This document shows positions 1 through 64,000 of a stretch of 64,000 bases of DNA, in pieces. The stretch spans positions 9,300,001 through 9,364,000 of the forward strand of contig JAKZAN010000007.1 in NCBI GenBank assembly GCA_023053545.1, written 5' to 3'. The notes beneath the pieces are model-generated. The model was not told the DNA's origin. It saw nothing but the letters and a program-made list of their open reading frames with translations, and did no database searches. The position numbers were made by a program, and so were the translations under genes. This DNA is from Lepidurus packardi. Taxonomy: Eukaryota > Arthropoda > Branchiopoda > Notostraca > Triopsidae. The number at the start of each line of letters is the position of its first letter. Positions within the stretch are counted from its first letter, which is position 1.

Positions 1-893
1 TGCAATAACAAGGAACTTTCACAAAAGAAGCACCATGAAAGCATGAAAACAAGCGGTTGGAAAGCGTTGAACGTTCGGCAGTTTTGGCGCGGCGTACGCT
101 TGGCCACATTCAAATCTAGTATATTTGAAAATTAAAGCTCAAAAACAGCCGTTATACGCCATCTATTGAGAAATGATCTAACTCTATATGACATGTTAGG
201 AGACTTTTCACCGTGTTTTGAAGGTGAGCGAACGGGATTTTCTTTCGGCTTGGAAGACAAAAGCAGGGTGTTTAAAGCCTAGGGGATCTTGACCGTATTT
301 TTTCCGGTTTTGGCTTTTATCTATTCCTACGGCCGTGTCCATTTACATACTCAAAAAGCCCAGTGTTCTACTCTAATGCTTGTGAAGTGAGGCTCCCAAA
401 ATTTCTTAGACGTTTGACGGATTTTCTGATTTCTCTCACGACAATCCACATCGTTGACGTAAGCAAGAAAACATCCCATTCCAATAATTTCTGTACAAGA
501 ACGAAGGATATAACAGCACACCAATTCTCTTCTCAACTCTCCAGTTTAGTTTTATTCGTGTCGTGTTTGCGTATGTGGTGCGTAAAAAACGTTCCTAAGT
601 GCGCTTTAAGTCGACCAATTCTGCGATTAAAATCGGATTAAAAAACTACGTGAGTTAATAAAATAACGTGAATAAATAAAATAAGTGTCACATTTCCATT
701 ATAATAACTGAAAAGTTATCTTTCTAGCGTTCTATGTTGTAATGTTGCAAGTCTAATTTTCTAAGAATTTGTAATAAGTATTACATTTCAAGTATTTGCT
801 TTTTAGAATTTATACGAATTGGTGCAGTTTACGTGTAGTGTAACTAATTATGCATGTATTGTTTCGTTAAGGCAAGAAAGTTGGAGCCCGGCC
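1..893. other. Upstream region of the ACC gene, no supported coding gene
   Basis: I see no convincing coding exon here. Short open frames exist (for example 363-641) but resemble no family I know and lack flanking splice signals. The stretch probably holds promoter and 5' untranslated sequence of the ACC gene. A YY1/Pho-like word, CGCCATCT, lies at 157-164; similar words lie upstream of two other genes. A possible splice acceptor (TTAAG) just before position 872 would make the segment from there to the ATG at 894 the tail of a 5' untranslated exon. No TATA box stands out. Confidence 0.5.
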
Positions 894-3800
894 ATGGAAG
901 AAACGACTGCTGGTGCTTTAACTCGTTTGCCAAACCAAGTGAGTTTTTTAGTAGGCTCTGACGAGAACATTTCCACGCCTTCTACGCCGACCCAAGTCAC
1001 TGAAAACCCGTTGGCCAATTTGCCTCTAGTCAGTGAAACCGTCCGAGCGGAAGTGCGGGACGACGACGTGATTTCACTCGGGAGTCAAGATACTATTTCG
1101 GAAGATGGTTTCGGAAGTGCTGCTCCACCGGCAGAAAAAGCCAAGAAGTCGATAAGGTATCACACCAGATGTATTTATTTACTTTTTTTGTTCTGCTGAC
1201 TTGTAGATCTTTTCTTTCAGTGTAACTTTTTATCAGTGGAAAAGGTTCTAGTTGAAAGATCCCATATAGTGTCGATTATTCTTATCGCGAAGGGTGTTGG
1301 GTGTCTTTAGTTTAGACAAAAAGAAAGGAAAGAAATATCAACAGTTCTCGTTTGTGTTTTTGGCAGAGCGACCATGTCCCAGATTCACATGCGAGCACAT
1401 AAAAGTACTTCAGAATTTAAAGAAATGACTGTTGCGACGCCGGAAGAGTTTGTTCGCAAATTTGGGGGCAACCGAGTAATCAATCGGGTAAGTTTGTTTG
1501 ATTTTAAAGCGCAGTTGAATAAGTTTTAATTATTGTTTGGCGTTTGGATTGTTTTTAGGTGTTGATTGCTAACAATGGCATTGCTGCGGTTAAGTGCATG
1601 CGATCTATAAGACGCTGGGCGTACGAAATGTTTAGGAATGAGCGAGCGATCCGGTTTGTGGTTATGGTTACTCCAGAAGACTTGAAAGGTATGAATTATC
1701 TGGTTTATTAGCTAAGACGAACTTAATTAAGTGTCATTTTGGGGGGGTTTTCTTGTGGTATAGCCAATGCGGAGTACATTAAAATGGCGGACCATTATGT
1801 GCCTGTACCAGGCGGAAGCAACAATAATAATTACGCCAATGTGGAGCTTATTATTGATATAGCGAAACGGATGCAAGTCCAGGTAAAACCTTCTTTATTG
1901 GCTATCCGAATTTCACCCCTGTTTCCAAGCAAGCGAAGGCGTTATTTGTTTTCATTTCAAAAGTGATTGTATTTAGTGTAATTTACAATAACTATAAGAA
2001 TGCACAAAACTGAACAGTACTTTGAAATACCAAGAATGCTTGGTTGGCAGATTTCGTTGTTGACATATTTTGGAAGTAGACTCCGCCTCCCAACCCGGAA
2101 ACTTGTAGGGTTTTTACCCTCTTATTGATAGTTTTCATAGTTTTGTTAAGATCTTACCACATAATTGATTATTTACATAATTGATCCTTAAGTACATTAA
2201 GCTGGATTTTATTCTTAGTGGATATGTCGAAAGTTTGCGTTGGGCTGTTTTCGTTTTAAAAATAGGATTTCGAATGACTTGCGTAAGATAAGCGGTTTCC
2301 TCAGTCCGAAACCGCATCCTTTGGTTAGCGTACCTTACGCTTCAGCGGGTCGGACCGTAAACAGCGGTTTTGGCGTGAATCGAGCGTCCTAGAATGTTCG
2401 CACTGAATAAAAAACTGATTTGGAGCGTATAGTGAATGTTTGCGTATACATGAATGCCTACGCAAACAAGATGATTCATTATAGTTTTCTAAAAAAAGGT
2501 ACTTCCATGCCAAATAGGACGTTTTTAAAATTTTAAATCTTGCGTAGACAACAATGAATTAAGAAGCTTGTTTTACAAGTCTGGTTTTGAGAAAGAACGT
2601 TCGAAGCCGAAAGCTTTGTCCCTACCTGTCTTTTAGACTTTAACTGTCTTGATATTTGTATCATAGGGTGTGTGGGCAGGATGGGGTCACGCCTCCGAGA
2701 ACCCGAAATTGCCAGAATTACTCACCAAGAACAATATTGCATTCTTGGGACCACCTGAAAAGGCCATGTGGGCCTTAGGCGACAAAATCGCGTCGAGTAT
2801 TGTTGCCCAAACTGCGGATATTCCAACTTTACCTTGGTCTGGCTCAGGTAGTTCATCCGACTTCCCCTTTCTTAAGCATATTAACGACAAATTTCGTTTC
2901 TTAAAAAAAAAACATCGTTTCTAGGTTTGAAAGCAGAGTTCAAGGACAAGAGAATCAAAATCTCCTCTGATCTGTACAAAAAAGGATGCGTGGAATCAGT
3001 GGAAGACGGTTTGCAAGCTGCTCAAAGAATCGGGTTCCCTGTTATGATTAAAGCCTCGGAAGGGGGCGGGGGCAAAGGCATTCGTAAGGCGGAAAATTCT
3101 GAAGATTTCCCCAATTTGTTCCGTCAGGTAAAGCTTCTGTTCCTCTATTTTCTTTACTTTAAAACGCGCTTTCATGACGATGTTTTGTGAAAAACAACAG
3201 GTCCAAGCGGAAGTACCTGGCTCACCCATCTTTATAATGAAGACAGCCAGCTGCGCCCATCACTTAGAAGTGCAATTAATGGCAGATCAGTACGGAAATG
3301 CCATCTCCTTGTTTGGCCGCGATTGTTCTATTCAACGTCGACACCAGAAGATTATCGAAGAAGCCCCTTGCGTCATCGCGAGCCCGGAAATCTTTGAAAA
3401 AATGGAAAAAGTAATTAATTTAATAATTAAAACTCACATTTTTTTCCATTTTTTTTTCAATTTGAAAATCTTTGAAAAAATGGGAAAAGTAATTAATTTA
3501 ATAATTAAAACTCACATTTTTTTCACTTTTTTTTTTTCAATTTGAAAATCTTTGAAAAAATGGGAAAAGTAATTAATTTAATAATTAAAACTCACTTTTT
3601 TTTCACTTTTTTTTTTTTTCAATTTGAAAATCTTTGAAAAAATGGAAAAGTAATTAACTTAATAATTAAAACTCAAATTTTTTCACTTTTTTTTTCAATT
3701 TGAAAATCTTTGAAAATGTTTGAAAAAATGGAAAAAGTAATTAACTTAATAATTAAAACTAAAATTTAGTTCACTTTTTTGTTTCAATTTGAAAATCTTT

Positions 3801-6800
3801 GAAAATCTTTTTTAATAATTAAAACTCAAATTTTTTTCACTTTTTTTTCAATTTGAAAATCTTTGAAAAAATGGAAAAGTAATTAACTTAATAATTAAAA
3901 CTCAAATTTTTTCACTTTTTTTCAATTTGAAAATCTTACTTAATAATTAAACTAATTAATCTAACTTAATAATTAAAATTCAAATTTTTTTCACTTTTTT
4001 TTCAATTTGAAAATCTTTGAAAATGTTTGAAAAAATGGAAAAAGTAATTAACTTAATAATTAAAACTAAAATTTTGTTCACTTTTTTGTTTCAATTTGAA
4101 AATCTTTGAAAATCTTTTTTAATAATTAAAACTCAAATTTTTTTCACTTTTTTTTCAATTTGAAAATCTTTGAAAAAATGGAAAAGTAATTAACTTAATA
4201 ATTAAAACTCAAATTTTTTCACTTTTTTTCAATTTGAAAATCTTACTTAATAATTAAACTAATTAATCTAACTTAATATTTAAAACTCCAATTTTTTTCA
4301 CTTTTTTTTTCAATTTGAAAATCTTTGAAAATCTTCGAAAAAATGGAAAAGTAATTAGTTTAATAATTAAAACTCAAATTTTTTTCACTTTTTTTTTTTT
4401 TTTCAATTTGAAAATCTTTGAAAAAATGGAAAAGGTAATTAATTTAATAATTAAAACTCAAATTTTTTTCATTATTTTATTTTTTTTGCATTATCACAGG
4501 CTGCAGTTCGATTGGCTAAAATGGTGGGATATGTAAGTGCGGGAACGGTGGAATATTTGTATGAATCGGACGGGAAATTCTATTTCTTGGAACTCAATCC
4601 GCGTTTGCAAGTGGAACATCCTTGCACGGAAATGGTTGCTGATGTAAATTTACCTGCAGCTCAACTTCAGGTACTGGTTCTGTCTCCCAAAGTTAACAAA
4701 ATAATAATGTTACTTAAAAGTATTACAATTTGCGTCCTGTTTTATAGGTTGCTATGGGAATCCCTCTGTACAGAATCAAGTCGATTCGATCTTTATATGG
4801 AAGTGATGTATGGGACGAAAAGCCGATTAATTTTGACATTCCGTTGCATAAACCCAGACCCTGGGGACATGTTATTGCAGCGAGGATTACTAGTGAGAAT
4901 CCAGAAGAAGGTGAGATACTTCATTGATTAATCATTTCTTGCACTTTATATGCTAAAAATTACTTTAAAAAAAAAAATATATATATATATAAAAAAAATG
5001 AGTGTAATAATTTGTTTAAAAAGTTTATAATCGTTTTGGGGCTTTTTTTGCTTCCTTTTAGGGTTCAAACCAAGTTCTGGGACGGTGCAAGAGCTGAACT
5101 TTAGATCGTCGAAGAATGTTTGGGGTTATTTTAGCGTGGCAGCCTCAGGTGGTCTGCATGAATATGCTGATTCGCAATTTGGGCACTGCTTTTCATGGGG
5201 AGAAGATCGTGAAGTAGCTCGAGAGTGAGTTTTTCTTCTCATTTCGTATCTTTCTATTTTTATTTTATTTTAATTGAGTTTCATTTTTGTTTTTATTAGG
5301 AATATGGTGATTGCCTTGAAAGAATTGTCGATTCGGGGTGATTTTAGGACAACAGTAGAGTACTTGATCACCTTGCTCGAAACGGAAGCTTTCCAACGAA
5401 ATGACATTAGCACCACATGGTTAGACGCCATGATTGCCGAGCGAGTTAAGACGGAAAAACCGAATCGTTTGTTGGCAGTCATCTGTGGTTGCTTAAATGT
5501 AGCCGACCAAGCGATCCTCAACACGTTCCAGACATTCCAAAGCTCTCTCGAACGGTAATATCCTCTTTTACAAATACTAAATAAAGAATGAAGTATAAAA
5601 ACGAAAAGAAAGGAAGAGTTTTTGTTTAAAAAAACGACGATTTGTTTGTAGGGGACAGATTCTGCCAGCCTGCGCTCTGTCTAATTCAGTGAATCTTGAG
5701 CTGATCAACGAGGGAATCAAGTACCAAGTCACAGCTAGCAAAACTGGACCCAATTGCTACTTTCTGCTCATGAATGGCTCTTACAAAGAAGTTGAAATGC
5801 ATAGATTGGCTGATGGAAGTAATATTTTGGTTCAAAATGATAATATTGATGATTTTATCTCTGGAATTTCAACTAAAAACGAATTCTTCGTAGGTTTGCT
5901 GCTTTCAGTGGACGGAGCCAGCTATAATACGTACATGAAGGAAGAAATTGATCGTTACCGAGTAGTAATTGGCAACCAAACGTGCATTTTCGAGAAAGAC
6001 AATGATCCCACGATCCTTCGTTCACCTTCAGCAGGGAAACTATTGGGATATTTAGTAGAAGAAGGCGGACATGTTCAATCTGGTCAGGCCTACGCCGAAA
6101 TTGAAGTAAAAAATGAAGAAATTTTCGAATAGTCTATGTATTTTAATTTTTTATTGATTTTTTTGAAGGTTATGAAAATGGTGATGACGTTAACAGTGAC
6201 CGAGCCAGGCTGCTTGTACTACAACAAACGAGCAGGCGCAGTTTTAGACGCTGGCGTTATTATTGCCCATTTAGACTTGGATGACGCGTCACGGATCCAA
6301 AGAGCACAGTTATTTACTGACAAATTCCCTGAAAATGAAAGCAGTTTGCCTTTTTACGGCGATAAACACAGCCAGGTCTACCAAGCCTGTCGAATGCTGC
6401 TCGATAACGTGCTAGCAGGTAAAATTGCCAAAATTAAAAAAAGAGATCATTTCAAATAATTGCGTTTCATTAAAAAGGCTACTGTCTTCCTGATCCGTTC
6501 TTCCAAGCCAAGCTAAAAGAAACCATTGAGAAGCTGATGTCGGTCTTGAAAGATCCGAGTTTGCCATTACACGAACTTCAAGTGAGAAAATGAGAAATTT
6601 CTATTGAAATTCAAACAAAAAAAAAACTAAAAAAAAGTTTAAGAATATGTTGGTATTTTTAGGAAGTTATTTCGAGTATTAGTGGAAGAATTCCAGCATC
6701 GGTTGAGAAGAAGATACGGAAATTATTAGCGCTCTATGCTAGTAATATCACATCCGTTTTGGCTACTTTCCCCAGCCAACAGATTGCCAGCGTTATCGAC

Positions 6801-9800
6801 ACGTAAGGTTTCAAGCTTTTGGCGAGAAAGAAGATTCAAAGTGGGCGTTTTTACATATATATTTATGTATTTTTGGTTTATTTCGCTAGGCATGCGGCTA
6901 CTCTGCAGAAACGCGCAGATCGGGATGTGTTTTTCCTCACGACTCAGGGAGTGGTGCAATTGGTTCAGCGATATCGTAACGGGATTCGCGGGAGAATGAA
7001 AGCAGTCGTCCATGATTTGCTCAAGCAGTATATTAGCGTGGAAAGTCAGTTCCAGCAAGGCCATTACGACAAATGTTTGGCGACTTTGAGGGAGAAACAT
7101 AAAGACAATATGACCACTGTCGTTAATACGGTTTTTTCGCACTCTCAGGTTTGATTTTTCTTTCTTTTTTTTTTTTAGAGAAATTAATAGGAATAAAATT
7201 GAGTTTAAAGTTTTTTTCGGGGATTTTTGCAGGTGCAAAAGAAGAATTTGTTGGTTACGCAACTGATTGATCACCTTTGGAGCCATGAACCGGGTTTGAC
7301 AGACGAGCTGGGGAATATTCTGAAAGATCTGACCACTTTGAATCGAACGGAAAACGCTAGAGTGGCATTACGAGCTAGACAAGTAAGAAATGCTGGGATT
7401 TAAAAAAAAAAACGGTTTGATTTGGATTTTTTCTTTCTTGCGGGGGATATGTAGGTCCTTATAGCGTCGCATCAGCCAGCTTACGAGTTGAGACACAACC
7501 AAATGGAGTCCATTTTCTTGTCGGCGATTGACATTTACGGTCATGACTTCCATCCGGAGAATCTGCAGAAATTGATCATGTCCGAAACGTCGATTTTTGA
7601 TGTACTGCACGACTTTTTCTTCCACCAAAACAAGGCTGTCCGCATGGCTGCCCTTGAGGTAAATCTTTTGCAGTTATGTGGGTAGCAATTATGATAATAT
7701 TGTGCAATAATAAGATTTCTGCGGTAATCATTTATGCAGTATAGTTCTGCAATAATAGTATATGTTATATATTTACAGTAATATTCTGGTAACATTTTTG
7801 CAGTAATAAGAAATTTTGTTGCAGTTATATTGTTAGGTTTGTGCAGTAATACGTGCCTTCATACGCAGTCATTACTTATTCAGGAGAGCCTAATTTCTGC
7901 GCAATGTTCTTTAAATCCCTGGATTGATAGTCTACCTAATTATATTCACATCCCTGCAGCCATTTAACGTTATTTTGTATTTCTTCCTACTATTACTGCA
8001 GTAATATTCCCTATTTCTGAAGTAACACTGCGAAATCTTTGCAGTAATACTCTTACAATCCACTCTACAGCAATACTTGCAATATGCTTGTACAAATAAT
8101 CTATATTCCTTATTTCTGAAGTAATAACTCGAAATCTTTGCAGTAATGCGCCTACAAATCCTCCTTGCAACAATAACTACATGCGTGTTTGAACAATCTT
8201 GAACTCATGCGTAATCGGATTAGTGATATTTTGCAGAAATATTTCTAATATTTCTGAAAGAAATTTGTATATTATTTATAATATTTCTGAAAGAAATTTG
8301 TATAATATTTCTAATATTTCTGAAAGAAATTTGTATAATATTTCTAATATTTTTGTAATTTGTAAATTTCTAATATTTCTGAAAGAAATTCTGCAGAAAT
8401 ATTTCTAATATTTCTGCAGCAACTAACTTAATTCTCCTATTTCCGTTTATTCAGGTGTACGTCAGACGTTCTTACACATCGTACGACTTAACTTGCCTTC
8501 AACATAAGGAAGTCCAAGGCGATGTCTGTGTAGTGCAGTTTGAATTTCTGTTACCTTCTTCGCATCCCAACAGGTGAGTTTTTTGTGCTAGATTAAAAAA
8601 AAGAATCGATAGGAAATCATTACGCGAAATTATTTCAATGATCAGCAAATGAATGACAAGAGGCCTTAAAAACGTAAAATAATCTTATGAAGATTAAATT
8701 GAGAAATTATTTCTTCTAGGATTCCGCATAATAAGAGCCAAGGTTCTTTGTGTCACATTCAATCCTTCGACGAGATCTCCAACTTGCTGGAATTACCTAC
8801 AGATCTAGAAAACTGTCAGCGAACGGGCTGCATGGCATCCTTTGTTAATTTCGACACTTTCACAAAAAATTTCGAAGAAGTCATGTCCCTCTTCCAAGCC
8901 TCCGCCCCCTCCACGCCAAGTTTGCAAGACGTGGATTTTGCCGAAGAATTAACCATGGGTGGAAACAGCAACCGTTTTGTCTCTGTCAGCATGCCCTCCA
9001 CTTTCGCTGAAGTAGGTATCTTTGAAGTCGAAGAACTTGAAACTCAAGACAAGGTGAGCCACGCCTTGCTGGTGTGCAGCCAAAAAATTCCATTTTGTTA
9101 GTTCCCGCACGGTCTCCCCCCAAAAAGGACCTACCTGCGTTAAACTAGCTTTTTTTGCAGTCATTTCCGAAATTTTTTATTATTTTTGCAGTAATTTTCC
9201 ACAATTTCTAGTAGTTCTCAGTAGTTTTCCAAAATTTCTTGTAACTCTCAGTTGTTTCCGAAATTGTCTTGGAATTTCGTAGTAATTTTCGAATTTTTTT
9301 AGTGACTAGCAGTAATTTCAGAAATTTTCTAGTAACCGCAGTCATTTCAGAAATTTGTAGTAATCGCAGTAATTTCAGAAATTTTTTAGTAATCGCAGTA
9401 ATTTCAGTAATTTTTTAGTAACCGCAGTAATTTAAGAAATTTGTAGTAATCACAGTAATTTCAGAAATTTTGTAGTAATCGCAGTAATTTCAGAAATTTT
9501 TTAGTAATCGCAGTAATTTCAGAAATTTTTTAGTAATCGCAGTAATTTCAGAAATTTTTTAGTAATCGCAGTAATTTCAGAAATTTGTAGTAACCGCAGT
9601 AATTTCAGAAATTTTGTACTAATTGCAGTAATTTCAGAAATTTTGTAGTAATCGCAGTAATTTCAGAAATTTATAGTAATCGCAGTAATTTCAGAAATTT
9701 TGTAGTAATCGCAGTAATTTTAGAAATTTTTAGTAATCGCAGTAATTTCAGAAATTTTGTAGTAATCGCAGTAATTTCAGAAATTTGTAGTAATCGCAGT

Positions 9801-12800
9801 AATTTCAGACATTAGTAGTAACCGCAGTATTTCAAAAATTTGTAGTAATCGCAGTAATTTCAGAAATTTTTAGTCATCGCAGTAATTCCAAAAATTTATA
9901 GTAATCGCAGTAATTTTAGAAATGTTGTAGTAGTCGCAGTAATTTAAGAAATTTTGTAGTAATCGCAGTAATTTCAGAAATTTTTTAGTAATTTCTGAAA
10001 TCTTCTAGGAATTTCTGAAATTTTCTCATAATTCGCAGTAATTTCAGAAATTTTATTGTATCGCAGTAATTTCCTAAGAATTCTAGGAATTTTCCAAATT
10101 TTCTAATAATTCGCAGTAATTTTCACATTTTTCTATTTATTTCGCATTAATGTCCGAAATTTTCTAGTAATTCGCAGTAATTTCCAAAACTTTGTAGTAA
10201 TTTCGACCGATTTTTAAGTCAATTTCGTAGGATTGTTTCATTAATTTTTAGAATGTCCAGCAATTTTTAGAATGTTTTAGTAATTTAGGATTTTTACTTA
10301 ATTTAATTAAGAAATTACGTAAAACCCCATCTAATATTTGCCCGTAGTTAGGAAGGTTAACGCAGAATGCTCCTTTTTTGAACCTCTGGTGTTGTGCACG
10401 TTATTACTGTTCATTTTCGTTTTTGTGTCGCATGCACGCATGCGTAGTGTGTCGTTTGTAATCCCTTCCTCGGAAACTTTCGTTCCTAACTTCCCGTAAT
10501 TTTTGGTTAACGCAGAGTCGGGAACCAATCCACATCTTGAACGTGGGTATCCGCTGCGACGAGGTTATTGACGACAGCATGCTGAGCGAGCGATTCACCT
10601 CTTTCTGCTCTGACAAACGCGACGTACTGGTTGAAGGCGGGATCCGGCGGTTGACGTTCGTCGTCTTCTACCGGAAACAGCACCCCAAATTCTTTACCTA
10701 CCGGGCGAGGGACAGTTTCGCCGAAGATCGGATCTACCGCCATCTGGAGCCTGCGTTGGCTTTCCAGTTGGAGATCAACCGCATGCGAACGTACGAGCTT
10801 GAGGCTTTGCCGACGTCCAATCAGAAAATGCACTTGTATCTCGGTAAGGCGAAGGTGGCCAAAGGCCAGGAGGTGACCGACTACCGGTTCTTTGTTCGGT
10901 CGATCATCCGACACTCGGATTTGATCACGAAAGAAGCATCCTTTGAGTACTTGCAGAACGAAGGCGAGAGGTTACTGTTAGAATCCATGGATGAGCTGGA
11001 GGTGGCGTTTTCGCACCCGTACAGTCGTCGGACGGACTGTAACCATATTTTTCTGAATTTTGTTCCCACTGTTATTATGGATCCAGCTAAGATCGAAGAA
11101 AGTGTCAGGAATATGGTTATGAGGTACGGGCCGCGGCTCTGGAAGCTCCGCGTCTTACAGGCGGAGCTCAAAATGATCATCCGGACGGTGAACAACTCGA
11201 AAACGGTGCCGATTAGGTTGTGTTTGTCTAACGAGAGCGGGTACTACCTGGATATTTGCTTGTACAAAGAGGTGACGGATCCGCGAACGGGGATCGTCAA
11301 GTTCGAAGCCTATGGACCGCGACACGGAGCGCTCCATGGGTTGCCCATATCGACGCCGTACATGACCAAAGATTACTTGCAGTTAAAGCGGTTCCAGGCC
11401 CAGTCGAACGGTACCACGTACGTGTATGACTTCCCAGAAATGTTCCGCCAGACGGCGAAGAAACTATGGGACGAGTACTTGAACTACCGGTTGCGAGCAG
11501 GGTTGCCGCCAGGGGAGCGACCCTCCCAACTCATGACGTCAGTAGAGCTGGTAGTTGACGTGGAAGGTAACCTGGTAGAACAAAAACGACTACCGGGCGA
11601 GAACGACATCGGGATGGTCGCATGGCGAATCACCGTCTACACGCCAGAGTTCCAGGAAGGTCGGAATATCATCGTTATTTGTAACGACATTACCTTCATG
11701 ATTGGATCGTTTGGACCCAAGGAGGATCAGCTGTTCCTCTTGGCGTCTGAAATGGCACGAAAGTTGAAGGTCCCGCGGATTTACATTGCGGCCAATAGTG
11801 GGGCGCGGATTGGGTTGGCGGAGGAGATCAAACACTTGTTTCGGGTCGCTTGGGTGGACGTCAAAGACCCCGAGAAGGGCTTCAAGTACTTGTATTTGAG
11901 TGCCGAGGACTTTAAGAAGGTCTCGGCCATGAATTCCGTCCGCGCAGAGCTGATCGAAGACGACGGTGAAGCGCGTTACAAGATCACTGACATTATCGGT
12001 AAAGACGACGGGTTAGGAGTGGAGAACCTACGTTACGCTGGCATGATTGCCGGAGAAACCTCGCAGGCCTACCAGGAAATCGTTACCATGTCCATGGTTA
12101 CTTGCAGAGCCATTGGAATCGGCACGTACCTGGTTCGCTTGGGACAACGGGTCATCCAGATCGAAAACTCTCATATTATTTTGACGGGGTTCGGGGCTCT
12201 GAACAAGTTACTCGGAAGGGAAGTGTACACTTCCAACAATCAGTTGGGTGGCGTCCAGATCATGTACAACAATGGTGTGTCCCATCGGACTGATGCGCAC
12301 GATTTGGGTGGGATCTTAGGCTTGCTACGTTGGCTGTCGTACATGCCCAAGTCCAAAGGTTCCGCTTTACCTGTTTGGCCCGTGATGGACCCACTGGATC
12401 GCGACGTCCAGTTTACACCTACCAAGACTCCTTACGATCCGCGTTGGATGCTGGAAGGTAGGATCAACCCGCACCACTCCAACGAGTGGGAGAGCGGGTT
12501 CTTCGACCGCGGATCCTTCGATGAAATCATGGCGGTCTGGGCCCAAACTGTCGTTTGCGGAAGAGCGCGACTCGGCGGCATTCCCATCGGAGTGATCGCG
12601 GTCGAAACCCGTACCGTGGAGCTTCACCTCCCTGCTGATCCGGCCAACTTGGACTCGGAGGCCAAGTTGGTCTCCCAAGCCGGCCAGGTTTGGTTTCCGG
12701 ACTCGGCGTACAAAACCGCGCAAGCGATTCAAGATTTCAACCAAGAAGGGCTGCCGCTAATCATCTTTGCCAACTGGAGGGGGTTCTCGGGGGGCATGAA

Positions 12801-13897
12801 GGACATGTACGAGCAAGTGGTCAAGTTTGGCGCGTACATCGTGGATGGGTTGCATAACTACAAGCAGCCCATTTTGGTGTACATACCTCCGTACGGCGAA
12901 CTCCGCGGAGGAGCGTGGGTGGTCATCGACGCGACCATCAATGAAGCATTCATGGAGATGTACGCGGACCCGGAATCGAGGGGTGGGGTACTAGAACCGG
13001 AAGGGATCGTCGAAGTCAAGTACAAACTGAAAGATTTGCTCAAGACGATGGCTAGGTTGGATCCCGTGATCCAGAAGATCCGGGAGCAACTTTGCCGCCC
13101 AGATCTTCCGCCAGCGGAAAAGCGGGCGCTGGAACAGCAGTTGAACCAGAGGGAACAATTACTGGCACCGATGTACCGGCAGATGGCGACCCACTTCGCC
13201 GATCTCCACGATACGCCCGAAAGAATGCACGAAAAAGGGGTGATCCAGGACATAGTACCTTGGCGCCGCTCGCGCTTTGTGTTGTACTGGCGACTGAGGC
13301 GCCGACTACTCGAAAAGGACGTCATCGACCAGATTCTGGCCGTACAACCCAATCTGACGTACCGTCAAGGCGAATCGATGCTCAGTCGATGGTTCATGGA
13401 GGACAAAGGAGCCACTGAAGTACGTGCTAGCTTCAGGGAATTTTCTGTTTCTATTTTTTTTTTTAACTTTTAACGTACTTTTTAAGGCGTACTTGTGGGA
13501 AGACAATATGGCGGTCGTAGATTGGTTAGAAGAGCAGCTTAAAGGGAATCCTCGCAAACCGGTTGTCTCGGAAAATATTCGATGCCTCCGGCGGGATACG
13601 GCACTATCTCAAGTTCGTGGAGTGATTCAGGTACGTTAAAAAAGCGAACGTAGAGTGGATGAAGATGTAGGAGAGCGAGATTCATTTGTATATATTATAA
13701 CAATTATAACGAAATTTTGATAACAGAATTTACCTGAAATTGCCTTGGATTCCGTGATGCACGTACTTCAATCGATGAACCCTGCTCAACGTACCGAGGC
13801 GCTGCGGGCTATCAGTCGCTTAGAAGGTTGTGGAGGGGCTGTTCCCGGTTCGGTATCTACGGGTACAAATACGCCTGATTGTCCTGACTCACCCTAA
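894..13897 (+). CDS. ACC: Acetyl-CoA carboxylase, complete 24-exon gene (2378 aa)
   Basis: Multidomain biotin enzyme that carboxylates acetyl-CoA to malonyl-CoA, the committed step of fatty acid synthesis. Exons: 894-1156, 1367-1487, 1559-1688, 1764-1882, 2667-2847, 2925-3127, 3201-3410, 4500-4670, 4748-4910, 5062-5224, 5300-5554, 5652-5818, 5894-6105, 6169-6418, 6478-6581, 6663-6802, 6890-7148, 7233-7382, 7455-7658, 8455-8573, 8720-9053, 10516-13419, 13487-13630, 13727-13897. The biotin carboxylase domain starts near residue 129 ([16 protein letters not shown]) and has the ATP-binding EGGGGKG near 317-323. The biotin site is VMKM, with the lysine at about 789 (codon 6175-6177). The carboxyltransferase domain lies in the single 2.9 kb exon and includes GSFGP and [12 protein letters not shown]. 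Total length matches animal ACCs. Start: ATG 894 has a strong context (GCCATGG); an in-frame ATG at 819 lies before a likely acceptor. The 5894 boundary removes a 75-nt stop-free insert; it could be retained. Confidence 0.96.
3459..4440 (+). repeat. About 80-bp tandem array in ACC intron 7 that includes a copied exon end and donor
   Basis: Roughly a dozen degenerate units follow the 3' end of the exon ending at 3410. A typical unit reads: AATTTGAAAATCTTTG, AAAAAATGGAAAAG, TAATTAACTTAATAATT, AAAACTCAAATTTTTT and a poly-T stretch. The part TCTTTGAAAAAATGGAAAAA plus GTAATT matches the true exon end and donor at 3391-3416, so the array seems seeded by the exon-intron junction. A longer block of about 310 bp near 3694-3968 recurs near 4004-4280, a higher-order duplication. 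The array fills almost the entire 1.09 kb intron. Confidence 0.9.
8199..8420 (+). repeat. Degenerate AATATTTCTGAAAGAAATTTG repeats in ACC intron 18
   Basis: Several tandem copies of a roughly 35-bp AT-rich unit built from TTTCTAATATTTCTGAAAG and AAATTTGTATAAT. The array ends in TTCTGCAGAAATATTTC, the word that recurs elsewhere in the window. The remainder of this intron (7659-8454) contains scattered GCAGTAAT and TTTGCAGTAAT words. Confidence 0.75.
9165..10200 (+). repeat. Minisatellite of about 27-30 bp in ACC intron 20
   Basis: More than thirty tandem copies of a unit close to AGTAATCGCAGTAATTTC followed by AGAAATTTTGT, most regular from about 9350 to 9980 and degenerating at both ends. 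It occupies most of the 1.46 kb intron just before the giant 2.9 kb exon. There are no unique spacers between units, so it is a simple minisatellite. The unit is made of the words GCAGTAAT and CAGAAAT seen across the window. Confidence 0.92.
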
Positions 13898-15105
13898 AAG
13901 GTAAACTGTGAATCTAAGAAATGAATTGTATGACATTCCAAAGCATGTAGAAAAAGAATAGACGGATTTTTGTTGTGTGTGGGGGAGGAAATGGTAACTT
14001 TGTAATGGGTTCAAAGTACTTGTTAATTGGACACTTGTTAAGTGTTCAAGTATAACACTGCCCGTTTTGTTTACTTGCAATCTCTTGTTGTTTATTTTTG
14101 TGTTGAGGATCGTTTTTATTCATAAATTTAGGGAGGTGGGCTTTATGTGACGAAAGTTGTTATACAATAGCTGATACCCATTATTTTGTTACAGTTTAGT
14201 GCCTTTATTTAAGTGCCAGTTTTTGAAATTTAAGTTACAGTTTAGTGCCTTTTATTAAGTATGTCAATATATAAAGTTAACGTATGTAATATGAATTATT
14301 TTCTTACAGTTTACTGCCTTTTATTAAGTATGTCAATATATAAAGTTCACGTATGTAATATGGAAAAACTAAAATATCTGAGAATCGATTCACGTAAAAA
14401 GGTGAATTTCGGTACTAGTTAATGCCTCTGTGTTAGTTGTACTTGTTTAAAAACAGATCTAAACATATCTATAAGAGGTAGGGGTTGGGTTACTAATAAC
14501 TGACTTGTTACTATTAAAATTTTTGTTTGTATGGGTACGCCATCCACGTCATCATTTAGTTTGTTATTGTTTTGGTTGAAGGACAGTCGACCCATGGGCA
14601 ATGGCACAGTTAGCTACGCCGCTGTACCCGTACATGTGCGCACTTTCGAATTGGCGGCCTATCAGCGTTGGACGAGTGTCAGTTATTGTACACTGTTAGG
14701 AAAAATTATACCTCTAAGACTTTTGACATAGGTTTCATGCAAATCACCCTTCATATCTGCTAGACACAATTCAACCAAATCTGCTGGAGGCAAAACAACA
14801 CAATTTTTCTCATTTTTTAAAATGTTTAAAAGTACGAGCCTCTTTGAAACAACGGCTGCTATCAAACCCCCAACTTATTAAATTTTTTAAACTGGAAGAA
14901 AGACGTATGCAAGGAAAGGAACACGACAAAAGAAGTCATAATTCAAAAGTTTATATTTAGTTTAGAACCTGAAAAGCGATGGCGCTAGTATCGACTATCT
15001 TCAGATTTCCCAAGAGTGTGTCGCCTCCATACTAGATTCTCCTTCCAGTCCTGTTGCTGCTGTGCGGACAGCAAAACGGCAGATCATAACAAGTAGAACG
15101 AAAGT
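13898..15105. other. ACC 3' flank and intergenic region before the small prefoldin-like gene
   Basis: No coding gene is supported here. The left part is presumably ACC 3' untranslated sequence, though no clear AATAAA was found close to the stop. A small tandem repeat lies at 14191-14362. GATGGCGCTA at 14978-14987, about 120 bp before the next ATG, is a possible YY1/Pho-type promoter element. Confidence 0.6.
14191..14362 (+). repeat. Three-copy direct repeat, about 46-70 bp
   Basis: ACAGTTTAGTGCC begins copies at 14191, 14237 and 14306 (the third reads ACAGTTTACTGCC). The second and third copies continue together through TATTAAGTATGTCAATATAT and CGTATGTAATATG; the first is shorter and diverged. 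It is a small local duplication with no evident function. Confidence 0.8.
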
Positions 15106-15450
15106 ATGGATCCCAACATTGAGCAACGAGTGAGTTAAAACTTTTTATTATTCGTTGGTCTTCCCTAATGTAGTGTTTAGCTTAGGGAGTTAACTGTCCT
15201 GGACGTGGAACTTGCTTCTCTAAAGCAAAACGCGGTAATTACTCCTTATTACACTATTATTACAATACTATTAAATAAACGCAATCTATCTAATTTAATT
15301 CATTAAATCTGATCAAATGTAATTTGTTTTGATTCTCAGCGTGTTTATACCCAGCAGCCTAATACTATGCTTTTCTTTAAGAGCAACAAAGCTGAACTAT
15401 GGTCCCAAACCAAAAAAGAACTCGACGATTTAAAAAAAACTTCCAAATGA
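15106..15450 (+). CDS. Small prefoldin-like protein resembling ASDURF (62 aa, 3 exons)
   Basis: Exons 15106-15129, 15181-15234 and 15340-15450 join in phase 0 with canonical donors (GTGAGT, GTAATT) and acceptors (TTTAG, CTCAG). The protein begins MDPNIEQRLRELTVLDVELA and ends in a lysine-rich tail. Its third exon reads RVYTQQPNTMLFF, then an ELWSQTKKELDDLKK helix. This closely matches the VY.QQ.N...FF....E....K..LD.LKK pattern of vertebrate ASDURF, the prefoldin-like subunit of the PAQosome chaperone complex that is translated upstream of ASNSD1. Here it appears as its own gene; I see no ASNSD1 frame downstream before the convergent PI3K stop at 15670. The match is from memory of the family, so orthology is likely rather than proven. 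A GATGGCGCTA word lies about 120 bp upstream. Confidence 0.78.
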
Positions 15451-15669
15451 CAATTCTGAAGTACGAAATCTCTTTCAAAACTATTGCAGATTATACTTCT
15501 TAATCCTACAAGCGATGCCTTATGCCCAGTAAAAGTTGACCAGGGAATACATAACCTGTATACATTCTAATAATCCTAAACTTAACCACCGCAAATAATT
15601 CCATAATTTGGTTTCGATGAATTTGGATGTATTTTATGTTTCGCTGTACATTTTCTTTATGACTTGAAT
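15451..15669. other. Convergent 3' flanks of the ASDURF-like and PI3K genes
   Basis: Only about 220 bp separate the stop codon of the + strand small gene and that of the - strand PI3K gene. Both 3' untranslated regions must lie here or overlap. I see no clear AATAAA for either gene. Confidence 0.6.
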
Positions 15670-20997
<5,328 letters not shown>

Positions 20998-22312
20998 TGT
21001 TTACCTAAAATTAAGTCGGTTAAAACTGAAGCAAGAAAATTGGACTTGGAAATGCTTACTTTGGTTGCCTTTACTTTAATGAATGGCTTATCAAGCAGCT
21101 TTTAAGGCTGTGAACGGTACATTATTTAAAGGATTTGACAAACCACGTTTGAAGAGTCGAACTAGACAAATTTGTGAGCTTTTTTCATACACGAACTTGT
21201 CGACAATGTTTGGATTTAGACAACGCTCTCGTTAGGAAACGTTCAAAACTTGAAGCTTGGAATTAACACATTTTACCGTATCACAACGCCATCTAGAGTG
21301 TGTATAATAAACTCGTTCAATAGTTTTTTTTTAAGAAGTCTAAATAACTTTAAATATAGTTATAATTTGTTTTGTGAGCTGTATTTGAATTTTATTATAA
21401 TGCAGCTTTAACTCGTAGAGAAACGCCGTAGTTTAAAGCTATTGATGCGTATTGGGTTTCTAAAACCTATGATTTGTTTAGCAGCCAATGGTAGCAAAGT
21501 GATTCATGGTAAGTCATGAATCGCTTTCCCCTGACTTCGTGTTCGCGGTTTACCGTTAATGAACGTAAGTCAGACGCCAACCGCCTGATGGCTCTGGGGC
21601 CCGTTTTCCGTATTTATTTAATGTTTTAACAAGAATAAGGAAGCGGTGTAAGGATGAAGAAAGCTCTCTTGTATTTGGATTGTAAAATTTAGAAAAAAAT
21701 CTTGTTAAAAGGGTCACATAATTATACAATTATACATAACACGATACAATTATAATTATACAATTGAAAACATAACATTTACTTTTAAAACTGTTACTTT
21801 TAGGGATAAAACCAAGAAATCAATTGCTTTTTAAGCAATTACTGGCTAACATCGCTTCACAGTAGATGTTGGCAGCAATAGTGATGTACTTTGTGCTTAT
21901 CTGCCAGATAAAAGCCGCTGAGAGCGGTTCATCACGTTAATTCCGCGCAGACTTCGGTTGATTCGGATAACTCTGCGCAGTAATAAGATGCTCAAGCCAG
22001 TACTTCATCTTTTCTTCACTGCACACACATAAATTCAGAGATTGCCTGATCATCTGCACCAGGGAACGCTTTAGGAAGGTCATTTATCGTGAAAATAAGG
22101 GCAAATTCACTTCACTAAATGGCCAAATTAATAAATAATTTTAGCTTTGACAAACAACCCGTTCAGGAGAGATATTAATTTGGCAAATAGCTGTACTCCA
22201 CCCTTCAGTCTAGAAGGAAACAAAACGTTCAATAGCCCTGGAAGAGTCGTATTTAGGACTTCACTGGGAGCGGTTCCTTTTTTTCCGGGCAGAAATAGCA
22301 AGTTCTGTAGCA
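20998..22312. other. Intergenic region between PI3K and the first receptor gene
   Basis: This holds the divergent 5' flanks of PI3K (-) and the first gustatory-receptor-like gene (+). No further gene is supported. CGCCATCT at 21287-21294, about 290 bp upstream of the PI3K ATG, recurs near other gene starts. From roughly 22010 the sequence resembles the upstream flank of the second receptor gene, so the receptor duplication includes upstream DNA. Confidence 0.6.
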
Positions 22313-23773
22313 ATGGGTGTCCTAGTGAAGAGTACTTCTGCGGTTAAAGTGACGCAACCCGAAACTTTAACCCATGCATTGCGTTGGTGGCTGAGAAGTT
22401 GTTTTATTCTAGGTTTACCTCTCAGTAAACCAACCTACGGATTCCGAGTCAGAGTGTTTACATTGGCTGTTTTGGTCACCGATTTAGCAATCGGACTAAC
22501 TGTTTTAGGTTTTGCTACCAACAAGTATATTACTGAATTTCTTGGTACCGTTACCTTACAACTTAGCACCGCCTTCTCGCACTACAACTCCTTTATGATG
22601 ACAAGTGTGGTGCACGCTATCCTAGTCTGGAAGCTGGATGAGTTGCGCGAAGTAATCTGGGATCTAGACCAGCATATTACTGTTGACTTGAAGCTCAAGA
22701 AATTTCTGCAGATTTCTACCGTACTGATCCTGATCTTTCTAACTATTACAGTGAGTTGCCCTAAAAGGCTGAAGAAATTAAAAAATTTATTTCGGAAACT
22801 TAATGCTTATATTACTGCAGCAATCTTCCACAAATACTTTGGCTGCTCTTACGATACTAGACGATGTCTATCATTGGGTATCACCATGGCTATTTCCCTT
22901 CACCTTTTACTGGGCGAGTTTGATGATTTACCCAGTTATTACTTGCTACACTATTACTGCACTCATTATTGTTTTGGGTTACCAATTTAAATTGCTGAAA
23001 GAAGCTATGCATTCGGAATCCTTCATTTCTTGGGATAAGATCTACGAACGTCATGTCGAACTCTATACTTTGGCCGGACGACTGCAGCAATGCTTCGACC
23101 TAGCTCTTACAGTAATACTGTCCGGTACTCTCGTCAGCCTTTGTTCGAATTTCTTTTACATGACCGATGAATTATTGTCCAATAACCTTTCTCATTTGGC
23201 CGAGTTTACTCTACTTTTACTGGACTCGTGCATGCGCTGTGTGTGCCTCTGCATGGCTGCCAATTACTTACAAGACCAGGTAGCAACGAACAAAAGAATT
23301 GAGAAGAAATAATCCATATTTCTGCCCCCCAAAAGGCCAAGTCAATTTCATTGGAACTGGCGCGCGTGGACATGAGAAACCATGGCACGATCCAAACCAA
23401 AGAAGTAATTTCCCTACAACTTTCTAAGTATTACTGAAGCTATAGTTTCATCTTCTGCAGATCGTGCGAAGATTTGCGGAAAACATTCGTAACCTGGAAT
23501 ACCTGGCCACCTTTTCCGTGGGCGGATTCTGTCAGCTGGGCAAACCCTTGCTCTTAGGGGTAGAAATCCCAAATCTCAATTTGATCTTTTACCACATTAC
23601 TGGCTTAACATATTGCTTCACCTTGACAGATTTTGGCAGTCGTCGTATCGTACTTTGTCCTCCTCTGTCAACTCAAAGTTACCGAGATTGGAACCTGTAA
23701 AAATTCTACCGAAAACTCGACTTAGAGATACTTCAGAAATCCAGTAATCCACCTTTCTGCAGAAATCCGTAAG
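22313..23773 (+). CDS. Gustatory-receptor-like seven-transmembrane protein, copy 1 (402 aa)
   Basis: Exons 22313-22750, 22821-23279, 23336-23404, 23461-23559 and 23630-23773, all phase 0. The exon pattern (long first exons, then short C-terminal phase-0 exons) is typical of arthropod chemoreceptor genes. The predicted protein is strongly hydrophobic with about seven membrane segments. The last exon reads ILAVVVSYFVLLCQLK, matching the TYhhhhhQF signature of the gustatory receptor family in TM7. These receptors act as ligand-gated cation channels in chemosensory neurons; the ligand cannot be inferred. An extra A in the final exon (run of six As at 23699-23704) extends the tail to ...KKFYRKLDLEILQKSSN and beyond, compared with copy 2. 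Acceptors read ACTGCAG or TTCTGCAG. Confidence 0.82.
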
Positions 23774-24255
23774 AAATAACTTCTAACAATACTAGCCTAT
23801 TTTCAACGCTATGTAAACACTATGAAACTCACCAAAGATCAATAGAAAAGGTGTTTGCACTAGTTTTAATGCTTCAATTTGTTTATCAAAGTGGACGAAA
23901 GCTTTTTTTTAGTTCATTTCTGCTTCATATGAAAGGAATGTTCAAGACAGCAATTCATCTTTTCTTCATTGCACATGTAGAAAAATAGAGATTAACTGAT
24001 TATGTTCACCACGGAACGCTTTAAGAAAATCAATTATTGTGAAAATGAGGCGAAATTCGCTTCAGTAAAAGGACAAAGTAATAAATTAATTATTTATTGG
24101 TAAAGAACGACCTCAATAGAGCTATTACTTTAATTGCATTACTCCACCCTTCATTCTGCAAATAAACAAACGTTCAATAGCCCTGGAAGAATCGTATCTA
24201 GGTCTTCACTGGAAGCAGTTGTCTTTCGTGGGAAGAAATAGCAAGTTCTGTAGCA

Positions 24256-25670
24256 ATGGGTGTCCTAGTGAGGAGTACTTCTGCGGTTAAAGTACCGCAA
24301 CCCGAAACTTTAACCCATGCTTTGCGTTGGTGGCTGAGAAGTTGTTTTATTCTAGGTTTACCTCTTAGTAAACCAACCTACGGATTCCGAGTCAAAGTGT
24401 TTACATTGGCCGTTCTGATCACCGATTTAGCAATGGGACTAATTGTTTTAGGTTTTGCTACAAGCAAATTTATTACTGAATTTCTTGGTACCGTTACCTT
24501 ACAACTTAGCACCGCCTTATCGTACTACAACTGCCTTATGATTACCAGTGTGGTGCACGCTATCCTAGTCTGGAAGCTGGATGAGTTGCGCGAAGTAATC
24601 TGGGATCTAGACCAGCATATTACTGTCGACTTGAAGCTCAAAAAATTTCTGCAAATTGCTACCGTGCTGATGCTGATCTTTCTAACTATTACAGTGAGTT
24701 GTCCCTAAAAGGTTGAACAAAATTTTAAAATTTATTTCGGAAACTTAATGCTTATATTACTGCAGCAATCTTCCACAAATACTTTGGCTGCTCTTACGGT
24801 ACTAGAAGATGTCTTTCATTGGTTGTCACCATGGCTATTTTCCCTCACCTTTTGCTGGGCGAGTTTGGTGATTTACCCAGTTATTACTTGCTACACTATT
24901 ACTGCACTCATTATTGTACTGGGTTATCAATTTAAATTGCTCAAAGAAGCTATGCATTCGGAATCCTTCATTTCTTGGGATAAGCTCTACGAACGCCATG
25001 TGGAACTCAGTACTTTGTCCGGTCGCTTGCAGCAATGCTTCGACCTACCTCTTACAGTAATATTGGCCGGTACTCTCTTCAGCCTTTGCACGAATTTCTT
25101 TTACATGACCAGCGAATTAATGGATAATAACCTTTCTCATTTGGCCGAGTCTACTCTAATTTTACTGGACTTGATTATGCGCTGTGTGTGCCTGTGCATG
25201 GCTGCCAATTATTTACAAGACCAGGTAGCAACGTACAGAAGAATTGAGAAGAAATAAACCATATTTCTGCCTCCAAAAAGGCCAAGTCAATTTCATTGGA
25301 ACTGGCGCGCGTGGACTCGAGAAACCAAGGCACGATCAAAACCAAAGAAGTAATTTTCTTACAACTTTCTAAGTATTACTGAAGCTATAGCTTCAACTTC
25401 TGCAGACCGTGCGAAGATTTGCGGCAAACATTCGTAACCTGGAATATCTGACCACCTTTTCCGTGGGCGGATTCTGTCAGCTGGGCAAACCCTTGCTCTT
25501 AGGGGTAGAAACCCAAAATCTCAATTTGATCTTTTACCACATTACTGGCTTACCATATTGCTTCAACTTGGCAGATTTTGGCAGTCGTCATATCGTACTT
25601 GGTCCTCCTCTGTCAACTCAAAGATACTGAGATTGGACCCTGTAAAAATTCTACCGAAACCTCGACTTAG
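24256..25670 (+). CDS. Gustatory-receptor-like seven-transmembrane protein, copy 2 (386 aa)
   Basis: Exons 24256-24693, 24766-25224, 25281-25349, 25406-25504 and 25575-25670, phase 0 throughout and co-linear with copy 1. The protein is highly similar to copy 1, starting MGVLVRSTSAVKVPQPE, with the TM7 motif SYLVLLCQL near the C-terminus. A five-A run at the end of the last exon, against six in copy 1, leads to an early stop (...CKNSTETST), so the tail is 16 residues shorter. Both copies look intact, with no internal stops, so both may be functional. Family assignment rests on the exon pattern, hydrophobicity and TM7 motif. Confidence 0.82.
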
Positions 25671-26694
25671 AGATACTTCAGAAATCCAGTAATCCACCTT
25701 TCTGCAGAAATCCGTAGGAAATATCTTCGAGCAATACTAGCATATTTTCAACGCTATGGAAACACTATGAAACTCACCAAAGATCAATAGAAAAGGTGTT
25801 TGCACTATCCCGTAGTTGTAATGTGCTATTACTTTAATTGCATTACTCCACCCTTTATTCTGCAAGTAAATGTCTTTCGTGGGTACTATACAGTACTATA
25901 TATTAATATTTTAGGCAACTATTGTATTTAAAGGTCCCGTATACTTTAGCTTATTGATGCAAAACAATCACAGATGGCACTGATGTTTGTTATTGTTTTG
26001 CCGAAGCCTTGCGTAATAAAGTAAAAAAATAGAAAGAAATAGCTCATTTCTGGCAAAGTATCGACGCTTGTTCTGATTCTGGAAAGTACAACTTGTCACC
26101 ACAATTTGCTGTAGCAGCACAATATCCTAAATCAAGTCGTCGAACTTTCGGAACAACATTTCTTGAAAATGGCTTCTCAGATTTGAAAGCAGTCTAAAAC
26201 AAAAGTTTTCTTTTCCTAACAGCTAGTGCACAAACAAAGCATATAGTTTTACAACGTATTTTTCATAGCTGCAAACTTTATTTGCATATTGCTAATTTAT
26301 TACTCATTATAAAAAAAAATTCCATTGGTTCCATCTAAATTAAGTTTCGTTTCACTAGAACAATAATATCGGGAATTTAGAGTCTATTACTTTCACAATC
26401 AAGTATTTCTACACCAGTTCTTGTTAAAAAAAAATCACCGATGAAAGGTATTGATTCAAAGGATTCAATTAAAATTGCACTTAATAGGCAGATAATCACA
26501 ATAAAATATTTCTTTAATACGATTCCAATAGAACTTTATAGCTTTCTTATTTTTTCCTGGAATTAATTTAAATTATACTGCTTTTGAGGAAGGAACTGGG
26601 TATAACGACCAGGTTTTAAAACCCTGCTATTGCGCAGTATTAGCGCTATTATATAAATCACGGACGGGACGCAACTTCTTTTTTTTTTTTTTTT
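25671..26694. other. Intergenic region with a third receptor-unit fragment
   Basis: No gene is supported. The first 200 bp match the 3' flank of receptor copy 1. About 25826-25890 matches DNA upstream of copy 2, a truncated third duplication unit. The rest is AT-rich. A poly-T run at 26679-26696 abuts the stop codon of the M13 peptidase gene. Confidence 0.6.
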
Positions 26695-29600
26695 TTACCA
26701 CAAAACACACTTATCAGTCCTTGTCATGCTACTACCGGCAGGGCAGTTGAACACATTTTGGAAGTCTTCAGAATTAGAAACTGAACCCCAGACGCGGTAC
26801 CGGTTAGGACTATGTACATCCGAATTGATGGCATACCTATAGCCATCTGGCGTGTACATTCCACACCAAATCTGTAAACAAAAGAAATATTTTTTTAAAA
26901 AATTTAGTTTCTAACGGAAATCTTTTCATTTCTTAAATGTAAGAATGTAAAACTATTCCCCAAGTTCTTACGTTGCCAAAAGAAATAAAGAATAACTGTT
27001 CAGGAGTATAAGTTTCCAAACCAGGCAGTCTTGACTCTTCGCCATTAGCTGCCACGTATTTTAAGTACGCTCTATAAGCTTCGCGAATGCCGCCATTGTC
27101 TGCAATGTTTTCACCAAGCGTGTTTAGACCGTTTAACTATTTAAATAAAAAAAATTTTAAAGTAAGTAATATAAACCATTTATTAGTAAAACAATCTACG
27201 TACGTGCACATTATCAGCTTCGGGAACTGTATAGTTCGAGTACTGGCCAACAAAACAATCAGCTCGGTCATTATAATTGGCTAATGTTTCGTCCGTCCAC
27301 CAGGAGTTAGTGTTTCCAAATTTGTCACTTTGACGACCTTGGTCGTCAAATCCGTGAGTAATTTCATGCCCAATTACTATTCCAATACCTCCATAATTCA
27401 AGGCACTAAAACAATTAAATAACGTAAACTAACTCCCAGTTCATAAAACTATTCAAGGTATGCACTTAATTTGATGAGTTAAACGCATAATTTTGATTAT
27501 ATTTCTAGTTTTCGATTCGATTTTGATTCTGTACTACCTATTCAATAAGTGATTAGTATTGAGATAACTTACTTTAAACGACCAAGTTTGAAGAAAGGCG
27601 ATTGCAAGATTCCAGCAGGGAAAGCTAAAATGATACAAAAGAGTTTAAGATTCATAAATTAGAGCCAATTTTAAACGCCAAACTAACTTATAGAATTGTA
27701 AGTAGGTTCGTAGAACGCGTTTACGACAGAGGGGTACGTGATCCACCTAACAATAAACTCATACAATTGATTCAACAAAACAATCCTAATCTATGTACTT
27801 ATCGCGGTCTGTGGGAGAGTTCAAATTGTTTAAAGTGCTGGCAACAGAGTATCCGACCAGTACAGCCATGTTGCCAAAGTGGTCGGTACTAGTAACTGTC
27901 GGCAACTGGAAGTACAAGTTGAGTTTCAATTACAAACTTTGTCTGTCTTTCTAACAATATGTTTAAGGTACTTTACGTTTTTGTAGGTGACGGTATCCAG
28001 GTACGTGCCGTTGAAGATCCAATCCGGGTACGCCAGGAATTCGTGAATGGCGTCAGCTTTGTCTTTGGCGGTCGCTTGAGTTACATTATCCATCCACTCG
28101 GCTTCGTCAACCAACTCTCCAAACGCTTCCAGCAAAAGTCCTAGCATTACTTCAGTCTTTACAGGCAGAAATAAAGTACAACCGTTAGTCGTTTTAGGCT
28201 TATTTCTTCTAGTCAAAGTAATATAACTTACATCAGCTTTAGCTTTAGGATCAAACGCTACTTCTAGGTATCGCTTGCTTGTAGCGAAACCCAACAAAGT
28301 ATTGACTTTGTTGACGCACGTGGTCCACCTTTGAAACAAATGAAAGGGAAAATAACGATCAGAATTAGAAAAAAAAGGGTTTTAATTACCTCGGTTCGGG
28401 CTCGCTCACGCTGGTCAGGACTTTATTGAAATTAAACTGAAGGTCAATCATTTCTTGGGTAGTTTCCGGGGTCATGTCTTTCATCACTCGCCATCCGAGA
28501 TAGTTGGCTAAAGTAGAATGAAACTTGTTATAAATTTATTTCTTGAAATCAATTGAAATATCTTTGACGTACCCAAAGTTTCAGCATCAGTTGCATCAAT
28601 CAACTTTACGAGCTTTTCCAAATAGTCATTTTCGACTACAATGACTACAGAGGTATTGTCGAAGGTTTTGATCCCGTTGAACACAGTATTTAGGTAATTT
28701 TGGACGTTAAACTATTGAATTAAATGAATAACACATTGGAGAGTGAAGCTTTACATTTGAAATATAACCTTACTTTGTCAGCAACAGCAACTTCAATTTT
28801 GTTTTGAAGATCTTCCAAATTGTACGGATTGTACATCAACGTGTTGTTGCGGCGGTTCTCAGATGGCGTGGTAATCTAGAAACGTGTCAAAAACCGTTAA
28901 ATTCAAACTGCTCCAAAAACGTGTAAAAGCAATTACCTTTGCTAATTCGGTCTCAAATTCGACCACTTTTTGCACAGCATTTGGATCTACCACAACGGCA
29001 GGTTCAAATGTTTTGCCAATGACATTTGCCACTCCAGTAATGTAATCTGTGTATCCTTTGATGACATTTGCGTACAAAGTTTGGTTCATATAGTACGGTC
29101 TTGGTAGCGGCAACGATGTTTGATCCAACTGTAACACAAAATCCATAGGTAGTACATTACAATGCAAAAGTCAATCATTACAATGAACCAAATTCAAAAT
29201 TAACAAAAAGAATCAAAGGAATTTAACTTACATAAACCATACTTTGGTTGGTATTTTTACTGTCCAATGCTACATCCGTCATGATCAAGTAGTTCAGACC
29301 ATATAAACGTCTATAATTTGCAATATTTGCGTCCCACATAAAGAAGGTTGCATTAAAATCAGGAACGGCGAGCGGCCAACCATTGTACATCGGACCCGGG
29401 TCATTCAGGATTGTTATTACAGGTTGTACTCCTACATCTTCCGCCGCTCCTACAGAAACCCAGGAAATTAGAACAAAGCGAACGTGTAGAATGAAGGGAT
29501 AAGGGATAAAACCATGAAAACAAAATACCTCACATTCTACACTTACCTGTATCCATACACGCCGCATACATATTACGCATAGCTTTGACGGAGATAGGGT

Positions 29601-30418
29601 CACTCGTGGCTTCGTTCTCTTCCATAACACCTGGCACAGATGTTGTTATAGTACAGTAACAGAATTGGTTGTAGTAACGAATAGAGCGTGAAAAGAGAGG
29701 AAGACTAATTTCCAAACGTGCTTACTGCGAAGGACAACGTTCACTTCATCTCGGATCAAATCGAACTGCGTCCAACGCGATTTGGTCGCCGGCAGCGGAT
29801 GGACGTTCGTCCAATTCCCGCAAGTAAATTGAAAGAAATCATCACAAGGGTTCACTGAAGTATCCATGGCTTCCAACAATTCCGCAGCTGACGTATTCCA
29901 AACGTTTTATTAGTTAATTTCACCAAAATAGGATGACTTACCGCTATAGAGACAGTCAGGTGTAGTGCACACAGTTTTCTCATCGATAATATGCTGCAGA
30001 CTCGAGATTTGCTCGTCTCTGTCCTCAACTAGACGAAGATAAGTCCAGTAATGATGAGCGAAGAGGAAACATCGGTTGGAATGAAGAGAATTAGTTTTCT
30101 GTGAAGAAAGCGAAGAACGCCTGAGGGGCAGAAATATTACCTTGTGCTCCCAGTACTATTGCAGCAATAATGGACGCCAGACAGGTGGCTCCAACTACCG
30201 TCAGTGCAATAATCAAATTCTTCTCCGTCTTCCCACGGTTGTTACTATAAACATTGGAGAGATAACCAGAATGTTTAATGAAGCAATGTTTAATTAGCAA
30301 TGTAGTCGTGTTTGAAACCCAAATACCAATAATAGCAGTTGCAAACCAAAATAGACACACTTGAAAGTCGTTTTTCCTAACAATGTACTTCAACTTACAA
30401 TTTCGTCATTAAATCCAT
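26695..30418 (-). CDS. M13 (neprilysin-like) type II membrane metallopeptidase, complete (754 aa)
   Basis: Zinc ectopeptidase that cleaves small peptides such as neuropeptides at the cell surface. Exons in coding order: 30418-30399, 30244-30141, 30028-29942, 29887-29726, 29630-29547, 29449-29232, 29128-28937, 28875-28774, 28711-28573, 28507-28390, 28328-28232, 28156-27977, 27905-27799, 27746-27688, 27624-27573, 27405-27204, 27136-26972, 26871-26695. A short cytoplasmic tail ([16 protein letters not shown]) precedes one membrane anchor at about residues 17-38. The ectodomain begins with the M13 signature [18 protein letters not shown] and [14 protein letters not shown]. The zinc site HEITH is at 587-591, with the third ligand in GENIAD (Glu 650), and the C-terminus is CVLW as in neprilysin. 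Conserved VNAFYEP and FPAGILQ are present. The 75-nt stretch 28157-28231 is stop-free and in frame but is best read as an intron. Confidence 0.94.
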
Positions 30419-31474
30419 GGCTTCGCACAGTTTGTTACACTATGCAGCCTGTGGAAACGTGTCAGTTTCAAGGCTTTAAACTGACTGAAGGGGAGCCAGG
30501 TGTGACTATACACCTTATAAGGCTGATGAGTTCCTTTCAATAATGATAGGAGATAAACCTCTGATAAAAGGTCTCATGGATAAGGCTTGTTTGCGCTAAG
30601 TTGACTGTTACTTGAAACACAATCAAGCTTTTGGAGCCGATATGCCGGTTTCATCAGGGAAAACTGGGATCTGGGAACATGATTCACGCCGTATGGACGT
30701 ACATGAGTACAGACGCACGCTAAAAACGAACATATCGTCCAGTTCCCATACACGGTGATAAAACTATTTGTTACGTACTTAAACTCAAACCCTTTCTAGA
30801 AGCGGAAAACGCACGTCCAACTTTGAACTCTTTGCACGTCCAACTTTTAATGTAAGAATTCTATTCAAACGTCGATTTTAAAAGTTTTGAGGCTTCTAGA
30901 ACTTCAAAACTAACCTAACTTACAAACGAGTACATTCTAGAATGATTTTATAGCTGTCCAGCATGCGCAAACATGCTTAGTTGAGCCTCTACATAGGCAT
31001 AATTAGTTAACGTGAAGGGCGTGAAAAGGCACCGAGTGTGCCTATAAGGTCAGGCGGGAACTCGAGGCGTTACTTCGGCCTGCACATACCGACAGCACCG
31101 CAACCCAATAATGAATTCTACAATGTAACCGAACAACTCGCTGCTCCAACCGCGATTCGCCCACTTACTCCGGCTTGATGTGACTGTGTCCCATAACACA
31201 ATAAAGGGAACTAAAAATTAAAAATTAAGGAACTAAAAATTACTATAAATTAATTTATTCTCGGTAATGTCTCATGTTTTATACATTTATTTGGCACGGT
31301 GTTGTACAACTTAGGAGAGCGCTGGCACGAATATGTACACACTGAAAAACTTTGAATAAACTGCCCCAAGAGAAAATGTAATTATAAAAAGTTGCAATAA
31401 AAACAACAAACGAAAACCAATGCGAATATCAAAGAGTAGTAGATTTGCAACAAAATGCCCACGTTGAGGATATT
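30419..31474. other. Intergenic region between the M13 peptidase and SH3BP5-like genes
   Basis: No coding gene, RNA gene or clear repeat is recognised. It contains the 5' flank of the M13 gene and the 3' flank of the SH3BP5-like gene, both on the - strand. The middle (about 30960-31190) is less AT-rich than its surroundings but has no long frame. Confidence 0.55.
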
Positions 31475-32200
31475 CTATTTAGGAGTATGCAGAGATAGCT
31501 GCTGTGTAGTATGGACCAAATCCTCCTAAATTCCACAAAATTGTTTTTTTTAGAAAATTGTCAGAAAATTTGAAAAAAAGATTCAAAATAGCACACACAC
31601 AAAAAGCCGACAAATAATACAACAACATAAAAAGGAAGCGGATATGATTAAAAGGACTCGTTACCCGGTATTTCCGGGGGGTTCCTATGGATGACGCGAC
31701 ACTTTGCGAGTCCTCTGACCTGAAAGACAAGAATACAGAAATGCCAAGGTTCTTCAGTTTTTATCTTTCGAAGATGCCGAGACAGAACACAGTCAGAACA
31801 GAATTAGCTAATCGCTTTTATCAGAACGGCGAGAAGGCTTTCTGGGTCTACGTATGTGTCCCAAAGCCTTCCCAACAAGGTTAACGCTAAACTCTGTAGT
31901 GAAATAGGGAAAACGGCAGATAATTTTGCCCTTACAGAACGCTGCTGATATCACAATGGTCTAGATCAAAGTCCAAAGATTGGTAATCGCGTTCGGCGCC
32001 CACACCTGGCTCACGGGGACGATGGGCAGCTCGTTTTTCATGAATTTCTTCCGAAATAGCCTGCGAAAAAAAAAAATTCTTTTATTTACCAGATTATTAT
32101 TATTATTATTAACTAGGACTATGCTTCTATTCTTATTCTATTATTCTTACTATCATTATTATTATTATCATTATTTTTATCATTATTATTTTTACTATCA

Positions 32201-32243
<43 letters not shown>

Positions 32244-34403
32244 TCTTACTATTATTATTCTTATCATAATTCTTTTTATTGTTATTATTTTTATGAATTC
32301 TGGCTTCATGCTAAGGGGTAAAGGGGACAGATCTTTCGCCTCTGTTGTTATGATTATGATTATTTTTGAGCCCTATTTAGATTAAAGTGAAAATAAAACG
32401 GAAAATTTGAGGAAAGGGAAGAATTTTCTAAGATAATGAAAGATAGTCACTTCAAGCCGCCGAAGAGAATCCGAGTAGTTTCGTTTGGCTGAGGAAACGG
32501 CGACTTGTAATTGCTGGATTTTCGCTTTTTGTTGCATCAATGATTTGTTGAAAACGTCTTTTTGGTCAAAATACGTGCGTGATTTGGCTATGACACGCTT
32601 GAGATCTTTCTCTAAATCTTGTACCTGCAAGCACAAGTCGATCATTATACAGAGGTTTTCGTGATTTAAAAGGATAATGCGATACTTTTTTTTCAGCAGA
32701 GGTGAACATGGAGGCTCTCCTTTGATGCTCTCTTTCAGTGCTGGCTTTGAGAGCTTCAGCTTCCATGACTTTTAATGTGGCGTGGTTTAACATCTCCTGC
32801 CAGGCGTTATCGAATTTCCATTCGTGTTGTTGGCTTAAAAAACGCTGCTCCGCTAATGCGATCGTTTCTTTAGCGGCTTTGTGAATGCCTAGACAAAATA
32901 CTTGTACTTAAGCACTGATATTAAACATAAATAATATTTTAGTATATTTAATAAACTCAATATTTCAATAAATAAAATCAATATTTCAATAAACTCAATA
33001 TAAAGATTCAATACTATGTTAATTAAAAAGTCAATGAATGCCTACAATTTTTCTAAAACTAATGTAAGATGTTAAAAAATGTAAACTAATGTAATATGTT
33101 AAAAAATAAAGAAGAAAAGTGTAACTTCAAAAGGAAGCAAAATGCTCCACAATTAATTCCACGTTATTTTAAATTATTTTCTGAAATTATTTTAAAATAT
33201 ATCGAAAATTAATTAAAACGCCTTAAAGTTAGTTAAACAAAGCTAAGTAATAAGAAAGAATGTAAAAGAAAGTGGATAAAAAGAAAAAATTGCAAAAATA
33301 AGGGAAAAAAAAGAAACCGAGCCTGCCAGGATTCGAACCTGGAATCTTCTGCTCCGTAGGCAGACGCGTTATCCGTTGCGCCACAGGCCCTTGTTGTATG
33401 ACAAACGACCCGGTGGACTGGACTTACCATAGGCTTTTTGGTACTGGAGAGCCGAGTTTTGGCAATCAAGTTGGGATTTCTTGGCCAGTTCCAGTGCGTC
33501 GAAATAGGGTCTGGCTTTTTCTATACAGTTTCCCAGTTTCCTTGACATGATTTTGAGCTGTTGTGTGGATTCTGAAAGCAGTGTGCGAAACACAGCGTTC
33601 GCGTCCTACAACTCAATCAATAATTCATTAATCTTTCGATTTTTTCGATTTTCTAAGAAAATTACGACAAAAAATACGAAATAATATAAGAAAATTACGT
33701 CAAGTTGAGTTTCCAATAGGTTTATATCATCAGTGGTACTATTCAGCTTCTCGAGCTCAATCTGAAATTTAAAAAAAACGTTTAAAAGACAATTTTGACG
33801 TTTTTACAAGTTTAAAAATTAATAACGACCTCTTAGTAAATTCCTACCAAATTGATCTACAAAACGGTTATTTAATATAATGTATATTTCTCATAGGAAG
33901 GTTAAATATAATAAACCAGACACGATAAGAATGCAAAGTACAACGTCCAAAAGTACGTGGACAGTTTACTCATTTAATCAGGCATGAGTGAGATCAATTG
34001 ATATTCAGTAAAGGAATGCAGAAAGGAATTTCTATAGTATTTTTTACCTCAATTTATTTACACCGCTTGTGGCAAAATTGAAATAAAAAACTAAATAAAC
34101 AGGTTTTAAAGTTTATTGTTTCAGAGAATCTAATCTTGAGGCCATAAACAAAAGAAAAAAGCAAAGCAGGAAGCTGTGAATCCCGTTAAGAAGGTCACGT
34201 GCATCCTTCTTTCAGCTCCCTGTACACACGTGACCTCAAAAGATAAAAACCCCGCAGTCCAAATGAGTAATGTAAATGACAAAACTAGGCAAACTTACTT
34301 GAATGCGAGGATCAATCTCTTCTTCTTCTTCATAGGAAGGACCATTTTTGTCATAAACTGGAGTAAAAGATGGGGACGTACAAGAACATTCATGTGAAGA
34401 CAT
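31475..34403 (-). CDS. SH3BP5/parcas-like coiled-coil protein, RAB11 GEF family (317 aa)
   Basis: Exons in coding order: 34403-34299, 33761-33699, 33605-33428, 32888-32686, 32624-32451, 32060-31936, 31719-31665, 31525-31475. The model starts MSSHECSCTSPSF and has an acidic EEEEEIDPRIQ lead-in. Long coiled coils follow: LEKLNSTTDDINLLETQLD, then the block ending in IEKARPYFDALELAKKSQ. The family hallmarks AKETIALAEQRFL, WQEMLNHATLKVMEAE and LKRVIAKSRTYF come next. A conserved EIHEKR and GVGAE region precedes a Ser-rich tail ending QQLSLHTPK, which resembles the KQLSLQCSK near the human C-terminus. Human SH3BP5 and worm REI-1 activate RAB11; fly Parcas acts with Btk. The two small last exons rest on phase and tail similarity and are less certain. 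Confidence 0.88.
32087..32293 (+). repeat. Imperfect (TTA/ATT)n microsatellite in an SH3BP5-like intron
   Basis: About 200 bp of mostly TAT and TTA triplets on the plus strand, purest around 32205-32240. It lies in the intron between the exons at 32451-32624 and 31936-32060. Open frames read through it are artefacts of composition. Confidence 0.9.
33318..33390 (-). tRNA. tRNA-Arg, anticodon ACG, inside an SH3BP5-like intron
   Basis: On the - strand the 73-nt cloverleaf starts GGGCCTG and ends CAGGCTC plus discriminator G, giving a seven-pair acceptor stem with one G-U. The D arm is GCGC...GCGT-like. The anticodon arm is TCTGC/CTACGGA/GCAGA with anticodon ACG (read as ICG for Arg CGN codons). 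The T arm contains GGTTCGAATCC, which is also the B box; TGGCGCAACGG provides the A box. A T-rich run follows as the Pol III terminator. It lies in the intron between exons 33428-33605 and 32686-32888, same strand as its host. Confidence 0.95.
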
Positions 34404-35870
34404 TAGCCAATTAGCTAGAGTACTAGATTAAAGCGCGAGAAAAGGAACAGAAGACACTCAACACACCAACCTTTATTTACCAACACCTGAAGCTGAACTG
34501 CTTAATGCACAGGCGACGTTGCCACTACGTCACTATATTTATTCCCTGATAATGAAAATAAAGATTGCTTTATGATTATTTTACTTATTGAACATTGTTA
34601 TAACTACAATCCAAGTTAGAGATAATAACAAATTGTGCTGTTATTCTCTACGTATAACAAGGATTCCGCGAGTTTTATTGGTTTGTTAAAAACAAACATT
34701 AAATTAAATATCGAAATTAATAATATACGAGATCGATTAAGGCAGCGCACTCCAATTTCAAACCGAAGAATGTATTTTAGGGCACACGTCCATTTTGTAT
34801 AAATAATATATACGTTACATGACTTGGTAAGAATGAATGAATGAAACATGAATTAATAACTTCTTATTTCTACCACATAGTAAACAAATATAGGACTATT
34901 TATTGGCAGTAAAATAATAAACGGTAATATATTAATACAAGGTGAACAGTAAGTAGTTGATACTTTTTGTCAAAAGGTGGCAGTGATGTCATACCCCAAT
35001 ATCATCAGAATGCAGATCCTTTAAACAAAAACAAAACTTCTCAAGAAATTAATTGTATTTTAAAATTCTTGTATTAAAACTATCTTAATAAGAAAATCTA
35101 ATGTATTACGGATTTTTCATTCTGCTGTATATTTACTTAAGATTTTCAAAACTTGGAATAGTACGCCACAAATTGATGGAACAGATATTAAAGCAGACCT
35201 CTGTTATGCAACAAATTTATACATTCCCTGCATTACTGTCACAATACAATTTCATCATATTGCATTGGGAAGGATAAGTTTGTAATCCTTTTTGCCACGC
35301 TATAGCTCCATAAGGTATTCCACCGTGGCCTTAATAAACGCAATTGAAATGGGAAAACATTGGAATTCGTATTTCAGAATATATATGAATAATGGATTTA
35401 TGCATTTACCAAAATTTATAAGCTTCACATGATTTTTTTTTTCTCCGGAACATAGTTTTAAAGGAAATGTCCCTTTACTAGATGCTAAAATGCATGCGTC
35501 AAATTTTGTCAAATGGTGCGTACGAACCTTTTAAAGAACGATACAGAGACACTACGTGCTCGGGCATACCCAATCAAAGTGAATCTAGATTACACTTTAT
35601 CAGAGCTCGGGGGTTCGTCGTACAACTTGTAAATTCAGTTACTGCGTTTGGTTGGCCTAAGAGCTACAGTTTTCCGATTCGTTTCATTTCTACGTGAGTC
35701 TGCACTTATCTCGACTTCCGACTGCTCGTTTGCTCTTCAGAGCTGGGAAATAAGGGGAAGCAAAAGAAGTTTATAAAAGAAGCAAAGGACAGCTCATGAG
35801 GGAACCGGTAGACCCATCTCCCGACCACTTTCGATCCAGCTTAGTGCCTGACAACAAGCTTTTTGAAACC
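34404..35870. other. Intergenic region between the SH3BP5-like and esterase genes
   Basis: The region contains the divergent 5' flanks of both genes. It is AT-rich, and no coding or RNA gene is supported. The only clear signal is the TATA box for the esterase near its right end. Confidence 0.55.
35772..35778 (+). promoter_or_regulatory. TATA box of the carboxylesterase gene
   Basis: TATAAAA lies 99 bp upstream of the chosen esterase ATG (35871). Transcription would start about 30 bp downstream, near 35803. That lies after the in-frame ATG at 35796, which supports 35871 as the real start. The 35871 ATG is also followed directly by a signal peptide. Confidence 0.6.
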
Positions 35871-38743
35871 ATGAGGATAAATACGTTGATTAAATGTGTG
35901 CAAATCTTTGTAATGTTTGCATCAGTGGTAGGTGTGATGACGTTACCCAATCCAGCTCTTGAAACGCCAGTTGGACGCCTCCGAGGAACTCAAGAAACGA
36001 CCTTAGATCTGCCCGCCAACGTCCGCAGTTATTACGCATTCCGAGGCATTCCTTTTGCAATACCACCCGTAGGAGACTTACGCTGGAAGGTACTATAAAA
36101 AAGCCATTGCCCTTTAAAAATCGCTGAGGAATTTCATAGTCTTTTTCATTACACACATCAAACATAGGAACCCCAGGAATTTGGAGCCTGGCCAGGCGAA
36201 TTAGACGCCACCAAATTCGCAGACGTGTGTCCCCAACTTGATAGGCAAGACGTCTCTATAATGGGAAGCGAAGACTGTCTCTATCTCAACATCTATACGC
36301 CGTTTCTACCCCGTATGCTTAATGAAGGAAGCGGAGATACGTTTGTTATGCCTCGTTCTTCCATGAATCCGACGTTTCCAACACGCCAAGGCATGACGAG
36401 TCCCAACTTGCCGGTTATGGTCTGGATTCACGGAGGAGCGTTTGTTCGCGGAAGTGCTAATGCCTATGGTCCCCAGATACTTATGCGAGAGGATATCGTC
36501 CTAGTGACCATAAACTACCGCCTGGGATTACTCGGTAACCGTCTTTTAACGAGCCTCTAAATCCACCCACAATATATAACCTAGATACATATATATAAAC
36601 TATTAACTATAAACTAACCGTATAAACTATGTAACTAGTAATGTAATCTGTGTCTATGTAATCTATGTACATATATATAAACTATAAATAACCGTATAAA
36701 CTATGTAACTAGTAATGTAATCTGTGTCTATGTAATCTATGTACATATATATAAACTATAAACTAACCGTATAAACTATTTAACTAGTAATGTAATCTGT
36801 GTCTATGTAATCTATGTACATATATATAAACTATAAATAACCGTATAAACCATGTAACTAGTAATGTAATCTATGTAATCTGTGTTTGGTGGTATATTTC
36901 AGGCTTCTTAGCGACGGGTGACGATGTTATTCCAGGGAATTATGGATTGCTGGATCAAATCATGGCATTAAAGTGGGTCAACAAGTACATCGGCTATTTC
37001 GGAGGCGATCCTAACCTCGTTACCATATTTGGAGAATCTGCTGGCGGCATGAGCGTACACAGCTTGGTACTTTCACCCAGAGCAGCCGGTATGTTCCTTC
37101 ATGTGTTGCAATCAATATTTTTTGGGTTCTCAAAGTACCCAAAACCGGTTTACTTTTTCATAATAGGGTTGTTTCGACATGCTATAGCTCAAAGTGGAAC
37201 GGCGATCTGCGACTGGGCGGTTAATGTGAACCCGAATGAGTACGCTCGACAAGTGGGTCACGAACTGGGTTGTTCGCTGGATTCCCATAGTCTTTTAGCG
37301 TGTTTGAAAAACAAAGATGCTACCGCGTTAATTAAAGCTGCCAAGACCTTTCAGGTGCACAGAAATATTCAAGCAAATCTTAAGATATAAAATTGAGTTA
37401 AGGAAGTAATCAAGGTTTTGTTTTATTTGAATCGTTCCGTAGAAGCACAGTTTCTTCCCCAAGAAAATTGCGGCAGTAATAGACCGCAATCTCAGAGATA
37501 AACCGTTTTTTCCTGAACATCCTCGGGACATTTTAAGCAAAGGGCATTACCAGCCGGTTCCTCTAATCGCTGGTGTATTGCCCAATGAAGGGCTCCTGTT
37601 TTACCTAAGTATTGCCTATTGAGTACCCTTTGGTAGATACTTTAGTTTTAAAACTAAACGATTTCTATGAAGTGATTCATCTAGAGAATGCTGGGAAGAT
37701 GAGTGAACCAAGGTTTCTGGAAAACGAGCTTCTTCCTAGTGTCATCCGAAGTATTATGGGTAATACCAGTTACCAGGACGCGGTAATGCACGCGGTGAAA
37801 GAGCAATACTTCGCTGGGGCAGAGTACAGCGACCCGGATTCGTTTATTCCTCGCATGAGCAAAGTAGTAACTCTGTTAGGTTTTATATCGCTATTTTACT
37901 TAAAACAGGACTGTTATGATTAGATGTTGGACGACGGATTGTTTACCTCAGCCATCTATGAAACTCTCAAGCTACATTCTTTGACTTCGGCGCCAGTTTT
38001 TGCTTATCTCTTTTCCCACAGATTGCCCAGTTCGCCGTCATACTCTGCAGCGAACATTGAAGCAGTAAGACGAATGGGGATTGATACTCCACTTTTTGGT
38101 CAAGCAGTAAGTCATGCTGATGAAGTACTCTACTTATTCCAACTACCTCAAGCACCACGCCTTTCCAGCAACGACTTAGCGATCTCTAGAATGCTGACAA
38201 GAATGTGGGCGAATTTTGCCAAGACTGGGTACCACCTAATCAATAATAGTACGGGAAAACATAACCTTCTTTCGTGTTCTTTTTCGTTGTTGTAGATCAC
38301 CAACATCCCTCGCTACAGTAAATCAAGGGATACCCTTCTGGTCCCGCATTACTAACCCAGAGTCTATAAATTATTTTAATATATCCCTGAGTCCTAACGT
38401 AGTCACAGATTTTAGGAAAACGGTATGATTTCTTCATCTTTTATCTCTTTAAAAGAAACTAGTTCTGATGCACTTGTTTTAATTAATTAAATGGGATTTT
38501 CATATTTGTACTTTCTAGGAAAGTATGTTTTGGACAGGAACTGTATCATTTGTCCGCGAGATGACAGCATGGTACAGTGACGAAAAGACGCACTACTTCA
38601 ATGCCACGTGGATCCTGCTGGCGTTGCTTTTGGTCGCCATTTTGGTTATTGTGATTTTGGCTATTTTTATCGCTAAAGTACTTCACCGTAGAAGTTACCC
38701 TGAACATGTCATAAGTCTAACGGGTTCTTCGGAAAGAATGTAG
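35871..38743 (+). CDS. Membrane-anchored carboxylesterase (alpha/beta hydrolase, 659 aa)
   Basis: Exons 35871-36089, 36168-36534, 36903-37088, 37167-37354, 37464-37608, 37646-37863, 37924-38228, 38296-38422, 38519-38743. A signal peptide (MRINTLIKCVQIFVMF) leads into a type-B carboxylesterase fold: YYAFRGIPFAIPPVGDLRW, EDCLYLNIYTP, WIHGGAF. The nucleophile is in GESAGG, the acidic residue probably in LPNEG, and the His in SHADEVLYLF, so the triad looks intact, unlike neuroligin or neurotactin. The C-terminus has one membrane segment (about 25 residues, WILLALLLVAILVIVILA) and a short cytoplasmic tail, so the enzyme is probably held outside the cell. Substrate unknown. Oddity: the frame near 37609 closes only if a 37-nt GT-AG intron (37609-37645) is removed. 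The last two exons are duplicated as dead copies at about 40.4-40.8 and 42.5-42.9 kb. Confidence 0.88.
36574..36893 (+). repeat. About 74-bp tandem repeat, four copies, in esterase intron 2
   Basis: ACCGTATAAAC begins units at 36617, 36691, 36766 and 36840. Each continues through ATGTAACTAGTAATGTAATC, TGTGTCTATGTAATCTATG and TACATATATATAAACTATAA. The array sits between exons 36168-36534 and 36903-37088 and makes this intron 368 bp, the longest in the gene. Confidence 0.92.
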
Positions 38744-39000
38744 CTCAGTTATTAGGAATGTAAACTAGAATAGATCCTTTTAATGAAGTTGCTTTTCTCT
38801 GCTATTTTTGTTATTTTAAGATTTAGAAATTTAGATTTAAGCTTGTTACCTGAGTGTTATTTATATAGTTAATCTAACGACCCAACAATACGCACTACAA
38901 AGCCGGATAAGCCATGTATGGATAAGCCCTATTACACAGTACAGTACAGTACGTCCGACGTAGAATCTCAACTATTCAAAGAAGTGTGAAATGAGTCGTT

Positions 39001-39006
39001 TTTATT
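39001..39006 (-). terminator. Polyadenylation signal of secreted-protein gene 1
   Basis: AATAAA on the - strand, 66 bp after the stop codon of the low-complexity secreted gene at 39072-39857. Equivalent signals sit at 41382-41387 and about 43406-43411 after the other two copies. On the + strand, AATAAA at 39051-39056 could serve the convergent esterase gene, whose stop is at 38743. Confidence 0.55.
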
Positions 39007-39071
39007 AGAACATTATGAATCAGGCTTTGTTTTTTGTATAGAAACGACAGAATAAAAATTGGTTTGGGTTG

Positions 39072-39857
39072 TTATTTCTTGTACGTTCCAGATGATTGGA
39101 CACTAGAAGCGTCGAAGGATTCTACACCGTCGCCGAAACTAGCATCAGCGCCATCAAAGGAGCCCATTGGAGTTGGAGTGGGGTAGCTGGAAGCTGCTGG
39201 GCCATAACTGGTGGGCATTGGGGCAACCATGGGAGTAGCACCGTAGCTGGAAGGCATGGGATTAGCTCTGTAAAAGGTAGGAGGAATCATGGGTACAAAG
39301 GGGGGTTCGTAAGAAGGCATAGGAGGAGCGGAAGATGTCATGGGCGGAGTGTAAGAAGGGACTGGGGCAGAATATGTCTGTGCTGAGTCATAGTATGTTT
39401 GTGCTGAGGCGGAGTAAGTAGGTACTACGGAGGAATAAGTAGGTACTGGGGCGGAGTAACTAGGTGCTGGGGCGGAGTAACTAGATACTGGGGCGGAGTA
39501 ACTAGGTACTGGGGCGGAGTAAGTAGGTGCTGGGGCGGAGTAACTAGGTGCTGGGGCGGAGTAAGTAGGTGCTGGGGCGGAGTAAGTAGGTGCTGGGAGG
39601 GAATAAGAAGGTGCTGGAGGGGAGTAAGAGGGCGCAGAGAAGGAGTAGGAAGTCATCGGTGGCATAGAATAAGGTGCTGCATAGGATGGGAACGGCCGAG
39701 GACGCATGGGAATGTTCGAAGAGCTATATAAAGGATTCGACGGCGGTTTGTAGGGAATAGAAGGAATAACGTAAGATGGCAGTACGGCAGCAGTACCATA
39801 CTGAGCCACAGCAACGGCCGCCAGGGCGGTCACCATGATCGGTATGAATTTGTTCAT
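39072..39857 (-). CDS. Secreted Tyr/Ser/Pro-rich repeat protein, cluster copy 1 (261 aa)
   Basis: A signal peptide (MNKFIPIMVTALAAVAVA, cleavage likely before QYG) is followed by a low-complexity body. The middle is an eight-residue repeat close to YSAPAPTY or YSAPAPSY, about ten copies. The tail is richer in Gly, Asp and Ser and ends TYKK. There is no globular domain and no cysteine pattern. Composition suggests a structural extracellular protein such as cuticle, silk, adhesive or egg-coat material, but nothing fixes which. The single coding exon is preceded by a 5' untranslated intron (39859-39974), with donor GTAAGA and acceptor ATTTATAG directly before the ATG. A TATA box lies further upstream. 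Confidence 0.8.
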   Translation of the reverse strand: MNKFIPIMVTALAAVAVAQYGTAAVLPSYVIPSIPYKPPSNPLYSSSNIPMRPRPFPSYAAPYSMPPMTSYSFSAPSYSPPAPSYSLPAPTYSAPAPTYSAPAPSYSAPAPTYSAPVPSYSAPVSSYSAPAPSYSAPVPTYSSVVPTYSASAQTYYDSAQTYSAPVPSYTPPMTSSAPPMPSYEPPFVPMIPPTFYRANPMPSSYGATPMVAPMPTSYGPAASSYPTPTPMGSFDGADASFGDGVESFDASSVQSSGTYKK

Positions 39858-40053
39858 TCTATAAATAATAAAACAAGTATTATAAGGCGATATTCGACAA
39901 AGAAATGTAACTGAAAGTTAAATTGTTAAGTTTGAAATGTTTGAATTAAGAAAATGTCACTTAAGTCATCTTACTTTGCTTTCGATGATGAGCCGACGTG
40001 TAGTCAATTGTTATTCAAAGTGGACTTGATGATTCGTCTCAGACCCAGCCGGT

Positions 40054-40060
40054 TTTTATA
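40054..40060 (-). promoter_or_regulatory. TATA box of secreted-protein gene 1
   Basis: The - strand reads GAGTATAAAAACCGG, about 80 bp before the donor of the 5' untranslated exon (exon end at 39975). The same box occurs upstream of copy 2 (42184-42190), and a TATAAATA version upstream of copy 3 (44190-44197). Confidence 0.65.
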
Positions 40061-40383
40061 CTCTGACCTGAGAAAGGATTCTAAGGGTAAGATCGCTACG
40101 TTAGATGACCTGTTTGGTATGGTAGCTGAACATCTAGGTCGCACATCAGGTCAGAACAATAATAATAAGCCAGTCAGATGTCCCTTTGAAGAAGTATCTA
40201 TACTTGTTCCATGACTTTTCAGCTTCGTTTTATTGATCTCTACGATCAATAATAAGTTCGATCGATACCACAAGTAAGTGAGCAACTTTTGCGAAGACTG
40301 GGTAGGGAAAAAAAAGAAAATAATCCTGTAGAAAGTAAACGCAACATACAGATTGTTTATTTATTTTTTTAATTTCTATCGTA

Positions 40384-40800
40384 AACCATACATCGCTACA
40401 CTAAATCAAGGGGTACCTCTAAGGTCTCGCATTACTAACCCAGAGTGCATACATTATTTAAATAAATCTCATAGTAATATAATAAGATTCATTTAAGAGT
40501 CATAATAAGAGTCATAATAAGATTGATAATAAGAGTCATGGAGTTATGGTACATAGGAAAATGGTAAGACTACCTAATACAATATTTTACTTTAAAATTG
40601 AAACAGTTGGAATGGTTGTCTATTTAATTTACGAAATAAAAAGTGGACCGTTTTAATGAAAAAAAATTGCTTTAGAGACGAACTTACCTATTTGTCCGAC
40701 AGATGTCTGTACGACGTTGTTTCATAAGCACGCCACTTTAACGTCACGTGGCTGTTGGTCAGCCATTTTGGTTATTGTGGTTTTAGCTACTCCTAATCTT
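40384..40800 (+). pseudogene. Dead copy of the last two carboxylesterase exons, unit 2
   Basis: About 40390-40480 matches esterase exon 8 (ACTAAATCAAGGGG, GCATTACTAACCCAGAGT) but with small deletions that break the frame. About 40691-40800 matches exon 9, including the membrane-anchor codons (TCAGCCATTTTGGTTATTG). The relevant frames carry stops and there is no upstream esterase exon, so it cannot encode the enzyme. It is collateral DNA carried along by duplication of the neighbouring secreted-protein gene. Confidence 0.85.
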
Positions 40801-41459
40801 TTGCAAATAATATTTCAGCGTCAAACTTAAGCCTAGTTTTGTAGTCCTAACGCGTTATCGTGAGCGGAATTCTTTCTTTGGTACGAGATTAATGTGAAGT
40901 AAAGTATGTATTTTAGAAAATTCTAAACATTTACCGCTTGTTGAAGGGAAGGCGCACCTCGACCTCCCAATGATACTGAAAACATATTAGTCAATACTGC
41001 AACCTCCTTACTCTAATCTTCACTCTTACCAATTTCTTATTAAGTTTTATAGACTAAAATCGTATTATGGAAAAATTATTGACAAATTAAAATGATTAAA
41101 TTATTAAAATTATTGACAAATAAACAAGATAGGCAACAAGCTTTCAAGCCTATGCCCTATATTTTTGAAAAAAAAATATTTTAGAATTCAAATGTCATTG
41201 TCTTGTTTCATCGTTTTATCGTGTTGTTTTTTTCCCACGATTTAATCAACGCAGGCTGAGGCCTGTTGCCTGATGAATATAAATCACAACACGATCATAA
41301 AATTCGCATGATAAATCTGCAACAAGCCTTGCAAAGCAAATGTCATCTCAAAAATGTAAAGGAATGGTGAAATGAGCCGTTTTTATTATGAGAAAATTAT
41401 GTATTTAGGTTCGTTTTTTCTATAGACAAGGCAAGGGTATTATATAGGGGAGGGGTTTC

Positions 41460-41987
41460 TTATTTCTTTCCGTACGATCCAGCGGATTGGTCACCTAATC
41501 CAGCAGAAGAATCGAATGATCCAGCGCCGCCATCCATACCAGCATCAGCGCCACCGTAGGCCATTGGTGGGGGACCAGAGTAGCTTCCATGGGATGACAT
41601 GGAAGATCCGTAAGAGGGCATCGGGGGAGGTGCAGAGTAACGGCCACCACCAGACATAGCACCACCTCCGAAACCTTCAGCTCCACCTCCCATAGCTCCG
41701 AAAGAGCCCGAAGAGCCATAAGATGGCGCGGATCCGTAGCTACCGCCACCGGAAGGCAATGAGTGAGACATCCCTCCTCCGAAGGACGCTCCACCGCCAT
41801 AAGAGGGCACCGGAGGGGATCCCCCATAAGATGGGCGCATAGAGTAGCTTGGAGAACCGTAGGAAGGAGACGGCCGGGGTTGGTAGGAAGGGCCCTTGCC
41901 GTAAGATGGCATTGGCGGAGGAGCCCCGTACTGAGCCACAGCAGCGGCCACCAGGGCGATCACCATGGTCGGTATGAATTTGTTCAT
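41460..41987 (-). CDS. Secreted Gly/Ser/Tyr-rich protein, cluster copy 2 (175 aa)
   Basis: A signal peptide MNKFIPTMVIALVAAAVA, close to that of copy 1, leads to QYGAPPPMPSYGKGPSY and a body rich in Gly, Ser, Tyr and Pro with PSYG and SYGG motifs, ending SYGKK. No globular domain is seen. A structural extracellular role is likely, but the material is unknown. The body is nearly identical to copy 3, whereas the signal peptide, 5' untranslated intron (41989-42104) and TATA region match copy 1. The polyadenylation signal is at 41382-41387. Confidence 0.82.
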   Translation of the reverse strand: MNKFIPTMVIALVAAAVAQYGAPPPMPSYGKGPSYQPRPSPSYGSPSYSMRPSYGGSPPVPSYGGGASFGGGMSHSLPSGGGSYGSAPSYGSSGSFGAMGGGAEGFGGGAMSGGGRYSAPPPMPSYGSSMSSHGSYSGPPPMAYGGADAGMDGGAGSFDSSAGLGDQSAGSYGKK

Positions 41988-42183
41988 TCTATAAATAATA
42001 AAACAAGTATTATAAGGCGATAGTCGACAGAGAAATGTAACTGAACGTTCAATTGTTAAGTTTGAAATGTTTGAATTAAGAAAATGTCACTTAAGTCATC
42101 TTACTTTGCTTTCGATGATGAGACGACGTGTAGTCAATTGTTATTCAAAGTGGACTTGATGATTCGTCTCAGACCCAGCCGGT

Positions 42184-42190
42184 TTTTATA
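42184..42190 (-). promoter_or_regulatory. TATA box of secreted-protein gene 2
   Basis: Same - strand TATAAAA context as gene 1, within about 400 bp that is almost identical between the two units. The 5' untranslated exon donor follows, with the exon end at 42105. Confidence 0.65.
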
Positions 42191-42489
42191 CTCTGACCTG
42201 AGAAAGGATTCTGAAGGTAAGATCGCTACGTTAGATGACCTGTTTGGTATGGTAGCTGAACATCTAGGTCACACATCAGGTCAGAACAATAATAATAAGC
42301 CAGTCAGATGTCCCTTTCGAGAAGTATCTATACTTGTTGTATGACTTTTCAGCTTCGTTTTATTGATTTCTACGATCATCACAAGTAAGTGGGTAGGAAA
42401 AAAAAAGACTGAGTAGGAACAAAAAAGCAAATGATTCTGTAGAAAATAAACATAACATACAGATTGTTTATTTATTTTTTTAATTTCTA

Positions 42490-42860
42490 TCGTAAACCAA
42501 TCAGATACATCGCTACACTAAATCAAGGGTACCTTTAGGTCTCGCATTACTAACCCAGAGTGCATACATTATTTTAATAAATCTCTGAGTCATAGTATTG
42601 TTATGGAACACAGGAAAATGGTAAGACTACCTAATATAATATTTTACTTTAAAATTGAAACAGTTGGAATGATTGTCTATTTAACTTACGAAATAAAAAG
42701 TGAACCGTTTTAGTGAAAAAAAATTGGTTTAGAGACGAACTTACTTGTTTGTCCGACAGATGCCTGTACGACGTTGTTCAATAAGCGCGCCATACTTTAA
42801 CGTCACGTGGCTGTTGGTCAGCCATTTTGGTTATTGTGGTTTTAGCTACTCCTAATCTTT
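42490..42860 (+). pseudogene. Dead copy of the last two carboxylesterase exons, unit 3
   Basis: This is a second degenerate copy of exon 8 (about 42495-42590) and exon 9 (about 42748-42860), very similar to the 40.4-40.8 kb copy and with the same frame-breaking changes. It derives from a later duplication of the already damaged unit. Confidence 0.85.
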
Positions 42861-43484
42861 TGCGAATAATATTTCAACGTAAAAGTTAAGCCTAGTTTTT
42901 GTGGTCCTAACGCGTTATCTTGAGCGGAATTCTTTCTTTGGTACGAGATTAATGTGAAGTAAAGTATGTATTTTAGAAAAGGCAAAACATTTACCGCTTA
43001 TTGAATTGAAGCCCCACCTCCACCTCCCAATGATATTGAAAACATATGAGTTTTACTGCAATCTTCACTCCCTTCCACCCTTACCAATTTCTTATTAAGT
43101 TTTATAGACTAAAATCGTATAAATTATATACAAATAAACAAGATTGGCAACAGGCTTTCAAGCCTACACCCTATATTTTTGAAAAAAAAATTATGTTAGA
43201 ATTCATGTCATCGTCTTGTTTCATTCGTCTTTCATCGTTTTATCGTGTTGCTTTTTCCCAAGATTTAATCAACGCAGGCTGAGGCCTGTTGCCTGATGAA
43301 TATAAATCACAACACGATCATAAAATTCGCACGATAAATCTGCAACAAGCCCTGCAAAGCAAATGTCATCTCAAAAATGTAAAGGAATGGTGAAATGAGC
43401 CGTTTTTTATTATGAGAAAATTATGTATTTAGGTTCGTTTTTTCTATAGACAAGGCAAGGGTATTATATAGGGGAGGGGGTTTC

Positions 43485-44012
43485 TTATTTCTTTCCGTAC
43501 GATCCAGCGGATTGGTCACCTAATCCAGCAGAAGAATCGAATGATCCAGCGCCGCCATCCATACCAGCATCAGCGCCACCGTAGGCCATTGGTGGGGGAC
43601 CAGCGTAGCTTCCATGGGATGACATGGAAGATCCGTAAGAGGGCATCGGGGGAGGTGCAGAGTAACGGCCACCACCAGACATAGCACCACCTCCGAAACC
43701 TTCAGCTCCACCTCCCATAGCTCCGAAAGAGCCCGAAGAGCCATAAGATGGCGCGGATCCGTAGCTACCGCCACCGGAAGGCAATGAGTGAGACATCCCT
43801 CCTCCGAAGGACGCTCCACCGCCATAAGAGGGCACCGGAGGGGATCCCCCATACGATGGGCGCATAGAGTAGCTCGGAGAACCGTAGGAAGGAGACGGCC
43901 GGGATTGGTAGGAAGGGCCCTTGCCGTAAGATGGCACTGGCGGAGGAGCCCCGTACTGAGCAACAGCGACGGCCGCAAGGGCGAACACCATCAGAGAAAC
44001 GAACTTATTCAT
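43485..44012 (-). CDS. Secreted Gly/Ser/Tyr-rich protein, cluster copy 3 (175 aa)
   Basis: The signal peptide MNKFVSLMVFALAAVAVA differs from those of copies 1 and 2, but the mature sequence from QYGAPPP onward is almost identical to copy 2. The start at 44012 is preferred over the in-frame ATG at 44027, because the intervening bases form an acceptor (TTTTTCTAG) directly before the 44012 ATG. The TATAAATA box is at 44190-44197. The promoter is diverged from those of the other two copies, so expression may differ. Confidence 0.82.
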   Translation of the reverse strand: MNKFVSLMVFALAAVAVAQYGAPPPVPSYGKGPSYQSRPSPSYGSPSYSMRPSYGGSPPVPSYGGGASFGGGMSHSLPSGGGSYGSAPSYGSSGSFGAMGGGAEGFGGGAMSGGGRYSAPPPMPSYGSSMSSHGSYAGPPPMAYGGADAGMDGGAGSFDSSAGLGDQSAGSYGKK

Positions 44013-44189
44013 GCTAGAAAAACACAAAAAACAATAGTTAAATCAAAGAATATTTCAAACCCGCCAAACTGGCTCAAAATGTAATTAAGTTTACAGCTCA
44101 AGTGATCTTACTTTGCGTAGGAAGATGAGGAGCCCTGTCTTCAACTGTTACTCAAAGTTGACTTGATGATCTGTCTCAGGTCGAACCGT

Positions 44190-44197
44190 TATTTATA
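44190..44197 (-). promoter_or_regulatory. TATA box of secreted-protein gene 3
   Basis: TATAAATA on the - strand in a diverged version of the promoter shared by copies 1 and 2. It lies upstream of a conserved CTTTGAGTAACAGTTG region and of a donor-like GCAAAGTAAG. Confidence 0.55.
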
Positions 44198-44200
44198 CTC

Positions 44201-45739
44201 CTGGTCTGTGAAAGGTTTCTACGGCCAGACTAGGATGGGTTAGCATAGATGCCTTACGGGGTTTTAAGTTGGGGTAAACATCTTGGTCATGTACGAGAGG
44301 TCAGTGTAAAGAAAGTGAGTGAGGCATGTCGGCTGTCTGTTGTGACCTCGTTCGAAAATGAGGACGGTACAAAGTCTAAAGCACTATACTTTCAACGTTA
44401 ATCATCCTTTGCATGAGAGGGACTGTACAGAGACAGTTCAGGTATCCCAATCACGACCTAATCCCTGTACGCAAGGTTAAACAACTGAATAACAGGCCAA
44501 TATTTCGAGGTCGTTCGATGTCTGTGTTGGACGAACTCGTAAAAATCCTCCCTTTCCCTTCTTTGGCTTAAAAGAAAGAAAAATAGAATAACAGAAAAAA
44601 AGAAATTAAGAAGAACCGATCTACATAACGTCCTTCAGGTTCCTTCAAGCGTAACGGCTTATGAGACTATAGTATTGAACGCAAAACCTTCCTACAGACA
44701 TTTTATGGAATATTTTATCAATATGACGGTAATATCTATTGACGGTTAATAGAAATATCAAAGCCACGTAAGTCGCAATCATTAATTTCGTTCTACAAGA
44801 AATTCGAAAGTAACGGTTTTTTTATGCACAGAAGCTAAAGGTTACGTTCCTTTGCGTGTAGAAGAAAGCATGTAAACGCCATCTAGCGTTAGTTAGGGAG
44901 GCACCAGCTAAGATATACAGGAGCCGTGAAGACAAAAGCAGTCGACAATGCACCCGTTAGATGGCGCGGACCGACTATAAACGCTAAGAAGTAAGAAGTG
45001 AAGACAAAAGGTTAAGAAAGTTTTAGTGTGCAATATGCGGCAGCTTTTCTGAAGTCTTTTGGCTCTTTCTCAAGAAACAGTTTGTGGTCGTTGTGACCTG
45101 CTGAGGCTAACGGATGACATCAGGAGCGTGATGCTCCAAAGGCGTTGATAATAGAAGAAAACGGGGAGCCATCTAGCTATTCTTGCTGCGGAAATGGCTT
45201 GTTGGCCACCTACTGTCAGCACAGTACCAGTTCTGCAGAAATAAAATCCTGGTTCTGCCATATCTGCCAACCCACGCACCTCCCCATTTGGTCGTAAGAA
45301 TTTACTTTCACTAACAACTCACGCTCCAACGTCTGCGCAATGACTTCATTTCCGCGACACTCTCTAGGAATCATTAAAACGCCGCAGAAATACTCTGCCA
45401 CAGCTATATATGTCTCCTTAACTATCGCGAATCTTTGGGCATTAAATAATAAGAGACAAAACATGTTGTAATAATGAAACCTGCATATTTCTCAAAGAAA
45501 TTCATCCGAAAAAATACCGTACATTTCTGCAGAAATACTTTCTAAAGAAATTCCTTCCAAAGAAATGCACTTTAGACAATTTCTGCACACTATGGTATTG
45601 TTTTTATCTGAACCAGTACGCATATAGTTGCTTACACTAGTTAAAAAAACATTTTCAATTTTTTTTCAGTGATGCACATGCTATAACTGCGGATTGCTAT
45701 CACGACAATTACTTCCAGAACTCGCAGCTCACTTATGGC
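44201..45739. other. Intergenic region between the secreted cluster and the nicotinic receptor gene
   Basis: No gene is supported. YY1/Pho-like words lie at 44877-44884 (CGCCATCT) and 44959-44966 (AGATGGCG). From about 45180 the recurrent word TTCTGCAGAAAT becomes frequent (for example 45523-45536). The right end contains the 3' flank of the receptor gene. Confidence 0.55.
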
Positions 45740-48700
45740 TTACAAACTGAATAACTTGGTATGGGGCGACATGTACAGAATGCCGAACGTTGCCCCCACG
45801 GTTGAAATAACAAAGACCCAAAGTAGAAATCTATACAAAAAAGAGAAAAAAGTGCAGAAATTTGACAGTCAAAGAAATAATTTCTGCAGCAAGTGAAAAA
45901 CTGTCCTCACCTGTCAATTACTAAAGCCACTTGTTGCCATTCCAGCTTAATAGCGTCCCGTCTGTCTTGCTCAGCTAAACGCAAGTCGTTCTTTTCAATG
46001 GTTTGGTACACTTTCTGCAGAACACGCAGAAATTGCCGCTCGAAGTTGTCTAGCGAGTGAGCTGGCGAAGGAGCATGTGAAGTGAGCGTAGTAAACCTTT
46101 TTTTTCACGGAAAAAAATAAGAAAAAATACTAAAACTGTTTAATTTACTTTCCTTTAACTTGGAAGAAATGGGCAGAAATATGAAGAAATTGTAAAAAAA
46201 TAGACTCTACCCCGGCACTCCGCCATTAGTCTCGTTCCTCATCGCCTCCGCTTCGTACCGCTCCACCAACTCGATGGGGTTCGACGAATAGTCCTAATGG
46301 TCGAAGAAATAAACATTGCTGCAGACCGAAGATTTTTCTTTTTAAGGAAAGAAAAATGAATAACACAGTCATACATACCGTGACTCTGCTTCTTGAGCTC
46401 GGGGACGCTTCAGGTACGTCTAAGCGTATGCACAGAAATTTGGCCAGTACTCCAAATACCACCCGCTTAACTAGCGGCGGTACTTGCCTGCCGCGCATTC
46501 CGCGATGATGAATGTTCAGAGTTACTACCGAAAGACCCGTAGCGAATGAAACTAAGGATATGGTAACTCCGTAATACAGCCCTGAAAATCCCATTTTAAA
46601 GAAATCCGTCAGAATTTATTATTTTATTTATTTTTTAAATATTATAAACCAAAAAATGGCTGGCTTTACCTATGAGTGGCAACTTATCCGAGGTGGGTGG
46701 CATGCTTTCGCCGATCACCATTAAGAACACAGTCATGGACAACAAAGTAGTAATACCTAGCGTAACCTTCTCCCCGGAATCCGACGGCATATAAAAGCTC
46801 ATGAGCGCGATTCCAGTTATGAGAACGCACGGCAGGATAAGATTAAACACTAAGCGAAATGAAGAAATAAACAAAGGATTCCAACGATGTGGAAAACAGG
46901 CTTGAGTAGGGAATTTCTGAAGAAATATACCGTAAAATAAAGGTCTCCGTTTTAAAACAATGTGGTAAGTAATGTCCGGATAGGGTTCGTCGCAGCAGGA
47001 ATAGAAAACTTCGTTGCGTTCAACAATCAAATCCACTAGATCCCATTCGCCGTTTGGTACGTAGTTCGTTAAATCGGGTTCTTCCGTTTGTATGACCAAG
47101 TTCACCTAAGCATTACTTAAAGTTAGCCAAATATCTGCCCGAATGAACAGCAATATTTCAGCATTTCTGCAGTAATTAAGGCAATACTACAATATTTCTT
47201 TGTTGCGAAAAGGGAAGAAATCCAAACTCGACTGAAAGTTAGATATTTTGCATCTGATTCGAGAACACATGAACAGAAATAGAGGAATGGAAGCAATGTT
47301 GAAATTCACCGCAGAAAGATTCAAAATTTCTGCAGTTATATAAAGAACTTCTTGAGGAATCACTTGTTTGAGAAGTAGTATTTATAAAATCTAAGAAATT
47401 TTTACCGAAATTCTTAATGTGATTCTTTGCACACATACCATTCCATACCTGCTCAATTTCAGGCATTGCTGCAGTAATATTAAAGGTGCTTGACAGATAA
47501 TTTCTTAGAGATAACTTCGTCTCAAAGTAACGAGTATAAATCCAATAAAATTATACCTAAATCTATTGGAGAACACATGAACAGAAATAGAGGAATGGAA
47601 GCAATGTTGAAATTCAACGCAGAAAGATTCAAAATTTCTGCAGTTATACAAAGAACTTCTTGAGGAATCACTTGTTTCAGTAGTAGTATTTATAAAATCA
47701 AAGAATTTTTACCCAAATTCTAAATGTGATTTTTTGCACACATACCATTCCATTTCTGCTCAATTTCAGGCATTGCTGCAGTAATATTAAAGATGCTTGA
47801 CAGATAATTTCTTAGAGATAACTTCGTCTCAAAGTAACGAGTATAAATCCAATAAAATTATACCTAAATCTATTCGAGAACACATGAACAGAAATAGAGG
47901 AATGGAAGCAATGTTGAAATTCAACGCAGAAATATTCAAAATTTCTGCAGTTATACAAAGAACTTCTTGAGGAATCAATTGCTTCAGAAGTAGTATTTAT
48001 CAAATCTAAGAAATTTTGATCGAAATTCTAAATTTGATTTTTTGCACACATACCATTCCATTTCTGATCAATTTCAGGCATTGCTGCAGTAATATTAAAG
48101 GTGCTTGACAGATATTTCTTAGAGATAACTTCGTCTCAAAGTAGCGAGTATAAATCCAATAAAATTATACCTAAATCTATTGGAGAACACATGAACAGAA
48201 ATAGAGGAATGGAAGCAATGTTGAAATTCAACGCTGGAAGATTAAAAATTTCTGCAGTTATATAAAGAACTTCTTGAGGAATCACTTTTTTCAGTAGTAG
48301 TATTTATAAAATCAAAGAATTTTTACCCAAATTCTAAATGTGATTTTTTGCACACATACCATTCCATTTCTGCTCAATTTCAGGCATTGCTGCAGTAATA
48401 TTAAAGATGCTTGACAGATAATTTCTTAGAGATAACTTCGTCTCAAAGTAACGAGTATAAATCCAATAAAATTATACCTAAATCTATTGGAGAACACATG
48501 AACAGAAATAGAGGAATGGAAGCAATGTTGAAATTCAACGCAGAAATATTCAAAATTTCTGCAGTTATATAAAGAACTTCTTGAGGAATCAATTGCTTCA
48601 GAAGTAGTATTTATCAAATCTAAGAATTTTTGATCGAAATTCTAAATTTGATTTTTTGCACACATACCATTCCATTTCTGATCAATTTCAGGCATTGCTG

Positions 48701-51700
48701 CAGTAATATTAAAGGTGCTTGATGGATAATTTCTTAGAGATAACTTCGTCTCAAAGTAACGAGTATAAATCCAATAAAATTATACATAAATCTAAGCTTT
48801 CCTGCAAATCTAAAATATTTCTACAGGAAAAGTCTGTTTTTTCCGTTTGTATGACCAAGTTCACGTAACTAGTAATTCAGTACCTAAATATCTGCCCGAA
48901 GGAATAGCAATATTTCTGTTGTTATGACAGGAATACTTTCCAAACTAGACTGAAATTGACGTGTTGAATCTGATTTAAGAAATCAGATTATCATTATTAA
49001 GCTTATCAGAAATAGAGGAGAAGCAAGCAATATAGCGATGCAACGCAGAAATATTCAAAATGTCTGCAGTGATAAAAAAATTCTTCAGGAATAACTTGTT
49101 CCAGGAGTAATCCTCGAATTTTATCAGAATTCAGATTTTAGCCAAATGTTTTAGTTTTAATTTTATTTAATTTTATGTTCTGCAGACATACCCATTCCTT
49201 CTTAAATTTAGGCATTGCTGCAGAATTACTAATAATTCCTGACATGAATACCAAACATTTCTTTAGAGCTCACTTCTTCTCCAAGTAAGAGAACAAATCT
49301 ACTAAAATTACACAGAAATGTAAGCGTTGCTGTAAATATAAAGAATTACCCGCAAACCGTCATATGTCCAGCTCGAGAACTTCATCTTACATGTTTGCTA
49401 AAAAAAAGAGAAAAACATTCTTACATTATTACTGCGTGCCTTAGAAATAAGAATTATAGCTACCAAGTCAAAAGGAAAATATTCCACAGAAATTCCACAC
49501 GAGGACTTAAAGATGGCGCTGCTTAACCACGTCAGATTCCCGTCCGAGGAAACAATCACGTTTGTACTAACAATCGCCGAGTTGTATTGGGAATCTGCAC
49601 TGCAATGTGAACAGAAATAAACAGTCCCTTGTCGCTTACCAGAAACGTTCCTTTTATACAGTATCCCCCGCAAAAAAAGACTTACTTGTTATAGAGAATA
49701 ATGTCTGGCTTCCAGACCTTCTCGGCTGGGATCCGAACCACATGAATTCCCCCGAAATCCGAGGCATTCCATAGCAAATTGTAATCGATCCACATCTAAA
49801 CGCACCGAAAAGTGATTAACGAAGAAATACAAGCCCCCTTTGAGTCTTTCCCCCCCTCAATCTACCCCTTGACTGTCTTTTCGAACAATTGGGTTACGCT
49901 GCGACTTGAGTAAGACAAATGTCTGACAACACGCGACTTTGAAGCCTCTTTCCGGCTCGTCGTGCTGGAAAACGGTATCTTTGGTCTGTGTCTGCAGATC
50001 GACAGCCCAGCAAACGGGTCATCTGGTTCGACGCAGAATTACCCCGAGACAAAGAACTTGGGGCTCCCCAGAAAAGCAGAGAGAGAGAGGGGAAAATGGC
50101 TCACACAAAAGGACTGTAAATCAAGAGGGTTAGAAGGGATTTCTCAACGAACGGAGGATCAGGAGATTAACTCTACCTTAAGCATAACGAAGTTGGCCCC
50201 GCAAGATTGCCCCAGTACAGCCCCCCCATCTAGTAGAAGCCCTAAGAACCCCATTTCCTTTACCTGATTGAGCCAGCAGTTGGTCGTCAAGATCTGGTTC
50301 CGCTCATCCTGGAGAGTTTGAGAGGAAGAGAAGAAATAAGGCAGAAATATTACTTCCGTACGAACTTGTAGTTTTCTTAAAAAAAAATTGTTTCTGGATG
50401 GACCACTTTAAACTCTGTTCTTCTTTACAGCTGTTGACTCTGAAGGGAACAAAAATGAAGATGGGAATTCGAAGAAGGGAAGAATTTTAGCATAAATAGA
50501 GCAGGCAGTATTGCTGCAGCATCGGAAACTGGGAACGCCTCAGGGGACCTACACTTTACAAGGTTTAAGAAGGAAGCAAGGTTTTGACTCGAATCGTGCG
50601 TTTCTTGCCAAATCGTTGCAATCTGCTTCACACTCAATTGCTCTCGGGCAAGTACTATGCCAACCCAGCAAGCCAGAGGAATTTCTGCAGTCAAGCTTAA
50701 TAAATCGTCCCCTCGGCCTACCTCACTGCATGGGTCTGAAAGCAAGTGAGCAGATTAAAGCTTACTCGTCCAACATAAAAAAATGTCTGAAAATGTGTTC
50801 CTAACTTAAAAAAAAGAAATTTAAAAGAAAGAAATAAAACTGCAGAAATGATGTTATGTGTACTGAACACCTCAGTGCACATTGTTGCAACGCTGGGAAA
50901 GCAATATTCCTGAATCATTTCATTCATCGCTTGCCAAGTCTGAGGTATAGCGTACATTGCTGCAGGGCTGCGGAAGATATTGCTACAAATTCTCATCTGA
51001 TACGCTACCAGATATTTCTTTGGCACTTTTGATCTTGAGAAATTTCTGGAGAAATTTACTAAGCGTATTACTACGACTATCTAGATTTCTTAAAGAAATA
51101 ATACACATTTCTGCAGGAATTTTCAATTCTTCTGCAGAAATTTTTATTTCTGCAGAAATTTTTCTTCTGGCAGATATGTTTATTTCCGCAGACATTCTTA
51201 ATTTTGCAATTACTATTGGTTAAAGATCTAGATAAATGAATATTACTGTCCTGAATTTCTGATGAAAAGTTTATTTCTAACTTAGTTTTTGCAGAAATTG
51301 GTGCTATTGTCTTCATTTCTACAGAAATGGGCATTACTGAGCTAAATGTTCTCGAAAGAAATATCGCTTTTTATTTTTCCGCCTAAATGAAAATTTGGGT
51401 TTACTATTCCTGAAGAAATTAGTGTTCCTACATAAATTAGCATTACTGCGATAAATTTCTTCAGTAATTCAGATTATTTTACCTAACTATCTGCATAAAT
51501 TGATACTACTGCGCTAAATTTCAGTAAAAATAGAATGTGTGCTTCTAAGTTTACTGATGCTATGCTAACTTTGCGGCAGAAATGCATATTACTGTGACAA
51601 ACTTTTCTGTTTACCTTAATAACATCTACGGCCAGTCTCAGGCTTTGGTTAAAAAATTCCCATTAACCACTATAAATATCGCTATCTTGCTGCAGACATT

Positions 51701-52751
51701 TGTAGTCTTTGTGTTACAGAATTGCTGCAGATCTGCTGGTTATATTACTGCGTAACAGTGCTAATCGCTCAAAGACAAACATTCCTGCCAGTACCTTGGC
51801 AGCTATAATAAAGCTGACTAATTACAATAGAAAGGATTTAGTTAAAAAATTCCCAGTAACTAACCACTTTATAAATATCGCTATCTTCCTGCAGACATTT
51901 GTAGTCTTTGTGTTACATAATTGCTACAAATCTGCTGGTTATATTACTGCGTAACAGTGCTAATCGCTCAAAGACAAACATTCCTGCCAGTACCTTGGCA
52001 GCTATGATAAAGCTGACTAATTACAATAGAAAGGATTTAGTTTAAAAAAATTCCCAGTAACTAACCACTTTATAAATATCGCTATCTTGCTGCAGAAATT
52101 GTGAGGCTTTGTGTTACAGAATTGCTGCAGATCTGCTGGTTATATTACTGCCTAACATAGTGCTAATCGCTCAAAGACAAACATTCCTGCCAGTACCTTG
52201 GCAGCTATGATAAAGCTGACTAATTACAATAGAAAGGATTTAGTTTAAAAAAATTCCCAGTAACTAACCACTTTATAAATATCGCTATCTTGCTGCAGAA
52301 ATTGTGAGGCTTTGTGTTACAGAATTGCTGCAGATCTGCTGGTTATATTACTGCCTAACATAGTGCTAATCGCTCAAAGACAAACATTCCTGCCAGTACC
52401 TTGGCAGCTATGATAAAGCTGACTAATTACAATAGAAAGGATTGAATTAAGGCTTGTTAGGGTCTGCCACTTGGGGATTGTTAATATTATGATGGATTAT
52501 TGCTCACCACGTCAATGATTTGAGTGAGAGCCAGGCCGAACGTAACATTGAGGGCTTCGCTAGCATTCCGCGAAGGTCGAACCGATCGGTCGTAATTGGA
52601 CATGAGGTACTTGACTAGGCGATACTCGTGTTCATCACCTCGGCAAGCAGTCACTACTACACAAACCATCCCCGATTGGATTAATAACCCTCCTTTTTTT
52701 TCGAAAAAAATATTTACCCAAGGTTACGATGATAAGAACCCAGCCTGCCAT
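45740..52751 (-). CDS. Nicotinic acetylcholine receptor alpha-type subunit, complete (478 aa)
   Basis: Cys-loop ligand-gated cation channel subunit of neurons or muscle. Exons in coding order: 52751-52718, 52653-52508, 50308-50264, 49795-49686, 49599-49464, 49397-49350, 47105-46931, 46849-46670, 46581-46379, 46293-46211, 46096-45911, 45830-45740. Signal peptide MAGWVLIIVTLVTACRG. The ligand-binding domain includes DERNQILTTNCWLNQMWIDY and VWKPDIILYNNAD. The Cys loop spans Cys146-Cys160 with the usual 13 residues between. YSCC (Cys210-Cys211) is the vicinal pair that defines alpha subunits. TM1 starts at LILPCVLIT; TM2 is preceded by GEKVTLG, typical of cation channels; TM3 and a short cytoplasmic loop follow; TM4 is FLLWVFVISTVGATFG. 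TM3 (YYGVTISLVSFATGLSVV) differs from classical subunits, so this looks like a divergent arthropod alpha subunit. Two long introns hold tandem arrays. Confidence 0.94.
47261..48795 (-). repeat. 307-bp tandem array, five copies, alternating ABAB, in a receptor intron
   Basis: GAGAACACATGAACAGAAAT recurs at about 47261, 47569, 47876, 48183 and 48490, so the unit is close to 307 bp. Copies two and four share one set of variants (for example TTTCAGTAGTAG); copies three and five share another (GCTTCAGAAGTAGTATTTAT). This is an alternating higher-order repeat of about 614 bp. Each unit contains TTTCTGCAGTTATA and GCTGCAGTAATATT. It lies in the 2.2 kb intron before exon 47105-46931. Confidence 0.93.
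51640..52445 (-). repeat. About 200-bp tandem array, four copies, in the receptor's second intron
   Basis: CTGCTGGTTATATTACTGC recurs at about 51733, 51932, 52133 and 52336. Each unit also has CTAATCGCTCAAAGACAAAC, TGCCAGTACCTTGGCAGC (which includes an inverted repeat) and TAATTACAATAGAAAGGATT. It lies in the 2.2 kb intron between exons 52653-52508 and 50308-50264. Confidence 0.92.
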
Positions 52752-55700
52752 CGTTCATCGTGTCAGGTACAAAGCCCAGGCGCAGTAATTCCCACAATTG
52801 CTGTCTGAAAAAATCGAATCCCTCATGATAAAAAAAAACTTCCAACCGTGACCCACAAACCACGAAAATCACACAAATAATCATCGTAAAAATATCCCTA
52901 AAGTGCTCAAGGCTGTACTGGCAAACTAGCTAACTAGCTAACTAGCTAACCCCGTCCTAATTACTGCAGCCAGCTCACATGCACATCGACCGAAGGTTAC
53001 AACAATATGTAGACTCTCTTTCCGGAGGGCAAAAGGATATGGTAGCAAAGTCAACCGAGATGGAAAATAACCCCTCTTCCAAACTTGTACAATCAACGGT
53101 GAGCCCATTTCTGCAGCAATTCCCTATATCAGACATGGGCCACTCACGACTGGGCACACCATTACGGGGCCCTCTCTAACCTTCCCCTCAAAACATCAGC
53201 TCCATAGTTCCACAGCTACTCTACTCCCTTAACACCGTAGGCTAGTACGTCATTAGTATTTCTGCCAGAATGAAGTAATAAGCTCCTGGTACAACGACAC
53301 ATACATTGCTGCCGAAGCACATATCACCAAGCTTCTTATAACAAGGCGACAACTGTCAAACAATTAAGAAAGAGGACAAGGAGGATACCCGTTGGGCTGC
53401 AGCAATGACTGCATTTCTGCAGACAGCCTACAGAATGTCTCACTTCCTCACGATGACAGGAAATTCCGACTTTTTGTTTGACATACGACCTCTGCAGGCT
53501 GCCGAACAAGGAACAACGAGGACAGGGAGTTGGTGGGCGCAAACTAAACAAACAGACACACGATTTGTCGTCGTCCGATCCTTTGCAACATGTTTATCCA
53601 TGGGAATGAAAACAAAAAAACAAAAAATCCTAACGACTAACCAGCTAACGACAAAAGTCCTTAACGATAACGACTCATCCCTTTATCTCCGTACGCTTCT
53701 TCCACCAACAAAGTCTGAACATTGGGCCTCTTCAGTGTAGTTGAACATGATGGAGCTCCAAACAGTTACCGAATCAGTTTTGGTTCCTCCTTTCACCTTA
53801 CTTGGCTGCAACAGCCTGCTATTACTGCCGCTTGTTCCTGGTACTTCTTCCTATTTCTTCAGGCTCTACTTCCTCCCAATGAAGCTATTTCTGCGGGACG
53901 AAACATTTGACAGACAACCAAAGAAACAACTTCAATCAATTTCTTTTCCTGGCGTCCTAAAAAATGGCTGCTGTTGCAAGGCTGCAGAAATACGACATTG
54001 GGAAAGCTTTTGATACCATTGGATGTGATTTTCTTTTCCATTCTGAATAGGCTCGGCGTTAAGAAAAGATTGGATGTTTGAATGTTCTAACCCATAGTGG
54101 GGACAGCAATTGAGCACACAAGTTGTTTCCAATGATACATCGAAGAAATAAACCACAAAGTAATCGTATTTTGCCTTGCCGCGCCAAAGTTCTGCCAAGG
54201 GAAGTAGTGAAACGCGGAACAAAGAATAATTTAGCCGGGTTTGTTTTTTTCTCCTGACGCCAGCAGAAACTCGTGCGCTAGAGCCAGTCGGACCAATTCT
54301 TTAGGCAGCTCACTTGAGCGTTCTTTTCGATCAAGAAGCCACGCAGCAATTTACGACGACGGTTCCTCTCCGCTTCTGCCCAGGCCATGTGCCCTCCAGG
54401 CAAAACCAAGATATTAGCGGAAGAGTCCGAAGACCTTAGCTAGTCGCCTAGATCCTTAGCCTTCTTAGCTAGAGTCTGTAGCCTCAATCGGGTCGGTTAC
54501 GGTCCCCTATTTCTGCAGCGTACATGCAGCAAAACAGTACTGGGATAGGATGGCTGCTTTGTGATGTTGGCTAACTTTACGAGCAAAGAACAGGTCTGGA
54601 AACTGTACCGGTACCTATGTACCGGATAATAAGAGAGTCAACAGCAGACCCAAGTTACCCCATGTGTAGATATACTTGGCAGAAATACCTTAGTTCAAAG
54701 AAATAGAAGAAGCTAAAGTTCTGCCTTTCCGGTACCGAACACTTGTTACTGGTACCCTTCTGCCAAACCTGGGATCGGGAATCCCTCTCGTCAACAACAA
54801 AGCTATGCTATAGTTTTTACATTCGAAGATCCGTAGCTAGGCATATTACTGCCCCCAGTGATAAACAATTGATGCAGAAATGTGAAATGAAATAGAGGAT
54901 TTCCTACAACTCGAATTTTTACTGAGATAAAATCGTTTTTCTCAATAAATTATCAGTCAACAAAGGGTTTTGCTTGACTTGAAAAGAAAAAAATTTCTTT
55001 CTGCAGAAATATACCTATTTTTCTGGAGAAATATACCTATTTCTGCAGAAATTTTCATTAGATCAAAGTGATAGAAAGTAATAAATAAAATCAATGAAAG
55101 TAATAAACGGAGGTTTCTAAGAAATTTTTGCCTGCTTCCTCTGGGGACGTTGCTAGGCAAGAAATAGCAGAAATCATGCAGAAATGAGGCAGTAATATTC
55201 ATAAAGAAAAAGAATAATTAAGTCAAAAAAGGCATGAAAGGAGTTGGTGGTGTCCTTCGTTGAGGAAAGGTCGTTTCAAAAAGTTTAGTTCAACAATAGG
55301 AGTCGTAAGCTATTAGGAAATAATTACTGCAGTCTTTTTTAACCAAGTCGGTAGTGAAACTGTCCAAACTTTGTGCCAACGTGCACTTCTGGACTAGAAG
55401 ACGGCAACACCAACTAGAGATGAGCTTAGATAAGAGCGTGGGTGAGTGCATTGTGTCGGCCAGCTTGAAGAGGAATTCCGGTACGACCATTTCTTCCTCT
55501 GCAGTTTTCACTGCTCTTACGCACACATTTCTCCCTTTCTGCCAACCAAGATTCTCTTCGGAGAAAAATTCAGCAATTTTTTTTGCTGCCCACAGGAAAT
55601 TTACTAAAATCTCTACTCCCACTAAACGTCTTCCATAACTCCAACAACACAGCTGAAGAAATACCAGAAAAAATCCAGCAGAAATATTACTATCTATGCC

Positions 55701-58700
55701 ATATTACTACGTCACCAGAAAACTTCGAGTCTAAAAAAGGAAAGGTCCTTGCTGTAATAAACGTAAGCAAGGTAAACTGAAATTTCCCATTTTCTGAAGC
55801 AATGAAATCAATCCCGCAGAAATGTATTCTGCAGCAATAATTAAGCGCGTAAATATCTCGCATTTTTAGTAACAAAGAAGGAAATTGGAGGCGCGGAGGA
55901 ACCTTTAAGCTAACTATAGTTTCCTAAAACGAAAGTCTGAGAAGTTTCAAGATGTCAAGTTATTTCTTAAGTAATGTGGCAAGCTTCCTTATACTACATA
56001 TGCTATAATCAAACAGAGAACCTGCAGAAGGCACACGCTCCTTTCCCCGAGATGAAATAATGGGCTTCGGGCGGTAAATTGTGGGATCAGAACCTTCCTA
56101 TCTTTCTGGACCAGTTTCTCGCAGAACAAAGACCCCCTAGAGAGCTCACAGAAGGACCTCCAAGACCCACCCTCCTCCCCTGGAGTACGTCTATCATCCA
56201 TACACACAACACACGACGGCCAAAAGGCGGGGGGAGGCTTAAGCACAAGAAAAATATTAGGGTAACAAAAGCAGGAGGAGGACATACAAGAAATGCGATA
56301 TGACTTGAACGTTTTCCCTATTACAAGTTTTTTTTTCTCTTTAAAACTTGTTGGCAGGCAGAATTTCTTCACATCTGCAGCAACAGCAGCGATAAAACTA
56401 CGCATAACAATGGCAGAAATACTTACGGTTGTGTTACAAGCTAGCGAATGAAATAGCTCTCCCAAGCCCTTACTTCAACATTAACCTAAAGAGCGCGCAC
56501 ACACAGAAACACACCACTCCGCTTTGATTCCGCCGAATAGCAATATTACTGCTACCGGCCTTAAAACCATGCACTAGCCAGTCTATAGCTGCACATTGAT
56601 TCGTTTTATTTTGGCACGAAGTACCTCGACTAGCTAAAGGGTAAACAAACGTGTCTGGTCACACAAGCCCTTTTTTAGCTGAAGTAGACATTTCTGGGAC
56701 AGAAATATAAGCTGCAGAAATAAAATCACAGCTGTGAACTTTTGTCAGAATTTACTTCTGGGAGGAAAACAATTACTTCGAAACGCAAATAAGGAGAAAA
56801 ATGAAGCCAAAATTTCGAGCAGAAATAATCTTACTTTCCTTTCAGCGCAGAAATGAAATTACTGTCAGCTCAGAACAAATATTACTTCTACTGCAAGCAG
56901 AAAGTAACTTTTCCCACGAAATTAGAAAAGCTAACGTAAAAAACAACGTAACGTAAGAAACAATGCCACTTTAGAATACAGAAATAATATTACTGCTCGA
57001 CTGGCATGCAGAAATAACATTATTTTTAAGGCAAGAAAACATTAATTGCCATTTCTTGATGCACAGATAAATTAAGAAAGGATTTTTCCTTATTTTGAGT
57101 TTAAAGTTTCCCTGGCATTTATTTCTGCATAAACAATATTACTGCGATTAAAGTTAAAATCTATTCGAAGCTATTCAATGCTTGTAAAAAATATTGGAAC
57201 TAATGCTCAAAATGCTGAACAACATTACTGTCATCGAAGAAATACCGATGACTGCCAAGGAAGACCTTTATTACTTAAAAATGCAAATAGTCTGAACTTT
57301 TCGAAGCAAAAGTAAGGCATGGAAATGACCAGACAAACACGTTAACATCCAATAGCACCATAATCCGTCAATTCGGGTTCGGCTGGGTGTTTGACGTGCA
57401 GTAATTAAGCCATTTCTTTCTGGATTTCTCTCTTTTGGGTAAAATTGGCGGTTTGGGATAGAGAAATAACCCCACCCATCAAAACGAGGTACGATTAGAG
57501 GTTAACCAAGGCAATTTTATCCCAAACGGAAAACGAGTCCACTAAAACCGACCCCTTCACGAAAGTAGCACACTCTGCAGAAATTTTACGCTTTTCTTAA
57601 TTGCTCAGCAATACCGACAGTTAAGCTTTATACTGCCCCAGATCCACAGCTTCCAACCCTTATGCCATGACACACGGCTCAAGCTTTTGTGATCCCGAAT
57701 TCCTATGTCAATCGTTCAACTTCCTCCCCTATTTCTGCCGTGCAGCTAAACGTCGATCTCCCACGCAATTTCTGATTTACACAAACAGTAGGGTAGTAAT
57801 ATTACCAGACTGTTTCTCCCGTTACGTTACCACTTCTCACTTAGTTATAGTACCCAGCTAACGGTACTGGAGCAAGTGTACCGCAAAAGTAGCATCACGT
57901 CAGTAATACAACAAAGAACATTGCTGCCACACACTCGAGCACAGATTTTACCGTTGGTCCCTAGTTTGGCCACAACAACAACCTTCCCCTGCGAAGCGCT
58001 CGGATCAACTGAGAAATCTTCCACCGCGCGTCTTGCTGTGGTAAACAGGAAGAAATGTAACGCCCGGTCGGAGGCTGGCAAACTTCTGCCGTCTGAGATC
58101 GACGCGGCTGACGTTCGCGCTACGTTTATTTCGCCTTTTTCCAGGACATCGATTGCTTTTGCCGGCCTGCCCAGGACAGAAATAAATCTAGTCGTTGCGA
58201 TACAGGCAGAAGTAAAAAAAAACTAACCAGTTTCTGCCAAAAAGCAATAAAACTGAACCTGGCAAACCCTGAACACCAAAAAGTCAGTGTGTTATCCGAA
58301 ATCCCGCCCCGTAAATGAATCCCAGGAAGGGTCACCCGCTGTTTCCGACAGCAATAGGCAGAAATACAAGCAGAAATACTAGAAAAAACTCTCCCAAGAA
58401 GCCTCAATGTCCTTCTGTCTTTCCTCTTACCCTATCATCCGAGGAAGGGGCAGTCGTGGTAGGAAGGGAGCTATATGCATCTTTTTAATATCTGCAAGCA
58501 GAAATTTATGGTTTGTGGTTCAGCGAGATTGCTTTCTTTCATATTACCAAGTCACTCGTCATAGCTGCCATCACGACCTCTTTCATGTCCCTACTCCTCT
58601 CTTTCCTTGAGCTACATGTATAAAAAACTCACGGGTCGGTTATGCTAACGACTTATTTCTTCGTTTCCGATTCATCTCTGATCCTTCAACAACCCCACAA

Positions 58701-61700
58701 GCCAGTTAGAAGAATTGCAGCAGCAATGTTATTTCTGACATTTTTTCCCTACAGATACCACACGCAGAGGTTGTCTCTATCACCGCTAATACATCCTGTT
58801 CAAACACAATTTTTTCAACAAGTTAGGCAGTCATATCTGTAACCCCAGTGGTCGAGGAAATTCCCAGTAAAAAAAATCCAGCTAGACAAAAAGGGGCAGT
58901 ATTTCTGCCCTCCTAGTGATACAGCTGTAGCTGTCGTTCACTGATTCTCAGTCTACGACAAAAAAAAACCTTCCCTTTAACCCCAAAAGTTTGAAACGTT
59001 CTACCCGTAAGCAATACGAAGAAATGCAAAGGAACCCAAAGAAACACTAAGAAATTTATCGCTCTTCCCTCTCCCCCAACACAAACTTCAATGAGTGCTT
59101 TTACTCACTCAAGTATAAGTAATACAGTCGCCGTTCATGTGTACCTTCCTTCCCTGCCCGCTAAGTACTGGCCGCCTTACAGAGATATATTTCTTCTTCC
59201 TTTTTACCCGGGCTTCGTCTAGAAAACACTCCCGATAACCCGTCATCGATAAGATTTGAGAGACTACGCCGAGCTGCGTTGACTGCCGTATGACAGGTGC
59301 CATTTTTCACCAGGGTGAGCGATAAGAGAGAAAAATAGCTACCCGGTATTTCTTCCGAGTTAAAACAGTCTACGGCTACACACCAAGGCCCAGGAGTCTC
59401 TAGCCTACTCCCAGTAGTTCTGCCTTCTCCTTCGATACTCTGCAGCGTGAGGATCGGCCAGGATGGAAGAATGGCAACAACCCAGACTTTGGAGAAGACT
59501 GACCCGCTTACGGATCTGGCAAGGAACACAGTCGTTAGCATAAAATTCAGCCAATACTCCGGAACCTTGGGAAAACCTTTCTGGACGGGCTGGAAAAGGC
59601 CTCTGATTTAGGGCACAACAGTGGAAGACGTTATGAAGCGCTCAAGAAGCTCATTAAAAGAGGCAAACACCGAACTCGACTCCCTTTTTGTCTCTCTCGC
59701 TCTCTCCTCTCCTCTTTTTCTCTTTTCACTCCTCGCGAAATCGACATCGTTTTTAACTCCTTCAGCATGCGGCAGGGGACACGAAAAAGAGAGAGAAAAA
59801 CTCCAAAGAGGGATCTACGAACTCCCACTTGGCCTGTAATTAAGTGGTGGATAGATCTATTTCTGCCGGACACCTAGCATGAACGCCTAAATGATCCTCG
59901 TTCCAGTTCTGACGAACTACTGAATGGGTCATGTGTTAAAAAAAATCTTGGCTTCCATGACGATCTCCTAAGAAAAAATACGGAAAAAAACTTGAAGACA
60001 AGCCACGATAGCTAGATTCTGGTGGTAATTTCTTTCGTACTTTTTATTTAAAAAAAAGAATACGAGCGATTGAAGCCTATTCTTCACTGCATAGGCTAAG
60101 CGCGCAACTTGTACTGCATTTTCAAGCGTAACTGATCCACCGAAAGATGCAAAACTTCTTGAGCAAAGTCGTCTAGTAGCCTTTTGTAGAAATAGGAGAC
60201 TGAGAACAAGGAATGCGAGCTATTGAAGTATTTCCTTGTTGAATAGGCTAAGCACGCAACTTGGCTGCATCTTGTAGCAAAACCGATTCACCTAAAGATG
60301 TAAAACATTTTGAGCGAAGTCTCTGATAGTGTGACGTAGTAATAGGTTACTTAGAAGAAGGAATGCGAGCTATTGAAGCCCATTCTTCATTCCATAGGCT
60401 ACAAGCTTAACTCGTACATTTTGTAGCATAACTAATCCACCTAAAGAAGTCAAACTTCTTAAGCCAAGTCGTCTAATAGCGTTCCGTCGTAAAACGTTAC
60501 TTTGAGCAAGGAATGCGAGCTATTGAAGCCCATTCTTCACTCCATAGGCTACAAGCTTAACTCGTACATTTTGTAGCCTAACGAATCCACCTAAAGAAGT
60601 CAAACTTCTTGAGCAAAGTCGTCTAATAACGGAAAACGTTTCCGTCGTAAAACGTTACTTAGAGCAAGGAATGCGAGCTAGAAAAGCCCATTCTTCACAT
60701 CATAGGCTAAGCGCGCAACTTGTACTGCATTTTATTTCGTAACTAATCCACCTAAAGATGCAAAACTTCTTGTGCTACGTCGTGTAATAGCGTTCAGTGA
60801 CTTAGACCAAGGAACGTAGTATGATCATAAAACGTGACTTCGATCAAGGAAGGCGACTTATTGAAGCCCATTCCTTACTCCACTGGCCTACCATGCAAAA
60901 TTGTACTGCATTTTTGTACCTTAAATAGAGGACCTAGAATTATGGTAATTTTTAATAGAAACTCTTCTAATATCAGAGTAACTTAATAGGGATCTTTCCT
61001 AGACCTCTTAGAAAAAATATTCATCACCCGTCCAACCCCTGGCAACCGTTACCTTCGGTCCAGGAGTGTCATACCCTGTAAGAAAAAAATCAATTTTGAT
61101 TTGCCACAGAAAGCTATCCATCATGGAAGCACGTCCAGCCCAAGTTTCACACTCAACTCGCTCCAATCCCATGCTTCGTCCTGTGAATCCTACATTGTTT
61201 TCCCCAAAGAAAGACATCTTGCATTAGCGTTGTCATCGCTCGATGCTCTTTGGCAGCGTTGTAACGCCCCCACCATTACTGCGAGAAAGAGTGGGAGGGA
61301 AAAGGAGGAGTAGCAAACAGAAGAGGGGGAAAGGGCTTTTAGCTGTATAGGATCCGCAATACTAGAATCTTCACTGTACAGCTTTACAATGCTTAACAAA
61401 CTTCCACAGTCATTACAGATTTAACCTGTTTTTCTCACGTAAACATGGCTAAGGCAAAAAAAAACTAGTTTTTCCTCCTTCCGTCCTTCCTTAAATTCCG
61501 CGGCCCAAAAACGAGCGTCTCATTTTGAGTTTTTCAATAAAAAGGAAAAAGCTAAAGAATCAACAATAGAAGTACAAGGAAATAAAAGAGAGATAAAATT
61601 ACAATTTTCCAGGAAGGGGGAAGAAGAGAGAAAAATAAGAAGAAAAGGAGCAAGAGAAAGAAACAATTTACAATGCCTACATCCAGTGGTTTTCCTATAA

Positions 61701-61801
61701 TGTTTTGTGTGAAGATATACGGACTGCCCATGGGGTTTTTGTTCGCTGCTGACCTAAGCTGCTTTTCGCATTTTGCGACGGTCGTAGCAGGGCCCCGGAA
61801 T
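52752..61801. other. Nine-kilobase gene desert with dense TGCAGAAAT-type words
   Basis: No coding gene, rRNA, tRNA or transposon is supported. Open frames up to 126 codons (59161-59541 on -) match nothing I recognise and lack splice context. The region has frequent short words such as CTGCAGAAAT, GCAGTAAT and ATTACTGC, for example at 55001-55010 and 55039-55052, often as inverted pairs. A tandem array lies at 60030-60900. The left end must contain the nicotinic receptor promoter and the right end the UBR3 3' flank. Confidence 0.5.
60030..60900 (+). repeat. About 150-bp tandem array, six degenerate copies
   Basis: GGAATGCGAGCTATTGAAGC and variants recur near 60060, 60214, 60361, 60511, 60670 and 60849. 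The units share TTCTTCACTCCATAGGCTA, AACTTGTACTGCATTTT, CTAATCCACCTAAAGA and GAGCAAAGTCGTCTAATAGC. The third and fourth copies are closest to each other. No terminal repeats or coding potential were seen. It lies downstream of the UBR3-like gene. Confidence 0.9.
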
Positions 61802-64000
61802 TTACAAGACGTCGCGGTGCCAGATCCATTTTTTGTTTGTGTGATCGAAGCGATGCGCCAGCCATTGCATTTCTAACAATTGGTAGCGGTCCTTGGACAG
61901 GAACAAAGGTTTTCCGCGCTTCAAATCCCGGTCTTCCTCCCCAAACGCGTCCAAATACACCGAGCCCCACAAGCAGGCACGCTTGCCGCGAATCACAATA
62001 ATCGTACAGGAATTGACAGCTAGGAAAATGGCCGTACCCGCTCCGCAATCCACCGAGTGCTACAATAAACCCCAACACAAATAGATTTCAGTCCACAAAA
62101 CAATGAAATGGCGGCCAATTTACAATAAAAACTCGACAGTCATAAAGCCCTGACTTTGATTCAGTCTCATTCGACATAACACAACTGATAACTTCAAAAA
62201 GACATTACAGAAAGTTGATCCATGCCAAAAGTTCGTCCGCACTTCAAAAACAGAAAGTACATCTCTTACGTACTGTACTCCATATATGTAGTGTACTGGA
62301 AATGCGTACCGTACTTCGAGTAAGTACTGTACCATAAGCACGTACCACATTTAGTATACATTGTACTTTGCATATGTACCTTATTGCGAATATGTACCGT
62401 ATTTCATGGATGTAATGTACTCCAAGTATACACTGTACTTTAAATATTTACCTTACTGCGAACATGTACCATACTTCGAGTATGTACTGTACCATAAATA
62501 CGTACCACTTTTAGGATACATTGTACTTTGCATATGTACCTTATTGTAAATATGTACCGTATTTCAAGGATGTAATGTACTTAAAAGTATACACTGTACT
62601 TGAAATATTTACCTAATATTTACTGCGAACATGTACCGTGCTTCGAGTATGTACTGTACCAAAAATACGTACCACATTTAGTATACATTGTACTTTAAAT
62701 ACGTACTTTATCGCGAATATTTACCGTATTTCATGTAATGTACTTCAAGTATACACTGTACTTCAAATATTTACCTTACTGCGAACATGTACCGTACGAT
62801 AAATATGTCCGGTGTTTCAAGAACGTACCTTACTTCAAATACACTCAGTATTTCAAGCATTACCGTACTTTGAATATATACAACACTTCCAATACGTACC
62901 GCACTTCAAATATCTACTATAGTCCAAACATGTACCTTAGTATAGCTAAATACCATATTACGAACATGTACCGAACGATAAATATGTCCCGTATTTCAAG
63001 AACGTACCGTACTTCGAATACGCTCAGTACTTCAAGCATTACCGTACTTCGAATACGTACAACACTTCCAATACGTACCGCACTTCAAATACCTAATATA
63101 GTCCAAACATGTACCTTAGTATAGATAAATACCATATTTCAAGTATGTACCGTACTTCAAGTATGAACTACGTATCGTATCTATCGTACTATGTACCATA
63201 CTTCAAGTACTCAAGTACAAATACGTATCCTACTTCAGACACGCAACGTACTCCAAATATTAACTTACAACAAATACGTACCGTAAATCCACCCATATTT
63301 ACTTTGTAAAAAAACATTAAAATTGCGCACACACATAAAAAATACTCGCCTAGCTCAATAACCTTTAACTTCATTACTATACAATTTCTAGGATTTTTTT
63401 GGAAGTACTGAAGATTTCTTTGATTTATTAGAGAATTTTTACTTTCTTAAGTTCTCTACGACCAGTTCTTAAACATTTCCTAACCCATCGTATACTTAAC
63501 AATGAACTGTTTACTGGCCAATGCATACGCAAAAAAAAAACAAAGAAAAAAAAAATATGTACCTGTACTGCCTCGTGCATATTCAACCGCCGACAGCAGT
63601 TCTCGCGAAGGCAGACCAGGGCCCCACACACCAGACAGAGGCTCGGTTCCTTGGGTACTTCGTTGCAGGTACCGCATGGCCGGTGATGATAGTACTAGGT
63701 CAATACGACAGTCAACAACAGAAAAACTTCTGGACGGCCTTTTAGTACATCGTTAGTCCCGGAGGAAAAATCATGAAGAAAAGGGTACACATTGAAAGTG
63801 TTCCATCATCCCCTCTCCCCCCAAAAAAAACAGGGTACACAATCCATAATCGATTAAAGAAGGTAAAGAAGGTTTTCCCCGCCCCAAAAGAACATCATCC
63901 ATCACCATAAAGATCCGTTTAGGGATGCATGTACCTGGAAGACGACGTCATAGTTCTCGGGCAAGCCTAGGAGTCGGGGTCGGTTCCATGGTCGGTAGCC
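61802..64000 (-). CDS. UBR3: UBR3-like N-recognin E3 ubiquitin ligase, C-terminal exons only
   Basis: The last three exons are present: >64000-63935, 63694-63563, 62059-61802; the rest of this very large gene lies beyond the right edge. The protein fragment reads [16 protein letters not shown], then [18 protein letters not shown] with [16 protein letters not shown], then [17 protein letters not shown]. It closes with [35 protein letters not shown] and [11 protein letters not shown]. This is the C-terminal cap common to UBR1, UBR2 and UBR3; [16 protein letters not shown] is the UBR3 version as I remember it (UBR1/2 read YSPPYLDDYGE). UBR3 proteins are E3 ligases. The last intron (62060-63562) contains a tandem array. 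Confidence 0.87.
62260..63290 (-). repeat. Degenerate GTAC-rich tandem repeats in the last UBR3-like intron
   Basis: About 1 kb made of 17-22-bp variants such as ATGTACCGTACTTCGAGT and TACTGTACTTCAAATA, each containing one or two GTAC palindromes. A larger period of about 170 bp is visible: GTACTGTACCATAAGCACGT near 62325 against GTACTGTACCATAAATACGT near 62483. Frames reading YRTSNTY-like peptides through it are artefacts. Confidence 0.9.

Follow-up and report, generated by a model that had tools for sequence, protein, structure and literature searches.

A tandem repeat across an exon–intron boundary of an acetyl-CoA carboxylase gene carries ten copies of a splice donor and probably enlarged a small intron

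Intron 7 of the acetyl-CoA carboxylase (ACC) gene described here is an intron with one good acceptor and ten donors. The reading that we favour, and that we consider likely as a whole, is that a minisatellite was born at the exon–intron boundary, that it enlarged an intron of 65 nt to the present length of about 1 kb, and that the first of the ten donors is the one mostly used. In other words, a repeat most likely expanded here by accident, which is a known kind of event; repeats spanning exon–intron boundaries have been described before, and the array in the ACC intron adds one more case.

The stretch of DNA that was analysed (the window, 64,000 nucleotides) belongs to a eukaryotic assembly of 108.6 Mb in 344 contigs, and the ACC gene lies on the plus strand within its first 13 kb. 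The gene model was built by hand and comprises the first 21 exons and 20 introns. When the exons are spliced, the biotin carboxylase domain aligns with PDB chains named "Acetyl-CoA carboxylase 1" (E ~1e-295), with chains of acetyl-CoA carboxylase 2 also matched, and it is this alignment that identifies the gene as ACC and confirms that the exon in question encodes part of the biotin carboxylase domain, as an initial annotation of this DNA had proposed. The exon 7/8 junction (3410/4500) is fixed by ACC homology, and no gap crosses it in the four PDB alignments shown (three of ACC1, one of ACC2). A search of the assembly with a 135-residue piece of ACC returned, besides two exons at this locus, six matches of 44–55% identity, and no second ACC was seen. 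The features on which the argument is built are the following.

3201..3410, plus strand: ACC exon 7 (biotin carboxylase domain), phase 0, 210 nt; from the gene model and gap-free PDB alignments
3411..4499, plus strand: intron 7, 1,089 nt, almost all tandem array; from repeat calls and the gene model
4500..4670, plus strand: ACC exon 8; from the gene model and PDB alignments
3388..3410, plus strand: coding copy of the repeated exon end, AAATCTTTGAAAAAATGGAAAAA, the first copy of the array; 23 nt common with the intronic copies
3655-3954 and 3962-4261, plus strand: higher-order repeat, two 300-nt copies that lie 307 nt apart and are 98% identical; from sequence self-comparison

Exon 7 ends in TCTTTGAAAAAATGGAAAAA and is followed by GTAATT (3391-3416, with the donor at 3411), exactly where the initial annotation had placed this junction. 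Its central claim, that the array copied a coding exon end together with its splice donor, holds as well, as 23 coding nucleotides and GTAATT recur in the intron. The exon-end motif TTTGAAAAAATGGAAAA, with up to two mismatches allowed, occurs 10 times in the window, always within 3393-4433, against an expectation of 0.18, and 10 occurrences were reached in none of 100 shuffles. "About a dozen" repeats of the junction had been proposed; the junction is indeed repeated, but the count is ten donors, nine of them decoys, and the array contains further units that carry no donor. The ten GTAATT donors begin at 3411 (the real one), 3489, 3569, 3650, 3737, 3879, 4044, 4186, 4351 and 4435, with successive spacings of 78, 80, 81, 87, 142, 165, 142, 165 and 84 nt. 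Two properties of a boundary minisatellite are found here: the array, which extends over 3388-4487 when the TRF rows are merged, overlaps both coding sequence and intron, and it is built of units tens of nucleotides long together with a higher-order unit of 307 nt.

The copies are closely similar. Five intronic copies (those at 3489, 3569, 3737, 4044 and 4435) agree with the final 23 coding bases at all but one position (22/23), and the A run ahead of the donor is shorter by one base in the other four (3650, 3879, 4186 and 4351), whose ungapped match is 15/23. The donor hexamer is identical in all ten copies and thus gives no sign that decoys have been purged. Units 3489 and 3569 are 99% identical to each other, and the 98% identity of the 300-nt copies suggests that expansion continued recently. 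Near-identical copies are hard to assemble, and two units are 100% identical over the stretch that could be aligned; is the length or order of the array, then, an assembly artefact? We think this highly improbable, as the copies differ from one another, the edge copies have private differences on both flanks, and copies of the exon end would survive even in a collapsed array. A dispersed intron-making element (an introner or a transposon) was considered as a source and rejected: DNA and pattern searches of the assembly, in which very common words were skipped, found the repeat of the array at this locus and nowhere else.

As to where the array came from, the gap-free alignment of the exon end with the ACC1/ACC2 PDB chains (four shown) argues that the exon is the source and that the intronic copies are derived. 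In any tandem duplication, the left flank stays with the first copy and the right flank with the last. On a plain reading of the sequence, approximately 4412-4499 would represent the original exon end and the original intron, and the rest between would be expansion. Short introns are the rule in this gene: 13 of the 20 modelled ACC introns measure 59–97 nt, and only four, intron 7 among them, exceed 700 nt. The intron that begins at the last donor, at 65 nt, falls within this range, which makes a 65-nt ancestor the simplest history.

4435..4499, plus strand: putative original minimal intron, 65 nt, seed of the array; length in keeping with the 59–97 nt of 13/20 ACC introns, single strong acceptor (12.34)

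The position of the last donor 65 nt before the acceptor is a point absent from the initial annotation. In the proposed history, the ancestor would have had an ordinary 65-nt intron after an exon ending in ATG GAA AAG. A tandem duplication with its left end 23 nt inside the exon would have copied the exon end, the donor and most of the small intron, and slippage or unequal exchange may then have carried the growth to ~1 kb, including the recent 307-nt higher-order duplication. The first copy would have remained on the exon as the present coding exon end, and the last would have retained the original acceptor end. Over the 43 nt that span the junction, a single base separates the last copy from the exon copy (AAG vs AAA, both lysine), a closeness that is not unique to the last copy, as copies 3489 and 3569 are also one base from the exon copy over those 43 nt; beyond the junction, the first copy resembles copy 2 (88%) more than the last copy (76%). 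Five of the inner copies carry ATTAACTTAA at the place of the ATTAATTTAA found in the first three and the last, a distribution that suggests that the inner copies carrying ATTAACTTAA are derived. Intron gain by tandem duplication of AGGT implies a new intron position, and a 65-nt ancestor would explain the intron in which the array is found; enlargement of an existing intron, rather than a new intron position, appears to be the simplest reading.

The expansion has left the intron with a ladder of donors, whose strengths and reading frames are summarised below; a slash marks the splice junction.

3411..3416, plus strand: real donor, AAA/GTAATT; score 5.99, predicted U1 pairing -1.8 kcal/mol; position from ACC homology
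3489..3494, plus strand: decoy donor 2, +78 nt, in frame, no stop, +26 codons; from frame analysis
3569..4356, plus strand: decoy donors 3–9 (3569, 3650, 3737, 3879, 4044, 4186, 4351); stop at added codon 45 by frame analysis
4435..4440, plus strand: decoy donor 10, AAG/GTAATT, the strongest donor of the intron and its only AG/GT; from the donor matrix and U1 pairing

Donors were scored with a matrix trained on the other 19 ACC introns, and the matrices applied to intron 7 rest on 19 sites. The last copy (4435) scores 8.33 and the other nine 5.99 each, and predicted U1 pairing ranks them the same way (-6.6 kcal/mol for the last donor vs -1.8 for the others), in agreement with the earlier suggestion that the last copy is a stronger donor than the real one. 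By the matrix, the gene has weaker donors than 3411, as 8 of 20 ACC donors score lower in a leave-one-out comparison; by predicted U1 pairing 3411 is the weakest (-1.8), with intron 12 close to it (-1.9). The density of competitors is a property of this intron: the other 19 ACC introns (4,540 nt, 286 unused GTs) contain 2 GTs that score at least 5.99, whereas intron 7 contains nine besides the real donor. Throughout the gene region, with the array excluded, 674 GTs are unused; 13 of them score at least 5.99 and 2 at least 8.33. Acceptors present no such choice; among the 12 AGs of intron 7, the acceptor at 4499 scores 12.34 and the other 11 range from -3.5 to -13.7.

Which donor, then, would be used? 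The sequence suggests that most transcripts probably join 3410 to 4500, with 3411-4499 most likely removed as one intron via the first donor. ACC is essential, so correct splicing must happen often enough. We infer that the first donor wins because it borders the real exon, which would allow exon definition over 210 nt, and because it is transcribed earlier than its competitors. Against this explanation stands the fact that 4435 scores better and gives an intron of typical small size; intron-definition splicing should favour 4435. Use of decoys, likeliest at 4435, is probably low-level and would lead to mRNA with a premature stop. According to PMC8964760, the use of cryptic donors in human genes depends on their strength and proximity, exonic decoys are used more than intronic ones, and close to real donors the most competitive of the intronic decoys are depleted; by the standard of that depletion, decoys equal to the real donor are unusual. 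RNA structure was also considered as the basis of donor choice and was rejected: computed local accessibility is low everywhere (0.001–0.045), the ranking depends on the setting, and the first donor is not favoured, with 0.025 against 0.001–0.045 in one setting and, in a wider setting, 0.002, among the lowest of a range of 0.002–0.012. When a stretch of 85 nt is folded, pairing is predicted between the exon end and the first T-tract, but 11 of 200 shuffles fold equally well; the complete stretch of 1,161 nt was also folded, with no shuffle control, and that fold was set aside.

The reading frames indicate what each decoy would do if it were used. For donors 3–10, the 45th added codon is in each case a stop, and their use would yield prematurely stopped mRNA. 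That every one of these donors ends in a stop could be taken to mean that the ladder is a regulatory switch, in which decoy use gives unproductive, decayed mRNA and thus less ACC; accidental decoys would look alike, however, and we hold such a switch to be very unlikely. Donor 2 is the exception, and the initial annotation described it correctly: it lies 78 nt downstream at 3489, in frame and stop-free, and would add 26 residues. Its score equals that of the real donor, so might it produce ACC isoforms with a functional insert? The 26 residues are strongly hydrophobic, and the insert would fall in a conserved block of the biotin carboxylase domain, breaking a stretch that is gap-free in the four ACC1/ACC2 alignments shown. 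Additionally, donor 2 scores no higher than the others and lower than 4435, and functional isoforms of this kind strike us as extremely unlikely.

A further possibility turns on the last copy, where the strongest donor of the intron lies 65 nt from the acceptor. At 4434/4435 an AG directly abuts the GT, and this junction could serve as the acceptor for 3411-4434 and as the donor for 4435-4499, so that the intron would be removed in two steps, in either order, with the same mRNA as the result. If this were true, the strong last donor would pose no threat. As at ratchet points, AG and GT are juxtaposed, and among the 12 AGs of intron 7 this is so at 4434 only; a pyrimidine run of 17 nt lies within the 60 nt upstream; and dual-specific AG/GT sites, together with their enrichment in tandem-repeat genes, have been described (PMC10809524). 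The acceptor itself is poor, however. AG 4434 scores -4.13, a value that 459 of the 693 AGs left unused in the gene equal or exceed, though 2 of 20 real ACC acceptors fall below it, and the pyrimidine content of the 20 nt before it is 0.30. Nor is there a downstream donor to define a recursive-splicing exon, the only GT in 4435-4499 being 4435 itself; in other words, two features of ratchet points, a good acceptor and a downstream donor for a cryptic exon, are lacking. On the strength of the acceptor score, recursive splicing was demoted as the main explanation, and we regard two-step removal as unlikely. In the most far-reaching form of this reading, the boundary minisatellite would have made two directly adjoining introns, 3411-4434 and 4435-4499, out of one of 65 nt, separated by an exon of zero length; most transcripts would then use the strongest decoy, and the mRNA would be left unchanged. 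This we consider quite unlikely; were it true, the expansion of a boundary repeat would neutralise its own effect, since the original AG/GT junction survives in the last copy.

Whether other arrays have captured exon ends was examined in 254 kb (the window and 19 ten-kb stretches), a sample that gives no genome rate. Twenty-four arrays reached the thresholds of this survey (score at least 150, period at least 12), and a codon score of the flanks was computed for all 24, with the window array 9277-10172 entered as 9189-10202. Among the 23 arrays other than the one in ACC intron 7, capture of a coding exon end was seen in none of the 8 inspected by eye; the remaining 15 were judged on codon score alone. 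One of the score-judged arrays, 39401-39628, lies in an ORF, and coding-like scores occur inside at least three of the 15 (L003 995-1606, L009 1185-1413 and L014 8968-9901).

The preferred reading, an enlarged small intron spliced mostly from its first donor, would show a route by which boundary repeats can lengthen small introns. With ten donors that are nearly identical (nine score alike and one is stronger), one good acceptor and no second ACC seen, the locus represents a natural competition experiment, and donor choice there could separate the effects of position, exon context, donor strength and intron length. Among open-licence papers (for longer lists, among the top entries), none was found whose title concerns a repeat in an ACC intron, which is weak evidence of absence.

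Introns that arose from tandem arrays were reportedly described by Zhuo et al. in 2007. Several known systems resemble the ACC array in part. The nearest parallel is with human internal tandem repeats, for which PMC2812944 describes minisatellites that overlap exon–intron boundaries and can create or change introns and splicing. The ACC array is likewise a minisatellite across such a boundary; the human cases, however, involve paralogs in segmental duplications and have RNA support, whereas the ACC array concerns one gene with no second copy seen and an intron that probably existed beforehand. PMC2891723 describes intron gain through the tandem duplication of exonic sequence that contains a proto-splice site; the ACC array shares the tandem duplication at a splice-site motif, but its simplest reading is the enlargement of an existing intron. 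In the polyubiquitin gene UBC (PMC10809524), as in ACC, splice sites lie at the borders of repeats in a tandem array, and one ACC copy has the AG/GT sequence of the dual-specific sites; in UBC, coding monomers are separated by AG/GT sites, whereas in ACC the AG/GT is found in the last of ten copies only and the repeats are mostly intronic. Ratchet points of recursive splicing (PMC8605326) share with ACC intron 7 an intronic AG/GT and a strong regenerated donor, but intron 7 differs from them in having no downstream recursive-exon donor, a weak acceptor and a length of 1.1 kb, which is not long. Finally, the formation of stwintrons proposed for Lipomyces (PMC7138796) resembles the ACC case in that a donor is duplicated inside an existing intron, with removal in one step or two; the duplications proposed there are of 4–7 nt and give nested introns, whereas in ACC a 23-nt exon end was copied together with intron sequence and amplified about tenfold.

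Among the 20 introns of our hand-built acetyl-CoA carboxylase (ACC) gene model, tandem arrays are present in three of the four that exceed 700 nt. Tandem-repeat detection located two of these arrays in introns 18 and 20:

8238-8416, tandem array inside ACC intron 18 (7659-8454)
9189-10202, tandem array of a 29-nt unit inside ACC intron 20 (9054-10515)

Intron 18 additionally carries degenerate GCAGTAAT-like repeats. The consensus unit of the intron 20 array contains three AGs (CGCAG, TTTCAG and TTTTAG/TTGTAG), and a genome search with this repeat returned no matches outside this locus. Judged from its sequence, the array is a ladder of acceptor-like motifs, mirroring the ladder of ten GTAATT donors, one real and nine decoys, in ACC intron 7.

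Tandem-repeat detection also located two arrays near other genes:

19146-19841, minus strand, 29 copies of a 24-nt repeat with TTTTTGTAG units
47252-48794, five tandem copies of 307 nt each (94%)

The start of the 24-nt repeat adjoins an apparent minus-strand donor, CGA|GTAAGA (assigned by eye), and an exon encoding a PI3K accessory domain follows approximately 1.5 kb downstream; the 307-nt copies adjoin exons of a minus-strand ligand-gated ion channel gene.

Two groups of putative coding sequences also stood out:

39072-39917, 41460-42086 and 43485-44042, minus strand, three consecutive putative secreted repeat proteins, related to one another
22214-23312 and 24202-25257, plus strand, two adjacent, highly alike membrane-protein-like ORF sets

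The putative secreted proteins are Pro/Ser/Tyr- or Gly-rich, one contains a 21-nt coding repeat (39401-39628), and the two of the three that were tested had no Pfam match. The single stretch tested from the membrane-protein-like ORF sets likewise had none; these sets are probably recent tandem gene duplicates.
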